Shown here: piece by piece, positions 1 through 64,000 of the stretch
Layout of the letters: every line of letters begins with the position of its first letter
Numbering within the stretch: the stretch's first letter is position 1
Assembly: GCF_007741495.1 (NCBI RefSeq)
Contig: NZ_CP036262.1
Span: 6,386,001 to 6,450,000, forward strand
Direction of reading: 5' to 3'
Length of the DNA: 64,000 nucleotides
From: Roseimaritima multifibrata
GTDB taxonomy: Bacteria > Planctomycetota > Planctomycetia > Pirellulales > Pirellulaceae
Position numbers and translations under genes: made by a program
The notes under the pieces: generated by a model
What the model saw: only the letters and a program-made list of their open reading frames with translations
Told to the model about the DNA's origin: nothing
The model's database searches: none

Positions 1-523
1 CGTCGACAGTCTGCTTAGCTACGGCACTGACTCGCACTGCCAACATTGTCTCATTGGCGTTCGGATTTGCTTGGACAGCGCGCAGGAGCGTGTAGTCCAA
101 ATCTTCGGGATGTTTATGCTGATGCTGTTCCAACCGTCGCCAGGCAAGTTCCAACAGCCCGCGTCTCCAATGTCCCCTCCAAGCTGTCGATTGCGCTGCG
201 AAAACATCCCAGTTGACGTCTGGATGGATCTGGTCGGCGGGTAATCGCTGCAAGGAAACATTGAGTGCGGAACGGAGCCCTACGATCAAATAGTCTCGCA
301 GCCGACCGGGGCGAGCGTTCCCATAACCTTTGCTAACCAAGTGCTGCAAGAACAAAGTAAGCGTACGATCAGCGAGCGGTTCGGCCCCCACCGCTTCGAT
401 CAACATCGCTCGCATCGGCGACAAATAACGGATCACAAACCCCGCGGCGTTGCTCGCTTCGGACCATGGCTGCGAATCCCGCAACATCCCCTGAGTCCCA
501 GCGGTTTCTTTTGAATCACTCAC
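1..523 (-). CDS. Sigma-70-like/ECF-type regulatory protein, 3' part outside window
   Basis: The frame is open from a GTG at 523 to the window edge, giving 174 codons without a stop, so the C-terminus is missing. The GTG overlaps the kinase stop (GTGA), implying translational coupling. The visible part has FVIRYLSPMRAML, then LFLQHLVSKGY, LRDYLIVGLRSAL and a Trp/Arg-rich helix, WRGHWRRGLLELAWRRLE. This order resembles the N-terminal region of planctomycete ECF-like sigma proteins that sit beside Ser/Thr kinases. No region-4 helix-turn-helix is visible because the gene is cut. The coding frame and coupling are clear; the family is a guess from pattern memory. Confidence 0.5.
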   Translation of the reverse strand, partial: MSDSKETAGTQGMLRDSQPWSEASNAAGFVIRYLSPMRAMLIEAVGAEPLADRTLTLFLQHLVSKGYGNARPGRLRDYLIVGLRSALNVSLQRLPADQIHPDVNWDVFAAQSTAWRGHWRRGLLELAWRRLEQHQHKHPEDLDYTLLRAVQANPNANETMLAVRVSAVAKQTVD

Positions 524-2670
524 AGGGACTCCGCCTCCAGCTTCAAGGCCAATGCAGGGGCTTTTTCGGGATCGGATTCCTTCGCCACAAATTGCAGCGG
601 TTTGCTAGGTGTGTGTGCCGCGACGAACACCAAGGTAAGAAAGTCGCCTGCACTGCGAACCGCGTCATCCAATTCGGCACCAAACAAACGGACCGAGTCG
701 ACTTGGCCGCTCAAAACGCCTCCCGTGTTATCCCCTTTAGACGTCCCCAAAAAATCAAGCTCACCGAATCCATCGACCATGGAAGCGTTTTCTAAATCCA
801 ATCGCCCCTCACCGCTTTCTTTCCAATCGTCCGCAATCCGATCACGCACCGCATAGGCGCGAACGGCGAACATCTCTTGAGGCGAAGGCTCGGCCAGCGT
901 TAGGGTCAGCACGACATGCCGCATCCTCTTTTCAAGACCTTCGATCCGGCGCAGATCAAACTTCAAAAAAATCAATTGTTGTTTATCGGCTGAATCGTCA
1001 GCGGTCCCAGCGAGAATCAACGATTTCGCGACTCCCAAATCCTTTTCCGATTTTTTACCCACCGTGGTATCGGCTCCATCGCCCGTCCAGGTTCGGACAA
1101 TTTCATAACCGTCCAGCGGCTCGCTGCGGAGATTGGGAACCAATCGCAGAGGCAGAGCAACCTCGTGAATAACCGAACCTCGTGGTGTTTCCAGTGCGAC
1201 GATCGCTTGGTACAGGCCGACGGGAATGGTTGCGGTTTCAAAATGGATCGTACAAGACGTTTTCTTACCCGGCTGTGGGAGCTGACTTGGTCGACGGCGC
1301 AGCGGCATCGCATATCCGTCACGGCGGATTCCATTTTGCGAAGCCAAATAGAGCTGGCAGGCGACCAAGGTAGGTCGATCGGCGTACAGTCGGACTGGGT
1401 CGTCTTCCCTGCCGACCGCTTGATTCACAATATCGAAGGTCACTTCGCCAAGGTCTCCGACTCCGATCTCTGTTTCTAAAAGCCGTGCCTGCTGGAGTTG
1501 CAAAGCGGCCAATTGACCTGGCAACAGGGGAGGCAATGATTTTGGAGCCGCCACAGCCGAGGACCTGCCTTGATTGTCCGTCGCAGGAATATCGACAGCA
1601 GGATAAAGCACCTTCAACCCCAGAATCACCAGCAATACCGTCAGAAAGGATCCACCGATAATGGAGAGCGCAACTGGCGAAGCTAACCACTTAAGCGGGA
1701 CCCGCTCGGGACGCGACTTGGCACGGTTTAGGGAGGAGCCCGTTTTAGTGATTTCCGAATCGGTCACAATCCGGAGGGCAGCTTGGCTTTCGGAAAGAAG
1801 AGATTCCTGCACAGCAAGAAGCTCCTGCTTTAATTCCGCTGCCGAAGCAGGACGATCGCGCGCCTCCTTAGACAACATCCTTTCAATCAATTCCGCCAAG
1901 GGGAGCGGAATGTTTGGATTGAAATCGAGCGGCGAGGGAGTTTGATGGGCGATGATTGCGATCAACATCATCGGGACGACCTTCTCTTCAAAAGGCAACC
2001 GTCCTGTACACAATTCAAACAGCACCACTCCCAGCGAATACAGGTCGCTGCGATCGTCCAACCTTTCGTTACGTGCCTGTTCAGGCGAAAGATAACCTGG
2101 CGTCCCGACGACGCTCCCTCGGCCGGTCAATTGAGCGGCAGGGGCTCCGGCAAGGGCGAGACCAAAATCGAGAATTTTGGGGCGTCCACTAGGCACTTCC
2201 AGCCAAATGTTCGCCGGCTTGATATCCCGATGAATGATCCCACGGGCATGAGCGGCCGCCAAGCCATCGCATAGCTGGCAAGCCAGCTGAATCAATTCCG
2301 AAGGAGAAAATTTCGGCTTGGAGGCGTTACGATCCTCAAGCGATTCCCCTTCCAGAAGCTCCATCGCCATGAAAGGAGTTTGATTGTGCTGGCCAACTTC
2401 ATAGATCCTGACGACATAATCGCTATCGATCGCCGCCATTGCTCGGGCTTCATCCAAGAAACGGTGGCGACTATTGGGAGTCGCAGCGAACCGTTCATTC
2501 ATGACTTTCAGGGCAATATCACGCTGCAGACGCGTATCCTGAGCCAAAAAGACTCGCCCCATACCACCGCTGCCGATAATACTCAGCACACGATATGGCC
2601 CTAAACGCCCTAGCTCGCCGGTTTGACGCGGCGGTTCTAGAAAATCGTTTTTCGAAGATGCGTCAGCCAT
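520..2670 (-). CDS. Membrane-anchored Ser/Thr protein kinase with DNRLRE-like C-terminal domain
   Basis: A Hanks-type kinase domain fills about residues 25-290: glycine loop GSGGMGRVF, VAIK-equivalent IALKVM, catalytic HRDIKPANI, DFG, and the activation segment GTPGYLSPEQ. One membrane helix follows at about 330-352 (WLASPVALSIIGGSFLTVLL). The rest, about 350 residues, should be extracytoplasmic. Its last 180 residues (from GYEIVRTWTGDGADT) resemble DNRLRE/CBM-like beta-sandwich modules found in planctomycete surface proteins. ATG 2670 is preferred; in-frame ATG 2706 and TTG 2733 would add 12 or 21 unlikely residues. The stop overlaps the start of a sigma-like gene, so the kinase may control transcription through it. 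No Shine-Dalgarno is seen. Confidence 0.9.
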   Translation of the reverse strand: MADASSKNDFLEPPRQTGELGRLGPYRVLSIIGSGGMGRVFLAQDTRLQRDIALKVMNERFAATPNSRHRFLDEARAMAAIDSDYVVRIYEVGQHNQTPFMAMELLEGESLEDRNASKPKFSPSELIQLACQLCDGLAAAHARGIIHRDIKPANIWLEVPSGRPKILDFGLALAGAPAAQLTGRGSVVGTPGYLSPEQARNERLDDRSDLYSLGVVLFELCTGRLPFEEKVVPMMLIAIIAHQTPSPLDFNPNIPLPLAELIERMLSKEARDRPASAAELKQELLAVQESLLSESQAALRIVTDSEITKTGSSLNRAKSRPERVPLKWLASPVALSIIGGSFLTVLLVILGLKVLYPAVDIPATDNQGRSSAVAAPKSLPPLLPGQLAALQLQQARLLETEIGVGDLGEVTFDIVNQAVGREDDPVRLYADRPTLVACQLYLASQNGIRRDGYAMPLRRRPSQLPQPGKKTSCTIHFETATIPVGLYQAIVALETPRGSVIHEVALPLRLVPNLRSEPLDGYEIVRTWTGDGADTTVGKKSEKDLGVAKSLILAGTADDSADKQQLIFLKFDLRRIEGLEKRMRHVVLTLTLAEPSPQEMFAVRAYAVRDRIADDWKESGEGRLDLENASMVDGFGELDFLGTSKGDNTGGVLSGQVDSVRLFGAELDDAVRSAGDFLTLVFVAAHTPSKPLQFVAKESDPEKAPALALKLEAESL

Positions 2671-2781
2671 AGCGTCAATCTTAACTAGAAGATCGCACTG
2701 TCGCATTGGGGGGTCCCAAACATCCCCTGCCAAGGGAAGACGCTAATTTTGAGACGTACGATGAAGGTTGGAGCCAAAAAT

Positions 2782-2910
2782 TCTAGCGGTAGGACGCGAG
2801 CCCTCCGGCCCGTCGATAGAACCCAACTGCAAAAGGCCGGACGGCTTGCGCCGTTCCGCTAAGAAGGTGGAAGCAAAATCTTAGCGGCAGGGCGCGAGCC
2901 CTCCGGCCCG
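2782..2910. repeat. Palindromic REP-like element, related to the 43.4-kb array
   Basis: The segment holds the modules TAGCGGTAGGACGCGAGCCC, GGCCGGACGGCTTGCGCCG and TTAGCGGCAGGGCGCGAGCC. These are the same modules as in the 102-bp tandem array at 43428-43996, here as one and a half units. It lies between leuA and the kinase gene, just after the leuA stop, and has no coding potential. It is a dispersed intergenic repeat family that can fold into GC-rich hairpins. Confidence 0.75.
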
Positions 2911-2919
2911 TTGACGGCA

Positions 2920-4509
2920 TTAAGATGCTGCCTGGGCTGCGATTCGGTTGACCGCGTTCAGGATCGCCAGAATCGTTGCTTCGACGGTGTCGGTGCTGAC
3001 ACCGATCCCTCGATAAAGTTCTCCTTGGTACTCCACTTCGACGCGAACTTCCCCTTGAGCGTCTCGCCCGAGCGTCGCACTGTGGACTCGGAAGTTTTTG
3101 CAAACCGTTTCGATTCCGGTGATTCGCTCGACAGCCCAAAATGCGGCGTCGATCGGGCCATCCCCTTCTTCAACGGTCTCGGTAAATTCGTCCTCGCCAC
3201 TTCGCAGCGTGACGGTCACCATCGGCTTTCGGTTACGGCCACTGGTGACTTCAAAATCGGTTAACGACCAATGAGCTTCGACTCGGTCACTGATCTCGCT
3301 TCCGATCAATGCCACGATATCTCCGTCGTAGATTTCTTTCTTTTTGTCCGCCAGTTTTTTGAATTCAGCGAACACGGACTGCAACTGTTCGCCGGTCAGC
3401 TGAAACCCTAACTGGCGAGCTCGATCGGCAAGCGCGGCTCGCCCACTGTGCTTGCCCAAGACCAAGTCTGTTTTTGCGAACCCGACTTCTTCGGGGGACA
3501 TGATTTCGTAAGTACTTCGTTCCTTCAGCATCCCATCTTGGTGGATCCCTGATTCGTGCGCAAACGCATTTCGTCCCACGATCGCCTTATTTCGCTGCAC
3601 CACAATTCCGGTGGTGGCACTTACCAAGCGACTGGTAGGGACCAAACGTTTGGTGTCGATATTGGTTGTGAAATGGTAGTAATCACTACGCGTCCGAAGT
3701 GCCATCACCACCTCTTCCAAGGCGGCATTCCCTGCTCGTTCACCGATACCGTTGATCGTACATTCGATCTGCCCTGCCCCGGCTTCCACAGCTGCCAGTG
3801 AATTGGCGACCGCCATCCCCAGGTCATCATGGCAATGCGTACTGATCACCGCTTTGTCGATGTTGGGAACTCGATCCCGCAGCATTCGAATCCGAGCAAA
3901 GACTTCGCCGGGTGTCGCGTAGCCGACGGTATCGGGGATATTGACGGTCGTTGCCCCGGCGTCGATGGCCGCTTCAACGACTCGGCAAAGGAAATCGTGT
4001 TCGGTCCGGCAGGCATCCTCGGGTGAGAATTCCACGTCATCACAAACAGCCGCAGCCCGGCGGACTCCTGAGACGGCTCGCTCGACGATCTCATCGGGCG
4101 TCATCCGAAGTTTGAATTCGCGATGAATCGCACTGGTCGCCAGAAACACATGAATCCGTGCTTGAGGTGCGTGCTTAAGGGCCTCCCAAGCTCGATCGAT
4201 ATCTTTGTCGCTACAGCGGGCCAACCCACAGACCGTCACACCGCGAACGGTTGCCGCGATCTGCTTGACCGCTTCAAAATCGCCCGGCGAGGCAATCGGA
4301 AACCCCGCTTCGATGACGTCGACGCCCAGATCAGCCAGCGCCTGAGCGACTTCCAGTTTTTCGCTCAGGTTCATGCTTGCCCCTGGGGACTGCTCACCAT
4401 CACGAAGCGTGGTATCAAAGATACGCACGGGGCGAGGCTCGGATGCCGGGTTACCTGAACCAGACTGTCCCGTTTGAGGCCGATTTGAATCGGGCGTGTC
4501 CGTCGACAT
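2920..4509 (-). CDS. leuA: 2-isopropylmalate synthase
   Basis: LeuA condenses acetyl-CoA with 2-oxoisovalerate in the first committed step of leucine synthesis (cytoplasm). The 529-residue protein opens with a short polar extension, then the HMGL-like TIM barrel ([66 protein letters not shown]). The C-terminal LeuA regulatory domain follows from about residue 400 ([27 protein letters not shown]) and normally binds leucine for feedback inhibition. ATG 4509 is chosen over an upstream in-frame start because AGGAG lies 8 bases before it. Upstream are an intrinsic terminator and a leucine-rich leader peptide, so transcription attenuation by leucyl-tRNA supply is likely. Confidence 0.97.
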
Positions 4510-4556
4510 AAGAATTCTCCTGAACAATTAAAAACTAGTAGTAGCGAAAAGATACG

Positions 4557-4600
4557 AAAAAACCCCGAAGTCCGCAGGAAGCGGGCTTCGGGGTTTTGTG
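4557..4600 (-). terminator. Intrinsic terminator acting as leucine attenuator
   Basis: On the minus strand AAAACCCCGAAGCCCGC pairs with GCGGACTTCGGGGTTTT across a 5-base loop and is followed by TTTTTT. It sits after the leader-peptide stop codon and about 50 bases before the leuA start, where an attenuator belongs. The strong GC stem plus U-tract is directly visible; regulation is inferred. Confidence 0.88.
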
Positions 4601-4640
4601 AAAAACTTGATTTAGGTCGCCGATCCGGCTATCCAAACCC

Positions 4641-4706
4641 CTAGCACGCTCCTCCTAAGAGGATCCGATGGAGGACTAGCAGGTTTAGCAGCAGGTGCTG
4701 AGACAT
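4641..4706 (-). CDS. Leucine-rich leader peptide (leuL-like), 21 residues
   Basis: ATG 4706 to TAG 4641 encodes 21 residues starting MSQHLLLNLLVLHR. Eight of the 21 are leucine (positions 5, 6, 7, 9, 10, 12, 16, 17), using CTG, CTA, CTC and TTA codons. The stop lies about 40 bases before an intrinsic terminator, itself just before leuA on the same strand. This is the arrangement of leu leader peptides in other bacteria, where ribosome stalling at Leu codons prevents terminator formation. No strong Shine-Dalgarno is visible. The function is inferred from composition and position. Confidence 0.82.
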   Translation of the reverse strand: MSQHLLLNLLVLHRILLGGAC

Positions 4707-4930
4707 TATTTCAATTCGGCGAACGATCGAAATCCGCGTTTTTTAGGTTCGCAGATTGTTGGTTATTAAATTCGCGGACCACAAATGGTTGCTAAATCGC
4801 TTCCAATGTTGATACGATTGCGTGGCCTTCGTCTAAGAGAAGGTAAGCGGGCCCTGAAAGAAAGTCAAGCGATATTCTTACGCGGGACGCCCACCTCCCT
4901 TTCATCACTGCGGATCGCTCAGGCAAGAAC

Positions 4931-5407
4931 ATGGAAGAATGGACCGCCTATCACGAAGCTGGCCATGCACTGATGGCAACTCTGCTGGGAGGCTCTGTTC
5001 ACCACGTGACCATCGAGCCCGACAATGACGACGGTCCCGCTCGGTATGGAGACACATTGGTATCGTGGCCCGGTTTCCGTGACTCAAAAACCTTGCTGCA
5101 AGCGGAGATCCTGGTGTTGCTGTCCGGCCCCATCGCCGAGATGCTTTACCGTGGTGAACCGCTGCATCCCGGATTTGTTCCTGAGTGGGCGGAGGACTGG
5201 CGTCAGGCGTGGGAGCGAGCCGGCACCTTTGTCGCCGAACCGCAGCGGCGTCTTCGGCAAATGGAACAGTGGCTAAAGCAGCTGTACCAGGAATTTGATC
5301 GTCCGCCATTTTGGGCGGCCGTCGCAGCCTTGGCCGACGAATTGCTCGCGCATGAAACGCTCGACCAAGAAATGGTCGAAGAAACGGTAGCCCAGTGGAG
5401 TTTTTGA
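4931..5407 (+). CDS. Stand-alone M41-like zinc metallopeptidase domain protein
   Basis: The 158-residue protein begins MEEWTAYHEAGHALMATLLG. HEAGH is the zinc-binding HEXXH motif in the sequence context of FtsH (M41) protease domains. The later segment AEILVLLSGPIAEMLYRGE matches the M41 pattern in which a third acidic ligand follows. There is no AAA ATPase module and no membrane segment, unlike FtsH, which has over 600 residues. It could be a soluble protease or a degenerate regulatory domain. It stands alone, divergent from the leu operon. The zinc motif is visible; the substrate is unknown. Confidence 0.72.
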   Translation: MEEWTAYHEAGHALMATLLGGSVHHVTIEPDNDDGPARYGDTLVSWPGFRDSKTLLQAEILVLLSGPIAEMLYRGEPLHPGFVPEWAEDWRQAWERAGTFVAEPQRRLRQMEQWLKQLYQEFDRPPFWAAVAALADELLAHETLDQEMVEETVAQWSF

Positions 5408-5540
5408 AGCGACGAAAGAGTGTCGCCTTTCGCTCCGCGAAAGAACGCGTGCAGGCGTTAGATTTAATCGAGATGAGGTCGTGCCGGAAAGTTCGCGTCC
5501 TTCCGCTAAGAATTTGAGTTCGTGATTACCTGTCAGACAC

Positions 5541-6383
5541 TCAGGCGGTCACGCCATTTTCGGCGAGATTCGCTTGCAGCTTGCTCCAGAACGTGGTGTC
5601 ACGTTGGTACTGCTCCGGATCGATCTGGTTTTTGAATGCGTCTAGATAGCCGAGCATATCCTCGGTGATTCCGAAATACGAAAAACCGTCCTCTTCCATT
5701 GGGTTGCGAAACTCGGGGTCGCCCGGCTCATAGTGATGGGAGTAGGCGCCCGATTCGTCGAAAACGAAATTGGCCGTCAACAGCGGCATCTTCATTTGCA
5801 ATTGATAGTGAGCCTGTTCGCCCCAGCTCATGCCGTCGGTCGTTTCGTACCATGCATCCGCGACGGGCTGCGGAGTCCTACTGTCGGGAAATCGAATCCC
5901 GTACCCTTTCCCGGACTGGGTCAAACCGTCTCCGTTCAGATCGACTTGTGCTGCGCGCGGAATTAAAAGGTTCAACGCCCCTTCATCGCTCAAGCCTTGC
6001 ACATCGATTGGATCGCCAAGCCGCTGAATGTCCTGTACGACCTGCAAATCGTCGCTGGACAGCCTCGCTAAAAATGATTTGGGATCCAGATAAGCCCCTT
6101 CGCGATAGGCCTGATTTAAAACCTCGCCATACTTCTGCTTTAAATCCTGCGGCGATTCCAGCGTTCGGTAACTCCCCTGCATCGTTACCGAAAACCAGTC
6201 ATCCCAAGCCGTCTGAACCTGCTGATCCGTTGCGACATCAGGGTCGACAGGCTGCGAAGTACGATACCCGGCGTGCCCCGATTCAGCCAACACCTGACTG
6301 AACACATCCTGCAAACTTTGGTCGGCGGCTCGCTGCCTTTGTTGCTGAGTCTGAAATCCCTCAGGCAGTCCTAAAATCTCCAT
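5541..6383 (-). CDS. Hypothetical protein with one EF-hand-like loop
   Basis: No family is recognised in these 280 residues. The N-terminus (MEILGLPEGFQTQQQRQ) is polar, with no signal peptide or membrane helix. Residues about 147-155 (VDLNGDGLTQ) look like a calcium-binding EF-hand loop. The C-terminal half is rich in aromatic and acidic residues (YSHHYEPGDPEFRNPMEEDG). It may be a soluble or non-classically exported protein. It is transcribed away from the M41-like gene's 3' end and has no evident operon partner. The 268 bases on its upstream side carry no gene. Confidence 0.6.
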   Translation of the reverse strand: MEILGLPEGFQTQQQRQRAADQSLQDVFSQVLAESGHAGYRTSQPVDPDVATDQQVQTAWDDWFSVTMQGSYRTLESPQDLKQKYGEVLNQAYREGAYLDPKSFLARLSSDDLQVVQDIQRLGDPIDVQGLSDEGALNLLIPRAAQVDLNGDGLTQSGKGYGIRFPDSRTPQPVADAWYETTDGMSWGEQAHYQLQMKMPLLTANFVFDESGAYSHHYEPGDPEFRNPMEEDGFSYFGITEDMLGYLDAFKNQIDPEQYQRDTTFWSKLQANLAENGVTA

Positions 6384-6651
6384 ATCAACAACTCAACGAT
6401 CTGGACTGAAAGCTCAACAGAACTACGGAAATACCCCAATCACTTGCTTTCTATTCCATCGGAACCTCCCACCCCTATCTTCAGAAAAACCAGCAATCCC
6501 AAAGAAGGAGGCCCTCGATCGCCGCTGTCACAGACGAAGCCGTTTCTTTGGTTGCGTTACCCAGACCATCGGCGTCGCACAGACCGCAACGGCTAGCCTG
6601 GTTTTGGACACATGCAAATTCATTTTGCCCCAAAAACCTTAATCGATTGAT

Positions 6652-8934
6652 TTAGGCTGAAGATTTTGAGAACAAACGCTTCGGATTAAAATTCGTCCGC
6701 AGAATCCACTCCGCCGCCAATGAAGTAAAAAGCAACAAAGCGACCAGCGGATGATTCCACAGCGGGGTCGCCGGCAGAGGCTGCAAGCGGACGGGAGGGA
6801 GTGCTGGAATGGCCGCTTGCAATTGTTTTGCGAAGCGAGCGTTTGGTTCTAAAAAAGTTCCACCAGAACGCTCCGCAGCCACCTGCATCGCGGCGAAGTC
6901 GCTATTCAAGCGAATCTTCTCCAGCGGCGTCACATCGACGACAAAACGATCTTCCAGCGGAGCGCCGGAGGCGATCAATGGTTCGATCAAAATGGCCTGG
7001 TAACTTCCCGCCGGCAGATCCACCGCCGCCGCTCGATACTCTCCTGGCCCGACGGAATCCAATTCAATCATCTGCTCATGATCGCCGCTTCGCAGCAGCA
7101 CTTTCACGACTTGCGGATCACCTTGAATTTTCGCTCGCAACGGAACCGTTTCACCGACGGCAAACCGGTCACCCTCGACTTCTAATTCCCATGGACTATT
7201 CGAAGCCTGCCGTTTTCCACGAGCGAGTTCACGGATCGCTTGCAACCAATAGCGTTCATGCAAATTGCCGGTACCGTCAAACGACTGCAGCCGAAACGTC
7301 TCATCGGTCAACTGCAAACGAACCTGACCGGCACCCGCAAACTGAGTCACCACAATTGGTAACGCTTCCGCATCATCGGATTCCCAAAGCACTTTACCAA
7401 GCGGCCTTACCTGACGGGCAGCCCAAACGGCGGACAGCATTGGCAACGGCACATCCCCTGACTCACTTAACCGCAACGACGAGGTATTTTTTCCCAGCGG
7501 AGTCCAACGAATCGACTTCATCCCCTGCGTGGAACGAGGCGTTTCAACACTTTGCAAATCAACAGGAACCATCGATTGCAACGGCGTCCCCTTTAGTTCT
7601 GCTGGCAAATGCCGAGGTCCCGCAACAATGATCAAACCGACCCCATCCTCCTGAACCGCCAACGCAAGTTGTTTCAGAAAGATATCTCCCAAGAGAGAAA
7701 GCGCCGCATCGCTAAGGATCACCGCGTCCATCTGCTTCAAAGCCTCCCGCCCCACCGGCGGAAGGATTTCCGCCGTTTGATCCTGACGTGCGTATTCAGG
7801 ATCTCCGCTCTGCAGCACCGACGTCAGTTCGATCAAAGGTTTGCTTGAATCGGCTTGGTTCCGCACCCGTTCCAGCAAGTGCTTTAGATATCGAAATTCA
7901 TAGCTAGGCCGGTCCTGAACCAACAACACTTTTAATGGCTGATCGCGTATATCGACACGAATCACTCGCTCGTTATTGGCCCGTTCGATTTCAGTCGCCT
8001 GTGGCACAACCACGACTTTCCACATAGCCTCTTTCGGTTGATCCGCAACAAACGTAAGCTCCACCGCATGCATGCTTTCTCCATCGGCAACACGGATCGT
8101 TTGACGATCACGCACTTCACCGGTCGATTCATCCTGAAGCTGCACTTCCACTTCTTGGCCCGCCTTCAGCCCGGTTGTTCGCACCATCGCCTGCACGGTG
8201 ACGCGATCCCCCATCAAGGCCCAGGCACCATGAATCACGTCTTCGATCGCCAAATCCAATCGGACTTCAGTCTTCCCCAGTCCAACCATCACAAGTGGTA
8301 TTTGCTGGATTGCCGCTTGATCCGCAGCGGCTTGTAAGGTTTTGCCGTCGGTAACGATCCCATCTGAAATCAACACGATCGCCGCCGTTCGTTGACCAGC
8401 CTGCAACGCGACCGTTTCCAGTAGCCAATTTCCAAGTGGGCTGCGTGGATACTCTTCCAAATCCGCTAATTCCTCCGCTAGTTCTTGCGGATCGTTTAGA
8501 TCAATCGAGCCATTCCAGCCTTCAATTCGAACCTGATAACTCTCTTGCAGCAGAGACAAGACATTCTGGTCATCCAGCAAAATATCGGAAGCTTGCTGAA
8601 GACGGGAAAGTGCGTCGCTCCCCGCGGAAGTTGATACGTCAGCAGGAGCCTGCATGCTCCCGGAATGATCCAGCAGTAGAACAACTTCCGCTGGCTGGGT
8701 TTCATACCTTGCCAAAGCAAACCCGCTCAACATGGCCAGCAGCATCAGCAAGGAGAAAGCGCGGAGAAAAATCATCAGGAAGCGGGGACCAAGGCCCGGC
8801 GCATTCTTCCAATAGGAAAGAACGGCGACAGCAACCAAAAGAATCGCCAACAGGCCGACAACCCAAATCGGCAGCGGCCAGTACGCTTGCCACGTGCTCC
8901 CATTCCAAGACCAAGTTTGAAGATCCGCGATCAT
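6652..8934 (-). CDS. VWA-domain membrane protein, last gene of the oxidase/MoxR operon
   Basis: This 760-residue protein has two N-terminal membrane helices (about residues 20-40 and 52-75) and a von Willebrand A domain with the MIDAS start LLLDHSGSMQ near residue 85. A long periplasmic region with a glutamine-amidotransferase-like fold pattern (LLVQDRPSYEFRYLKHLLER) follows, then a C-terminal helix at HPLVALLLFTSLAAEWIL. Such proteins are standard partners of BatA-like and DUF58 proteins beside MoxR ATPases. The start overlaps the previous gene's stop by ATGA (8931-8934), so it is translationally coupled. The role in envelope or complex assembly is inferred from family and context. Confidence 0.85.
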   Translation of the reverse strand: MIADLQTWSWNGSTWQAYWPLPIWVVGLLAILLVAVAVLSYWKNAPGLGPRFLMIFLRAFSLLMLLAMLSGFALARYETQPAEVVLLLDHSGSMQAPADVSTSAGSDALSRLQQASDILLDDQNVLSLLQESYQVRIEGWNGSIDLNDPQELAEELADLEEYPRSPLGNWLLETVALQAGQRTAAIVLISDGIVTDGKTLQAAADQAAIQQIPLVMVGLGKTEVRLDLAIEDVIHGAWALMGDRVTVQAMVRTTGLKAGQEVEVQLQDESTGEVRDRQTIRVADGESMHAVELTFVADQPKEAMWKVVVVPQATEIERANNERVIRVDIRDQPLKVLLVQDRPSYEFRYLKHLLERVRNQADSSKPLIELTSVLQSGDPEYARQDQTAEILPPVGREALKQMDAVILSDAALSLLGDIFLKQLALAVQEDGVGLIIVAGPRHLPAELKGTPLQSMVPVDLQSVETPRSTQGMKSIRWTPLGKNTSSLRLSESGDVPLPMLSAVWAARQVRPLGKVLWESDDAEALPIVVTQFAGAGQVRLQLTDETFRLQSFDGTGNLHERYWLQAIRELARGKRQASNSPWELEVEGDRFAVGETVPLRAKIQGDPQVVKVLLRSGDHEQMIELDSVGPGEYRAAAVDLPAGSYQAILIEPLIASGAPLEDRFVVDVTPLEKIRLNSDFAAMQVAAERSGGTFLEPNARFAKQLQAAIPALPPVRLQPLPATPLWNHPLVALLLFTSLAAEWILRTNFNPKRLFSKSSA

Positions 8935-11156
8935 GGAGATCCCTTCATTGCAAATCGGCTGACCAACGATTCGGTGACCAACAATCCCAGCGCCACAAAA
9001 AGCAGGCTGCGAAACCAGTCCCCGACCCCATCGATCGATTCCCCTTGGGCCTCCTTTTCACCACGCGCGACCTTTGACGTTTGTTCCTCCGTCGATTCGT
9101 CTTGCTCGCTGCCAAGACGCCGCAGCGAATCCCTTTCGCTTTGCGTCAGTTTTCTCAAATCGCCCTCACGGGGATCAACATTCACCGCAATCAACTGCTC
9201 GGTCTGATCGGCATATTCCAGGCGGTAAATTCCAGGCGATTCCAGTTTCCCGGCCGTCCAACCAGTTTGCCCTGTCTGCGAAAGCGGAGTAACATCCAGT
9301 ACACGTTTAACCGTTTGCTGCGCTCCACTTATCCCCGGTTCAAGAAGCGTTACCGTCTGTGGTCGATCCCGACGCCCCGCAATGGCGTGCGTCAGCGATT
9401 GCCCAACTTGAAGTTCAGTCGATCTCCTAGCCGGCACCGTCGCCCACGCGGACAGTTCTTGTACCAAAGGGACCAGACTTGGCCACGCGACTAATAAATT
9501 CCAGGGTGCAGGGTCGTCATTCGAAGCGGCGACCATCGGCGCGGTCGTCACCACAAGCGTTCGAGAAACCTTCGTGTCTACCGTATCACCAAGGTCCGCC
9601 GCAACCCGCTGATCGCGATCGATGGCAATCACCAGAGGAGCACTTTGTTTCCCGATCCCCAGGGCGACTTCTCCTTGCTGGGCTTCGATTTTCCAGTAAC
9701 GGAAAACAGGCGTCGAGAGCAGCCCCGACTGCGGGAACGGAGCAAACGGCGCCGCGATGGGATGCCGGTACCCTCGCGGATCAATGGGATAAACCGCTTC
9801 GGAAGAGGGCTCCTGCAAGCGGAACGGAAGCTCTGACGCGGTGTACCCTTCCGGACTAGCATTCATTCCTAACCACCAGATGATTCCCGACCTAGCCGTA
9901 ACCATTCGGTCGATCGCTGTCTGCATAGCGGCATCAACAACCACAAGATCGCACATCATCAGTAAATCGGCTGAGCGGGGCTTAGCATCGTTCGCCATGG
10001 ACTGAAACCGTTCGGAAGTCAGCTGCTGGATTTCCCACTGACCTTCGGTTCCTGCCTGCAATGCAGCGGCAACAAATCGCGTTCGATTCGCTGGCCCCAC
10101 ACAATAAACCAACAACGGTTTGGTCGGTTGCCGAACCAACCAACGTTCATTGTCGACGAACAGAGAATCCTCCACCAACTGAGCATGCACAACCGAAGGT
10201 CCTGCCGCCGCCGGAATCGCAACTTCCGCAAACGAGTCCCCCGGCGTGTTCATCGCCAAACTGGTGGCATAGGTATCGTTTCCATCGACGGAAATCGAAA
10301 CGGGGATTGCTGCCGAGAGCGGTTCGTCCGCGGTGGCAGTGACCGTCAAACGATTCGCGGCCACCGCATCCAGCGAACGCAGTCTTACATTCACCGTCGT
10401 CTGCGGTTGGCCATCGGTGACATCGATGACTTCCACCGATCCAATATCCGACTGCAGATCCTGCCAGCGAGCCCCGATGCTACCGCTCGTCGCTGGCTGC
10501 CACGTCTGCTGCTGCCCATCACTGAAGAAGTACGCCTGAAGGTTGTTCACTTGGTCGTCGGGAACCGAGCGTTCCAGAACCGCCAACATCGCTGGCAGAG
10601 AAGCGGGAGTCATCGCGGGTTGCATCCGCTCCAATTCTCGAACCACACGATCGACGTCCGCAGAAGGCTTCGGAACCATCGCCAAAGGAGACTCTTGCAT
10701 TGCGAAGAGCATCAATGTGTCGCCGGGCAGCGTTTCTCGGCAAACTTCCGCTGCCCGCTCTTTCGCAACTTGAAACCGGGTTTTTCCATCAGGCAACTGC
10801 GTGAACATTGAATAGGAAGTATCCAGCACAATCACCCTTAAGACGGCCGGTCGATTCTTGGTTGCCAACGTTTGTTGGAATATTGGATTTGCCAGCGCCA
10901 CAGCAATCATCAACACCGCCAAGACCCGAATCAGCAGGAGCAACCACTGCCACAAGCGAACACTGCGGGAGCGTTTTTGCATCGCCGCCAAAAGAAACTG
11001 CATCGCTGGCCAATCGACCGTTCGCAGCCGCCGTCGATTCAGCAAGTGCAAGACAATGGGAACTCCAGCGACCATCCCCCACAGCAGCATCCCACCTGCG
11101 ACAAACGGCCCAATCGCAAAAAGCGTTGGCAGGAAAATCCCCGCGGCACTATCCAT
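8931..11156 (-). CDS. BatA-like N-terminal and VWA membrane protein
   Basis: The 741-residue protein opens with the BatA/aerotolerance N-terminal region: a membrane helix, then PIVLHLLNRRRLRTVDWPAM and a second helix at WQWLLLLIRVLAVLMIAVAL. The VWA core starts VIVLDTSYSMF near residue 100, with the DxSxS-type metal site kept as DTSYS. A C-terminal helix (SLLFVALGLLVTESLV) anchors the end. It overlaps DUF58 by 8 bases and the next VWA gene by ATGA, inside a MoxR-DUF58-BatA-VWA block. In other bacteria such blocks are linked to stress tolerance or to metal and cofactor insertion by MoxR; here the operon also holds heme-copper oxidase assembly genes. Confidence 0.87.
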   Translation of the reverse strand: MDSAAGIFLPTLFAIGPFVAGGMLLWGMVAGVPIVLHLLNRRRLRTVDWPAMQFLLAAMQKRSRSVRLWQWLLLLIRVLAVLMIAVALANPIFQQTLATKNRPAVLRVIVLDTSYSMFTQLPDGKTRFQVAKERAAEVCRETLPGDTLMLFAMQESPLAMVPKPSADVDRVVRELERMQPAMTPASLPAMLAVLERSVPDDQVNNLQAYFFSDGQQQTWQPATSGSIGARWQDLQSDIGSVEVIDVTDGQPQTTVNVRLRSLDAVAANRLTVTATADEPLSAAIPVSISVDGNDTYATSLAMNTPGDSFAEVAIPAAAGPSVVHAQLVEDSLFVDNERWLVRQPTKPLLVYCVGPANRTRFVAAALQAGTEGQWEIQQLTSERFQSMANDAKPRSADLLMMCDLVVVDAAMQTAIDRMVTARSGIIWWLGMNASPEGYTASELPFRLQEPSSEAVYPIDPRGYRHPIAAPFAPFPQSGLLSTPVFRYWKIEAQQGEVALGIGKQSAPLVIAIDRDQRVAADLGDTVDTKVSRTLVVTTAPMVAASNDDPAPWNLLVAWPSLVPLVQELSAWATVPARRSTELQVGQSLTHAIAGRRDRPQTVTLLEPGISGAQQTVKRVLDVTPLSQTGQTGWTAGKLESPGIYRLEYADQTEQLIAVNVDPREGDLRKLTQSERDSLRRLGSEQDESTEEQTSKVARGEKEAQGESIDGVGDWFRSLLFVALGLLVTESLVSRFAMKGSP

Positions 11157-12054
11157 AGTACTGATTCAACCTCGCAGCCAACATGGATCCGATCGGTTGA
11201 TCTGTCGTCAGAGCGAGGAAAGGCGTTTCGGTTTGCTCGCACACCTGCTCAATCGACTGACAAAATTCTTGCATCGCTTCGTGGTACGCTTCCGCAAACG
11301 CCTCGGGCTGCAGATCGACCGGCGGTTCCCCTTCCATTCCTTGAAACCGCGTCATCCCGTGCACCGACAATTCTTTCTCTTCTGGATGCAGGACTTGAAT
11401 AACAAACAAATCGTGTCCCGCCGCTCGCACGTACCGGACGGCCGTTTCGATCGCTTGCGGGGAATCCAAAAGATCACTGATCAGGACAACAATTCCCGGG
11501 CGGGTCAAACGAGCCAGCGCCTGCTGAACTTGCTGACCGACATGGTCATCGCCCTCAACCTGACAACGGGCAAGGACGTCAACCATTCCTTGCACCTGTG
11601 GTTCTCCATTGCTCAGCGGCAGATCGATTCCGTTGCCACCCAGGAAGGTCAAAGAGCATTGATCCTGCGCGGTAAGCGTGATGAACCCAAGAGAAGCGGC
11701 GACGCGTGCCGCGTAGTCAAATTTGCTTTGGGCATCCCCGGAAGGCTGAAGACCGGCGAATGCCATACTACCCGACGCATCCAGCATCAGATGGCAGACC
11801 AAGGCGGTTTCGTCTTCACGATTTTGCAGAAAGAAGCGATCGGTTCGAGCGTAGACTTTCCAGTCCACACTTCGCAGATCGTCCCCTAAGACGTACGGAC
11901 GATGCTCCGCGAATTCGACGCTATGCCCATGCCTGGAACTGCGGTGCACCCCTGTCAGCGCCCCGCCGTCAAACGGGCGCAGCCGACGAAGTCCGGAACC
12001 GGAAAGTTCAGCGAGCGTCTGCGGATCGAAAAACTTTTTCCAATTCGGATCCAT
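11149..12054 (-). CDS. DUF58 family protein (MoxR partner)
   Basis: The 301-residue protein carries the DUF58 signature: GVHRSSRHGHSVEFAEHRPY, then YVLGDDLRSVDWKVYARTD, followed by a VWA-like half starting HLMLDASGSMAF. DUF58 proteins nearly always follow MoxR AAA ATPases and are thought to be their adaptors or substrates. The start lies 47 bases inside the MoxR gene, and the 3' end overlaps the BatA-like gene by 8 bases, so the three are coupled. No membrane helix is evident, so it is probably cytoplasmic. Confidence 0.92.
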   Translation of the reverse strand: MDPNWKKFFDPQTLAELSGSGLRRLRPFDGGALTGVHRSSRHGHSVEFAEHRPYVLGDDLRSVDWKVYARTDRFFLQNREDETALVCHLMLDASGSMAFAGLQPSGDAQSKFDYAARVAASLGFITLTAQDQCSLTFLGGNGIDLPLSNGEPQVQGMVDVLARCQVEGDDHVGQQVQQALARLTRPGIVVLISDLLDSPQAIETAVRYVRAAGHDLFVIQVLHPEEKELSVHGMTRFQGMEGEPPVDLQPEAFAEAYHEAMQEFCQSIEQVCEQTETPFLALTTDQPIGSMLAARLNQYYG

Positions 12055-13129
12055 GAAGATCGCTTTTCTCTTGTTGGTCGATAGCGTCTAGCAATTCGTC
12101 AATCAAGGCGTCCGCAGACAAACCTTCCGCTCGAGCGGCAAAATTCAATCGCATTCGATGTCGCAAGACAGGCTTCGCAATCGATCGAATATCTTCGCGT
12201 TCCACCATCATCCGGCCATCAAGTGCGGCTTTTGCTTTGGCCCCTAGCACCAAGTACTGACTACCGCGTGGCCCGGCGCCCCACTGGACGAACTGGTCGA
12301 CGCGTTGTGAAACGGGAAGCGTTTTTGTGCCGCCGTCGGCTGCCGAAGTGTCGGCAGGCCGTGACAGACGTGCCAACCGCGTCGCGTATCGTGCAACGCT
12401 TGCGGCGACCGGAACGCGCCGTACAGTCTGGATCAATTCAACCAATTCGTCCGCATTCAAAACCGGCTGGATCGACTCCTGCCCATCCCCCGTCGTCCGC
12501 ATCACCACCGCCAATTCGTCATCTTCACTCATGTGACGAATCCGAATATCAAACATGAATCGATCCAGCTGAGCCTCTGGGAGCGGGTAGGTCCCCTCTT
12601 GCTCGATCGGGTTCTGGGTCGCCAGCACAAAAAACGGATTCGGCAGCGCATGCCGCTGTCCGGCTGCCGTCACCTGTTTTTCCTGCATCGCTTCCAAGAG
12701 GGCCGCCTGAGTTTTCGGCGGAGTTCGATTGATTTCATCAGCCAGCACGATATTAGCAAAGACCGGTCCTTCAATGAATCGAAAATGACGTTCGCCGCTT
12801 GCCCGATCCTCCTGCATCACTTCCGTTCCCGTGATATCGGCGGGCATCAGGTCGGGAGTGAACTGGATACGGCTGAACTGCAACTGCAGGACTTCGGAAA
12901 GACTGTGAACCAACAATGTCTTTGCCAATCCGGGAACGCCAACCAGCAAACAGTGGCCCCCGGAAAACAAGGCGATCAAGACCTGTTCAATCACCTCTTC
13001 CTGACCAACAATCCGTCGGTGCAGTTGTTCGGTCATCAGCCGCTTAATTTCACCAAGCCGAACGAGACGTGAAGCATCATCGGCTGCAAGCGAAGCCACG
13101 GAATCGGTAGAAGTAGGATTGGCATTCAT
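12008..13129 (-). CDS. MoxR-family AAA+ ATPase
   Basis: The 373-residue protein has Walker A GVPGLAKT, Walker B VLADEINR, sensor-type ATQNPIEQEGTYPLPEAQLD and the C-terminal lid domain, all typical of MoxR chaperone-like ATPases. ATG 13129 is chosen; a TTG at 13189 would add 20 residues overlapping the upstream gene. It is the first of the MoxR-DUF58-BatA-VWA block and follows the PQQ-propeller gene with a 46-base gap. MoxR ATPases act with VWA proteins in the maturation of protein complexes. The link to oxidase assembly here rests on operon membership only. Confidence 0.93.
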   Translation of the reverse strand: MNANPTSTDSVASLAADDASRLVRLGEIKRLMTEQLHRRIVGQEEVIEQVLIALFSGGHCLLVGVPGLAKTLLVHSLSEVLQLQFSRIQFTPDLMPADITGTEVMQEDRASGERHFRFIEGPVFANIVLADEINRTPPKTQAALLEAMQEKQVTAAGQRHALPNPFFVLATQNPIEQEGTYPLPEAQLDRFMFDIRIRHMSEDDELAVVMRTTGDGQESIQPVLNADELVELIQTVRRVPVAASVARYATRLARLSRPADTSAADGGTKTLPVSQRVDQFVQWGAGPRGSQYLVLGAKAKAALDGRMMVEREDIRSIAKPVLRHRMRLNFAARAEGLSADALIDELLDAIDQQEKSDLHGSELEKVFRSADAR

Positions 13130-13175
13130 GTCTACTAGTGTCGCTGACCCGTGAGCCGGTGGCAATGACCTAACG

Positions 13176-15437
13176 TCATTTGAGAACAACGATCGCTTCG
13201 GGGGTACTGTTTAAAATCCACCCGTCCGACTCGCTCAGATCGCCACCTCGCCGACCAAAAGGGCGTAGCGAAATCCGATCGACCATCCGCGGAATCGCCG
13301 TCCCACGATCATTTTCGTCAACGGCCCCCGGAAACACATAAATGGACTCGGACGTCGGCCAGTAAACAAAACCATCCACAAGGATTCCGGTCCCCACCCC
13401 GGCAGGCGAATCGATTCCGCCCCCCACTTGATCCACATCCCCTTCAGGAAAACTAGACAACACATCCCCGGAGAGCGCCTTCAACCAAATCAATTGCTGC
13501 CCCCCCAGTACCCACTGGCCCGCAACTTGGCCGATCACATGCGTGATATCGTCCCCGACTCCTGCCGCCGTTGCCCACCGCAGTTGCCCGTCGGCAGCAT
13601 TCAATCCGACCACACGATCCATATCGACGCCAGCGACGATCACTTCACCTCCAACGACTCCCAACGCCGAATCGGACTTTACCGCCGCCGGCCGCTGCCG
13701 AGGAAAACCGCCAGAATCCAATTCCGCAAGCGGATGCCGAACACTCCACTGCAACCGTCCGTCTGCGACTGAAACGGATGCGGTCACCCCTTCGGCGTGG
13801 ATCACCAACCGGTCTTCGGCCAAAACCAAGGGAATCGTTTCCACGGCAATTTGTTCCTTAACCAACCGTTGCATCACAAACGGTGGACTGGCCCACAAAA
13901 TGTTTCCAGTGGGAAGATCGTAGCATTGCAGCGTGATCGATTGAGCTGCCCCATCGGTACTTCGCACCGCGATAAAACAGCGATCGCCCAACAGAACCGG
14001 ACGGCTGGCAAAAACGTAATCGTCAGGCAACCGAACGGGATAACCGCCCTGCAACGCCCCTTCGCGATACCGATCCAAAACCACCAACTGACTGGCTGTT
14101 CGCTGGCTGCGATACGCTTGCTGACCGACATACCGTGAACCGAAACTTCCCACCAGCCAACGTCCTCCCGCGACCAAATCGAAACGTGGCATCCCAGACA
14201 AGGGAAGCCCGGCAGGCCAAAGCAACGTATCGGTGTTGGTCGCAACATGGATCGCCTCGGTCCCGATACCCGACGGCCAGGGCTGGCCAGTCTGTAGCGA
14301 ACGGGCAAAGACCTCTGATCCCGAATGAATAAAAGCGACACCATCGACGATCGCGGGGAAAGAACGAACGCTCACCTTTTCATTCACTCCGGCAGCGAGC
14401 GGCGGCAGACTGTTTTTGTCAACGTTTTGCAGATACCGTGCAGATCCCTGCAGGACTCGCTGATGTTTCTCTCCCGGTGCACCATCGACGACCGCCGACC
14501 ACTCAGGTTCCGCACTCGCGACTTTCAACGAATCCGCTTCCTGATCCCCGGAAACTTCATCTGCAGCAACCTGGACGATCCGTTCCAGTTCGACAACCAA
14601 TATGTCGGCACCGCGAGCGCGATAGGCTGCAATCAAACGGTCGCCAACTTGGCGAAGCGGAATCGAAGAATTGCGATAACATCCCAAAGGCAACCCTTTG
14701 CGGTTCTGAACCTGCTGTACTAAAGAATCGATCACCGAAAAAGGGAGCGGAGTCTTCGGATCGCGTCTGAGTGTCGCCAGCAGCGTATTCCAATCAGTCG
14801 CTGATACCGCAGCCGATTCCGGCGAAGATACGCCGGCAGGAACGGGAGACCGAGGTTGCCAGAAAGGATCGATACGAACCAGATGATCGATCGCCGACTG
14901 CAACCGCCCTGCCCGCAGGTCTAAATCGGCCAACGACAGCAGGACATCATCGCCATACGAAGTCGAAAAATACCGGCGGGAGACTTCAAGCAACGCCTTG
15001 CGAGCTTCCTCCGGTTCAACAACCTGGACCGCACGTTCCCACTCCGATTTTGCGACTCGATCAAAACGCTGGCGGTACAGTTGCAGCGTCTCGGGGTACT
15101 TCAGCCCCAACCGGAGCAAACGATCATGAACGGCGAGTTCAGCAGGCTGATAGTTTTCGGCAATGAGGTCCGCATCTGTGCGAAGACTGTCCGGGACCCG
15201 CATTAGGCGTCCGTCGGTCGAATCCAACATTTGGACCGCCAAATCGACCGCCGCGTCCGCTTCTCCGGCGATAATCAACTGATCCAGCTGATTGAACGAC
15301 AACCGCTGTGCCGGTTCAATCTCATACAGTCGCTGCGACTGTGCAAACAAACTCAGGTTGCCACCGACCCAAAAACAGACAACCAGGGTCATCACCCCGA
15401 ATCGCTGAATCGATCGTACTCTACTGAGGCGGAACAT
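13176..15437 (-). CDS. Secreted PQQ-type beta-propeller protein
   Basis: The 753-residue protein has a signal peptide (RFGVMTLVVCFWVGGNLSLFAQ). A helical, TPR-like N-terminal part comes next (SLADLDLRAGRLQSAIDHLV). Repeated propeller blades follow with the pattern DGxLxW: VADGRLQWSVRHP, AADGQLRWATAA and LPTGNILWASPP. These match PQQ/WD40-like quinoprotein folds, but no dehydrogenase catalytic residues were identified, so it may be structural, similar to BamB-like propellers. It overlaps DUF420 by 17 bases. Its place between the oxidase assembly and MoxR sections suggests a periplasmic accessory role. Confidence 0.85.
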   Translation of the reverse strand: MFRLSRVRSIQRFGVMTLVVCFWVGGNLSLFAQSQRLYEIEPAQRLSFNQLDQLIIAGEADAAVDLAVQMLDSTDGRLMRVPDSLRTDADLIAENYQPAELAVHDRLLRLGLKYPETLQLYRQRFDRVAKSEWERAVQVVEPEEARKALLEVSRRYFSTSYGDDVLLSLADLDLRAGRLQSAIDHLVRIDPFWQPRSPVPAGVSSPESAAVSATDWNTLLATLRRDPKTPLPFSVIDSLVQQVQNRKGLPLGCYRNSSIPLRQVGDRLIAAYRARGADILVVELERIVQVAADEVSGDQEADSLKVASAEPEWSAVVDGAPGEKHQRVLQGSARYLQNVDKNSLPPLAAGVNEKVSVRSFPAIVDGVAFIHSGSEVFARSLQTGQPWPSGIGTEAIHVATNTDTLLWPAGLPLSGMPRFDLVAGGRWLVGSFGSRYVGQQAYRSQRTASQLVVLDRYREGALQGGYPVRLPDDYVFASRPVLLGDRCFIAVRSTDGAAQSITLQCYDLPTGNILWASPPFVMQRLVKEQIAVETIPLVLAEDRLVIHAEGVTASVSVADGRLQWSVRHPLAELDSGGFPRQRPAAVKSDSALGVVGGEVIVAGVDMDRVVGLNAADGQLRWATAAGVGDDITHVIGQVAGQWVLGGQQLIWLKALSGDVLSSFPEGDVDQVGGGIDSPAGVGTGILVDGFVYWPTSESIYVFPGAVDENDRGTAIPRMVDRISLRPFGRRGGDLSESDGWILNSTPEAIVVLK

Positions 15438-15888
15438 AGATTTGATATAGCATTAGATAGACAACGACCCCTGAAATGGAAACGTACAACCAAATCGGGA
15501 ACGCCCAGCGGACAAGCCGTCGATGAGCACTTCGGCGGTCCTTCAGTCCCAGGATAGCAGCCCACACGGCCAATACGGGAACGGTGATCGCAAGCGGGAT
15601 ATGAGTCAGCAGCACCAACAGATAAACGATGAACGCCCCTTGGGACGCAACCGCAGGGTCCCGAGGAAACTTTTTGTTCGGCGATCCGGTCGTTTCCAAC
15701 AAGGCAAATTTGTGCAGTAGGTACAGCCCCAGAAAAAGGACACTGACGCTAAGGGCGGTCAGCATCAAGTTACGATGGGCCTTGATATTGCCACGCTTGA
15801 CTTGCCACAGGGCAAGCAACAGCAGAATGGTTGCCAACGCGTTTAGCGAAGCCGTTGCATGCGGTAGGTTTTCGGCTAACCAGTCCAT
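15421..15888 (-). CDS. DUF420 integral membrane protein
   Basis: The 155-residue protein has four membrane helices (ASLNALATILLLLALW; NLMLTALSVSVLFLGLYLL; GAFIVYLLVLLTHIPLAI with VLAVWAAILGL; FPIWLYVSISGVVVYLML). Conserved histidines occur in KAHRNLM, LLHKFAL and LTHIPLA, as in DUF420/YozB-CtaM-like proteins. Members of this family are found next to SCO and CtaA/CtaB and have been tied to cytochrome aa3 maturation. The start overlaps the SCO stop (TGATG), so translation is coupled. Confidence 0.9.
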   Translation of the reverse strand: MDWLAENLPHATASLNALATILLLLALWQVKRGNIKAHRNLMLTALSVSVLFLGLYLLHKFALLETTGSPNKKFPRDPAVASQGAFIVYLLVLLTHIPLAITVPVLAVWAAILGLKDRRSAHRRLVRWAFPIWLYVSISGVVVYLMLYQIYVPPQ

Positions 15889-16577
15889 CAGGCAGCATCC
15901 TTCGCTGTTTTATTGGCCGCGATCATTTCCTGCAAATCTTTTTCCAGTCGTTTCAACGAACGCGGGTCACTCCAGCGATATAACGCTTCCATATCCCCTT
16001 CAGGATTCATCAGAATAAACCGCTCGGTATGCTGCAAGTTTGCCGAAACTTGAAACATCTCGGCCCCCACACGCTGGATGTAGATGGGGTCATCGGTCGT
16101 CAGAAACAACCATTGATCCGGATCGGCACCGAAGCGGGCGGCGTACTCACGCAGCGCCTCTGGCGTATCGTTTTCCGCGTCGACGGAAATGGACAGGAAC
16201 TTGACATCTTGGCCAGCGAATTTGTCGGCCAGTTCCTTCAGCGCTTGATTTTGCTGAATGCAAATACTGGGACACTGAGTGAAAAAGAAACTGACAACGT
16301 AGGGCTGTCCTTTCAGCGATTCACTCGTGACTTCTCGGCCACTCCGTTCGGTCAACGTGAACTCTCGCACCCAATTTGCATCTTCCGGGAGATCTGGTTT
16401 CGGAGGAGCTTCGACTCGGGTTGGCTGTTCTTCATCGATGACGACTTCGATGTCACCGTCAGGACCTTTGATTGTGACCGTATGCTGCCGCTGAGATTGA
16501 TTTCGCATTTGGCGGAGCGCCAGCCCAATCACCAAACCGATCACCACGATCAAAAAAATATGGACTGCCGTTCGCAT
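15888..16577 (-). CDS. SCO1/SenC copper chaperone for cytochrome oxidase
   Basis: The 229-residue thioredoxin-like protein has an N-terminal anchor (IFLIVVIGLVIGLALR) and the copper-binding CPSIC motif in SFFFTQCPSICIQQNQAL. A downstream histidine at LQHTERFILMNPEG completes the CxxxC...H set. It delivers copper to the CuA site of subunit II on the outer face of the membrane. The start overlaps the permease stop by one base (TAATG). All metal ligands seem present, so it is probably functional. Confidence 0.94.
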   Translation of the reverse strand: MRTAVHIFLIVVIGLVIGLALRQMRNQSQRQHTVTIKGPDGDIEVVIDEEQPTRVEAPPKPDLPEDANWVREFTLTERSGREVTSESLKGQPYVVSFFFTQCPSICIQQNQALKELADKFAGQDVKFLSISVDAENDTPEALREYAARFGADPDQWLFLTTDDPIYIQRVGAEMFQVSANLQHTERFILMNPEGDMEALYRWSDPRSLKRLEKDLQEMIAANKTAKDAA

Positions 16578-17476
16578 TAGGCCACCAAATCTGCTTTCTT
16601 ACTTCCCCGCATCAGGTACCATGCAATCGACAGCATCGCGACCATGAACAGGACGGAAACGATCCAGTTGGTTACTGAATCCGGAGCGAACCCACCTTCG
16701 GCAAAATCGACGGCGGGATACAACAAATGCCGCATTTCAGCCAATCCATAGGTCAACGGATTGGCTAACATCACCCAGCGAAGCACGGTCTGCCCCATCG
16801 CAAGCGATTCTTCGCCGGCGGCTGGTACCGGGAAAAAGGCCCCGCTCATCAACCACATCGGCATCAGACCCAACATCATGATGGCATGAAACCCTTGAGT
16901 GCTATCCATCGGCCAGGCAACAATCATTCCCAACCCGCACATCGACAGTGCCAGCACCGCTAACAGCAGCATCAACGGGAAAATTGAAAAACTGAGAGGA
17001 GCGGTTCCGAAGGCGTAAACCAAGGTAAGAAAGAAGACCGCCTGAACCCACGCGATCGCTCCGCCGCCAATCACTTTGCCTGCCAACACGGGCCACCGCC
17101 CTACCGGCGCGACAAGCACAGCCTGCATAAAACCTTCGCGGCGATCCTCGATCACCGAAATGGTCGCAAAGATCGCAGTAAAAAGGACGATCAAGGCAAC
17201 GGTTCCTGGCAAGAAGAACTGGATAAAATCCTGTCCCCCTGCCCCTTCAAACGAGCCCCGCAAACCGGTTCCAAACAGGAGCCAAAAAAGCAGGGGCTGA
17301 ACGACAGCTGCGGTGACGCGGTTGCGTTGTCTAAAAAAGCGAACCCATTCGCGGCGGGCAAGCATCCACGCAGCCCCCCAACCACTCGGAGAATGAACGG
17401 TTGTAGGCATCGCGGCCGTAGGATCCGTAGCGGACACGGAAGCGGTACTTGAGGGTGCAGAAGTCGTTATCGACAT
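16577..17476 (-). CDS. ABC-2 type transporter permease
   Basis: The 299-residue protein has about six membrane helices in the ABC-2 pattern. Motifs include WMLARREWVRFFRQRNR before the first helix and EDRREGFMQAVLVAPVGR between helices, as in DrrB/NodJ-like permeases. It follows the matching ATPase gene by 12 bases. Placement between heme O synthase and SCO suggests export linked to oxidase assembly; the substrate cannot be read from the sequence. Confidence 0.92.
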   Translation of the reverse strand: MSITTSAPSSTASVSATDPTAAMPTTVHSPSGWGAAWMLARREWVRFFRQRNRVTAAVVQPLLFWLLFGTGLRGSFEGAGGQDFIQFFLPGTVALIVLFTAIFATISVIEDRREGFMQAVLVAPVGRWPVLAGKVIGGGAIAWVQAVFFLTLVYAFGTAPLSFSIFPLMLLLAVLALSMCGLGMIVAWPMDSTQGFHAIMMLGLMPMWLMSGAFFPVPAAGEESLAMGQTVLRWVMLANPLTYGLAEMRHLLYPAVDFAEGGFAPDSVTNWIVSVLFMVAMLSIAWYLMRGSKKADLVA

Positions 17477-17488
17477 AGTGTTTCTTTG

Positions 17489-18487
17489 TTATTCCTGTGC
17501 TTCCGACGTCGACCAAAAACGGTGCCCGGTCTTGGCAATAAAGACATCTTCCAATCCAGGGCGTCCGACCGTAATCGATCGAGCCGATTCGCCTAGCAAC
17601 TCCGCCAACTTGGGAACCAAGTCCGCCGGTCGGTCACTATGGATTCGGATCTGTTGTTGAACTCGTTGAACCTTCAATCCTAGTTTCTCCTGAACCAATT
17701 TCTCGGTCGCTTCAGGATCTTCGCTATGAATCGTGACCAGGCCATCCCCCATCTCGGCTTGCAGCTGATCGGGTGTTCCGTTGGCGATGATTTTGCCCTC
17801 CGCCAAAATCGCCAGCTGATCGGCTTTTTCGGCCTCTTCCAGCAGATGGGTTGTCAGAAGGATCGTCATTCCTTCAGCAGCCATCGAACGCAAGGCTTCC
17901 CAAAGGTCCAAGCGGGCCCCTGGGTCCAGGCCGGTGCTCGGTTCATCCAGCAATAGGACTCGCGGCCGATGCAACATTCCCTTTGCCAATTCGACGCGTC
18001 GTTTTAGCCCGCCCGACAGTTTTTCGCAGATCTCTTTACGACGATCGGTCAAACCCAAGGCCTGCAGGACTTCATCGCGTCGCTTCCGGAAAGCGGCTCC
18101 GGACAATCCATACAACGCCGCTTGGCAGGCAATATTTTCATCGACGGACAATTTCTTGTCCAAGCTGGGCGACTGAAAGACGATTCCAATGCGTTTGCGG
18201 ACTTCGATAACGTCGCGCACCTCGGCCCCCGCGACGGTGATCTGTCCTTTTTGCAGCGGCATCAAAGTGGAAATCAAGCGAAACAGAGTGGTCTTGCCAC
18301 TGCCGTTTGGCCCCAGCAATGCAAAAATCGAGCCTTGCTGAACCGTCAGATCGACTCCCTGCAGTGCGGCTCGATCACCGTAACGATGTTCCACGCCGGC
18401 AACTTGGATGACCGCGGGCGATATTTCCGATGACGGCGACGCGGGAGCATGTGTCGCCGATGATGTTGGTGAAGTCAAACCGTTCAC
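17489..18487 (-). CDS. ABC transporter ATP-binding protein
   Basis: Walker A is GPNGSGKTT, the signature is LSGGLKRRVELAKG, Walker B is VLLLDEPSTGLDPGAR and the switch is TTHLLEEAEK. About 100 C-terminal residues follow, as in DrrA/CcmA-like exporters. GTG 18487 is my preferred start (332 residues); a TTG at 18571 would extend the frame into the ctaB 3' end and adds no conserved sequence. Neither has a clear Shine-Dalgarno. It pairs with the ABC-2 permease just downstream. Confidence 0.93.
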   Translation of the reverse strand: MNGLTSPTSSATHAPASPSSEISPAVIQVAGVEHRYGDRAALQGVDLTVQQGSIFALLGPNGSGKTTLFRLISTLMPLQKGQITVAGAEVRDVIEVRKRIGIVFQSPSLDKKLSVDENIACQAALYGLSGAAFRKRRDEVLQALGLTDRRKEICEKLSGGLKRRVELAKGMLHRPRVLLLDEPSTGLDPGARLDLWEALRSMAAEGMTILLTTHLLEEAEKADQLAILAEGKIIANGTPDQLQAEMGDGLVTIHSEDPEATEKLVQEKLGLKVQRVQQQIRIHSDRPADLVPKLAELLGESARSITVGRPGLEDVFIAKTGHRFWSTSEAQE

Positions 18488-18542
18488 GGGGATCGTAGGA
18501 GGGAGAGCAGACAGAAAGGAAAACGGCGGGAGGGTTTCCCAC

Positions 18543-19544
18543 CTACACCAATGCGGCGATGACCAGGACAATCATCGCGGAGGGCAACTGAAGCAGCGAA
18601 GCAAACATCATCCGTCGAGCGGAAGCGTCCGTTTTCAGGTAGGCAAAACGTATTGAATCTCGAACCAGACCGAAAGAAACGGCAACCATCAGCAGGCTTA
18701 ATCCAACCGCACTCCAGCCACTTGCTGTCATCCAGACCAAAGCGACCAGAACCGCCAATAACGCGAAAGCGCCGACAACCGACTGAGCCGCAGCGCTGCG
18801 ACCGGTCGGTTCAACAACCGGCGTCATCAGAAAACCGGCTTCGCCATATTCGCGGCGATACATCCAGGCAATTGCCATGAAATGCGGATACTGCCAAGCG
18901 ACCAATACCGCCACCAACAGCCAGCCACGTATCCCCAACACATCACCACCTGCGGCCGTGTAGCCGATCATCATCGGCAAGGCTCCGGAAACGGCCCCGA
19001 CGGTCGTATTCCAAGAGGTCCGTGTTTTCATGGGGGTGTATATCAATACATACGTCAACCAAGTGGCGATCCCAAAGAAGGCCGGGGCGGGCCCCGAAAA
19101 CCAGCTTAAGTAGGCCGTTCCCGTGATCCCCAGAACGCCGCAGTAAACGACGGCCCAAAAGAGCGTGATCCGGCCTGCAGGAAGCGGCCGCGAGCGGGTT
19201 CGCTTCATCCCGCAGTCGAGGCGACGTTCCCAAATCTGGTTCATGGTCCCCGCACTTGCCCCGACGGCAGCCGTCCCCAGGAGGGCATGCAGAAGGACCA
19301 GCGGAGAAAGCTGCCAACCGGCAGCGACAACCGCTGCGACCCCGGTGGTGACCAAAACCATGATCACAATCCGCGGCTTGGTCAGCACGATCAAATCGCG
19401 CAACAGACCTGGGTGGGCTTTTGCCACCGCTTCCTCATCGCGTGTGGCAGAGGATTCCCGCTGCAGCACAGAATCGACCCCCACAACCGAAGTGTCGGCG
19501 TTGGCGTGCAGTCGAATAGGTGGGGATGGCGCGGCCAAACTCAT
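18543..19544 (-). CDS. ctaB: Protoheme IX farnesyltransferase (heme O synthase)
   Basis: This UbiA-family integral membrane protein of 333 residues has the prenyl-transfer motif NQIWERRLDCGMKRTRSRPL (family consensus N-D-xx-D-xxMxRTxxRPL), later YTPMKTRTSWNTTVGAVSGA, and about nine helices. It converts heme B to heme O, the precursor of heme A. The first Asp of the usual ND pair is Gln here (NQ), which occurs in some CtaB proteins. It follows ctaA by 55 bases, and together they make heme A for the oxidase. Confidence 0.95.
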   Translation of the reverse strand: MSLAAPSPPIRLHANADTSVVGVDSVLQRESSATRDEEAVAKAHPGLLRDLIVLTKPRIVIMVLVTTGVAAVVAAGWQLSPLVLLHALLGTAAVGASAGTMNQIWERRLDCGMKRTRSRPLPAGRITLFWAVVYCGVLGITGTAYLSWFSGPAPAFFGIATWLTYVLIYTPMKTRTSWNTTVGAVSGALPMMIGYTAAGGDVLGIRGWLLVAVLVAWQYPHFMAIAWMYRREYGEAGFLMTPVVEPTGRSAAAQSVVGAFALLAVLVALVWMTASGWSAVGLSLLMVAVSFGLVRDSIRFAYLKTDASARRMMFASLLQLPSAMIVLVIAALV

Positions 19545-19599
19545 CGTTCCAGCGGGCTCGTCGAAATAAGTGAGCGTAATCGTGAATTGCTTAAAATCG

Positions 19600-20643
19600 C
19601 TAGCTACTTGTCCTGCGCAGATGCTTGATTCGAAACGTTCGCGTCGTCAACAGGACAGCCGTCGCCAAGATCAATGATCCCGTGGCAACATGGCCGCAGA
19701 TGACAAACGAACCCCAAAACGATTTGGCTTGGACAAGGTATCGAGCAGGAAATCCATAGTCCTGAAACATTGGAAAACCATAATGGACCACCCAGGTTGT
19801 TAAACCCAAGGCGATCTGCACTGCCACCAATCCTACCAGAGCACCCCCGGGTCGCGACAGCGTCTTTTCGCCGCACCCCCGTAATCGGAGCCACAAAATC
19901 GCGGTTAATCCCCAAATCACGAAGGCTAGCAGGACGTGCATCGCGACCGTATGCGTGAATCCGCCCGGTGTCGCTTCCATACTGACATGCCGTAGCATCG
20001 CCCCCAGGACCAGCTGAAAATAGCAGGCGATTACCACCACTGACGCCAGCCATCCCCCACGAACCACCTTTAGGGACGATCTAGCACCATCGCTTCCAGA
20101 TGCCGATCCCTCCGTTTTGGTTGGCGAATCGACTTCTGAGGGTCCGCTGCGAATCTGCGACCACCACCGACTGGTCACCACCGCCAGAACGGTAAAAAGG
20201 GCAAAAACAATCGGAGCCGTACAGCCATGGGTCATCGCCAACAGGCGATCCCCCAGCACAACCCGCATCCCGCCCAAAATTCCCTGCACAATAATCAACA
20301 CCAAGCCAAGAACGGCCAGGCCTTGGACCCAGCGACGACGCTCCGTCCAGAATGCGACCGCGACCACGATGATCGCAACAAAACCGACCAGCGCCCCCAG
20401 CAATCGGTGCCCATGTTCGATAAACAGATCAAAGGGCCCTGACAACCACGTTTCCAGTGGATAGAGAAACAGGTTATCTCCGTAAGTATTTGGCCAATCG
20501 GGGACCGACATGCCAGCATCTTGAGTCGTCACCAACGATCCGACCCAGACCAGTGGCCAGACCAGTCCCAGCACCAGCAGCGTCCACCGATAGAGCCAAG
20601 GTCGATAGGAATCTTCTTGCGTCTGTATCGCCGAATCGCTCAT
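19600..20643 (-). CDS. ctaA: Heme A synthase (COX15/CtaA type)
   Basis: The 347-residue membrane protein has about eight helices. Family features are WPLVWVGSLVTTQDAGMSVPDWP, EHGHRLLGALVGFVAI (heme-ligand His), MTHGCTAPIVFA and THTVAMHVLLAFVIW. It oxidises the heme O methyl group to give heme A. A low-complexity loop of about 35 residues (SGPSEVDSPTKTEGSASGSD) sits mid-protein. The start overlaps the 57-residue ORF by ATGA, and ctaB follows 55 bases later. Confidence 0.95.
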   Translation of the reverse strand: MSDSAIQTQEDSYRPWLYRWTLLVLGLVWPLVWVGSLVTTQDAGMSVPDWPNTYGDNLFLYPLETWLSGPFDLFIEHGHRLLGALVGFVAIIVVAVAFWTERRRWVQGLAVLGLVLIIVQGILGGMRVVLGDRLLAMTHGCTAPIVFALFTVLAVVTSRWWSQIRSGPSEVDSPTKTEGSASGSDGARSSLKVVRGGWLASVVVIACYFQLVLGAMLRHVSMEATPGGFTHTVAMHVLLAFVIWGLTAILWLRLRGCGEKTLSRPGGALVGLVAVQIALGLTTWVVHYGFPMFQDYGFPARYLVQAKSFWGSFVICGHVATGSLILATAVLLTTRTFRIKHLRRTSS

Positions 20644-20813
20644 CGCCGCGTCCTCCTGAAGACTCGCTCTGCCGCCATCGCCCCCAGCACAGCGCCTCCA
20701 GCTCCGAAAACGGCTCCGGGAATCATCCCGCCGAATCCCAACACTCGCATCGCAACCATCCCCAGCACCAAACCGCTGATCGCGCCAATCGTTCGGTAAT
20801 TCTGTTCACTCAT
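20640..20813 (-). CDS. 57-residue glycine-rich membrane protein, coupled to cytochrome c and ctaA
   Basis: ATG 20813 to TGA 20640 encodes 57 residues starting MSEQNYRTIGAISGLVLG and ending RVFRRTRR. The middle (FGGMIPGAVFGAGGAVLGAM) is hydrophobic and Gly/Ala-rich with GxxxG spacing, and probably forms one or two membrane helices. It overlaps the upstream cytochrome gene and the downstream ctaA by ATGA at both ends, which strongly supports real translation. No named family is recognised. It may be an oxidase assembly or small structural subunit. Confidence 0.75.
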   Translation of the reverse strand: MSEQNYRTIGAISGLVLGMVAMRVLGFGGMIPGAVFGAGGAVLGAMAAERVFRRTRR

Positions 20814-22144
20814 CGACTGGACTCCGGCAAGACCAGCGATTCGGAAGCAAGCGGTGCCACATCCGCCGGTGACAACGACAGCACATAATTAATCAAATCC
20901 CAAACCTGCCGTTGCGTTAAACCAACGGGCTGCGGGTGTTCCACCAATTCCATCGCGGGCATCGGCGTCCCATCGATACCGTTAACGATTCGTGTATACA
21001 GCAAGCCCGGATCGCTTCCGCCATGAAAGGCGCCCAACTGAAGATTTCGCGGCTTCGCGGGTCGCGGACGAAGCGCACCAGCGGCTCGAAAAGGAGCAAT
21101 CGCATCGGTATCGGTCGGAGTGATATTGATCCGAGTGGTCCAGTCCTTCGTCCAGTCATCAAAATCTAAAGTCGCCACATCGGCTTTGCCGGCTGGTCCA
21201 TGGCAACCAACACAATTCGCGGTCTGACCATGAAACAAAGCCTTTCCGCGGGCGACCGATGCATCGTGAATTTCAACCAATTCCGAATCTTCCTCCTCTG
21301 CGGTACCAACATTGCGACCAACATCTGCTGGGACTTCGGGAATCTCCAAGGCAAGCTGAGGCGCGTTGAGCCAAGCCTGAGTGATCTCCAGCAGCAATTC
21401 ATCGATAGCCGCCACTTGCTGCACAAAGGCAGGATCGTCCGTCCCTTCATTTCCAGCCGCGTACAAGCGTTCCTCTGGGGGAAGCGGCTGAGAATCATAA
21501 TCGAATTCTTCCGCGGCGATCTGCCATAACTGACGTTCCAGCATTCCGCGAACCGACAGATAGATCACGTAATCCACCAACGCTTCTCGATCGCTTTCGG
21601 GAAGCGAATGAAAGGTCGGCATCGCGGTCCCGGGAGCCCCACGGTGCAGCGTGGCGAGCAAGTCTTCCCGGGTTGGCGGAGTTCCACGCGGCGTCGACTT
21701 GAACTTATAGACACCCATGCGGAAATCGCGGGGATAGGGGTTCTGCAGGCCCGACGCAGGTCCACGGCCATTGCCATTCAGACCATGACAGACAGCACAG
21801 TGTTCGCGGTAGAGACCCTGGTGCTCGCCATCTTCAGTGCTGGAAACAGGCCCCGCGGATCGTTCGATTCGGTCGACCTGGACCAAGTCTTGCAGAGCGA
21901 CCGGGACGATCGGTTGATCAGGCGTTCCAAACCAAGCCTGCATGATCGCCTGAATATCCGATTCCGCCTGCCCTAAATCGGCGCCGCTAACGTGTTCTTG
22001 CTTCACTTTTTCCAGGGCATTGCCGGAAAACGAGATCGGCTGCGAATCACAGCCTGGAGCAACAAACAAACAGATTGCGACAGCCATTCCAACCCAGCCG
22101 ACAGCGACCAGTGAACGACAAACATTAGAAAGGGAGCCCGACAT
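20810..22144 (-). CDS. Diheme cytochrome c lipoprotein
   Basis: The 444-residue protein starts with a lipoprotein signal (AVAICLFVAPGC, lipobox Cys near residue 32). It has two c-type heme sites: CAVCH with distal GTAMPTFHSL, and CVGCH with distal GTPMPAMELVEH. It is a membrane-tethered electron carrier facing the periplasm. ATG 22144 is preferred; an in-frame GTG lies two codons upstream. It is the first gene of the thirteen-gene operon with heme A synthesis and oxidase assembly, suggesting it feeds electrons to a terminal oxidase. Confidence 0.93.
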   Translation of the reverse strand: MSGSLSNVCRSLVAVGWVGMAVAICLFVAPGCDSQPISFSGNALEKVKQEHVSGADLGQAESDIQAIMQAWFGTPDQPIVPVALQDLVQVDRIERSAGPVSSTEDGEHQGLYREHCAVCHGLNGNGRGPASGLQNPYPRDFRMGVYKFKSTPRGTPPTREDLLATLHRGAPGTAMPTFHSLPESDREALVDYVIYLSVRGMLERQLWQIAAEEFDYDSQPLPPEERLYAAGNEGTDDPAFVQQVAAIDELLLEITQAWLNAPQLALEIPEVPADVGRNVGTAEEEDSELVEIHDASVARGKALFHGQTANCVGCHGPAGKADVATLDFDDWTKDWTTRINITPTDTDAIAPFRAAGALRPRPAKPRNLQLGAFHGGSDPGLLYTRIVNGIDGTPMPAMELVEHPQPVGLTQRQVWDLINYVLSLSPADVAPLASESLVLPESSR

Positions 22145-22330
22145 GATCACACAGATTCAAACGGAGGAAGCGACCGTTCAATTATAAGAACATGCCAAGC
22201 ACAACAGAGGAACCCAGAATCGCTCAATTCACAAGGGGCGCATCGTCGCACAACGGATGAGGATTCTGGCCAATTATGGGCACCGAACGTGCAAGAACCA
22301 TAGGCCCCCTCGGATCAGGGAACGGAACAC

Positions 22331-22625
22331 GTAGCTCCGCCGACCCTCGTAGCTCCGCCAACCCGCGTAGCTCCGCCTCTCCGAGGCGGAGAGCCAGCAG
22401 GCACGAGTCTCGGAGAGACTCTGCTACGTGCCATGACGCCGCGGCAGATGGCGATACCCGGGCAGCCACTCTCGTAGCTCCGCCTCTCCGAGGCGGAGAG
22501 CCCAGCAGGCACGAGTCTCGGAGAGACTCTGCTACGTGCCATGACGCCGGGCCGGATGGCGATACCTGGGCAGCCGACCCTCGTAGCTCCGCCTCTCCGA
22601 GGCGGATGTATTCATCTCGGAGAGC
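22331..22625. repeat. REP/BIME array, left of RAYT (about 2.5 units of 108 bp)
   Basis: Units begin near 22364, 22471 and 22580 (spacing 107 and 109). Each unit has the palindrome CTCCGCCTCTCCGAGGCGGAG, then AGTCTCGGAGAGACT with GCTACG, then a less conserved spacer. The last unit is truncated. The units match the four on the other side of the transposase gene in the same orientation. No coding function. Confidence 0.9.
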
Positions 22626-22653
22626 CAAACCTACAGCTAAAAACTCCGTTTTT

Positions 22654-23316
22654 TCAGGCTAAGCGTTTTTGAAAATGCAAGAACTCGCCGAGCCTTAGAC
22701 TTGCCTTCTTTGGATTGTCGACGATGTATTGGCGGTAGTAATCAAACCATTTTTCACCACGAAGCAGGTGATCGAATTGATCCACTTGCCAAAAAGAACC
22801 TTGAATTCCGAGATATCGATTTACCGCCCGACCGCTGAATCGCTTCCACTCCGTGCACTGCTTCAGGAATCTTGTCTGGCTGGCGAATCCGACCAAAAAA
22901 TGAGCGTGATTGGGCATTACGACGACATCCGTCATGAAGTACCGCTCCCCGTCAAACTTTAAAAGGCTTTCCAGAACAATCTCCGCGCATTCACGATTCG
23001 CTAGATGACACGCTCCATAGCCAGAATCAAGGAAGCGGTCCCGAAGCTGAAAAAGCTTGTGATAAACGTCCGACCTGAATTTACAGGGGTGCTGGGACAA
23101 TTGGACCCGCAAATCGCTATCTGGATCCAACCCTGCGCCCCGCAGGAGATCACCAATAGCCACATCCAATTGGACGAGGATTTCGGCCGGAAGTGCGTCG
23201 CCAAGCCGCCAAGTGACAAAGCACATACACCCCGGCTGCCCCCAATGCGGCAGATGCCGCTCAACGACATCCCAATCAGCAGCCGGATCGAAGAACGAAA
23301 GATCCGATTGATCCAT
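22654..23316 (-). CDS. REP-associated tyrosine transposase (RAYT, Y1/IS200-like)
   Basis: The 220-residue protein has the HUH motif in VVMPNHAHFLVGF and the later DYYRQYIVDNPKKA, where a Tyr is the candidate nucleophile of Y1 HUH transposases. The start region (GCMCFVTWRLGDALP) also fits RAYTs. Long REP-like arrays flank it on both sides, which is the hallmark of RAYTs; these enzymes cut REP hairpins. It is an intact single gene on the minus strand with no terminal inverted repeats, inserted between the cytochrome operon and a cupredoxin gene. Confidence 0.9.
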   Translation of the reverse strand: MDQSDLSFFDPAADWDVVERHLPHWGQPGCMCFVTWRLGDALPAEILVQLDVAIGDLLRGAGLDPDSDLRVQLSQHPCKFRSDVYHKLFQLRDRFLDSGYGACHLANRECAEIVLESLLKFDGERYFMTDVVVMPNHAHFLVGFASQTRFLKQCTEWKRFSGRAVNRYLGIQGSFWQVDQFDHLLRGEKWFDYYRQYIVDNPKKASLRLGEFLHFQKRLA

Positions 23317-23424
23317 GCCCTACCCCATAGCTCTGCGATAAATAGTTCAGCAAACGCTACGTGCCATTATACCCACCCTAATGGCGACGCATGGGCAGCG
23401 GTTTAGTCCGCAGCTCCGCCGACT

Positions 23425-23817
23425 CTCGTAGCTACGCCTCTCCGAGGCGGAGAGCCCAGCAAGCACGAGTCTCGGAGAGACTCTGCTACGTGCTATGACG
23501 CCGCGGCAGATGGCGATACCTGTGCAGCCACTCTCGTAGCTCCGCCTCTCCGAGGCGGAGAACCAAGCAGGCACGAGTCTCGGAGAGACTCTGCTACGTG
23601 CCATGACGCCGAAACGGATGGCGATACATGGGCAGCCACCCTCGTAGCTCCGCCTCTCCGAGGCGGAGAGCCCAGCAGGCACGAGTCTCGGAGAGACTCT
23701 GCTACGTGCCATAACGCCGCGCCGGATGGCAATACCTGAGCAGCCATCCTCGTAGCTACGCCTCTCCGAGGCGGAGAATCCAGCAGGCACGAGTCTCGGA
23801 GAGACTCTGCTACGTTG
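23425..23817. repeat. REP/BIME array, right of RAYT (4 units, exact 108-bp period)
   Basis: Units begin at 23425, 23533, 23641 and 23749. Each has the hairpin CTCCGCCTCTCCGAGGCGGAG (some CTACGCC) and the second stem AGTCTCGGAGAGACT ending GCTACGTG. Spacers of about 40 bases vary slightly. Because 108 is divisible by 3, spurious open frames with 36-residue repeats appear on both strands. The array ends 26 bases past the cupredoxin stop. Confidence 0.92.
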
Positions 23818-23843
23818 AGAACATGTGTTCAATCAACAGGCGA

Positions 23844-24608
23844 TTAGTCGCCGTATTTGATTTGATTTGCTTTGATTTTGACGACACCCATGTCGTTCAT
23901 TCCATCTTTGATATCGACATCGAAACGATTTCGTTTCCATTTGACGGTTTTGCCGTTCAAATCGACTTCGTCCAAAGCTCCATCAGCCGCTTCGACGTAG
24001 ACTCGGAAATTCAGTTCTTCGTTCGGAAGATCCTTGATAACCAAGACGCCATCTTCATCGCTGACGGCGGCGAATGGGTGATCCAAAACAACCAAGCGAG
24101 ACTGCATCCAAGGATGGATACTGCAGGTCACTGGAATCGGAGCTGGTTCGCTCTCCTTCAATTCAACCTCGACCTCTTGCCCCGAAGGGATCATTGGGTT
24201 CTGCGGGGTATTTTTCAGGAAGTTCATGCTGGCGTTATGGCCAACGGGATCAGGATTCGTGACTTTCAGGGTGTCTCCAACCTGAGCGATGACAATGTGT
24301 GGCTCAAAGCGGCAATTTTTGTTCGCTAGGACATGCGTCGCATTCTTGGGCGTCTGGTCTGGCAATTTACTGCCGCCACGGCCGGTGTAGACATAAACGA
24401 CAACATTCTTAATCCCTTTGCTGGTTGGGTTCACAACCAAGCGTTCGTCGACCAAGCCATGTTTGCCACAAAAGGCTTCATCGCGATTAACGTTAATTGC
24501 AGTGGGGGGCGGAACCACCCCATCAAACAAAAACTGAATCTTCAAATCGCCCGCATTCAATTGACTTGCAAAACAAAGCAAAGCGGCAGACAGCAAAAAT
24601 CGGCGCAT
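23844..24608 (-). CDS. Secreted cupredoxin-like (type 1 copper) protein
   Basis: The 254-residue protein has a signal peptide (MRRFLLSAALLCFASQLNAG). A cupredoxin region centres on a His at DPVGHNASMNF and on the cluster CSIHPWM, giving His...Cys-x2-His-x2-Met as copper ligands. A C-terminal carboxypeptidase-regulatory-like beta domain follows (GVLVIKDLPNEELNFRVY). Similar planctomycete proteins are called methylamine-utilisation or plastocyanin-like. AGGAG lies 8 bases before the ATG. The long leader upstream carries two terminator-like hairpins, so expression may be regulated. Confidence 0.88.
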   Translation of the reverse strand: MRRFLLSAALLCFASQLNAGDLKIQFLFDGVVPPPTAINVNRDEAFCGKHGLVDERLVVNPTSKGIKNVVVYVYTGRGGSKLPDQTPKNATHVLANKNCRFEPHIVIAQVGDTLKVTNPDPVGHNASMNFLKNTPQNPMIPSGQEVEVELKESEPAPIPVTCSIHPWMQSRLVVLDHPFAAVSDEDGVLVIKDLPNEELNFRVYVEAADGALDEVDLNGKTVKWKRNRFDVDIKDGMNDMGVVKIKANQIKYGD

Positions 24609-24694
24609 CGAAAACGCTCCTAATTGAAATTACGGAGTGATGTTGGGTAGTTAGCTAGGCTCAAGTTTATTTGCCTTTGCGAAAAGACAAAACC

Positions 24695-24750
24695 ATTCGG
24701 CACCAAACCGAATAAAAAAGCGATGGCTGAGCAGTTGGACCCCAGCCATC
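24695..24750 (-). terminator. Tandem terminator-like hairpins in the cupredoxin leader
   Basis: On the minus strand GATGGCT pairs with AGCCATC (24750-24722), followed by TTTTTT at 24719-24714. A second stem, ATTCGG/CCGAAT (24713-24695), follows directly and is succeeded by a T-rich stretch. The pair lies about 90 bases before the cupredoxin start on its coding strand. It could be an attenuator, or the end of a short upstream transcript. Confidence 0.6.
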
Positions 24751-25008
24751 ACCTTCAATCAAATTAGCCTAAGTAGACCGGCATGCCATCCCTGAGGTGG
24801 GTTTTAAAAGGGAAAGGCAGAATTGAAGACCGATCTGGTGGGGGGGCAAATTTATTATAGCTCATACAAAGCGAGAAACCAGCCATTATTATAGGCTTTA
24901 CGGCAACTCGTGGGTCCTCCGAGCGGACAACTACCGCAGCGAGGCTCATTGGCTTACCATGCAGGTCGAAAATAATCCATTCTTACCCGCTCTGCCCCCT
25001 CTACGCCG
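24751..25008. other. Divergent intergenic region between cupredoxin and purD
   Basis: No convincing gene is seen. On the minus strand a TATAAT occurs in GAGCTATAATAAATTTG, a possible -10 element. A 61-codon frame (24949-24764) ends just before the terminator hairpin but looks non-coding. The region probably holds the promoters of both divergent genes. Confidence 0.45.
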
Positions 25009-26337
25009 ATGCCTGCTGAATCTGCTGATAATTCCTCGATCCCCGCCACCAAGAAAGTACTGATTGTTGGGAATGGAGGACGAGAGCACGCTTTGGCATG
25101 GAAGCTAGCGCAAAGTCCACAAGTCGCCCAAGTCTTTGTTGCCCCTGGAAATGCAGGGACCGCCATCGACGCCACCAACGTTTCGATCGAAGCGAGCGAT
25201 AAACCGGGCATCATTAAATTCGCCATCGAAAACGAAATCGCTTTCGTTGTCGTCGGCCCGGAAGCCCCACTTGTCGACGGTTTGGTGGACGACTTGCAAG
25301 CCGCCGGGATTCGCGCCTTCGGCCCCTCCGCCGCCGCGGCCGAACTGGAAGGGAGCAAGGTTTTCTGCAAAAACTTGCTACGAGCCTCCAACATCCCGAC
25401 CGCCGAGTACCAAACCTTTCGGACCGCATCGGATGCCTCGCGTTTCATCAAAGACCGCTACCCCGATTCCGAGCAAGACGTTCCTGTTGTGGTCAAAGCG
25501 GACGGATTGGCCGCCGGCAAAGGCGTGATCGTCTGCAGCACTCGGTCCCAGGCACTCGACGCGATCAACCGGATTGCGGGCGTCCGTGAATTTGGTGAAG
25601 CAGGCGATGTCCTGATCATCGAAGAACGCTTGATGGGACAAGAAGCAAGTGTCCTGGCGATCACCGATGGCAGCACCATCATTACCCTGCCAGCGGCTCA
25701 GGATCACAAACCAGCCTACGATGGCGACCTCGGCCCCAACACCGGCGGAATGGGCGCGTTCTGCCCGACCCCACTGATCGATGCCGAAATGATGGCCCGC
25801 ATCGAGCGAGACATTTTGGTTCCCGTTGTCCATGCAATGAAACGCTCACGCCGACCATTCCGTGGCATCCTGTATGCCGGTTTAATGTTGACCGCAGCAG
25901 GCCCGAAAGTCCTGGAATTCAACGTCCGCTTCGGAGACCCTGAATGCCAGCCGCTACTGATGCGAATGAAGGGCGACCTTTGCGAGATCATCGAAGCGGT
26001 TATCGACGGACGGCTTGCGGATGTGGATCCACCGGAATGGGACGAACGTCCCAGCATCTGTGTCGTCATGGCCAGCGAAGGTTACCCAAGTGCGTACGAA
26101 AAAGGCCGCGTGATTAAGGGACTGGATAAAGCCGCCGAGATGAGCGACGTCAAAGTCTTTCACGCCGGTACGCAAAACATCGGGACCACGGTCATCAACA
26201 ATGGCGGCCGTGTCCTTGGAGTCACCGCGATCGGAAATTCCATCAGCGACGCAAAACTGAAAGCCTACAAAGCGGTCAAAGAAATCCGCTGGCCAGGAGC
26301 TTGGTGCCGAAAAGACATCAGCGACAAAGCGCTGTAA
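25009..26337 (+). CDS. purD: Phosphoribosylamine-glycine ligase
   Basis: PurD joins glycine to 5-phosphoribosylamine with ATP in the second step of purine synthesis. The 442-residue ATP-grasp enzyme shows KVLIVGNGGREHALAWKL (N domain), VVKADGLAAGKGVIVC (ATP binding), NTGGMGAFCPTP and LEFNVRFGDPECQPLL (metal and ATP site). The C domain follows (SICVVMASEGYPSAYEKG). The length is typical. An N-terminal extension of about 15 polar residues precedes the Rossmann start. It is monocistronic as far as can be seen, divergent from the cupredoxin gene. Confidence 0.97.
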   Translation: MPAESADNSSIPATKKVLIVGNGGREHALAWKLAQSPQVAQVFVAPGNAGTAIDATNVSIEASDKPGIIKFAIENEIAFVVVGPEAPLVDGLVDDLQAAGIRAFGPSAAAAELEGSKVFCKNLLRASNIPTAEYQTFRTASDASRFIKDRYPDSEQDVPVVVKADGLAAGKGVIVCSTRSQALDAINRIAGVREFGEAGDVLIIEERLMGQEASVLAITDGSTIITLPAAQDHKPAYDGDLGPNTGGMGAFCPTPLIDAEMMARIERDILVPVVHAMKRSRRPFRGILYAGLMLTAAGPKVLEFNVRFGDPECQPLLMRMKGDLCEIIEAVIDGRLADVDPPEWDERPSICVVMASEGYPSAYEKGRVIKGLDKAAEMSDVKVFHAGTQNIGTTVINNGGRVLGVTAIGNSISDAKLKAYKAVKEIRWPGAWCRKDISDKAL

Positions 26338-26765
26338 AGCAGCCGTTGCGATCAGTGCGGGTCGTTTCCTTCAACCGGAATCGCCCCCATGCCAGCTCTT
26401 ACGTGTCGCCTTTCACGGGGGACGTGAAATTTTTGACTGACGGTTGCTGCCGTGCGGCGAAGGATCATAAGTTCCTAATTCGCTGCCGCAACGAGTTAAG
26501 ATTTCGGCAGCTGTTTGTTTCCGCCGGGGCAAGCCCGGAAACGGAACTTTTTCGGAAGGCTGGGAGCGTCGCCGGAACTAATTCTAAACCAAGCGAGACG
26601 GAAGCAATCCGAGCCGATTCAGCGTCCCAATCCTCACCTAATCGTCAAAATCCGTACAACGGATAAAGAGACCGACGATCAGATCATCTTTCCCGGCTGA
26701 TTTCACTCAGGGGTGAGCAATCGCAAGCAACGTTTTTGCGTCGTTCGTTGCAATATCACATTGTG
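26338..26765. other. Intergenic region upstream of the biosynthetic cluster, with hairpin repeat
   Basis: No gene is supported in about 430 bases. A stem-loop at 26517-26542 (GTTTCCG...CGGAAAC around GGGGCAAGCCC) recurs inverted near 53650. A perfect palindrome, ATCACA-T-TGTGAT, at 26755-26767 overlaps the first ATG of the transferase gene. The region probably contains the cluster promoter, but no convincing -35/-10 pair was found. Confidence 0.5.
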
Positions 26766-26767
26766 AT
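26755..26767. promoter_or_regulatory. Palindromic operator candidate at the cluster start
   Basis: ATCACA and TGTGAT form a perfect 6-bp inverted repeat around a single T. It overlaps the proposed start codon at 26766. If translation really starts at ATG 26811, the palindrome would lie in the 5' untranslated region. It resembles a small repressor or CRP-family half-site pair but with unusual 1-base spacing. Confidence 0.3.
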
Positions 26768-27488
26768 GAGTGTTTGCAAAACCGTCGCTTCACGTCCCCC
26801 TTTTGTCACCATGGCCTCTGTCGCTTCTGTCCGTCCTCGTCACGACGCTTCTGCGCGGACGCTAGGCGAGACATTGAGTGCGAAGATACACCCGTGGATG
26901 CCAAAGGATATCGCCTGGCAGCTATCGCCGCTGCAACCAGCCGATTCAGCCTATCCGAATCGGCTTACAAAACGCCAGCGTGAATTCGCCGCGGGACGAT
27001 CCGTTGCCTCGGAGTTACTAAAAACCTTCGGTGTTAGCGAACGTGTTGGTGTGAATGCCGACCGCTCACCCGCGTGGCCCAAAGGTTTCGCCGGTTCGAT
27101 CACCCATAGCGATCACTGGGTTTGGTGCACAGTAGCACATCGTTCTGGGTATCTGTCTGTTGGAATCGATACCGAACCGATCGTCGACGAATCGACCGCA
27201 CAGCAACTTCACGAACAAATCGCGACCGAAACGGAATGGCAAATCGCCACAATTCCTTCTCTCGATCAATGCCAACGATTCACGCTCGTCTTCTCTGCCA
27301 AAGAAGCTTTTTACAAATGCTGGTATCCCATGATGGGAACCGTGCTCCATCCCAAACAAATCGAAGTTTGTCAGCTGGACGAGAACCGAATCACCATGAA
27401 ACGAAACTCTGATCCGTTTCAACTGGCGATCAGGTATCTCATTTACGGCGACAACGTTTTCACCGCAACTTGGTGGCGTGAAAATTGA
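26766..27488 (+). CDS. 4'-phosphopantetheinyl transferase, EntD/Sfp type
   Basis: This enzyme moves phosphopantetheine from CoA to the carrier-domain serines of the adjoining megasynthases. The 240-residue protein has RQREFAAGRSVASELL, GFAGSITHSDHWVWCTVA, the magnesium-binding VGIDTEP and FSAKEAFYKCWYPMM, all diagnostic of the EntD-like subgroup. The start is uncertain: ATG 26766 is used, ATG 26811 would give 225 residues, and neither has a Shine-Dalgarno. It is the first gene of the biosynthetic cluster; the synthase ATG follows its stop after 20 bases. Confidence 0.93.
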   Translation: MSVCKTVASRPPFVTMASVASVRPRHDASARTLGETLSAKIHPWMPKDIAWQLSPLQPADSAYPNRLTKRQREFAAGRSVASELLKTFGVSERVGVNADRSPAWPKGFAGSITHSDHWVWCTVAHRSGYLSVGIDTEPIVDESTAQQLHEQIATETEWQIATIPSLDQCQRFTLVFSAKEAFYKCWYPMMGTVLHPKQIEVCQLDENRITMKRNSDPFQLAIRYLIYGDNVFTATWWREN

Positions 27489-27508
27489 ATAGTGCAAAAG
27501 GATCTTTA

Positions 27509-30500
27509 ATGAATATTCAAGAACGATACTCGCTGCTTAACAACACCAAGGCTGCCACTCCTCAGTTGCATCTACATCAGTGGATTGAACAACAGTCCCA
27601 AGCAAACGCCGAAAAGACCGCTGTTGTTTGTGAACAGGACTCACAAAGCTATGCGTCATTAAGTGCATGGAGCAATCAGATTGCAGGCTGGCTTCAAACA
27701 AAGGGAGTCGGTATCGGCGACCGAGTAGGAATCTGCTGCAGGCGAGACGTCGATTTGCCCGCCACGCTGGTTGGGATCCTAAAGTCGGGCGCAAGCTACG
27801 TCCCTCTAGACCCAGAATACCCGGTGGACCGGCTGAAATTCATGGTCAAAGATGCAGACGTCAAGCATGTGCTGGGACACCAATCGCATGGTGACTTGAT
27901 TGACCAATTCGATGTCGACGCAACGATGATCGATCAGCAGCGCGATGCGATTGAATCGGCTGACGTCTATACGGAAGTGCATACCGATCCACGCACCGAT
28001 GTTGCCTATGTGATCTACACATCCGGTTCCACCGGAAACCCTAAAGGCGTTTTGGTGCCTCATCTGGCTGTGGTCAATATGCTGCATAGCATGATCTCCA
28101 CACCTGGATTTACCGCCGACGATCGGATCCTGGCAACGACCACGTTATCGTTTGACATCTCGGTCGCAGAGATGTTTTTGCCATTGGTCACCGGTGGCAG
28201 TGTCGCAGTCGTCGATCGACAAACGGCTCGTGACTCCGAACGATTGGTTCAAGCGATTCAGAAGCATCACGTCACCTTCATGCAGGCGACGCCGGCGATG
28301 TGGCGGATGATGGTCGAAGCCGAATTCAGCGGCACCTCACAGATGAAGTTCGTGACGGCTGGCGAACCGTTACCTCGTGATCTGATCGATCCGTTACTCG
28401 AACGCTGCGGCGAATTGTGGAACCTTTACGGCCCCACCGAAACGACCGTCTATTCAACGGCTTCACGCATTCTCAATTCCACCGATCGGATTTTGATCGG
28501 TAAACCAATCGATAACACGCACAGCTATATCGTTGATGATTCGGACCAGCTTTGCGACGTCGAAACACCGGGCGAATTACTGATCGGCGGTCTTGGCGTG
28601 ACGATGGGCTACCTAAACCGTGACGCGTTAAATGCGGAGAAGTTCGTCACCTGGAATGGCGAATCGGTTTTTCGAACGGGCGACCTTGCTCAGATTACCG
28701 ACGATGGACAAATCGACCACCTCGGGAGAATCGATTCACAAATCAAACTAAATGGTCACCGTATCGAACTTGGCGAAATCGATGCTGCGATGGCAACCGA
28801 TGCCTCGGTACGAATTGCGGCGACCGTTTTGCGCGAGGATACGCCGGGCGATGTTCGGTTAGTCGGATACGTCTTACCGGCGGACAACCAAACGCCTGAT
28901 GTTGTCGCCCTGCGTGAAGAACTATCGAAGTCGCTTCCCGATTACATGGTTCCTTCATCCATTACGGTTGTTGACTCGTTTCCCTATACGCCAAGCGGAA
29001 AACTAGACCGAGGTGCCTTTCCGATGCCGGCGACAAAGCGTCCGGACATCGAAACGCCGTACATCGCCCCTAAATCCGAACAAGAAAAACAACTAGCGAC
29101 GATCTGGTCGAACGTCTTGCAAATCGATCGCATTGGAACCCACGATTCGTTTTTTGATCTCGGTGGCAACTCCATTCGAGCCACCAAAGTGGTCAGCGCC
29201 GCTCGCAACCAGATGGGCATCAACGTCTCGATTGCCGAGTTCTTCGATCGTCCTACGATCGATGCGTTTCTCGCATCATCGGCAAAGTCCGAAGAACAAA
29301 AAACATTGCCAACTCCGGCAGCGTCTCGCTCACGCACAAACGCCTCAGGCCGGTTTGCGATCGTTGGGATGGCGGCTCGGATGCCAGGAGCCGAAGACGT
29401 TAACACGTTTTGGCAGAACCTAATCAACGAACGCGAATCGATCACCTTCTTCGATACGGACGAACTGGATCCTTCACTCGATCCCCGTGACACGCACTCG
29501 GAGCACTACGTTCCAGCACGCGGGATCCTTAAAGATTCCGATCATTTTGACGCTCGCTTTTTTGGCATGCCACCCCGGACGGCCGAATGGACCGACCCGC
29601 AACAACGGGTCTTGCTTGAACTGGCGTGGACCGCCCTCGAAGACGCGGGGATGGGCAACCATTCAGCAACCGCAACCGACGATGTGATCGGCATTTGGGC
29701 GGGAACGTATGCGACCAGCTACTTCATCAAAAACGTGCTTAGCAACCCCGAACGCGTTCGCGAAATCGGTGAATTCAACGCGGGGCTTAACAACGAAAAA
29801 GACTATCTTGCCACGCGAATTGCGCACAGTCTAAATCTGACGGGGCCCGCCGTCAGCGTCAGTACCGCGTGCTCCACTTCGCTGGTTGCGTTGATCGAAG
29901 CATGCAAAGCGATTGAAGGCGGACTGTGTGACGCCGCGATTGCCGGAGGAGTCTCTATTTCGCATCCACAAAACAGTGGACACCTGCACCAAACCGGCAG
30001 CATTTTTACTCCGGACGGTCATTGCCGACCGTTTGATGCTTTCGGGGCGGGAACGCTATTCAGCGATGGTGCCGGGTTGGTTGTCGTCAAACGATTGGAA
30101 GACGCCATCGAAAACAACGACCGAATATATGCCGTCATCCGTGGCTTTGGCATCAACAACGACGGGAGCGAAAAATCCAGTTTTGGTGCTCCCAGCATCC
30201 ATGGACAATCCCGAGCGATCGCAATGGCACACGCCTCCGCCGACGTCCAAGCTGAAAGCATCGGCTATATCGAAGCCCATGGCACGGCGACTCCCATCGG
30301 TGACCCTATCGAAGTGACCGCGCTGCGTGAAGTGTTCGAAGCCCAAACCGAACAGAAACAATTCTGTGCCATCGGATCGGTCAAAAGCAACATCGGGCAC
30401 ACCGTCGCAGCCGCTGGAGTCGCGGGGTTAATCAAAACCGCTCTGTCGCTGCACCACGAATGCATTCCGGCCACCCTGCACTTTGAAAACCCGAATCCGC

Positions 30501-33500
30501 AAATCGATTTTGAAGACAGTCCATTTTTTGTTTGCGATCGAACGATCCAGTGGCCTCGCTCCAGCGAACCCCGCCGAGCCGGCGTCAGTGCATTTGGTGT
30601 CGGTGGCACCAACGCACATGTCATCCTTGAAGAAGCTCCAGCGGTGCACGCAGGCGAAACGCAGGAGAGAAGTGGAACGCTTCCCGTTCACCTCTTGCCG
30701 GTTTCGGCGAAAACAGAAACGGCTCTCAGCAAGTCGGCGAAACGACTTGCAACGTATCTAGAATCCGACCGCGGATCGAGCATCGAACTTGCCGATGTTG
30801 CCCACACGCTGGCTAACGGCCGAGCCCGGATGAACTGGCGAGCGTTTGTTGTTGCAGGTGATCCGCAAGATGCTTCAAAAGCCTTTTCATTGCAGAAAGC
30901 CCCCCGTTACCAACAGCAAAAATGGGACGGAGTCGAACGGGACGTCGTGTTTATGTTTCCCGGCCAAGGCGCTCAGTACCTGCGGATGGGACACGATCTT
31001 TATCAACACTGTGACGTGTTCCGAGCTTCCCTCGACCGATGCTGCGACCTGCTAACGCCATCGATCGACCGTGATCTACGGGATATCCTTTTTCCGGCTT
31101 CCGATCAACATGAATCGGCGACGGCCCTCCTTCGCGAAACGCAGTTCACCCAACCGGCCCTTTTTGCAGTTGGCTATTCATTAGCCCAAACTTGGATGAA
31201 CTGGGGCATCCGTCCGACCGCGATGATGGGACACAGCATTGGCGAATTTGCGGCCGCCTGTGTCGCCGGTGTCTTTTCACTAGAGGACGCAGTGCGGCTG
31301 ATCGCAAAGCGTGGCGAAATGATGCAACGTTTGCCTGGCGGCAGCATGCTGAGCGTACGTTTGCCCGGGCATACTGTCGAACCGATGTTATCGGGCGATT
31401 TGGCAATTGCCTCTTACAACGGCCCGTCACTCTGTGTCGTCGCAGGCCCGGACGATCAAGTTCAAACGCTCCAGAAAGAGCTTGAATCTAACGAAGTTGT
31501 TTGCCGTTCCTTGCAGACGTCCCACGCCTTCCATTCGCCAATGATGCAGGAGATCGTTCGTCCGTACGCCGAATTTGTCCGCACGGTGACGCTAGCCCCT
31601 CCTTCCATCCCGATTCTATCCACCGTATCAGCCGACTGGATGACGGATGAACAAGCAACCGATCCGAATTACTGGGCCGCGCACTTGCGTGAACCGGTGC
31701 AATTCTCAGGTGCAGTCACCCAGATGTGGAAAGAGGATTCCTCACGCATTTTGCTGGAACTAGGACCACGTCGAACGCTCGCCACGCTTGCCAAGCAACA
31801 CGCTGACGACCCCAAAAAACAAATCGCATTGCCCAGTTTGTCGGACAACGCCGACGACCACACGGAATCGAAAGCCATGTTGTCCGCATTGGGACGAATG
31901 TGGCTAGAAGGGGTTTCGATCGACTGGAAAAACGTTCAAACCAAGGGACGAACCGTATCGTTGCCGACCTATCCGTTCGAGCGAAAACGCTACTTCATGG
32001 AACCGAATCAAGCGAAATATCGCTCGCTTCATCCAATACCGCCCTCCCCTGTCCCGGCCGATGTGTTAGCGAATTTGCCAAGCACCGAAACCGCCCCAAG
32101 CATTCCGACCAGCTTGTCCAGCCCTTCTCCCTGTTCAGCGCCGAACCTACCCATGAATCGCAAACCTGCAATCATCACCGCGATTAAAGACGTCTTCGAA
32201 AACTCCTCCGGCTTTGATCTAAACGATTTCGAGAACGACACCACGTTCTTTGAAATGGGGCTCGATTCGCTTGGATTGACTCAAACCGCAACGGCACTGC
32301 ACAAAGCGTTTGGCATCGAAGTTACCTTTCGGCAATTGCTAGAAGAAACGCCTCATGTCGACGGCTTGAGCAATTTCCTAGACGAACACTTACCCCGCGA
32401 TCAATTTCGCGAACAAGCCGAACCGCAACAGGATCACGCGGCCAACGTCGCAAGCTTCACCACAAACCCAATCGCCGCAGATCAGTCGGACTTAACCGGA
32501 CAGATCACACTCGACAATAACACCGCTAGCGTCACGCAATCGCCCGTCAACGTCCAGACGGATCAACTTGGCCAAGTCGCAACAGGAGACATGACCTACT
32601 CGATTGTGCAGCAACAACTGCAAATCATGGCTGCCCAAATGCAATGGTTAGCTGGCACGCCCGTCTCTGTTCCGGCAACGACCACGCCGTTGGCCTCATC
32701 GACATCTCCTCAGCCGCAATCGCGGTCACCAAAAGAACCATCCAAAGATCTGACGCCTCCGCCATTCACAAATGACGCCCCTCCAAAGGCTTTTGGTGCG
32801 GCGGCTCGTGTTGCTAAAACCGATTCTGCACTGGACGCATCCCAGCAGACGGCACTTGATGAAATCATCCGGCTGCACAACCAGATGACTCCCAAGAGCA
32901 AAGCTCAGGCACAGCAGCATCGTGCTTACTTAGCCGACCCACGAACGGTTTCAGGATTCCGTCCGAACTTAAAAGAGATGACCTATCCGTTGGTCGTTGA
33001 CCGCTCCAAAGGAGTTTACCTGTGGGATATCGACGGTAACGAGTACGTCGACTTTACGTGCGGATTCGGTTCCAACTTGCTGGGACATTCGCATGAGATC
33101 ACGGTCAATGCGATTAACGAACAAGTCCAAAAGGATTTTTCGATCGGGCCTCAATCCCCGTTGGCTGGTGAAGTCGCGGCTCTCTTCTGTGAATTGACCG
33201 GGAATCAACGAATGGCGTTTGCCAACACCGGCAGCGAAGCGGTACTGGCCTGCACTCGGCTGGCCCGATCCGCAACCGGCCGTGATCGAATCGTGATGTT
33301 CAATGAGGATTATCACGGGATCTTGGATGAAGTGCTGGTCCGCGGCAGCAAGTCACATAAAAGCTTCCCAGCCGCACCGGGAATTCCAAAAGAACACGTC
33401 TCCAACACCCTCGTCCTCGATTACGGCACCGACGAATCGCTTCGGATCATCCAAGAGAATATCGACACGATCGCCGCCATCCTTGTAGAGCCCGTCCAAA

Positions 33501-34315
33501 GCCGACACCCTGAACTTCAACCTCGCGAATTCCTACACAAATTGCGAGCCCTTACCGAACACGCACCGACCGCACTTATTTTCGACGAAGTGATCTCGGG
33601 ATTACGAATCGGGAAAGGGGGAGCCCAGGAGTACTTTGGCATCCGCGCGGACCTAGCGTCGTACGGCAAGGTGGTCGGTGGGGGGATGCCGATCGGCGTC
33701 GTCGCTGGCAAGGCCGAATATATGGATGGACTGGATGGCGGTTTTTGGCAATACGGGGACGACAGTCGGCCCGAGGCGGGAATGACTTATTTCGCGGGAA
33801 CGTTCGTGCGACACCCACTCACGCTTGCTGCATCCAAAGCGATCCTTCAGCACATCAAAAGCGAAGGGCAACCGATGTACGACCGGCTGAATCAGTTAGG
33901 TGACTATCTAACCACAGAACTAAATAAAGTAGCGACCGAATTGAATGCTCCTTTGTTTGCCGCCAACTTTGGTTCCTTATTCAAATTGCAATTCCACGAT
34001 GAACCTCTTTATAGCGAACTGCTGTTTGCAGCGATGCGACGTCGAGGCATGCACATCTGGGATCACCGACCATGTTTGTTAACGCTGGCACATACGAAAT
34101 CACACGTTGACCAATTGGTTCAAGCGTTGCACGAATCGATTATCGAATGCCAACGACATGGTTTCCTGACAGGTGACGGATATCGAAAATCATCGGTATC
34201 CAGTGCCGCAGACCAACCGCCAGTCTCGGGTGCAAAACTTGGAAAAGACAAAAACAACCATCCCGGTTGGTTCATCCCCGACGCCGCCAACCCAGGTCAA
34301 TTCCTGCAAGTCTAA
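27509..34315 (+). CDS. Hybrid NRPS-PKS megasynthase A-PCP-KS-AT-ACP-AMT
   Basis: The protein has 2268 residues. Adenylation, about 20-500: IYTSGSTGNPKGVL, FDISVAEMFLP, NLYGPTETTV, RTGDLA, PSGKLDR. PCP: DLGGNSIRA, about 545-560. Ketosynthase, about 615-1050: active Cys in STACSTSL, His in EAHGTATP and NIGHT. Acyltransferase, about 1145-1450: GHSIGE and HAFH, the malonyl-specific type. ACP: GLDSL near 1585. A Gln/Thr/Pro-rich linker follows, then a class III PLP aminotransferase, about 1830-2210: NTGSEAV, FDEVISGLR, Lys in SYGKVVGGG. There is no KR, DH or methyltransferase domain. An amino acid is loaded, extended by one malonyl unit, and the beta-keto group is replaced by an amine, as in iturin-family MycA/ItuA modules. 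AAAGGA precedes ATG 27509. Confidence 0.96.
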   Translation: MNIQERYSLLNNTKAATPQLHLHQWIEQQSQANAEKTAVVCEQDSQSYASLSAWSNQIAGWLQTKGVGIGDRVGICCRRDVDLPATLVGILKSGASYVPLDPEYPVDRLKFMVKDADVKHVLGHQSHGDLIDQFDVDATMIDQQRDAIESADVYTEVHTDPRTDVAYVIYTSGSTGNPKGVLVPHLAVVNMLHSMISTPGFTADDRILATTTLSFDISVAEMFLPLVTGGSVAVVDRQTARDSERLVQAIQKHHVTFMQATPAMWRMMVEAEFSGTSQMKFVTAGEPLPRDLIDPLLERCGELWNLYGPTETTVYSTASRILNSTDRILIGKPIDNTHSYIVDDSDQLCDVETPGELLIGGLGVTMGYLNRDALNAEKFVTWNGESVFRTGDLAQITDDGQIDHLGRIDSQIKLNGHRIELGEIDAAMATDASVRIAATVLREDTPGDVRLVGYVLPADNQTPDVVALREELSKSLPDYMVPSSITVVDSFPYTPSGKLDRGAFPMPATKRPDIETPYIAPKSEQEKQLATIWSNVLQIDRIGTHDSFFDLGGNSIRATKVVSAARNQMGINVSIAEFFDRPTIDAFLASSAKSEEQKTLPTPAASRSRTNASGRFAIVGMAARMPGAEDVNTFWQNLINERESITFFDTDELDPSLDPRDTHSEHYVPARGILKDSDHFDARFFGMPPRTAEWTDPQQRVLLELAWTALEDAGMGNHSATATDDVIGIWAGTYATSYFIKNVLSNPERVREIGEFNAGLNNEKDYLATRIAHSLNLTGPAVSVSTACSTSLVALIEACKAIEGGLCDAAIAGGVSISHPQNSGHLHQTGSIFTPDGHCRPFDAFGAGTLFSDGAGLVVVKRLEDAIENNDRIYAVIRGFGINNDGSEKSSFGAPSIHGQSRAIAMAHASADVQAESIGYIEAHGTATPIGDPIEVTALREVFEAQTEQKQFCAIGSVKSNIGHTVAAAGVAGLIKTALSLHHECIPATLHFENPNPQIDFEDSPFFVCDRTIQWPRSSEPRRAGVSAFGVGGTNAHVILEEAPAVHAGETQERSGTLPVHLLPVSAKTETALSKSAKRLATYLESDRGSSIELADVAHTLANGRARMNWRAFVVAGDPQDASKAFSLQKAPRYQQQKWDGVERDVVFMFPGQGAQYLRMGHDLYQHCDVFRASLDRCCDLLTPSIDRDLRDILFPASDQHESATALLRETQFTQPALFAVGYSLAQTWMNWGIRPTAMMGHSIGEFAAACVAGVFSLEDAVRLIAKRGEMMQRLPGGSMLSVRLPGHTVEPMLSGDLAIASYNGPSLCVVAGPDDQVQTLQKELESNEVVCRSLQTSHAFHSPMMQEIVRPYAEFVRTVTLAPPSIPILSTVSADWMTDEQATDPNYWAAHLREPVQFSGAVTQMWKEDSSRILLELGPRRTLATLAKQHADDPKKQIALPSLSDNADDHTESKAMLSALGRMWLEGVSIDWKNVQTKGRTVSLPTYPFERKRYFMEPNQAKYRSLHPIPPSPVPADVLANLPSTETAPSIPTSLSSPSPCSAPNLPMNRKPAIITAIKDVFENSSGFDLNDFENDTTFFEMGLDSLGLTQTATALHKAFGIEVTFRQLLEETPHVDGLSNFLDEHLPRDQFREQAEPQQDHAANVASFTTNPIAADQSDLTGQITLDNNTASVTQSPVNVQTDQLGQVATGDMTYSIVQQQLQIMAAQMQWLAGTPVSVPATTTPLASSTSPQPQSRSPKEPSKDLTPPPFTNDAPPKAFGAAARVAKTDSALDASQQTALDEIIRLHNQMTPKSKAQAQQHRAYLADPRTVSGFRPNLKEMTYPLVVDRSKGVYLWDIDGNEYVDFTCGFGSNLLGHSHEITVNAINEQVQKDFSIGPQSPLAGEVAALFCELTGNQRMAFANTGSEAVLACTRLARSATGRDRIVMFNEDYHGILDEVLVRGSKSHKSFPAAPGIPKEHVSNTLVLDYGTDESLRIIQENIDTIAAILVEPVQSRHPELQPREFLHKLRALTEHAPTALIFDEVISGLRIGKGGAQEYFGIRADLASYGKVVGGGMPIGVVAGKAEYMDGLDGGFWQYGDDSRPEAGMTYFAGTFVRHPLTLAASKAILQHIKSEGQPMYDRLNQLGDYLTTELNKVATELNAPLFAANFGSLFKLQFHDEPLYSELLFAAMRRRGMHIWDHRPCLLTLAHTKSHVDQLVQALHESIIECQRHGFLTGDGYRKSSVSSAADQPPVSGAKLGKDKNNHPGWFIPDAANPGQFLQV

Positions 34316-34322
34316 AGTTCAG

Positions 34323-34370
34323 CAGGCTGGCAGCCTGTAGTAGTCTCCTCCGAACAGGCTGGCAGCCTGT
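34323..34370. repeat. Two copies of a short palindrome between the synthase genes
   Basis: CAGGCTGGCAGCCTGT occurs at 34323-34338 and again at 34355-34370, separated by 16 bases. AGGCTG/CAGCCT forms the stem. It fills most of the 85-base gap between the two megasynthase genes. It could be a small REP element or a processing or attenuation site within the operon. Confidence 0.75.
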
Positions 34371-34400
34371 GCTACCTTTTTCTCCACGACGTACGAAACG

Positions 34401-37400
34401 ATGACTCCTGTGCTTTCTAATTTGAATTCCGTCGCCGCTACCGTTGCGTTCGTTCCGGGCACTCAACCCGAAAACCGTTACGCCACCTCGCAGGCTCAGC
34501 TGGAAGTCTGGCTGTCGGCTAAGCAAAGCGAACAAGCCAATTGCGCATACAATGAAATTAGCACGCTCGAACTTCGCGGTCCTCTAGACGTTGATCGATT
34601 GAAGCAAGCGATTGTCAAAGTCTGCGAGCGTCATGGATCGTTGCGGTCAACCGTTGGCATCGATGGCCAACACATCCTGGTCCACCCGCGTCCCCAACAT
34701 GCCTTTTCGTTTGTCGATTGGTCGATAGATCCATCAAAAGATATCGCTGCGGCTCGTCGCATGGTGGTGCAAAACGAAGCGACCACACCGTTTGACCTTG
34801 TCGATGGGCCGTTGTTAAGAGCCGTTTTGCAGAAAGCGACCGATACACAGCACTGGTTAACCCTCACCGCACACCACTTGGTGATGGATGGTTGGTCGCT
34901 GGCGTTATTCTATCGCGACCTCGGATATTTTTACGACACGCTGTCGGGTATCCAGCGTGACGCTTTGGCACCGGCAAGCCAGTACGACGAATATGCGTTG
35001 CAGATGGACCAATACATGGCGTCCGATGCAGGGCAAGCCGACGAAGCCTTTTGGACAAAATGCTACCAAGGGGACATCCCCGTTCTCGAATTACCGATTG
35101 AAAAACCTCGTCCTTCCTTGCGCACCTTTACCGCGGAACGGATGGAAACCACCCTTCCCGCCACGTTGGTCGCAGCGGTTCAAAAAGTCGGCGCGAAGTC
35201 GGGATGCAGCCGATACAACACCCTACTGGCAGCGTTCACCGCGTATGTCGCCCAGATCAGTGGCTGCGACGATTTTGGGATCGGGATTCCGACCGCAGGT
35301 CAAGCCGCACTGGATCATCCCGAACTGATCGGACACTGCGTCAATACGATGCCTCTGCGAACTCAGGTCGATTCGGACACCTCCTTTCTCTCGCATATGA
35401 AACAGACTCGCAGCAGACTGCTGGATGCGTTTGAACATCAACGTTATTCCTACGGAACCCTGCTGCGGAAACTTGCCCCGGCACGCGATCCGTCGCGTCC
35501 ACCGATGCTGAACGTTTCCTTCAACATCGATCCTGTCATGGATACTGCTCAGCTTGGATTCACAGGATTCGATCTGGACATCACGATCGAACCACGTCGA
35601 TTTGAAAATTTTGAATGGTTCATCAACGGAGTCATTCGAAAAGACCAATCGATCGAACTGCAAGTTCAATACAACTCGGACCTGTATACCGAACGAGCGA
35701 TGGAATGTTACTTCGACGGATTCCGGACATTCCTCGAAGGAGTTGCAGCCAGCCCCGACACCCGAATCAACGACCTGCCGAAAGTCAGTCTTAGGATGCG
35801 GCAGCAAGCGATCGTCGACTGGAATGCAACCGCACTCGATTACCCAATCGAAGCGACTCTACACAGTGAATTCTCACGGCAAGCAACAGCCACTCCCGAC
35901 GCCGTTTGTGTGCGATTTGGCGACCAAACTTTGACGTATGCAGACGTCGATTCGCAATCCAATCGAATCGCCCGTTACCTGAAGTCGGAAGGCGTTCAAG
36001 AGGGCGATCTTGTTGGCATCTGCGTCAACCGCAGCGAGCAGATGTTGGTCAACCTAATCGCGATTTTGAAAGCGGGATGTGGCTACGTCCCACTTGACCC
36101 AGCCTACCCGTCGGACCGATTGCAATACATGTGCGATCATTCCCAACTGACGACGATCGTAACTGAACGCAGCTTGGTACCGCGAATCACTTCGTTCAAC
36201 AAACCCCACCTTGCTATCGATGATGCAAGGGAAGCGATTGCAAACCTGGACGATTCGGATGTACAAACATCGGCAAATCCCAATGACACCTGCTATGTGA
36301 TCTACACATCCGGTTCGACGGGCAAACCAAAAGGGGTCCAAGTCCAACACGGTGCGGTAGTGAATTTCTTGTATGCGATGCGCGAAGCCCCCGGTTTTAC
36401 GCAGGACGATTCGATCCTTGCTGTGACCACCCTATCGTTTGATATTGCGGTGCTGGAACTGTACCTGCCGATCGTCTTTGGTGGATCGGTAGTGATTGCC
36501 GACACGGACACATCCAGCAATGGATCCAAACTGGCCGACGCCCTTGAAAAACATGACATCACATGGCTTCAAGCGACCCCTGCGACGTGGCGTTTGTTGA
36601 TTCAAAGCGGATGGCAGGGCAAAACCAAACGGAATGGGCAGGCATTCAAGGTGCAGGCATTCAAGGTACTGTGCGGCGGTGAACCAATGCCGAATGACTT
36701 GGTCGATCCGCTGCTGAAACGGTGCGACCAGCTTTGGAACATGTATGGTCCGACCGAGACGACCGTCTGGTCGGCCGTCTACAGAATCACCGATGCTTCG
36801 TCGCCCATCTTGATCGGAAAACCGATCGGAAACACTCAAATCTATTTACTGGACCAACAGGGCCACGAAGTCTCTCCCGGATGTGAAGGCGAAGTCTACA
36901 TCGGTGGTGCAGGCGTCACCCAGGGGTATCTCCACCGTCCCGATTTAACCGAAGAACGTTTTGTCGACAATCGATATCGCAATCCCTTCGTCGCCTACAA
37001 CAACAATAAACTCTACCGGACCGGTGACCTGGCTCGGTACACGTTTGATGGCAACTTGCAATTCCTACGTCGCAACGACAAACAGGTGAAGGTCCGCGGA
37101 TATCGGATTGAACTGGGTGAAATTGAATCCCATTTGAAATCGCATCCAGCAGTCGCCCAGTGCGTCGTGATCGTTCGCGAAGATTCACCCGGCGACGCGA
37201 AACTGGTTGCCTATGTGATTCCCAAACCGGAACAATCGGCATCTGCAATCGAACTTCGCGAACATCTTCGGATGTCGGTCCCCAACTATATGGTGCCGCA
37301 AAACTTCGTCACGCTTGATAGCATGCCGCAAACCAACAATGGGAAAATCGACTACGCGTCTCTGCCCAGCCCGAAACAGAACACGGCGTCTGACGATCTG

Positions 37401-37775
37401 CTCAACGCGACCGCCGAAAAACCTGAAACCGAAGCCGAAAAGCGACTTGCCGCGATTTGGCAGGAGGTTTTGGAAACCGATCAAATCGGTCGAGACGACA
37501 ACTTCTTCGACATTGGAGGTCACTCGCTGTTGGTGATGAAAGTCATCGCCATCGTTGCGGAAACCACATCGATCTCCTTAAGCCCACAAGACTTCCTGAC
37601 CGGAACGTTGCGGCACATGGCTTACCAATTGGAGGATGTGACCGGTGCGGCGGACACGACTGCGGACGCTTCCGTAAAGGTCGGAATGGAAACGGTCGAT
37701 CCTGCCAAGCCCTCAAGTTCCGCGGAACCCAAACATCGATTGCTGCGATCCCTTAAAGGATTTTGGAACGAATAA
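34401..37775 (+). CDS. NRPS module C-A-PCP, no thioesterase
   Basis: The protein has 1124 residues. Condensation domain, about 25-450, with intact catalytic HHLVMDGWS at about 157-165. Adenylation domain, about 480-990: IYTSGSTGKPKGV, FDIAVLELYLP, NMYGPTETTVW, RTGDLARY, RGYRIELGEIE. PCP with GGHSL, the Ser near 1042. After the PCP only a polar tail of about 60 residues follows, so no TE or reductase releases the product. A hand-read specificity code against GrsA-Phe gives D-I-L-Q-L-G-M-V-W-K, close to the glycine code DILQLGLIWK. It acts after the hybrid synthase. Its stop overlaps the next start (TAATG). Confidence 0.95.
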   Translation: MTPVLSNLNSVAATVAFVPGTQPENRYATSQAQLEVWLSAKQSEQANCAYNEISTLELRGPLDVDRLKQAIVKVCERHGSLRSTVGIDGQHILVHPRPQHAFSFVDWSIDPSKDIAAARRMVVQNEATTPFDLVDGPLLRAVLQKATDTQHWLTLTAHHLVMDGWSLALFYRDLGYFYDTLSGIQRDALAPASQYDEYALQMDQYMASDAGQADEAFWTKCYQGDIPVLELPIEKPRPSLRTFTAERMETTLPATLVAAVQKVGAKSGCSRYNTLLAAFTAYVAQISGCDDFGIGIPTAGQAALDHPELIGHCVNTMPLRTQVDSDTSFLSHMKQTRSRLLDAFEHQRYSYGTLLRKLAPARDPSRPPMLNVSFNIDPVMDTAQLGFTGFDLDITIEPRRFENFEWFINGVIRKDQSIELQVQYNSDLYTERAMECYFDGFRTFLEGVAASPDTRINDLPKVSLRMRQQAIVDWNATALDYPIEATLHSEFSRQATATPDAVCVRFGDQTLTYADVDSQSNRIARYLKSEGVQEGDLVGICVNRSEQMLVNLIAILKAGCGYVPLDPAYPSDRLQYMCDHSQLTTIVTERSLVPRITSFNKPHLAIDDAREAIANLDDSDVQTSANPNDTCYVIYTSGSTGKPKGVQVQHGAVVNFLYAMREAPGFTQDDSILAVTTLSFDIAVLELYLPIVFGGSVVIADTDTSSNGSKLADALEKHDITWLQATPATWRLLIQSGWQGKTKRNGQAFKVQAFKVLCGGEPMPNDLVDPLLKRCDQLWNMYGPTETTVWSAVYRITDASSPILIGKPIGNTQIYLLDQQGHEVSPGCEGEVYIGGAGVTQGYLHRPDLTEERFVDNRYRNPFVAYNNNKLYRTGDLARYTFDGNLQFLRRNDKQVKVRGYRIELGEIESHLKSHPAVAQCVVIVREDSPGDAKLVAYVIPKPEQSASAIELREHLRMSVPNYMVPQNFVTLDSMPQTNNGKIDYASLPSPKQNTASDDLLNATAEKPETEAEKRLAAIWQEVLETDQIGRDDNFFDIGGHSLLVMKVIAIVAETTSISLSPQDFLTGTLRHMAYQLEDVTGAADTTADASVKVGMETVDPAKPSSSAEPKHRLLRSLKGFWNE

Positions 37776-38632
37776 TGGAACCACGATTTATCGGCGACCC
37801 TCACTCTCAACTCCTCAGCATCCATCATCGGGCGCAAGGAGTCCACGGGAACTCAAAGCGTGCGGTGGTGATTTGCCCACCGATAGGCCAGGAATACGTT
37901 CAGACCCACTGGTCGTTACGGTTGTTTGCCAACCAACTTGCACGCAAAGGAGTCCATGTTTTACGACTGGATTACTACGGCATCGGCGATTCCGCCGGCG
38001 AGATCGAAGACGTCACATCGACCGCAGTTTGGCTTCAAAACATTGCCACGGCGATTCAGCATTTGCAAGACAACACGGGTGTCGAAACGGTCACGCTGGT
38101 CGGATTGCGACTGGGAGCGACCTTGGCGGCGCAGGTTGCCGATGACAATCCGAATGTGAACGCCGTCGTTCTTTGGGAACCGGTCGCCGATGGCCGCGAA
38201 TACCTTGATGCATTACGCAGCAACCACCACGAGATGCTTGATTTGTGGGTGCGACCGATCCAGACGCCCAACGATGAATCGCGGGAAGAAATCCTCGGTA
38301 CTCGTTATTCACGTGAACTCGTTCGCGAAATCGAACAGACAACCCTCGATCCTTCGTCCATCGTCCAGCCTCAATTGATCGTGCAACTGGAAAGTGATAC
38401 TCGATCATTTTCACATCCGACCGATGGGATCCAGCGAGTGTTCCGAGTGGCAGATAGCGACGACTGGTCCGATTTACGTCGCCTGGAAGTCGCGTGGTTG
38501 CGGCCAACCACGATTCGCATGATCGTCGATAGTGTCGACGACATGTTTGACCGCCTGGACCGCTTCGAAGCCCTATCGCTTCCCGATTCAGGGATGCAAC
38601 TTCAGGAACTGACCGCAGGAGTTCAACAATGA
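37775..38632 (+). CDS. Alpha/beta-hydrolase-like protein with GLRLG elbow
   Basis: The 285-residue protein has an alpha/beta hydrolase core: VVICPPIGQEYVQTHWS near the oxyanion region, VLRLDYYGIGDSAGE, then the nucleophile-elbow position LVGLRLGATLAAQ. The elbow reads GLRLG, with Arg where GxSxG has the catalytic Ser, so normal serine hydrolysis is doubtful. The pattern recalls the exosortase-A-associated hydrolase 2 family, also usually paired with a second hydrolase. ATG 37775 overlaps the NRPS stop. It might assist release or transfer of the carrier-bound product. Confidence 0.82.
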   Translation: MEPRFIGDPHSQLLSIHHRAQGVHGNSKRAVVICPPIGQEYVQTHWSLRLFANQLARKGVHVLRLDYYGIGDSAGEIEDVTSTAVWLQNIATAIQHLQDNTGVETVTLVGLRLGATLAAQVADDNPNVNAVVLWEPVADGREYLDALRSNHHEMLDLWVRPIQTPNDESREEILGTRYSRELVREIEQTTLDPSSIVQPQLIVQLESDTRSFSHPTDGIQRVFRVADSDDWSDLRRLEVAWLRPTTIRMIVDSVDDMFDRLDRFEALSLPDSGMQLQELTAGVQQ

Positions 38633-39501
38633 AAGAAACGATCTGCCGGTTTGGCCCGAATGATTCACTGCTGGGCATCTTAACCCGCCCCGACGAAGAC
38701 GAATTGATTAAGGACGCCCCCGTTGCGTTGATCCTAAACGCCGGGATTGTTCATCGTGTTGGTCAGTTTCGATTGCATGTCAGCATGGCTAGGCAATTGG
38801 CCAAGCAGGGATATTCAACACTACGGATCGATCTATCGGGACTGGGGGATAGCGCCCCGCGAACCGATCGTTCCGATTCCGACAACCGTGCCGAACGGGA
38901 TGTCCGCGACGCAATGGATCATCTAGAGCAAACGATCGGAGCGGAATCGTTTGTGTTGATCGGGTTATGCAGCGGCGCCTACAACGCACACAAAGTATCG
39001 ATCAAAGAAGATCGCGTTACCGGAGCGGTCTTTCTGGACGGACTGGTCTTCCAAACATCGGGTTATGTTCGACGTCACAAAATCGGACGTCTTTTCCGAT
39101 ACCGGTTTTGGAGGAATGCCATCAAACGCCGCCTGTCTGGAAAGATGCCGGACCATAGCGAATCGGACGCAAACCAGCTTGCCGCCAGCGAGTTTTTTGA
39201 TACCGGGATGAGCCGCGAAAGCGTCCGCAACGATCTGCAAACATTGCTAGACCGGAACGTGCAGATGCTGTTCATTTATACCGAGGGATACGACGACATT
39301 TGTGGTCGGGCTCAGTTCTACGAGATGTACGGTTTTCGTCCCAGCGATCAACAGCAAGTCGAATATTACGCCAACGCCGAACACACCTACCCGATCGTCG
39401 AGAACCGCGAAATCGCTTGCGTCCGCATTGCCACTTGGTTCGCGGACCGTTTCCCACGTGTCGCCGAAAATCGCCGCATCCTGCAAAACTCTAGCCTCTA
39501 A
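38629..39501 (+). CDS. Alpha/beta hydrolase with GLCSG elbow (candidate release enzyme)
   Basis: The 290-residue protein has LILNAGIVHRVGQFRLH, TLRIDLSGLGDSAPR, and the elbow LIGLCSGAYNAH. The nucleophile position is Cys (G-L-C-S-G), as in dienelactone-hydrolase-like and exosortase-associated hydrolase 1 proteins. A late His (AEHTYPIV) and an Asp in GYDDICG could complete a triad. It overlaps the previous hydrolase by ATGA. With no thioesterase in the synthases, it is the best candidate for product release. The exact chemistry is unknown. Confidence 0.85.
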   Translation: MKETICRFGPNDSLLGILTRPDEDELIKDAPVALILNAGIVHRVGQFRLHVSMARQLAKQGYSTLRIDLSGLGDSAPRTDRSDSDNRAERDVRDAMDHLEQTIGAESFVLIGLCSGAYNAHKVSIKEDRVTGAVFLDGLVFQTSGYVRRHKIGRLFRYRFWRNAIKRRLSGKMPDHSESDANQLAASEFFDTGMSRESVRNDLQTLLDRNVQMLFIYTEGYDDICGRAQFYEMYGFRPSDQQQVEYYANAEHTYPIVENREIACVRIATWFADRFPRVAENRRILQNSSL

Positions 39502-39511
39502 AGACAACACG

Positions 39512-40366
39512 ATGAGTTCACTGTTATCGATTGAAACCGCCAGCGAAGCGAGCCTAAAAAAGCGAACCGCCGAATGCATTGGCCGGATTGTTTCAACGCT
39601 TTCGCCAGGACGGACCAAGATGCTGTACGAAACGCCACAAAGTACCCCCAGTGGATTCGTCGACAAAGCGATCATGGCGTTCCTTAAACGAAACGCCATC
39701 CAGAATCACCAGGAGGGCTTCTTCGAACGATTGCACAAAGACTTTTGGCAAGGGAAAGGGGGCGAGGTCTTTTCCAGTAACTGCGACAATCGTTTTAACG
39801 ATCTGTTTCTCACCCGGCAGAAAGACGACATCACCGCGTTGAAAAAGACATGCCTGGAAACAAAACCGAAACACCTGGTCGAATTCGGCTGCAGTGGCGG
39901 CGCCGTCCTAAACTATCTGACTCAATCGATTGAGGGTATCGATTCGGCAACCGGCATCGAGATCAACCAAGAACAAGTGCGGCGCAATCAAACGTCTGAT
40001 GAATTTGATTCACGAATCGACTTTGTTTGTGATGACGGCGGCGATTGGTTGCTCGCCAACGGGCAACCCCAAAGTCTGTTTGTATCTAATGGAGGCGTCC
40101 TGGAATATTTCCGACGCGAGCGACTGGATCAAATGTTGACTCATATTTCGCAGCAACTTGGGCCAGCCACTTTTTTTGCAATCGAACCGGTGGCGTGCGA
40201 CCACGATTTCGATCAAACGAACGCATCGATTCCATTTGGCAACGAGCTTTCCTTTTCACACAACTACCCCAATCTATTTCAATCCAACGGGTTTGATGTA
40301 GTCCATCGGTCCGTCGTCGAATTTGAATCATGGAAGATGTTGGCCATCATCGCGGTTACTCGGTAA
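39512..40366 (+). CDS. SAM-dependent class I methyltransferase
   Basis: ATG 39512 lies 10 bases after the hydrolase stop; an in-frame extension to 39302 is just overlap with the upstream gene. The 284-residue protein has an N-terminal helical part and the SAM motif I LVEFGCSGGAVLNYL. An acidic residue follows at TGIEINQEQ, then FVCDDGGDWL. The family is common among tailoring methyltransferases. As the last gene of the cluster, it likely methylates the NRPS-PKS product (O- or N-methylation cannot be told). Confidence 0.85.
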   Translation: MSSLLSIETASEASLKKRTAECIGRIVSTLSPGRTKMLYETPQSTPSGFVDKAIMAFLKRNAIQNHQEGFFERLHKDFWQGKGGEVFSSNCDNRFNDLFLTRQKDDITALKKTCLETKPKHLVEFGCSGGAVLNYLTQSIEGIDSATGIEINQEQVRRNQTSDEFDSRIDFVCDDGGDWLLANGQPQSLFVSNGGVLEYFRRERLDQMLTHISQQLGPATFFAIEPVACDHDFDQTNASIPFGNELSFSHNYPNLFQSNGFDVVHRSVVEFESWKMLAIIAVTR

Positions 40367-40473
40367 CGCAATTGCTAAGCGGCCAAGCAACCTTCAATCT
40401 CGTTTCGAGAAATGAGGCAAACGCGCCGCGAGTGAGCGTGGCGGTGAAAAACCTGGCTATCCGAGCGAAAGAC

Positions 40474-41376
40474 CTACGCCGCTTTCTGGGCACTTAGGAT
40501 TCGTTTGTGCCCGGCGAGGTCTCGGATCAGATGCACGGTATCTGCCGCAAAAGCTTCGTTTGCTTTCAGAATATCGGCACAGGCGTCGGCGATCATGGGG
40601 CTTAATTCGATGATCAGAAAGCCACCTGGCTTGAGACATCTCGCTGCCTGCGGAATCAGGGCTTCGATGGTCTCGGTTCCCTTCGGCCCGCACAGCAATG
40701 CCATCTCCGGTTCTTGCTCTCGCACCCCGGGATCCAGTGCGTCGTATTCCGCCTGACTGATGTATGGTGGATTACTGCAAACCATATCCAACGAGGCATC
40801 CATCTTGATCGTCTGCAGAAGGTCTCCGTGCTGCAAAACAATTCGATCTTGCAGTTCGTATCTTTCGACATTCTCGCGTGCCACCTGCAACGCCTGCTCA
40901 CTTTTATCGATAGCCGCGACGCGGGCTCTTGGCAGATTCTTTGCGATGGCGATCGCGATCGCGCCACTTCCGGTCCCCACATCGGCGATATGCAGTTTTC
41001 CTTCACCGGCGATACTCTTCGCTCGGTCGAGGGCTTCAATCACCAAGTGTTCGGTTTCGGGACGCGGGATCAGAACGCTTGGATTGACTTGGAATTTCAA
41101 CGAATAGAATTCCTTGTACCCGACCAGATAGGCGACAGGAGTCCCTTCACCGCGGCGGCGCACAAGTTCACGAAAGGCGACCAAAGGCTCTTGCTCAAGT
41201 TCCGTATTGAACGCCGTGTACAGCTCGATCCGGCTGCATCCTCGGGCATCGGCAAGCAAGACTTCCGCATCAAGCCGAGCCGTATCGGAGCCCTTCTTTT
41301 TGAAAAAATCGGTTGTCCAAGTTAACAGACGCAACACGGTCCATGGCTCGGTCTTTTCCGTCTGTTCCGTTGACAT
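40474..41376 (-). CDS. prmC: Release factor glutamine N5-methyltransferase
   Basis: PrmC (HemK) methylates the Gln of the GGQ motif in release factors. The 300-residue protein has an N-terminal helical domain, the tether VLIPRPETEHLV, SAM motif IADVGTGSGAIAIAIA and the catalytic CSNPPYISQAEYD. It follows prfA by 3 bases, so enzyme and substrate are co-expressed. The cluster methyltransferase converges on it with a 107-base gap. Confidence 0.96.
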   Translation of the reverse strand: MSTEQTEKTEPWTVLRLLTWTTDFFKKKGSDTARLDAEVLLADARGCSRIELYTAFNTELEQEPLVAFRELVRRRGEGTPVAYLVGYKEFYSLKFQVNPSVLIPRPETEHLVIEALDRAKSIAGEGKLHIADVGTGSGAIAIAIAKNLPRARVAAIDKSEQALQVARENVERYELQDRIVLQHGDLLQTIKMDASLDMVCSNPPYISQAEYDALDPGVREQEPEMALLCGPKGTETIEALIPQAARCLKPGGFLIIELSPMIADACADILKANEAFAADTVHLIRDLAGHKRILSAQKAA

Positions 41377-41379
41377 CTA

Positions 41380-42462
41380 TTACTCTTCCATTTCGCTGCG
41401 CAGTTGATCTCGGTCGTATTCGATCAATGCTTCGGTAACCGGGTAAACATCCCCAGCAATGATTTGATCCAGCTTGTACAAGGTCAAGTTAATCCGATGA
41501 TCGGTCAAACGATTTTGAGGATAGTTGTAAGTTCGGATGCGCTGACTGCGGTCTCCGGACCCCACCAATCCACGTCGCTCTTCGGCTCGTTTGTTGCTTT
41601 CCTCTTCGCGTTTTTTCTCATAGACACGTGCCTTCAAAACGCGGAGGGCTTTGGCGAGATTTTTGTGCTGGCTTTTTTCGTCTTGGCACTGAACGACGAT
41701 GCCCGTTTCGTGATGGGTCACGCGGATCGCTGATTCGGTTTTATTGACGTGCTGACCTCCGGGGCCGGACGCTCCGAATTTATCGACGCGGTAGTCATCC
41801 GGTTTCAGGTTGACTTCGACGTCCTCGGGCTCTGGCATGACCGCAACGGTTGCCGCCGAGGTATGGATGCGGCCTTGCGTTTCGGTTTCGGGGACTCGCT
41901 GGACTCGGTGCCCACCACTTTCGTACTGGAGATCGCGATAGACTCCGTCCCCTTCAAAGGTGACGGTGATATCCTTGAAACCGCCCATGTCGTTGATACT
42001 GGCGTCCATGATCTCGGTTCGCCAGTGTTTGTGTTCGGCGTACTTGATGTACATTTCGTACAGATCGCGAGCGAACAGCGCTGCCTCGTCTCCTCCGGTA
42101 CCGGCTCGAATTTCCATCACACAGCGGGTCCGGTGACTATCCTCACCGCCGACGGTCATCGCCAGCAGTTCTTCCCACAGCTTTTCACGTTGCTTGCGAA
42201 GTTCGGCCATTTCGGTTTCGGCCATTTCCCGCTCGTCAAAGTCCTCTGCGGCTTCGGCCATTTCCTGGCAACCGAGGATTTCATCGGTCAATCGTTTGAA
42301 TTCGATGTAATTGGTCACCATGCGCGTCAGGCCACCATGCTCTCGGGCAACCGCGCTCATTTTGGCCCCATCCCCTTGGACGGCAGGATCGGCCATTGCG
42401 GCTTCCAATTCTCTGTAGCGAGCGAGCTTTTCTTCCAGGGTATCGCGAATCGATTTGGACAT
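41380..42462 (-). CDS. prfA: Peptide chain release factor 1
   Basis: RF1 ends translation at UAA and UAG. The 360-residue protein shows [19 protein letters not shown], the GGQ loop [19 protein letters not shown], and the RF1-type end [21 protein letters not shown] 42462 ([12 protein letters not shown]) is chosen over an extension starting at 42525, which would run into the terminator between rpmE and prfA. It is followed by prmC. Confidence 0.97.
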
Positions 42463-42526
42463 AGTGGGCGGCCGGCCAGCGGCTATCAGTTGAGCGAAGA
42501 GAAAGGGCGGGAAGTGCAGAAGCACA

Positions 42527-42575
42527 GAAAAAGCCGCGACGTATTGGGATCAACCCAAAAACGTGGCGGCTTTTC
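42527..42575 (-). terminator. Intrinsic terminator between rpmE and prfA
   Basis: On the minus strand AAAAGCCGCCACGT pairs with ACGTCGCGGCTTTTT, with an inner stem TTGGG/CCCAA. A T-run ends the stem. It lies 22 bases past the rpmE stop and about 65 bases before prfA, so some read-through or a separate prfA promoter is expected. Confidence 0.82.
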
Positions 42576-42596
42576 GAAATCCTAGAACGGAACCAG

Positions 42597-42833
42597 CTAT
42601 TTCTTCTTGCCTTTTTGTTGCAAGCTACCGTAGGTGCCTGCAGCAAATTTCTTCTGGAACTTATCGATTCGACCTGCCGTGTCGACGAATTTCAATTTTC
42701 CGGTGTAAAACGGATGGCACTCGCTGCAAATGTCGACCTTCAATTCGGGGCGAACGCTACGAGTTTGAAACGTATTTCCACAACCGCAGGTAACGGTCGT
42801 TTCTTGATATTTTGGGTGGATGCCAGCTTTCAT
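42597..42833 (-). CDS. rpmE: 50S ribosomal protein L31
   Basis: The 78-residue protein starts [20 protein letters not shown] and contains [22 protein letters not shown], giving the Cys set C-x-C...C-x-x-C of zinc-binding (C+) L31. ATG 42833 is the family start; an upstream in-frame start at 42890 would add 19 residues without similarity. A strong terminator follows at 42575-42527. The gene is divergent from a small membrane-protein gene. Confidence 0.96.
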
Positions 42834-43034
42834 GGGTCTACTTTCGGGACTAGGAGAGGGCTGGAAAATACAGCCGTCCGAGTCGGGCAATTTAGAGGGA
42901 AACGGTTCAGCATGAACAAAAATGTAGCCAGCACAATACCGGCGATGGTAGATGTTATGATAATCCCCATCAAATTAGCAAGGGCACAGCCTCTATTGAT
43001 CCTCTGATTATCGACATTTCAAGGCGATTTCCGC

Positions 43035-43403
43035 ATGTCAAACGTCCCTCCAGCGAACGATTCTCCAGAGACTCCCTATTCGCCGCCCGCTCCTGCCACC
43101 CCCACCATCCCTCCACAAGCCCCTGCCAGTGAATCGGATGCGACGGGGGGCCTGATTCCCTACAAAAATCCCAAAGGGCTGGCCGCTTATTACCTCGGAA
43201 TCTGCGGCCTTTTCCCGTTGTTAGGATTCCCCTTTGGCGTCGCGGCCCTTGTGTTGGGAATTATGGGGCTGAAGGCAAGGAAGGCAAACCCGGTCATTCG
43301 CGGCCACATTCACGCCTGGATCGGCATTCTGTGCGGCCTATTTTCCATCGGACTGACGCTGTTAATCGTCGCCGGTATCGTGATCGCAGCCATTGCTGGT
43401 TAG
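43035..43403 (+). CDS. Small membrane protein, DUF4190-like
   Basis: The 122-residue protein has a Pro-rich cytoplasmic N-terminus (TPYSPPAPATPTIPPQAP) and two membrane helices (YYLGICGLFPLLGFPFGVAA; WIGILCGLFSIGLTLLIVAG) joined by GIMGLKARKANPVIRGHIHA. This is the DUF4190 pattern of unknown function. It is divergent from rpmE and followed at once by the 102-bp repeat array. Confidence 0.8.
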   Translation: MSNVPPANDSPETPYSPPAPATPTIPPQAPASESDATGGLIPYKNPKGLAAYYLGICGLFPLLGFPFGVAALVLGIMGLKARKANPVIRGHIHAWIGILCGLFSIGLTLLIVAGIVIAAIAG

Positions 43404-43427
43404 ACAGGACGGCGTTTGGAGAGAAAG

Positions 43428-43996
43428 GCCGGACGGCTCGCGCCGTTCCGCTAAGAATCGGGGGTGGCGGGCGCAAAATCCTAGCGGCAGGGCGCGAGCC
43501 CTCCGGCCTGCAGAATCCAGTGAAAAACGGCCGGACGGCTTGCGCCGTTCCGCTAAGAATAGGGGGTGGCTCGCGCTAAATCCTAGCGGCAGGACGCGAG
43601 CCCTCCGGCCTGCAGAATCCAACGAAAAAGGGCCGGACGGCTTGCGCCGTTCCGCTAAGAATCGAGGGTGGCTCGCGTAAAATCCTTAGCGGCAGGACGC
43701 GAGCCCTCCGGCCTGCAGAATCCAACGAAAAAGGGCCGGACGGCTTGCGCCGTTCCGCTAAGAATCGGGGATGGCTCGCGCAAAACCTTAGCGGCAGGGC
43801 GCGAGCCCTCCGGCCTGCAGAATCCAGCGAAAAAGGCCGGACGGCTCGCGCCGTACCGCTAAGAATAGAGAGTGGCTCGCGCTAAATCCTAGCGGCAGGG
43901 CGCGAGCCCTCCGGCCTGCAGAATCCAGTGAAAAAGGGCCGGACGGCTTGCGCCGTTCCGCTAAGAATAGAGAGTGGCTCGCGTAAAATCCTTACG
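43428..43996. repeat. 102-bp tandem REP-like array, six units
   Basis: Units start at 43428, 43530, 43632, 43735, 43836 and 43938 (spacing 101-103). Each has GCCGGACGGCTTGCGCCGTT, CCGCTAAGAAT, a 20-30 base spacer, TAGCGGCAGGGCGCGAGCCC and TCCGGCCTGCAGAATCCA. Inverted parts (AGCGG/CCGCT, GGGCGCGAGCCC) allow cruciform structures. A relative lies at 2782-2910. Apparent ORFs inside arise from the near-multiple-of-three period. Confidence 0.92.
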
Positions 43997-44118
43997 AAAA
44001 ACGTGCTACTTTGCATGGACACTGCTGGAAAACCGAGCCTTTTCGGGCTACGCGCCAAGCCTGTTTTTCGAGTACAAGCTAGAGACGTGAAAAAAGGTCA
44101 CTGGCCGCAGAGGAAACG

Positions 44119-45423
44119 ATGCACGAACGGACGCAAAAAGCAATTTGCCGACTGGCTTTTGTTGCCTGCTGCGCCATGCCTACGTTTCTTGTTTTGCTAG
44201 CGATCATCACGACCTGGACACCTTGGTATCACTCGCGTCAGCTGAGGCTGCTTGAAAGTGCATTGACGGACCAGTTAGGGCTTCGCGTCGAACTAGAAGA
44301 TTTTGCTCGGCCAGCGCCCTCGGTGCTGCGTCTGTCAGGGATTGTGATCAAAGAGAATGAAACGGGTGCGGAAGTCGGCCGGATTCGGATGGCGACGTAT
44401 GCGATTCTGAATGAGAAGCGAGTCCTACGCATTCATCAACCTGAACTGCAGTCGGCTCAGCTGAAACATACCTGGCAAATTGTCCACGATCGCTTCCTTT
44501 GCCAACCTGAATTGACTCGACAACCTCTAATTGTCGCCGCCGATGACCTGTCGCTGCACAGCAGTTCGGGCGGAGTCACCCTGCGGGAAGTCATCGCCCG
44601 CGTGACACCGGAAGACCAGCAGATCAAAACCGAAATTGAATTCATCCCTGCGGGCCGCGAAAGCGACATCAAAGCCCAGGTATCGATCGTCCGGAACCGC
44701 GAACTAGCGATCCCCGAAACGCGTTGGCAACTTCACACCGGCGGGGTCCCTCTCCCCTGCTCTGCTCTGGCGGACTATTTGCCAATCCTGCGAACGCTTG
44801 GCGAGGAAGCCGAATTCAACGGAGCCCTTGGCTGGAACGTTTCTTCCGAAGGCTGGAAGATCGACCTAGCGGGAGCCAATTTTGAGGGGGTCGACCTGAG
44901 CGTTTTGTTCGACGGTTTACCCCACAAACTAACCGGCCGCGCAACCCTAAAATTAGCTCACTGCAAAATCACTCCTGGAGAAATGGTCGATGTCTCCGGT
45001 TCGATCGTCGCGACGCGAGGCTACGTCGATGACAGCTTGCTACAAGCGGCTGAAACGCATTTGGGAATCCAATCATCGGTAAGCGACAATCAGGGAAGCG
45101 AATGGTATGACTTGCTGGCCTTCCGTTTTGACCTCTTCGGTTCAAAGCTTTCGATGCATGGCAGTTGCCATCATCAACGGGGATATGAATCGATGCCCGC
45201 GGGGACCATTTTGGCTCGTGGAACCAAGCCGCTAGCGGGCCGCCAGAATACGGAAGCGATCTCATCGACCAATTTGGTCGCTGCCCTTGCTCCCCATCAC
45301 GCCAAGCTAGTCCCTTTTTCTTCGCAGACCGCAGCGATTGGGCATTTATTGATACCCTCCGCAGAGCCGCTACCGGACGACGTTCCCCCGCCATCACCAC
45401 GGATCACGCTGCGGCCAAACTAG
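44119..45423 (+). CDS. AsmA-like single-pass membrane protein
   Basis: The 434-residue protein has one N-terminal helix (CCAMPTFLVLLAIITTW), then a long beta-rich periplasmic part starting LLESALTDQLGLRVELEDF, as in AsmA/DUF748-type proteins that begin with an anchor and a ...GLRVE... strand. Later repeats (DLAGANFEGVDLSVL, GRATLKLAHCKI) fit the AsmA repeated barrel-like fold. GAGGAAACG precedes the ATG as a good ribosome site. The role could be envelope assembly or lipid transport. Family assignment is moderate. Confidence 0.68.
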   Translation: MHERTQKAICRLAFVACCAMPTFLVLLAIITTWTPWYHSRQLRLLESALTDQLGLRVELEDFARPAPSVLRLSGIVIKENETGAEVGRIRMATYAILNEKRVLRIHQPELQSAQLKHTWQIVHDRFLCQPELTRQPLIVAADDLSLHSSSGGVTLREVIARVTPEDQQIKTEIEFIPAGRESDIKAQVSIVRNRELAIPETRWQLHTGGVPLPCSALADYLPILRTLGEEAEFNGALGWNVSSEGWKIDLAGANFEGVDLSVLFDGLPHKLTGRATLKLAHCKITPGEMVDVSGSIVATRGYVDDSLLQAAETHLGIQSSVSDNQGSEWYDLLAFRFDLFGSKLSMHGSCHHQRGYESMPAGTILARGTKPLAGRQNTEAISSTNLVAALAPHHAKLVPFSSQTAAIGHLLIPSAEPLPDDVPPPSPRITLRPN

Positions 45424-45499
45424 GCTCGCCCGCCGGGAGAGTCGAGCGATTTATAAGTTGACGGCTTGGCAGCAGCTGGCACCTGCCCAGACATCTGAG

Positions 45500-45700
45500 C
45501 GCCACGTCCCCTCGTCGGTTTACCCGACAGGAACGCAAGATTTGAAATTAGAGGTGGTTGCCCCCACGGTTTTCGCATCCAGTTCGGATTGCCGCTTTCA
45601 GCGGCAATCCGAACTGGATGCGTTTTCCTGGAGCCATGCGAACTAATTTCAAATCTTGGCTTCATGCCAGGCAAGCTGGCATGGGGCCTTCTCTCCCTGC
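45500..45700. repeat. MITE-like composite repeat, short copy
   Basis: An inverted pair, CAAGATTTGAAATTAG and CTAATTTCAAATCTTG, brackets a perfect hairpin of ATCCAGTTCGGATTGCCGC with its complement. Flanks are CGTCGGTTTACCCGACAGG on the left and CATGCCAGGCAAGCTGGCAT on the right. The same ends and hairpin occur inverted at 53577-53923. It separates the AsmA-like gene from the FAD oxidoreductase and falsely extends the latter's reading frame. Confidence 0.82.
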
Positions 45701-45828
45701 CACACTCGCTACTTATTTATCGCACGACCCAAAAGGAGGGTGAAGCAAGCGTCGCACTCCGTCACTTTGACTTACAATGGGCCGTTCCCACCTGTTTAAC
45801 TTTCTTGCCAGAATTTGGAAGCTTTGCA

Positions 45829-47511
45829 ATGCGCCGTCGTGATTTGCTCTCCTTGATTTCGCTTTCCCTGCCGCCACTCCTTTTCGATTCGCCTTTTCGC
45901 AGCTTGCTGCATGCCGCCCCTGCGGCTGGTGGCGAACAAGACGCAGACGTGGTCATCATCGGCGGCGGGTTGGGCGGATGTGCAGCAGCACTCGCGGCGG
46001 CTCGCACCGGTTGCCGCGTTGTCCTGACCGAAGAGACCGATTGGCTTGGCGGGCAGGTGAGTTCCCAAGCGGTGCCGCCAGACGAGCACTATCAAATTGA
46101 AACGTCTGGCTGCACTGCCAGTTACCGCGAACTTCGCAGCGCGATCCGAGAGTACTACCGGCAGCACATGCCCCTGACCGCGGTCGCTCATGGGACGAAG
46201 AATTTAAACCCTGGCGGGGGTAGCGTCTCGCGCATTTGTCATGAACCGCGTGTCGCGGTTGCGGCCCTCTACAAACTACTTGGACCACACATTGCCAGTG
46301 GCAACCTGACCATCCTGCTAAATCATCGACCGATCGCGGCGCAAACCGACGGCGATAAAGTCCTGAACGTAACCTGCCAGAACCACTGGACCGGCGAAAA
46401 GATTGAACTGAGCGGGACCTCGTTCATCGACGCGACCGAGACCGGCGAACTGCTCCCCTTAACCGGAACGGAATACGTCACCGGTTTCGAAGCTCAGTCT
46501 GAAACCAACGAACCTCACGCACCGGCGAAGGCCCAGCCAAACAACCACCAAGCGGCCACCTGGTGCTTTCCGATTCAGTACATCGAAGGAGGTGATTTCA
46601 CGATCCCCAAACCAGAACAATACGATTTCTGGCAAGCGTATGTTCCCCCGCTAAAACCGGCGTGGCCCGGAAAAATTTTCAGCTGGACCTATTCTAATCC
46701 TTCCACTTTGCAGCCACGCACCCTAGCCTTTGATCCTCAAAAAGAGGCAGCGGGTTGGTGGTTGTACCGACGGATCGCGGCGGCGAAGAACTTTCTTCCG
46801 GGCGCCTACCCGGGCAGCATCAGTTTGGTCAATTGGCCTCAGAACGATTACCTGGAAGGAAACTTCTATGACGTTCCTGGAGAGGAACAACAGAAGCATT
46901 TTCACGGCGCGAAACAGCTTAGCCTGTCGCTGATGTACTGGATGCAAACGGAAGCTCCTCGTCCCGATGGTGGAACCGGATGGAAAGGATTGCGGTTATG
47001 CCCCGAGGTGTCTGGAACGGAGGACGGGCTTGCGAAATACCCGTACATCCGCGAATCGCGGCGGATCCGAGCTCGCTTTACGGTCTTCGAGCAGCACATC
47101 AGCAAAGATGCTCGCATGCAAGAAACAGGGCTGGACGCAGACGAAGTAAAAGCGGCCGCGTTCCATGATACGGTTGGTGTGGGAAGCTATCGATTGGATT
47201 TGCATCCCAGCACCGAAGGCGACAACTATATCGACCTAGCTTCTCTGCCGTTTGAAATCCCACTGGGCGCTTTGATCCCGCAGCGAATGAAAAATCTGTA
47301 TGCAGGCTGCAAGAACCTGGGGGTGACTCACCTTTCCAACGGTTGTTATCGACTTCATCCCGTGGAGTGGAACATCGGCGAATCGGCAGGAATGCTGGCG
47401 GCCCACTGCCATGAACAGAAATGCAATGGAGAAGCCATTCACTCCAGCCCAGAAAAACTGGCAGCGTTCCAGAAACGACTGGAACAAAGCGGCGTTCAGT
47501 TGCACTGGTAG
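45829..47511 (+). CDS. FAD-dependent oxidoreductase, twin-arginine exported
   Basis: ATG 45829 gives 560 residues starting MRRRDLLSLISLSLPPLLF, a likely Tat signal (RRRDLLSL). The FAD-binding start is ADVVIIGGGLGGCAAALAAA with GWLGGQ-like DWLGGQVSSQAVPPDEH; near the end come NLYAGCKNLGVTHLSNGCYR and EWNIGESAGMLAAHC. This is the FAD-dependent oxidoreductase family common in planctomycete genomes. The longer open frame from 45589 runs through the MITE-like repeat and is not used. The substrate is unknown. Confidence 0.87.
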   Translation: MRRRDLLSLISLSLPPLLFDSPFRSLLHAAPAAGGEQDADVVIIGGGLGGCAAALAAARTGCRVVLTEETDWLGGQVSSQAVPPDEHYQIETSGCTASYRELRSAIREYYRQHMPLTAVAHGTKNLNPGGGSVSRICHEPRVAVAALYKLLGPHIASGNLTILLNHRPIAAQTDGDKVLNVTCQNHWTGEKIELSGTSFIDATETGELLPLTGTEYVTGFEAQSETNEPHAPAKAQPNNHQAATWCFPIQYIEGGDFTIPKPEQYDFWQAYVPPLKPAWPGKIFSWTYSNPSTLQPRTLAFDPQKEAAGWWLYRRIAAAKNFLPGAYPGSISLVNWPQNDYLEGNFYDVPGEEQQKHFHGAKQLSLSLMYWMQTEAPRPDGGTGWKGLRLCPEVSGTEDGLAKYPYIRESRRIRARFTVFEQHISKDARMQETGLDADEVKAAAFHDTVGVGSYRLDLHPSTEGDNYIDLASLPFEIPLGALIPQRMKNLYAGCKNLGVTHLSNGCYRLHPVEWNIGESAGMLAAHCHEQKCNGEAIHSSPEKLAAFQKRLEQSGVQLHW

Positions 47512-47526
47512 GATAAACCGAAGGCG

Positions 47527-47559
47527 TTGCCCTGGGCTAGATTTCCGAGCCCAAGGCAA
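47527..47559. terminator. Stem-loop after FAD oxidoreductase gene
   Basis: TTGCCCTGGGCT pairs with AGCCCAAGGCAA (one wobble) around AGATTTCCG, 15 bases past the stop. No T-run follows on the plus strand, so it is a weak or Rho-assisted terminator or an mRNA-stabilising hairpin. Confidence 0.5.
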
Positions 47560-47610
47560 AACCCTCGATTTAAATACAGAGGCTTCCTGTTTGGCCGAAG
47601 CATGCCGGGG

Positions 47611-48242
47611 CTTACCTGTAGGCCGGATCGAGGAGCCATAGCGACGAAGCTACGGCAATCGACGCGTCTAGAGTTCGCCGGAGCGGTATCGCTGTCGCTC
47701 TTTGATCCGGCCTACTTAATTCCGTTGAATCTCCTTGAGACTCGGAAAGATGGCTCCAAGGATGATCACTTACCTGTAGGCCGGATCGAGGAGCCATAGC
47801 GACGAAGCTCCGGCAATCGACGCGTCTAGCGTTCGCCGGAGCGGTATCGCTGTCGCTCTTTGATCCGGCCTACTTAATTCCGTTGAATCTCCTTGAGACC
47901 TGGGAAGATGGCTCCAAGGATGATCACTTACCTGTAGGCCGGATCGAGGAGCCATAGCGACGAAGCTCCGGCAATCGACGCGTCTAGCGTTCGCCGGAGC
48001 GGTATCGCTGTCGCTCTTTGATCCGGCCTACTTAATTGCGTTAAATCTCCTTGGGACTTGGGAAGATGACTCCCAGGATGATCACTTACCTGTAGGCCGG
48101 ATCGAGGAGCCATAGCGACGAAGCTCCGGCAATCGACGCGTCTAGCGTTCGCCGGAGCGGTATCGCTGTCGCTCTTTGATCCGGCCTACTTAATTCCGTT
48201 GAATCTCTTTGGGACCTGGGAAGATGGCTCCCAGGATGATCA
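47611..48242. repeat. 158-bp tandem array containing duplicated 3' ends of the ResB-CcsA gene
   Basis: Units start at 47611, 47769, 47927 and 48085, spaced exactly 158 bp. Each carries CTTACCTGTAGGCCGGATCG, a palindromic part (CTCCGGC...GCCGGAG around ACGCGTCTAGCGTTC), TTTGATCCGGCCTACTTAAT, and about 55 bases matching the last codons and stop of the neighbouring ResB-CcsA gene. The final unit merges into the real gene end at 48190-48242. So a block spanning gene tail and REP element was amplified. Confidence 0.9.
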
Positions 48243-51200
48243 TTACAAATTGGCTTCCGCAGAAGATCCCCAACCACATCAGGGTGCCGCTGGTGAATCC
48301 GTAACTGTGCAGACCAAATCCCAGTTGGTTGGTTCCGAACCAGCTCCAGGCGGTCACGACGTTGCCGCCGATGGCCAACATTGCAAAGCCTCGTGGGCCT
48401 ACCATTTTGTCCCAGCGAGCGTGCAACATCAGGGCGTTCCAAATCACGATCAACAGAGCTCCGTTCTCTTTCGGATCCCATCCCCAGAAACGTCCCCAAC
48501 TGTCGTCGGCCCAAAGGCCTCCGAGCACGGTTCCGATGAAACTGAAGAGGATCCCAAAGCAGGTGACTCCGTACATCATCCGGTAAACTTCTTTACGGGA
48601 ATTCGGGTCCGCTCCAAACCAGCTTTGGAAGAGATACAGGATCCCAAACAAACCAGAGACAAAGGTCGCCGAATATCCCAAGGCGACGGTGGTGACGTGG
48701 GTTCCTAGCCAGAACTGTGTATCGAGAACGGCCTGCAGAACCGGCATCGTGTCGTCGTCGCTTAATCCCTTAACTGCGATCATTAAGGTGATCGCTCCAG
48801 CGGTAGCGGCAATCAGATTACCGATCCCACGCCGACCTAAGAACTCGATCACGATCCCGTACAACACAGCCGCCCAGCCGATGAAGACGGCGGAGGAGTA
48901 CAGGTTGATCACGGGCGGTCGTTCGGTGACGACAATCCGAGCAACAATCGCCAGCGTATGGATGCAAACGATGCCAATCAACATCGCCCACGCAGCCGAA
49001 CGCAGCGGTTTGACATTGGCGACCAAATCGATCAACGCCAACAACAGAACAATCAGGTAGAGGATCAACGCGACTCCAGAAGGCCACGCCGCTTCCATCC
49101 AGCGTTCGACGCCCAGCTTCCAGCCTTTCTCATCCTCGGCCATTCGCGGGAAGATCAATTCCATGTGCTGATCGATCGCTGCATTAAAATCAGCTGGATC
49201 CATTTCCTGATAAGCGTTCACCATGGTCACAAATCCCTTCGTTGGATCTGCGGCTTCGGGATCACGAATTCGATCTTTGATCGATTCGAATAGGGTGTGT
49301 GAAATCGGCAGCCAACGTTTCCGATCCGGACGCGGCAAATCAACCTGTCCTTCCTGAGGAATCATCCCAGGGGAATCGACTTCGGCGATCAGTTGCATTC
49401 TCCGGCGAAGGTCTTCGAACGCCATCATCTGCAACTCCATCCGCGATTTTTCACGCGCTTCGACGGTATCGCCTTTGATCATCGATTCTGGAACTTGCAT
49501 CGGTCGCGGCATCTGCATGGCAACGGCAACGACATCGTAAAGATGCAAGCGCGACGCCAATTCGACCAACTTCTTTTCCTTGAAGGACATATCGGCCGCA
49601 TCTTTTTTATTAGCAGCCGTGGCCAGTTCGCGGACTCGGCTGCTGCTAGGCAACAATTCCTCTAGCGTATAAAGCTTGGATTTGCGTCGCCGTTCGATTC
49701 CGACTTCGGCCAACACTTCGGCCGCATCGATCCGAATCATCGGCAATTCGTAGATTTCATTCGAATCGGCCGCCACTTCCATCAGCCATTTCAGGGCAGG
49801 AAGTTTCTTTTCGGACATAAAGGGTTCGCGGTACTTCGTCATTTCCGACGGCGAAATTTCCTCCATCGCCGCACGCTCGATCAACTCCTGCGGCGCTTCG
49901 GTAAGCGGTACCGATTCTTTACTGCTGAGCGTTTTTAGTGCAATCCGAGCATAGGAATCGAGCGGCATCAAACGGCCACCGAACTGAACAGGGATCTCAC
50001 CGGCGCGATACATATCCCGTTGTTCCTGTGCGCGTTCGGGGTTCATCGCCATCGCGACAGCCGACCAAGGGACCAATTTCATCGTCACAATCAGAACGAC
50101 AAATGCGATCGCAACGCCTGCGGCCACCGGGAAGAATCCAGCCGCCCGCGATTCGCGGTCACGACGGGAGATGTAACGTCCCAAAGTCCCCGCGAAATGG
50201 AACAGCAAACCGACGCCAACAATCGAACATGCAAGGTAAGGAATCAACCAACCGGAATTCCGAACCACCTGCAATCCGGTTCGCTCTTTGCCACCGGGCA
50301 TGGGAGTGTAATCTTGCTGATAAAACGTTTCGCCACGGTAACGAAGCGGGTTATTCATCCAGATCCGTTCTTTGCGATCTTCACCCGTTTCGGTATCGAT
50401 CATCCGGATCACCGAGGAAAACGACTGAGCGGTGGAAGAGCCCGCGTAATCGTTCCGCCGGACATCGATTAATTTCACCCAGTAGGGTTTTGCGATACGG
50501 CGAAAACGAAGCCCCATTTCATAGGTAATACCGTCGGCGGTGACGTCTTCAAATTCGTCCGGACGATCGGTCGCAAAGAGAGATTTGCCATCGTTAATAA
50601 ATTGAGTGACCAAAAAGGTTCCCAGCGAATCGCCCGAATCTTTTGCTAACAATTCGACGTAAGCCGAAGCAACATTTGGTGTGCTGGAAACGCCTCCCTC
50701 CATACGCGCTTCGACAACGGCAAGTTCTAAACCGATACCGGCGGTTGCCAGGTTCGTTTCGACTTCTGCAGGATCGACCAAGGTCGAATTGACGTAGAAG
50801 GCGGGGACCTTGATATCAAATGGGATCGCGGGATCCGAAATGACCGATCCATCTTCGAATGCGACTTGCAACTGCGATGAGGGGACCGCCACGACCTTGG
50901 TGTTTTTGGGGTCGGAGTTGTCCATGAAGGAGAGGTCGACCTTCGAAATATTGATCACCGTGTTGCTGGCTTCACCCTCGCCCAAGTTCAGTTTCTGTTC
51001 CAGTTGACGGTCTCCGTAGGCGAATTGCCCGACCATCAGGAGGGCGACGCCAAAGTGCAGGAGGACATTTCCACCTTGCTTGCCAAAGATCAGATGGCAG
51101 CCCAGCATCATCACCGCCGCGACGCCCGTCCCTTTCAGCAACTGCCATAAAATTCGCAGCCCTGGGTCTCCCAGCGTCAGGTAGCCGCTTAACATCCCGA

Positions 51201-51804
51201 CCAGCAGGCCGCCGACGACGACCACCCCGACGATCGACGCATTGCGAATCCGGACCGAAGTCGAAGTTGCTGCGGAGGCTAACAAACCAGCCCACAGGGT
51301 CGCGACCATTGCACAGAACAGGTACCACAGCGACTGGTAAGAAAAGGGAGGTTCGCCTTGAACGCCTTCGTTACTGTTCCCGGTAAGGATGACAAGTCCC
51401 ATCAGCACCAAACCGATCCCCAAAGCGATCAATCCGGCAACCAAACGAGGGCCACGAGCTCGAGCATGAAATCGCGTCACTTTGGCGGCCAAGAGATTCA
51501 GCAGCAGCAACGTCCCGATGATTTTCCCACCGGGAAAGGGAATCCAAGCGGACAGCGGAGAGTGAGGAAAAAAGACCTGGGGGATTAGATCTTCAAAGTA
51601 CAGCCGAGCAATCCAGGCGGTGAAGTAACGTTGTTTTACCTGTTCCAGGTTCAACGTTTCCTGAGCCAGCGTCCCCGCCATGATCAGGACCAGTGACAGC
51701 GCAAACAAAGTTATCGTCAACTTCAAAGAACCAAGCAGTCGCAAACCGGACAGCCATGGTGCCGAATTTGACGATACAGGTGCGTGCGTATTGATCGTAG
51801 CCAT
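48190..51804 (-). CDS. ResB-CcsA fusion, cytochrome c biogenesis (system II)
   Basis: The 1204-residue protein joins a ResB-like N-terminal half (LGSLKLTITLFALSLVLIMAGTL, early helices, large periplasmic domain with ERIWMNNPLRYRGETFYQQDY) to a CcsA-like C-terminal half. The CcsA half has the heme-handling WWD motif WGRFWGWDPKENGALLIV and histidines in LGTHVTTVALGY and LMLHARWD. It exports heme and ligates it to CxxCH apocytochromes on the outer face. A 250-residue hydrophilic insert with helical repeats (about 640-890) separates the halves. The gene tail is repeated in the tandem array downstream. Confidence 0.95.
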   Translation of the reverse strand: MATINTHAPVSSNSAPWLSGLRLLGSLKLTITLFALSLVLIMAGTLAQETLNLEQVKQRYFTAWIARLYFEDLIPQVFFPHSPLSAWIPFPGGKIIGTLLLLNLLAAKVTRFHARARGPRLVAGLIALGIGLVLMGLVILTGNSNEGVQGEPPFSYQSLWYLFCAMVATLWAGLLASAATSTSVRIRNASIVGVVVVGGLLVGMLSGYLTLGDPGLRILWQLLKGTGVAAVMMLGCHLIFGKQGGNVLLHFGVALLMVGQFAYGDRQLEQKLNLGEGEASNTVINISKVDLSFMDNSDPKNTKVVAVPSSQLQVAFEDGSVISDPAIPFDIKVPAFYVNSTLVDPAEVETNLATAGIGLELAVVEARMEGGVSSTPNVASAYVELLAKDSGDSLGTFLVTQFINDGKSLFATDRPDEFEDVTADGITYEMGLRFRRIAKPYWVKLIDVRRNDYAGSSTAQSFSSVIRMIDTETGEDRKERIWMNNPLRYRGETFYQQDYTPMPGGKERTGLQVVRNSGWLIPYLACSIVGVGLLFHFAGTLGRYISRRDRESRAAGFFPVAAGVAIAFVVLIVTMKLVPWSAVAMAMNPERAQEQRDMYRAGEIPVQFGGRLMPLDSYARIALKTLSSKESVPLTEAPQELIERAAMEEISPSEMTKYREPFMSEKKLPALKWLMEVAADSNEIYELPMIRIDAAEVLAEVGIERRRKSKLYTLEELLPSSSRVRELATAANKKDAADMSFKEKKLVELASRLHLYDVVAVAMQMPRPMQVPESMIKGDTVEAREKSRMELQMMAFEDLRRRMQLIAEVDSPGMIPQEGQVDLPRPDRKRWLPISHTLFESIKDRIRDPEAADPTKGFVTMVNAYQEMDPADFNAAIDQHMELIFPRMAEDEKGWKLGVERWMEAAWPSGVALILYLIVLLLALIDLVANVKPLRSAAWAMLIGIVCIHTLAIVARIVVTERPPVINLYSSAVFIGWAAVLYGIVIEFLGRRGIGNLIAATAGAITLMIAVKGLSDDDTMPVLQAVLDTQFWLGTHVTTVALGYSATFVSGLFGILYLFQSWFGADPNSRKEVYRMMYGVTCFGILFSFIGTVLGGLWADDSWGRFWGWDPKENGALLIVIWNALMLHARWDKMVGPRGFAMLAIGGNVVTAWSWFGTNQLGFGLHSYGFTSGTLMWLGIFCGSQFVMIILGAIFPGPKEIQRN

Positions 51805-51932
51805 GGAGAGTGCTCCTCAAGAGCATCCAAATAAATAGGAGGGTAGTCGTCAAACCCAAAAACGGATGACAACATTCATCAAGCGGAAACCGCATCAACA
51901 TAAATCTCACTTCACTCCTTCTGCTTCTTCCT

Positions 51933-53372
51933 TCACTCCTTCACTTCTGCTTCCTCGTTCACTTCCGCCGTAACTTCTTCTTTCACTTCTTCTTTCACTT
52001 CCTCTTTCACTTCCTCTTTCACTTCCTCTTTCACTTCCTCTTTCACTTCCTCTTTCACTTCCTCTTTCACTTCCTCTTTCACTTCCTCTTTCACTTCCTC
52101 TTTCACTTCCTCTTTCACTTCCTCTTTCACTTCTTCTTTCACTTCTTCTTTCGCTTCTTCTTTCGCTTCTTCTTTCGCTTCCGCCTTCATCTGCTCCTTG
52201 TCTCCTTCACTCCTTGTCTCCCCCTCTGAGTCCTCTGCGTCTTCTAGCCGGATCGAATCCAAAACGGCTGTCATCACGTCTTTATTCTCGGTGACCAACT
52301 TCGCTGGTCCTTTCATTTTCACGAACAGCGGCAACCCTGTTTCGGATTCGACGATTGCGATATCGATCGCTTCCCCGTCCTCATCAGGGCTGGCCATGAA
52401 GAGTCGCGTAGCGGGCTGGCCGGCGACTTTTCGTTCCTCGATTGTCTCCATCGCGGCGTCGACCATTGCTTCATCGGCGGCGGCGCCGGCGACTTGTCCG
52501 ACCCACATTCCGACATTGCTACGAAGTTCACCGCCGGCGCGGATCATGGTGATTTCCAGCCCTTCGTCCCCCTCACCTAATTCGAGGGTTGCCAGTCGCA
52601 TCCCACCTTTGCGACCATCCTTCCAACCTTCGGGCACATCGTATTTCAGCGGGCTATCGGGTGCTGGCATCGCGACGTCTGCAGGAGGTGCCCCGGCGTG
52701 TGGATTTTCAGGTGCCTGAGCGACTGGCGGATCCGATGCGGGAGCCATCGGTGGCATTCCTCCGGCGTTGCCCATCATGGGCGGCACCATCCCTCCACTG
52801 CTCGCCCCTTCTTCGCCAACCAGATCGACCCAAAGAGGTTGTGGGTCATCACCTTCATTTTTGGGATCTAGTTTTTCAGCGCCAGCCCAGCGTTCTTCCG
52901 AAGGGGGCATTCCCATTTGGCCGCGCCAACGATTGACATTGGCAAGCATATCAGCGTCCCAATCCGCCTGACGTCCCAGACGAGTCACGGTGAAATCGAG
53001 CTGATTATCGTCGGCGAGAATTAGGATTTTGGCGTAAGGAGCAAAGGGGCCGCTACCGACAGAGACTCGTTGCCAGGAATCTGGCAGTTCAAGAATCGGT
53101 TCACCGTTCTCAAACTGAAGATCCGAAACGAACTGTCGAATTTCAGCCGCCACCGTATCGACCGCCGCTTCGGGGCCTCGGATTTTGAAAAACCAATTTG
53201 CGTTCGGTTCAGGAACGATCGCTCCCAACATGCGAACGTTTGATTCCAGCTCCGCCGGAATCTCGTTATTAATGGTGTAGACCTGAACCGATTCATGTTC
53301 ACGGCACCCTGTCACCAGAGTTATCGCAGACAAACTAAAAACCAGCCAAGCAATCGATGGTAATTGATTCAT
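51933..53372 (-). CDS. Lipoprotein with (KEEV)n tail
   Basis: ATG 53372 gives 479 residues with the lipoprotein signal SLSAITLVTGCREHES. A middle Pro/Met/Gly-rich stretch (PPMMGNAGGMPPMAPASDPP) leads to a domain (LKYDVPEGWKDGRKGGMRLA...VLDSIRL) seen in many planctomycete exported proteins. The C-terminus is an acidic/basic repeat of KEEV units, about 15 in a row. The longer frame to 53678 enters a MITE-like repeat and is rejected. It lies 128 bases upstream of the ResB-CcsA gene on the same strand. Function unknown. Confidence 0.85.
   Translation of the reverse strand: MNQLPSIAWLVFSLSAITLVTGCREHESVQVYTINNEIPAELESNVRMLGAIVPEPNANWFFKIRGPEAAVDTVAAEIRQFVSDLQFENGEPILELPDSWQRVSVGSGPFAPYAKILILADDNQLDFTVTRLGRQADWDADMLANVNRWRGQMGMPPSEERWAGAEKLDPKNEGDDPQPLWVDLVGEEGASSGGMVPPMMGNAGGMPPMAPASDPPVAQAPENPHAGAPPADVAMPAPDSPLKYDVPEGWKDGRKGGMRLATLELGEGDEGLEITMIRAGGELRSNVGMWVGQVAGAAADEAMVDAAMETIEERKVAGQPATRLFMASPDEDGEAIDIAIVESETGLPLFVKMKGPAKLVTENKDVMTAVLDSIRLEDAEDSEGETRSEGDKEQMKAEAKEEAKEEAKEEVKEEVKEEVKEEVKEEVKEEVKEEVKEEVKEEVKEEVKEEVKEEVKEEVKEEVKEEVTAEVNEEAEVKE
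51978..52170. repeat. 12-bp minisatellite encoding KEEV repeats
   Basis: TTCACTTCCTCT and close variants (TTCACTTCTTCT, TTCGCTTCTTCT) repeat about 16 times in frame with the lipoprotein gene. Variation is mainly synonymous at the ends, and the central units are identical. The tract decays toward the stop codon, and similar sequence continues past it, suggesting slippage moved the stop. Confidence 0.9.
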
Positions 53373-53576
53373 GATGACGCCATTTAAATATTTGGCGTTC
53401 GTTCCGTAGAGAGCTGAATGAGGAGCAAACCGAGGCGGGCCGGGCAATATCGACGAAGACATCTGCCGGAAAGGTCGCTTGAAAACATTTATCCTCTGAT
53501 TATAGACGCTTATGCACCCCAAAGCGTACCCGAGATTCGAGAAACTGCGTCTCCACGCCGCAGGTGGTCGATTGGG

Positions 53577-53923
53577 CAGAGAGAAAAGGCCCCATGCCAG
53601 CTTGCCTGGCATGAAGCCAAGATTTGAAATTAGTCTGCTAAAAGAGTTCCGTTTCCGGGCTTGCCCCGGCGGGCTCACAGCTGGCAGCTACTCTCTTGTG
53701 CGATCGAAACGCGGTTCTCCGCCAGGTCCGAATCGCCTAGGCGATTCGGACCTGGCGGAGAAGGATCGAGTGGGGGGAGGCATTGAGTAGAAAAACGCAT
53801 CCAGTTCGGATTGCCGCTTTCAGCGGCAATCCGAACTGGATGCGGAAACCGGGGGGCAACCACCTCTAATTTCAAATCTTGCGTTCCTGTCGGGTAAACC
53901 GACGAGGGGACGTGGCGTTCGGA
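53577..53923. repeat. MITE-like composite repeat, long copy with internal insertion
   Basis: This is inverted relative to the 45500-45700 copy: same ends (CATGCCAGCTTGCCTGGCAT; ACAGG-type end CTGTCGGGTAAACCGACG), the same TIR-like CAAGATTTGAAATTAG pair and the same ATCCAGTTCGGATTGCCGC hairpin. About 150 extra bases are inserted, including TTTCCGGGCTTGCCCCGGCG (shared with 26517) and the hairpin TCCGCCAGGTCCGAATCGCC with its complement. Nested repeats of this sort point to repeated insertions. Confidence 0.82.
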
Positions 53924-53944
53924 GAACCTCGTAAATCGCACGTG

Positions 53945-54403
53945 CTAGCGGAAAGGTACCGAACGCCACGGATCTGGCGGGGGGACGATGGACCGCTGCT
54001 CCGCTACGGCTGGGGTTTCCGCTGATTGATTCGTCGCCGCCCGTGTCGTTGGCAATGTGGAAGACGCTGGCGATGGAGAAGACGACGGCAAGCCGGCTGG
54101 ATAACGGGGAACCAGATCTGCGGGCTGTGCAGCGATTTGCGGAGGGCTGTATCGCGCGGGAGCCTGCTGAGACGTGGCCAAACGCTGCTCTAGAACCGCA
54201 ACTCGATCGGTCATGGCTCGATTCTGGACGGCCAAGCGATCGGCTCGATCTCGCTCGGTGCGATAATCGGTCAACAAACGCTCGGATTCCGCTTGGCACT
54301 CTTTGTACTTGCGATTTCCTAACAGTCCGCAACCCGTCGAACCAATACATAGCCCTGCCACCACAAGGATAGCGAGCTTACGGGTCGATTTTTGACGGGT
54401 CAT
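53945..54403 (-). CDS. Coiled-coil lipoprotein
   Basis: ATG 54403 has GGAGG about 10 bases upstream. The 152-residue protein begins with a lipobox signal (AILVVAGLCIGSTGC), then a coiled-coil segment (CQAESERLLTDYRTERDRADRLAVQNRAM). It ends in a Pro/Ser/Ala-rich disordered tail. No domain is recognised. It follows the HTH/acidic protein on the same strand by 53 bases. It is likely anchored in the membrane as a spacer or scaffold. Confidence 0.75.
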   Translation of the reverse strand: MTRQKSTRKLAILVVAGLCIGSTGCGLLGNRKYKECQAESERLLTDYRTERDRADRLAVQNRAMTDRVAVLEQRLATSQQAPARYSPPQIAAQPADLVPRYPAGLPSSSPSPASSTLPTTRAATNQSAETPAVAEQRSIVPPPDPWRSVPFR

Positions 54404-54456
54404 TTCGGTTTGCCTCCATGCAAACGGCTCGGACTTCAATAGGTCACAAGTAGCTT

Positions 54457-56076
54457 TTAGGGACCTAGGCCGAACATGTCAATCAAAGCATCGGTCAGGG
54501 AGCTAACCGGCGAAGACATTTCTTGGTAACTCCACAGATTCCGCATCAAATCGGTGATCAACATCCCTCCTACGCTCATCAGAAGCAAAATCCCCAGCAA
54601 GGAGACAACGCTTAGCGTGGAGTACGGAACTTCGTAGGTTGGTCGAACCGCCACGGAGGAAGTCTGCGGTTCGGCATTGGGATCGACGCCAATTTCGTCA
54701 GCATCATCCTCAACGGCCATCGCATCGTCTTCGTAACCTTCGTCGGCGACAACTTCGTCGGCAAAAGGGTCTCCGCCATCGTCAATCGCAGCAAAACCTT
54801 CCCCAGAGAGATTCACTCCACTGCCAAAGGTCGCCGAATCTTCGACTTCGATCACTTGGGATCCGCTATCGTCATCCCCTTCGATATCGACGCCGGATGG
54901 GGAGAGCTGAAAGCCTTCGTCTTCTTGGAAATCGACCAACGATCCACTTCCCGATCCACTGCCACTGCCGCTACCGCTGCCACTTCCCGAACCTTCCAGT
55001 TCGGATCCTAGATCCAGTGCAGAGATACTGGATCCTGCCAGATCAAGAGGCTCACTTTCCAGCGACAATCCACTATCGGAAGGACTCATTAGATTGATTC
55101 CGCTGTCACCGGCGATCGAAATATCGCTGCCAGCACCGCCAAGAACCAAATCGTCATCGTCATCCGCGGAGATCACTAGGTCATCATCGTCATCGAGGGC
55201 ATCATCAAAATCGAGCCCCGAACCACCCAGTCCGGAACCGCCACCGATATCGGAGCCTGCGGATCCAAGGACCGAAGGATCGCTATCCCCTTTGATCAGG
55301 CTGTCCGATGCGTCGCTTCCGCCGGTTCCCAGCAGATTCAATTCGGACAACGCGTCTTCATCATCCAGTTCAAAGGCATCGGAACCGCCGGCTGCCGAAG
55401 CAGCGGGTTCTTCAGCGAGCCCAAGTTCTAGGTCTTCGCCCAGCATATCCATGCTGCTGTCATGTTCTTCCATCGGATCGGCTTCCAGCGAGTAGTCGCT
55501 TTCCAGCTTTTTCCGGGTTTGTTTTTCTTTTGCTTCGGCCAAGTCCTGTCCGAGGCTGGGGTTGGTCGACCCTTCTTTGATGTCTTCAGCCAGGTCAATC
55601 ATTCCGATCCCGCTGTCATCATCCGACTGCAGGGTCAATTCACCTGAGTCCGCGATTCGCAGTGCATCGGAGTCATCTTCATCCCCTGCGACGACTTTGA
55701 CATCGCTTCCGCTGGAGACCAGATTGACGTCGCTTCCGCCGCTGCCGGGACTGGGTCGGCCTTCATCGCCAACGCCAACGCCGACGTCGCTTCCCGAGCC
55801 TTCGCCGGGGTTTTCATCGCCGCCGATAATGCTGCTTTTCCCGGACCGAATAGCCGATCCGACCTCCGATTCCGAGATCAGATCCGAAAGTCCCGCATCC
55901 AAATCACCCGATTCGATGTCCGCTGCGACGCGTTCAATTTCGGCTTCTGGGAATTTCCAGCTCGCTCCATCGCGAAAGCCTCGGATTTCTCCCTGGGAGC
56001 GGAGCTCGACCAGTTTTTCATGGGAGATTCCCAAACGCTTTGCGGCTTCATCGAGGGGCAGATAGTTCGTAGCCAT
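54457..56076 (-). CDS. HTH DNA-binding domain, acidic low-complexity spacer and C-terminal membrane anchor
   Basis: Residues 1-55 (YLPLDEAAKRLGISHEKLVELR, GEIRGFRDGASWKFPEAEIER) match excisionase/MerR-like helix-turn-helix domains. About 400 residues of Asp/Gly/Ser-rich sequence follow, with blocks such as DDDDDLVISADDDDDL and a (GS)n run. One helix near the C-terminus (LSVVSLLGILLLMSVGGMLI) anchors it. The DNA-binding plus membrane architecture suggests a membrane-bound regulator or nucleoid tether. It is known from planctomycetes as an uncharacterised type. Function is inferred from layout only. Confidence 0.8.
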   Translation of the reverse strand: MATNYLPLDEAAKRLGISHEKLVELRSQGEIRGFRDGASWKFPEAEIERVAADIESGDLDAGLSDLISESEVGSAIRSGKSSIIGGDENPGEGSGSDVGVGVGDEGRPSPGSGGSDVNLVSSGSDVKVVAGDEDDSDALRIADSGELTLQSDDDSGIGMIDLAEDIKEGSTNPSLGQDLAEAKEKQTRKKLESDYSLEADPMEEHDSSMDMLGEDLELGLAEEPAASAAGGSDAFELDDEDALSELNLLGTGGSDASDSLIKGDSDPSVLGSAGSDIGGGSGLGGSGLDFDDALDDDDDLVISADDDDDLVLGGAGSDISIAGDSGINLMSPSDSGLSLESEPLDLAGSSISALDLGSELEGSGSGSGSGSGSGSGSGSLVDFQEDEGFQLSPSGVDIEGDDDSGSQVIEVEDSATFGSGVNLSGEGFAAIDDGGDPFADEVVADEGYEDDAMAVEDDADEIGVDPNAEPQTSSVAVRPTYEVPYSTLSVVSLLGILLLMSVGGMLITDLMRNLWSYQEMSSPVSSLTDALIDMFGLGP

Positions 56077-56159
56077 GCCGGTGGCGACTCCAATTCGGAA
56101 TAGACGAGTGCTGAGTCGTCGGGACGCCCTCTCTCATTTGGTCTCGCTCGCCGTTCAAA

Positions 56160-56648
56160 TCATCCCCCTGCAATTCGCCTGAGTTCTTCAGGGAGTGGTG
56201 CAACGGTGTTGTACTGGACGGCAAAATCTTGGTTGAGAGGTCGTGACCCGGTTAAATGTATTTGTCCCGATCCATCCACATGATACACAGCCATCCATTG
56301 CTGCGTCGTATTTATCAAAGTAATTATCTGCCCACCATCCGCTGCCGGTCGTGTGAAGCCGATGCAATCACCGGCCGCAGCACTCCCTACCAACTTCGCT
56401 TCTTGCCCCATCATCGGCTGATTTCCATTGACAGGAGAACCGGCTGCCGGAGCCTGCTGACCAGGATTCGGCCCTGCATTCCCCGCATCAAAGGAGGACG
56501 TTCCTCCAAACGACTGAGGTGGTACCGCCGTTGCCGGCCCCTGCCCCGTTCCGGCTGACTGCCAACCTGGACTGAGCGAAAAGAGGACTCCCGCGACCAA
56601 CAACCCCAGCCAACCTCGAGCTGATGATGACTTGTAAGCTTTGCTCAT
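56160..56648 (-). CDS. Secreted hypothetical protein
   Basis: The 162-residue protein has a signal peptide (GWLGLLVAGVLFSLSPG). A Gly/Pro/Gln-rich linker follows, then a compact C-terminal domain ending IHLTGSRPLNQDFAVQYNTV with alternating hydrophobic strands (IITLINTTQQWMAVYHVDG). No family is recognised. It lies 83 bases upstream of the HTH/acidic protein gene on the same strand, possibly as one unit. Confidence 0.68.
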   Translation of the reverse strand: MSKAYKSSSARGWLGLLVAGVLFSLSPGWQSAGTGQGPATAVPPQSFGGTSSFDAGNAGPNPGQQAPAAGSPVNGNQPMMGQEAKLVGSAAAGDCIGFTRPAADGGQIITLINTTQQWMAVYHVDGSGQIHLTGSRPLNQDFAVQYNTVAPLPEELRRIAGG

Positions 56649-56649
56649 T

Positions 56650-57168
56650 CTAAAACCTAATCTGCGTGGTTCAACTAAAATACCTGAACTGCGCAGACAG
56701 TTTACCGGTTGTAGCTAGAAGAACCGTCGTAAACGGCCCCAAAAAGACTGCCTGCAGCGCGATCCTAGAGAATTTGGAACAAAATAAACAACCCCGAAAC
56801 AGTGCAGGATTGCGGCTCTTCGCCAGCGCGTGGAATTTATAGGTGACGGTTTTGCAGCCGTTGGCGAGCCTACATGGGGCCGAGTGAACAGGTAGCCCGG
56901 AGGGCGGCAGATACTTGCCGGCGGCGCGAGCCGCCGGAGTGTGTATCGCGAAAAGGAAAGCCCAGCGGGCGACAGAACCACCCTTGTCTGGCGCCCGCTG
57001 AGGCTTTAAATCGCACGCACGGGAAGCGTGCGATCCGCCAGGGTTTCGTATCCGGGTTGAACCGATAAGGGGTTCTTTAACGATTAGGTAAAGTTTCCCG
57101 CAGGGCGGTGTCGATGAAGAAGATGAGCCAATTCATGGGCTCTATTTTCAGCCGCTTTCAACCCGCAG
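56650..57168. other. Divergent intergenic region with three successive hairpins
   Basis: No gene is supported. At 56918-56937 CCGGCGGCGCGAGCCGCCGG is a perfect palindrome. At 56957-57007 AAAGCC-CAGCGGGCG pairs with CGCCCGCTG-AGGCTTT. At 57011-57033 TCGCACGC pairs with GCGTGCGA. These look like REP elements. Promoters of the flanking divergent genes must lie here, but none was convincingly identified. Confidence 0.55.
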
Positions 57169-58608
57169 GTGACAGCCATCTCCTCTGCACAAACGTCCAG
57201 CCAAACGGGCCAACCCCATCCGTTGATGACGCTTGCCACCCGTTTATCGGGGGTCATCGCAGCCTGTCTGTTTTACGCGCTCGTTTACGCGGTCCCGTTT
57301 GCTCCGGCAGAACGGTACTTTTTAGGCCATCCGGTCGCGATTGCAGCCACTTTTCTATTCTGGATGGCTGCGGCTGTCCTGTTGGCGAAATGGTTTTCAA
57401 TCCGCCGTGAGAATCGCTTGTCGGAACAGATTTCCGATGATGTGCTGGCGCCGTCATTGCCAAATAGCGATCTATCAAGTCATGCGCCCCTGAAATCTTC
57501 ACAACGTGGCGATGTCCGCGCGATTTGTTCGGATTGGCTGAGTTCGCTGGAACAACTCCCTAGCAATGCACGCAACAGCCGCTTGGTTGTGCGTCTGCAA
57601 GAAATACTTCGTCGTCAAGTTCGTCGCGGCAACGCACGCCAACTGGCGGACGATCTTCGCGAAGTTTCCGGCCGCGATTCCGATGACGCTCACGATTCCC
57701 TTCAATTGGTCCGGATCATCGTCTGGGCAATTCCCATGCTTGGGTTTCTCGGGACCGTGATCGGGATCACTCAGACTTTGGGCGGGCTTGATTTCAGCGA
57801 CGGAACCGCAGCAGTCGATCGCCTTAAGCTGGGGCTGTACGTCGCGTTTGATACGACGGCACTTGGCTTGGTCCTGTCGGTGGTCGCTATCTTCTTACAG
57901 TTCCCGGTTGAACAGGCTGAACAGCGGTTGATGTCGACCATCGATCGTCGCTCGGGCGAACTGCTGGCGATTCACCTTCCCGACCCATCGGCCGACGGAA
58001 CCTCCGAGCAGATCACGGCCCTTTGCGAAGGGGTGCTGCAAGCCGTCCAACAATCGGTCGGCACCCAGGCAGAGGTCTGGCGGTCCACGATCGACGGAGC
58101 CCATCAGCACTGGCAAAGCGTGGTTGCTTCGACGGGCACCGAATTAAGCAATTCGATCGGGCAAGCGGTCGCCAACGGACTTGGTCCGGTTTTGGAAAAC
58201 CATCTCACGGGACTGGATCGTCATGCGGAGAATCTAGAAAAGGTTCAGCAGCAGGGTGTGGAAGCGGTCGACAACCGCTGGCACCAATGGCAGTTGGCAC
58301 TCAGCGACAACGCTCGAATCTTGTTATCCCATCAACAAACGCTGGTCCGCCAAGCAGAACTGCTTGCGGACAGTCAATCACGAGCCGCCGAACTGGTCGC
58401 TTTGCAGCAGTCGCTTGATCAGAACCTGCATTCGCTGGAAGAGGTCAATCAGCAAATTGATCAGTCGATGCAAGCGTCGGAGATGACCGACAAAATGGCG
58501 GATGCGGTTCGAATCCTCGCCAGGGCCGTTGATACCCTGACGATTCAAATGCCGACCCCAAGTTCGAACAGCGATCAATCGAACAAAGAACAAAGGCGGG
58601 CAGCATGA
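57169..58608 (+). CDS. MotA/TolQ/ExbB-like proton channel protein
   Basis: The 479-residue protein has two helices near the N-terminus, then the MotA/ExbB core: IIVWAIPMLGFLGTVIGITQ and FDTTALGLVLSVVAIFLQF, the paired helices lining the proton channel. A long coiled-coil C-terminus follows (NLEKVQQQGVEAVDNRWHQW and on), longer than in TolQ (about 230 residues). The start is uncertain: GTG 57169 is used, ATG 57226 is possible. It overlaps the next gene by ATGA. It should power a TolR/TonB-like partner with the proton-motive force. Confidence 0.85.
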   Translation: MTAISSAQTSSQTGQPHPLMTLATRLSGVIAACLFYALVYAVPFAPAERYFLGHPVAIAATFLFWMAAAVLLAKWFSIRRENRLSEQISDDVLAPSLPNSDLSSHAPLKSSQRGDVRAICSDWLSSLEQLPSNARNSRLVVRLQEILRRQVRRGNARQLADDLREVSGRDSDDAHDSLQLVRIIVWAIPMLGFLGTVIGITQTLGGLDFSDGTAAVDRLKLGLYVAFDTTALGLVLSVVAIFLQFPVEQAEQRLMSTIDRRSGELLAIHLPDPSADGTSEQITALCEGVLQAVQQSVGTQAEVWRSTIDGAHQHWQSVVASTGTELSNSIGQAVANGLGPVLENHLTGLDRHAENLEKVQQQGVEAVDNRWHQWQLALSDNARILLSHQQTLVRQAELLADSQSRAAELVALQQSLDQNLHSLEEVNQQIDQSMQASEMTDKMADAVRILARAVDTLTIQMPTPSSNSDQSNKEQRRAA

Positions 58609-60557
58609 GCGGCCGTCGGCGCGCGACCCTCTCACCGACTTTATTCCCCTTCCTAGCCGTGCTAGTCTGCACGCTGGGGACGTTGATTCTGTTCTTGGCG
58701 TTGGTAGCCCAAAAGGCAGACGACACGGCACAGGAATCCGCGGACAAGTCTGAAGTGAATGAAGCCTTGGTGACCAAGATCCAAGATGCTCACTGGTCGC
58801 GAGATCGGTACGTCGCGATGCGGGAATCCCAAACGGAAGAGCTGCAAGAACAAACCAGTCAGCTGACCCACATCGAAGATCATCTCCGCCGCCTTCGCCA
58901 GCAACTGCACCAGTTGGAAAAAGAGAGCATGGCGGCGATCGATAACAATTTTGACATTTCCGCTGAAAACAAAAAGATCGAAGAACTAAAAACGGAAATC
59001 GCGGCGGAAAAAGAGCGCGTCAGCAAGCTTGCCGACGAAATTGGGAAACGACCGCCACGTGTGGTGATCGTTCCTCACCAAGGTCCCAACGGAACCGAGC
59101 AACGACCGATCTATGTGGAATGCACGGCGGAGGGATTGCGTCTCCAGCCGGAAGGATCTTTTATATCGCTGATGCAGCTAGAAGAAGCCCAGCGAATGGG
59201 CAATCCTTTGGATGCTGCGCTGCGAACGATTCGCTACCACTGGCAACAAATCGACCCTGAAGGGCCGACCCCTTATCCATTGTTGGTAGTCCGTCCTGAC
59301 GGGATCGCCAGTTACTCAGCCGCTCGAATCGCGATGAGCAGCTGGGACGACCAATTTGGTTATGAATTGATTCCGGCAGAAATGGAATTGGCTTTTCCTC
59401 GCGGAGACGCCAGCTTGAAACAACGCGTCGACGTAGCGATTCGCGAGGCGGTCGCACGCCAACATGCAAACATGGCAAGCGCCTCGTACACACGAGCTCG
59501 CCTTTCGCAATCGGGGCGTCCGCCGCGTGTTCTTTCCGCTGCCGATTTGGCTCGCGGCGGGACTGGATCCGGTTCGGGTGCACGTTATTTCGCACGTCCC
59601 TCGACCGCTCCATCAGGCGGGCCTCCGGGAACAGGCATCGACAACAATGACATTCGCAATTTCGATTCCGCTTTGGCAGCCACCGCGGCAACGGCACCGG
59701 AAACCGGCCCCTTTGGAAACAACACGGGAAACAATGGCGCGGCCGCAGGCATAAACGGTTCGGCGATGGGCGCAGGCTCCAACCTGCCGGGCGGTTACTC
59801 CACAGGGTCGCCATCGCTCGGCGGGTCGTCGAATCCTGCAACGCTGGCGGGCGGCCCCCAAGGGGCAAATCCGGGGTCCCAGAACAGAGGATCTATCACC
59901 GAGAACCAATCATTGGGCTGGAGCGGACAACCAGGCGACCCTGGGGATGGGCAATCAGGTGATGCTCCCGACCGAAGGGCTACAGGGACCGGAGCGGTCG
60001 ACGCAGACGGAGAATGGGATGGACAAAGTCTGGGGGCGTCGACCCCCGGGCAGAATGCTGTCGGTGGCACCGGCGGTTCCCAAAGAGGCTCCTCAGCATC
60101 GGGTTCCACGACCGCGCCGCCCCCCGGTGCGACCGCGGGCCAGGGATCGGCGACGGCAAAGAGCTCGACAGCGCAGGGTCCCCCGAGCAAACCGGGATCC
60201 AAAACGCAGCTGCAACGCGGAGGCAAGGACTGGGCATTACCCTCATCGGCAAGACAACCGGGAACCGAAATCGTTCGGGGATTAAGCGTGATCTGCAGCT
60301 CGGATGCATTTCTGCTGGTCTCGGATCAGAAGAACGGAACTCCGCAGCGATTTGGTTTTGAAGACGGATTTGTCGACCGAGCGGCGATGCAACTGGCGAC
60401 CGCGGTCCATGATCGAGTGGACGGATGGGGTGTGGCGATTGCAGGCGGACGTTGGCAGCCGTTGCTGCGTGTCCAAGTTGAACCGAATGCTGAAACCCGT
60501 TTCCGGCAACTTCAAGTGCTACTGCAACGAAGTGGCTTGGAAATCGAAAAAAGGTAA
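58605..60557 (+). CDS. TolR/ExbD-like protein with long Gly/Ser-rich periplasmic region
   Basis: The 650-residue protein has one N-terminal helix (FPFLAVLVCTLGTLILFLAL) and a coiled coil (LRRLRQQLHQLEKESM). A domain follows with PIYVECTAEGLRLQPEG and PYPLLVVRPDGIASY, then about 250 disordered Gly/Ser/Thr-rich residues. It ends in a small folded domain (VICSSDAFLLVSDQKNG). It is coupled to the TolQ-like gene (ATGA), and a second TolR-like gene follows by 5 bases. The ExbD-like topology is visible; the family name is inferred. Confidence 0.72.
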   Translation: MSGRRRATLSPTLFPFLAVLVCTLGTLILFLALVAQKADDTAQESADKSEVNEALVTKIQDAHWSRDRYVAMRESQTEELQEQTSQLTHIEDHLRRLRQQLHQLEKESMAAIDNNFDISAENKKIEELKTEIAAEKERVSKLADEIGKRPPRVVIVPHQGPNGTEQRPIYVECTAEGLRLQPEGSFISLMQLEEAQRMGNPLDAALRTIRYHWQQIDPEGPTPYPLLVVRPDGIASYSAARIAMSSWDDQFGYELIPAEMELAFPRGDASLKQRVDVAIREAVARQHANMASASYTRARLSQSGRPPRVLSAADLARGGTGSGSGARYFARPSTAPSGGPPGTGIDNNDIRNFDSALAATAATAPETGPFGNNTGNNGAAAGINGSAMGAGSNLPGGYSTGSPSLGGSSNPATLAGGPQGANPGSQNRGSITENQSLGWSGQPGDPGDGQSGDAPDRRATGTGAVDADGEWDGQSLGASTPGQNAVGGTGGSQRGSSASGSTTAPPPGATAGQGSATAKSSTAQGPPSKPGSKTQLQRGGKDWALPSSARQPGTEIVRGLSVICSSDAFLLVSDQKNGTPQRFGFEDGFVDRAAMQLATAVHDRVDGWGVAIAGGRWQPLLRVQVEPNAETRFRQLQVLLQRSGLEIEKR

Positions 60558-60562
60558 CCGCT

Positions 60563-61570
60563 GTGGCTGGAACTCGAAAACGTTCGAATATTGAATTAGG
60601 GCACGATGCGTTCCTTGATATCGTCGCTAACCTGGTCGGGATCCTGATCATTCTGGTGGTGATCTTGGGGACGCGGTCTCAGCAGGTAACGGAACAGTTG
60701 CAAGCGGAGTCCGAGGTCACCGAGTCGGACTTGGCTCAACTGGCGACCGCAACTTCGCGCGCCGAGGCAGCACGTTCGGCTTACTTTGCCCTGGAATCCG
60801 AACTGAAGCAAACGTCACTGGAGCTAAAAAGCCGCCAACTGGAACGGGACAACCTAAACGACCTGCTCTTAATCGCCAGCGAAAAATGGAAATCAGAGCA
60901 GGAGAAACTGGACCAAGAAAGCCGCAAAGCTTCCCAGTTGATCGCTGCACAAAGCCAACTTGAAACGGAACTGGAAAGCGTGCGAGGAACTCGCACGCAA
61001 CTAGAAGCAAGCGAATCCCCCGTGGTTTCCCTGGAACACCTACCAACCCCGATGGCCAAAACGGTCTTTGGAGACGAAATCCATTTTCGCTTGAAAGACA
61101 ATCGGTTGTCCGTCGTGCCACTTGACTCGCTGGTCGAAGCGATCAAACGCGACTTCACTCGCAGCATCAACGGCCAAGACGGGATCACCAATTCTCGAGT
61201 CGGTCCGATCCAAGGGTACATCGCTTCGTACGAAATGGAACGAGCCCGCAAGACGGTCTCGCAAGGGGGACGCGTGGGGATGGCAACTCAAATCCAGTTG
61301 GTCGGATTGACCGTCGAACCGATCGACGAACCGTATGGCCAGCCAATGGATAAAATCCTCGCCGGGCAATCGGTCCTGGATATCGAACTGGCCGGCCGCG
61401 TCGCATCACAGACCACGATCACCGTGTGGGTCTATCCCGACAGTTTTGCCTCGATGCGAAAGCTGAAAGAACTGCTCTACGAGCGAGGCTTCCCAACGGC
61501 CGCACGTCCACTGCCAATGGGACAGCCCATCTCGGGAAGCCCCAACGGAACAAGGTCCAGCGCCCAGTAG
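60563..61570 (+). CDS. TolR/ExbD-like protein
   Basis: GTG 60563 starts 5 bases after the previous stop, with AAGG upstream. The 335-residue protein has the helix AFLDIVANLVGILIILVVIL, with an Asp near its start as in TolR/ExbD, followed by a coiled coil (LKSRQLERDNLNDLLLIASEK). A C-terminal domain ends VWVYPDSFASMRKLKELLYE. It is the third gene of the TolQ-TolR-TolR set. The convergent toroid protein may be its partner. Confidence 0.77.
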   Translation: MAGTRKRSNIELGHDAFLDIVANLVGILIILVVILGTRSQQVTEQLQAESEVTESDLAQLATATSRAEAARSAYFALESELKQTSLELKSRQLERDNLNDLLLIASEKWKSEQEKLDQESRKASQLIAAQSQLETELESVRGTRTQLEASESPVVSLEHLPTPMAKTVFGDEIHFRLKDNRLSVVPLDSLVEAIKRDFTRSINGQDGITNSRVGPIQGYIASYEMERARKTVSQGGRVGMATQIQLVGLTVEPIDEPYGQPMDKILAGQSVLDIELAGRVASQTTITVWVYPDSFASMRKLKELLYERGFPTAARPLPMGQPISGSPNGTRSSAQ

Positions 61571-61659
61571 ATCGCCGCTGACAAGAGTACCAGCCAATTC
61601 ATGAAACGCAGAGAAACAGGGCGGCAACGTCCAACAAACACAATGCCGAAACGCATAGC

Positions 61660-61728
61660 ACGTCTCCACGTCTCCACGTCTCCACGTCTCCACGTCTCCG
61701 TGTCTCCGTGTCTCCGTGTCTCCGTGTC
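61660..61728. repeat. Octamer microsatellite (ACGTCTCC)5(GTGTCTCC)3
   Basis: Five perfect ACGTCTCC units are followed by three GTGTCTCC units and a partial. It lies between convergent genes. An open frame on the minus strand through it (repeated ETWRRGDV) is an artefact of the repeat. Confidence 0.93.
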
Positions 61729-61742
61729 AAACCACTCAATCG

Positions 61743-64000
61743 CTAATTAGCGGTCTCTTCATAAATCGGCAGATGCCGGTAGAAAACTTCTAGCGACAGC
61801 AGATTCATTGCGGTCAGATAAAGACGCCCGGCGTGGGGGCTCCAGCGATCGGGGACGTCTCCAAAGGGTTCCCAACTGCCCACCCGATCGCCTGCCTTGA
61901 CCTGCGAATCGACCAAAGTTGGACTGAGTGCTTGATTCCATTTCTGCCAATGCTCGCCACCCATGTGGAACATAACCTGCGTTGCGTAGTACCAATAATA
62001 GGTATCGCGGCGAGGCACCTCGGGAGTGCCAATCGCGGGTGGCGACTGCGCCAAATAGTTGGCTCCGGAAACCATCGAGGGATGGTCACGCCGCCAGCCG
62101 CCGTACATCCGCATCAACATTCCAACCGCCGTCATCGTCCGCGTTGGCGTACGACCATGCCGCTGGGATGCATTCAAACCGGCATACGGGTTGTAGCGAT
62201 AGCGGTCGGCTTGCCCCACACCTTGTTGAGCGGCCTGCAACCATTTTTCGATCCCTTCGTAGGTCTGGTCGGGAACTTGAAGCCCGGACAATTCGCCACT
62301 CTTAAGGGCCATCATCATCCATCCGCTGACACTGGTATCGCTGCTGTTGCGAGGCTGATAACGCCAACCGCCACGCGTCGGATGCTGGCTGTCGACAATG
62401 AAGTTAAGCGACTTCTGCGCGGGCAACATCAACTGGGGATCTTGAGTCATCCCGTAGGCCTCACAAAGTGCAAGCGACGCGATGGCGTGGCTGTACATCC
62501 AGACATTGCGGTTGCTTACGGAATCCTCGGGCCGAAAGAGATCCCCATCATCACGTTGGCTTTCCCTCAAGAAATTCAGTCCTTTAGCAACCGTCCCCGC
62601 ATACTGATGTTTGCGATGCGTATACCCCGCTCCTTGAAACGCCAACAGGCATAACCCGGTCGCTGCGGTATCGCTGTGCAGCAAAATCTTTTCGCCTGGT
62701 TGCTGCAGCGACCAACTGCCATCTTTGTTCTGTAGTTTGGCAAGGTATTCCAACCCCAGTTCAATCGCCTCTTCCGTTTCGGGTCCGACCATTCCCGCAG
62801 GCGCTGGCGCTGCGGCACCACTGGTTCGCATCACACGGCGTTGGAACGATTCCACCGATGCGACTTGGCTACCGGCAGGTTTAATCGGGCCACCGACCTC
62901 GCGTCGCCGCATCGGTTCACGCCCCAGATCGATCGCGGCGGAATCAGGCAGGTCAGGATTCGCCCCCAAACCAACGCGTTCCGCCAAGCGGTCGCCCAGA
63001 CCGGCGGGCCCCATGGGGGCTCGGATATCAAGTGGGTTCGGAGCTCCCGAGGCAGCAGCCGCCAATGCACTGGACGGCGAATCAAGTTCACGACGTGCCA
63101 TTCCATTGCCAACGGCCATCTGCGGAGCGTCATCGGCCTGCCCTTGCTGAGCCGCATCTGCAGCCGCCGCGGCGATCGCACTCATGTTGGGCGGTCCAAC
63201 GGGCAAGTTGGGCGAATTCGATCGACTGATCCGTGAGCGTCCAGCCGTTTGCGAAGCGACTCCACTGGAAACCTGCGGCATTCCAGACTGCGGCACCGGC
63301 TGGCCGATCGCTCCGGTAGCCGCTGCGGAGCGAGAATCGCTTTTCGACAACGCGGGTCCGGTCGCTCCGATCTCGGCAAGCGAGGGCATATTGGCAGCCG
63401 CCGACCGAGAAGTCGCGGAAGATTCAGGACTTAACTGACGGGTCGCTTCAGGCGAAAGCCGAGCAACTGAAACCGTGGGGACCGATGGAGCGGCACCGGC
63501 GGGAGGCGTCACCTTAGGCGTCCTAGCCTCACGCGGCCGCGGCTGCTCAGTGGCAGCCATCGCCAACTGAGGCATCGCGTCGGAATCTTTTCTTTGAACC
63601 TCCCGTTTGGGTGCCGTTGGCCGAGCCAAAGGTTCCGGTGTCGGCATTGTCAACGACGCCGCGGACGCCTGCGAACGGTTCACTCGCACATCCTGTCGCT
63701 GCTGAACGTTTTCAGAAACCTGCTTAGCGGGTGCCACTTCAGGCGCGTCAACGGTGATCTTCGGATCGGGAACCCGTTCGGCTTCGCGTCGCGCCAGTTT
63801 TCCTGGGTCACTCCGTGGCGACGGCATGCGTTCAGCCGCCTCCTGCCGTTCGATCATCTGCTTACGAAGTTCGTGTTCGGTCTTCGGTTGCTCGGTTGGC
63901 ATCTCCAATTTGACCGAAGTTTTTTCCATCGGCGGAATCTCACGCGATTCCTCTGGCACGACGCGAGAGGCCGTTTGCACATCGACCGGCTTGGCCCAGT
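61743..64000 (-). CDS. Squalene-cyclase-like alpha/alpha-toroid protein with TonB-like disordered N-terminus, 5' part outside window
   Basis: The frame is open to the window edge (WAKPVDVQTASRVV at the end), so the N-terminus is missing; GTG 63980 is only the first in-frame start candidate. The visible 750 residues begin with a Pro/Glu/Lys-rich section (IPPMEKTSVKLEMPTEQPKT) resembling TonB linkers, then Ala/Ser/Pro-rich disorder. The last 340 residues have QW-like repeats (LAKLQNKDGSWSLQQPG, GLNFLRESQRDDGDL, DSQHPTRGGWRYQP, MYGGWRRDHPSM) as in prenyltransferase/squalene-oxidase repeat toroids. The cyclase DxDD motif is not evident, so enzyme activity is doubtful. It is convergent with the TolQ/TolR genes. 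Confidence 0.82.
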   Translation of the reverse strand, partial: WAKPVDVQTASRVVPEESREIPPMEKTSVKLEMPTEQPKTEHELRKQMIERQEAAERMPSPRSDPGKLARREAERVPDPKITVDAPEVAPAKQVSENVQQRQDVRVNRSQASAASLTMPTPEPLARPTAPKREVQRKDSDAMPQLAMAATEQPRPREARTPKVTPPAGAAPSVPTVSVARLSPEATRQLSPESSATSRSAAANMPSLAEIGATGPALSKSDSRSAAATGAIGQPVPQSGMPQVSSGVASQTAGRSRISRSNSPNLPVGPPNMSAIAAAAADAAQQGQADDAPQMAVGNGMARRELDSPSSALAAAASGAPNPLDIRAPMGPAGLGDRLAERVGLGANPDLPDSAAIDLGREPMRRREVGGPIKPAGSQVASVESFQRRVMRTSGAAAPAPAGMVGPETEEAIELGLEYLAKLQNKDGSWSLQQPGEKILLHSDTAATGLCLLAFQGAGYTHRKHQYAGTVAKGLNFLRESQRDDGDLFRPEDSVSNRNVWMYSHAIASLALCEAYGMTQDPQLMLPAQKSLNFIVDSQHPTRGGWRYQPRNSSDTSVSGWMMMALKSGELSGLQVPDQTYEGIEKWLQAAQQGVGQADRYRYNPYAGLNASQRHGRTPTRTMTAVGMLMRMYGGWRRDHPSMVSGANYLAQSPPAIGTPEVPRRDTYYWYYATQVMFHMGGEHWQKWNQALSPTLVDSQVKAGDRVGSWEPFGDVPDRWSPHAGRLYLTAMNLLSLEVFYRHLPIYEETAN

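Follow-up and report, generated by a model that had tools for sequence, protein, structure and literature searches.

Gene Organization and Domain Content of the Cluster

The window analyzed here is a stretch of 64,000 nucleotides of Roseimaritima multifibrata (NZ_CP036262.1, positions 6,386,001 to 6,450,000), from a genome of 7.22 Mb assembled as a single contig. It carries a cluster of six open reading frames (ORFs), PPTase, NP1, NP2, H2, H1 and a methyltransferase, all found on the + strand when the ORFs of the window were checked. Domains were called with Pfam at an E-value of 0.001, with NCBIfam models for the hydrolases and the AMT. The features are as follows, in window positions:

26766..27488, + strand: PPT, Sfp/EntD-type 4'-phosphopantetheinyl transferase (Pfam ACPS 64.3 bits, 4PPT_N 57.3 bits; VGID and KEA motifs)
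27509..34315, + strand: NP1, A1-PCP-KS-AT-ACP-AMT (Pfam domains, intact motifs, A1 code DIAQVALVYK)
32822..34204, + strand: AMT domain of NP1, class III aminotransferase of the PKS beta-amination type (MycA AMT 6kfm; Aminotran_3 172 bits)
34316..34400, + strand: short intergenic gap in which the palindrome-like AGGCTGGCAGCCTG occurs twice, at 34324 and 34356 (sequence scan)
34401..37775, + strand: NP2, C-A2-PCP without a thioesterase (TE) (Pfam; A2 code DILQLGMVWK, Gly; HHLVMDG; 46-aa tail past the PCP)
37775..38632, + strand: H2, predicted pseudoenzyme of the alpha/beta-hydrolase fold whose nucleophile elbow carries Arg (GLRLG) (TIGR03101, 93.8 bits)
38629..39501, + strand: H1, Cys-nucleophile alpha/beta-hydrolase (GLCSG; Cys114, His252), predicted off-loading enzyme (TIGR03100, 66.8 bits)
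39512..40366, + strand: methyltransferase (Methyltransf_25, 28.6 bits)

The ORFs and Pfam matches bear out an earlier note on this DNA, which had described a one-strand cluster of six genes with this domain order. Its statement that the genes mostly overlap holds for the true tight junctions, NP2/H2 (TAATG, 37775) and H2/H1 (ATGA, 38629), but not for the methyltransferase: the ORF runs from a GTG at 39302, which created an artefactual overlap, and the first plausible ATG (39512) lies past the H1 stop at 39501. The PPT ORF opens at TTG 26736, with an ATG at 26766. For NP1, the ATG at 27509, which has AAAGGA ahead of it, is a more likely start than the ORF-opening TTG at 27485. Judged by eye, the flanks look housekeeping-like, with purD before the cluster and prmC and prfA after it on the opposite strand. 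The G+C content of the window is approximately 55%; in PMC8303584, strain FF011L has the lowest value of a 54.5 to 62.4% range.

NP1 combines AMP-binding, PP-binding (two stretches), ketoacyl-synt N and C, Acyl_transf_1 and Aminotran_3 in one protein of 2,276 aa, while Condensation, AMP-binding and PP-binding were matched in NP2. At an E-value of 0.001, Pfam gave no match to KR, thioesterase or acyl-loading domains in the cluster proteins, nor to the PF00975 thioesterase in NP2, H1 or H2. Together with the short tail of NP2, this agrees with the lack of KR, fatty-acid loading and TE noticed previously. The motifs of KS (TACSTS, EAHGT, NIGH), AT (GHSIG, HAFH), the carriers (GGNS, GLDS, GGHS), AMT (YGKVVGGG), C (HHLVMDG) and PPT are all intact in the window, which thus holds a hybrid NRPS-PKS line of A, PCP, KS, AT, ACP, AMT, C, A and PCP domains. 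We take HAFH to mark a malonyl-type AT, in line with the malonyl unit already proposed for this cluster.

Distribution in Pirellulaceae and Comparison With Known Architectures

An AMT profile was searched over 241 genomes of the same taxonomic family (Pirellulaceae), and at least 37 of them matched at an E-value of 1e-140 or better. The matches split into at least 17 genomes at 697 bits or more, including that of the window, and 20 genomes at 569 bits or less. These searches undercount, since 5 to 6 candidates per genome were scored in the AMT scan and in the H1 scan described below. In addition, one contig scan returned 17 loci; in 11 of these, from planctomycete MAGs throughout, the AMT shows at least 64% identity, and they correspond to 11 of the 17 genomes from the profile search. 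No Pedobacter was returned by that scan. As both approaches recovered relatives, we rejected the view of a one-off cluster. The architecture, which the earlier note had suggested looking for in other planctomycetes, recurs as a family in at least 17 of the 241 genomes, that of the window included.

The gene order PPT-NP1-NP2-H2-H1 recurs in the relatives. PPT adjoins NP1 in 12 of the 17 genomes, is missing from that position in three (G014, G102, G078) and is off contig in two (G003, G167). The A-to-ACP part and the AMT are separate ORFs in G014 and a single ORF in its sister G102. The hydrolase pair comes immediately after NP2 in 13 of 17. Two more genomes are compatible with this order: in G158 a PCP precedes the pair on a broken-off contig, and the pair of G078 is located at the edge of its contig. 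The pair of G171 is on another contig, unlinked to NP1-NP2, and no H1 was found in G003 (82% complete). Few flanking genes are common to the 16 loci compared. Wherever a domain is on the contig, which leaves out some domains of G003, G158 and G167, the relatives have the same catalytic motifs or conservative variants (NVGH, NFGH, GFDS, GGTS, GGSS, KES). Inactive catalytic residues, raised earlier as an argument against the predicted chemistry, were thus not encountered by motif in either the window or its relatives, and we rejected inactive catalytic domains.

The methyltransferase does not share this conservation. Its Pfam match is weak (Methyltransf_25, cut-off 27 bits), and tblastn at an E-value of 1e-4 gave no match in 18 other loci, a scan limited by the fact that the sequence reaches 1 kb or more past a linked H1 in just 10 relatives. 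Being matched only in this genome's copy among the loci scanned, it was rejected as part of the cluster core, and its previous listing as a cluster member does not extend to the conserved cluster.

The architecture had also been presented as new, a claim weakened by a 2013 survey that already tabulates it. Table 2 of the survey lists A-CP-KS-AT-CP-PLP1 in Pedobacter heparinus C6XWU5, from a cluster with the predicted product 'Nrp-Mal-Gly-Pk', as well as extended forms in Thiorhodococcus drewsii (G2E5C9, which has additional domains) and Salinisphaera (PMC3870968). Compared by tabulated architecture, the Pedobacter and Thiorhodococcus proteins have the A-carrier-KS-AT-carrier-class III aminotransferase order of NP1, but they come from other phyla and no product is given for them. 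The literature searched yielded no characterised cluster with the same gene order and no relevant description of a diamino-acid/AMT/Gly product. Four PKS/NRPS clusters are reported for strain FF011L in PMC8303584, where predicted clusters show less than 10% similarity to known ones. Within the portions available, aminotransferases are not mentioned in PMC12181424, nor are NRPS-PKS, hybrid or nonribosomal in PMC12078418. What is new here is the distribution of the family, the nearly fixed Gly code with a variable starter, and the Cys/Arg pair formed by H1 and H2.

Specificity of the Adenylation Domains

The code positions of the A domains were taken by GrsA numbering. The A2 code of the window, DILQLGMVWK, is close to DILQLGLIWK, which we take to be the Gly code, and so falls among Gly-activating domains. 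Its best solved match is LgrA, and within LgrA the best stretch is the second A domain, whose module presumably takes Gly. Of 16 complete A2 reads, 15 give DILQLGMVWK and the other, from G003, is one letter off (DILQLGLVWK); the A2 of G158 agrees over nine letters. By contrast, 13 distinct A1 codes were observed among 15 complete reads (G003 and G167 were partly read), from the Gly-like DILQIGLVWK (G111) to the quite different DIYFFGFVLK (G078). The window A1 code looks like a small-pocket variant. With A2 nearly constant and A1 variable, glycine looks fixed and the starter appears to vary, which supports Gly as the second amino acid, as the earlier note had supposed. One head group (diamino-acyl-Gly) might be kept while the starter is varied between genomes, as a signal family might do.

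H2 and H1 Form a Specific Pair, Often Next to Carrier Proteins

The last two conserved genes had been described simply as two hydrolases. Both indeed have alpha/beta-hydrolase folds, but this description missed a specific pair of a Cys enzyme and an Arg partner that probably does the job of the TE. The best NCBIfam match of H1 is TIGR03100 (66.8 bits against a cut-off of 168.45) and that of H2 is TIGR03101 (93.8 bits against 202.75), both models being of the type 'hypoth_equivalog'. We rejected the exosortase-A hydrolase label because these scores are below the curated cut-offs. A TIGR02602 scan of the genome revealed no exosortase locus near the cluster; the matches over the cut-off, at genome positions 6342749 and 6715483, are about 70 and 290 kb away.

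The elbow Cys and a conserved His of H1 were present in all 44 pairs analyzed, and the elbow Arg of H2 in 43 of them, the remaining one having Gly. Beyond the family, the acidic residue Asp137 is not conserved; a single phylum locus also has it. Seven weak TIGR03100/03101 matches from elsewhere served as a control: the five with readable elbows all had Ser, and two were without a match. Three groups separate in the H1 tree: 14 rows of exosortase-type loci (100/98), 3 rows of fused ligase-linked pairs (100/98) and 16 rows of the Pirellulaceae family (100/99). Some branches of this tree are long, and some of its forks are open. Judged from these sequences, H2-H1 is a specific pair and apparently distant kin of the exosortase-A hydrolases. 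The two share the order H2-H1, the Cys/Arg elbows and a carrier just before H2. They differ in that the pair studied here sits among NRPS-PKS genes and not in an exosortase locus, with model scores under the curated cut-offs, and in the H1 elbow, GLCSG against GLCDA or GLCDG in exosortase-A loci.

To see the pair in other settings, the family H1 profile alone was run on 392 genomes of the phylum at an E-value of 1e-30. At least 10 genomes matched, nine of them besides that of the window, and H2 was directly upstream of H1 on the same strand in all nine loci. TIGR03100 was likewise run, at an E-value of 1e-15, on 143 genomes of the class to which G645 belongs (Methylococcaceae, a gammaproteobacterial family). 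At least 18 genomes matched; one region was fetched for each, and all 18 contained a same-strand pair, although in three the second member, called H2 by profile, bears an H1 elbow. Fourteen of these 18 loci exceed the TIGR03100 cut-off. In L149 the neighborhood includes matches over the cut-off to each of TIGR03098, 03099, 03100 and 03101, and the other 13 are termed exosortase-type from their TIGR03100 score and common layout.

In the cluster, H2 with its Arg elbow is directly upstream of H1 with its Cys elbow, and a carrier lies upstream of both. The carrier ends 128 to 317 nt before H2 in all 13 linked loci of the family. Of the 14 exosortase-type loci, 13 have a stand-alone ACP-like ORF immediately ahead of H2 and one is truncated by a contig end; 12 of these ORFs pass the Pfam PP-binding cut-off and one falls at 20.6 against 20.8. 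Among the nine phylum loci, the carrier is within 150 nt of H2 in five and at 2.3 kb in a sixth, and in three the same strand shows none over the 3 kb upstream. In the class set, a terminal PCP is located just before H2 in L160. L162 encodes A-PCP-H2 as one ORF of 872 aa, whose H2 portion gives a weak Pfam match of 18.3 against 26.3. No carrier was found upstream of the pairs in L161 and L163 with a carrier profile, nor upstream of the pair in L121. H2 and H1 are fused into one ORF in L099, L161 (twice) and L129. The L161 pairs are beside a homologue of amino acid--[acyl-carrier-protein] ligase (PDB 3mey and 4h2w, E-value about 1e-67), a DUF1839 gene and an acyl-CoA dehydrogenase-like gene, and L129 has approximately 60% identical copies of all three. 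By eye, an 83-aa ORF of L161 is carrier-like, without a Pfam match. L128 has KS and SDR genes nearby.

In the literature searched, in which subscription journals were mostly outside coverage, the pair is nowhere described as a module for unloading carriers. Haft's 2006 article (PMC1569441) contains no mention of hydrolase, acyl carrier, decarboxylase, AMP-binding or NRPS. PMC4897644 describes N-acyl amino acid synthases, users of acyl-ACP, some of which are linked to exosortase systems. The ACP of the exosortase loci could serve another enzyme, such as one of these synthases.

Proposed Pathway and Role of the Pair

We propose that this conserved Pirellulaceae assembly line probably makes a small (beta,gamma-diamino-acyl)-glycine that is released through H2-H1. 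The route put forward earlier, an amino acid extended with malonyl, transaminated and joined to glycine, is still the best reading and has the Gly code in its favor, with substrates and product that are predicted, not proven. PPT would arm the carriers, A1 would load an amino acid, probably a small one here, and KS-AT would add malonyl to give a 4-amino-3-oxo-acyl-ACP. The AMT would then turn the ketone into an amine, and C would couple the resulting 3,4-diamino-acyl chain to glycine on the last PCP. Because a TE is absent, we assign the exit of the product to H2-H1. H2, a hydrolase fold with Arg in place of the nucleophile, would be a pseudoenzyme docking on the terminal carrier, and the Cys of H1 would accept the chain and hand it on to water, to another acceptor or, in a cyclisation, to the chain's own amine. 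The methyltransferase may be an optional local decoration.

A carrier-bound load is common to most contexts of the pair, which makes unloading the most economical role, and the Cys of H1 favors transfer as the fate of the load. A broader and tentative reading, somewhat less likely than not, is that H2-H1 is a general two-protein module for off-loading carrier-bound (amino)acyl groups, in which the H2 Arg pseudo-hydrolase reads the carrier and the H1 Cys enzyme takes the load. Such a module would span two phyla and three unrelated charging systems, namely NRPS/PKS lines, the ligase/ACP locus of exosortase-A systems and aaRS-like amino acid:[carrier protein] ligases, with the present cluster as its simplest NRPS-PKS case. 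If the off-loading role is true, the pair stands in for the TE that these assembly lines lack. It then also offers a hypothesis on what two unassigned exosortase-A proteins (hydrolase 1 and 2) do and on what becomes of the aminoacyl groups of aaRS-charged carriers. We therefore put forward the hydrolase pair as a more interesting lead than the architecture of the cluster. The cluster itself, compact and conserved, offers a testable route to a predicted beta,gamma-diamino peptide in Planctomycetes, a phylum with few characterised natural products.

It is possible, though rather unlikely, that H1 is instead an aminoacyl or acyl shuttle, which would transfer the product from its carrier to a second carrier, a polymer or some other acceptor. 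SyrC and CmaE are Cys-dependent transferases of the alpha/beta-hydrolase fold. By description, they resemble H1 in fold, Cys nucleophile and carrier-bound aminoacyl substrate; neither is known to have a pseudoenzyme partner. The invariant elbow Cys of H1, never replaced by Ser, would suit a shuttle, as would the occurrence of the pair in exosortase-type loci and beside the amino acid:[carrier protein] ligase homologue, where the load is probably passed on. The conserved cluster, however, has no second acceptor carrier or polymer gene, and NP2, its last enzyme, has no TE. Less probable still is that the pair acts as a type II editing thioesterase for misprimed carriers, with the product releasing itself when its beta- or gamma-amine spontaneously attacks the Gly thioester, forming a 1,4-diazepanedione or a larger ring. 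The product would bear two free amines, and stand-alone hydrolases of NRPS clusters are often editors. Against editing stand the lack of a PF00975 match, the carrier proteins ahead of the pair, whose tails of 8 to 90 aa leave no room for a TE (the carrier being fused to H2 in L162), and the presence of the pair in loci without a multi-module line.

The amination step can be compared with that of mycosubtilin, whose AMT adds an amine to a beta-keto thioester. The AMT domain of NP1 matches the structure of that enzyme (PDB 6kfm) with an E-value of 8e-122, which supports an AMT of the mycosubtilin type, and by this similarity it is predicted to convert a carrier-bound beta-ketone into an amine. 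That it would be an aminomutase like glutamate-1-semialdehyde aminomutase, swapping the amine and ketone positions and adding no second amine, is very improbable: it does match HemL models, at 255.6 bits for TIGR00713 with a cut-off of 527.3, and the 4-amino-3-oxo chain resembles the HemL substrate pattern, but its best solved relatives are mycosubtilin AMT. NP1 shares the AMT domain with MycA of the mycosubtilin/iturin systems, and it differs from these in opening with A-PCP, without fatty-acyl loading, so that its beta-keto chain would derive from an amino acid.

Variation in NP1 and in the hydrolase pair

NP1, the A1-PCP-KS-AT-ACP-AMT protein, is encoded by two ORFs in genome G014, one of 1640 aa (A to ACP) and one of 494 aa (AMT). 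It is a single ORF of 2299 aa in the close sister G102, and the split reflects either a fission or a sequencing error.

L040 (G014), 10366-16958: NP1 as two ORFs

The H2-H1 hydrolase-fold genes were also observed where no carrier upstream or no assembly-line domain around them was found, or fused to each other.

L168 (G171), 9829-11658: H2-H1 pair, on another contig than NP1-NP2
L163, 4752-6553: H2-H1 pair, elbow GLCGG
L161, 5917-7761 and 11711-13453: H2 and H1 fused, in two distinct genes

A 19-kb stretch surrounding the G171 pair yielded no assembly-line domain. The L163 pair adjoins polysaccharide synthesis genes, and no carrier was found upstream of it. The locus of the two L161 fusions also contains genes for DUF1839 and for a homologue of amino acid:[carrier protein] ligase, as well as glycosyltransferase-type and glycoside-hydrolase-type genes.

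Repeat between NP1 and NP2

Window 34316-34400, NP1-NP2 gap: AGGCTGGCAGCCTG, palindrome-like, two copies

On the + strand of the window, no further AGGCTGGNAGCCTG was found.

A second AMT group

A second planctomycete AMT group occurs in the taxonomic family, at loci L043, L044, L045 (G002, G009, G001) and L046 (G028) and in the 20 genomes with weaker AMT scores, with an identity of ~46% (four loci compared, L043-L046). Two genomes of the window's own genus are among those that have it. The AMT is laid out as KS-AT and ACP-AMT in separate genes in L043-L045, and as ACP-AMT-C-A-PCP in L046.
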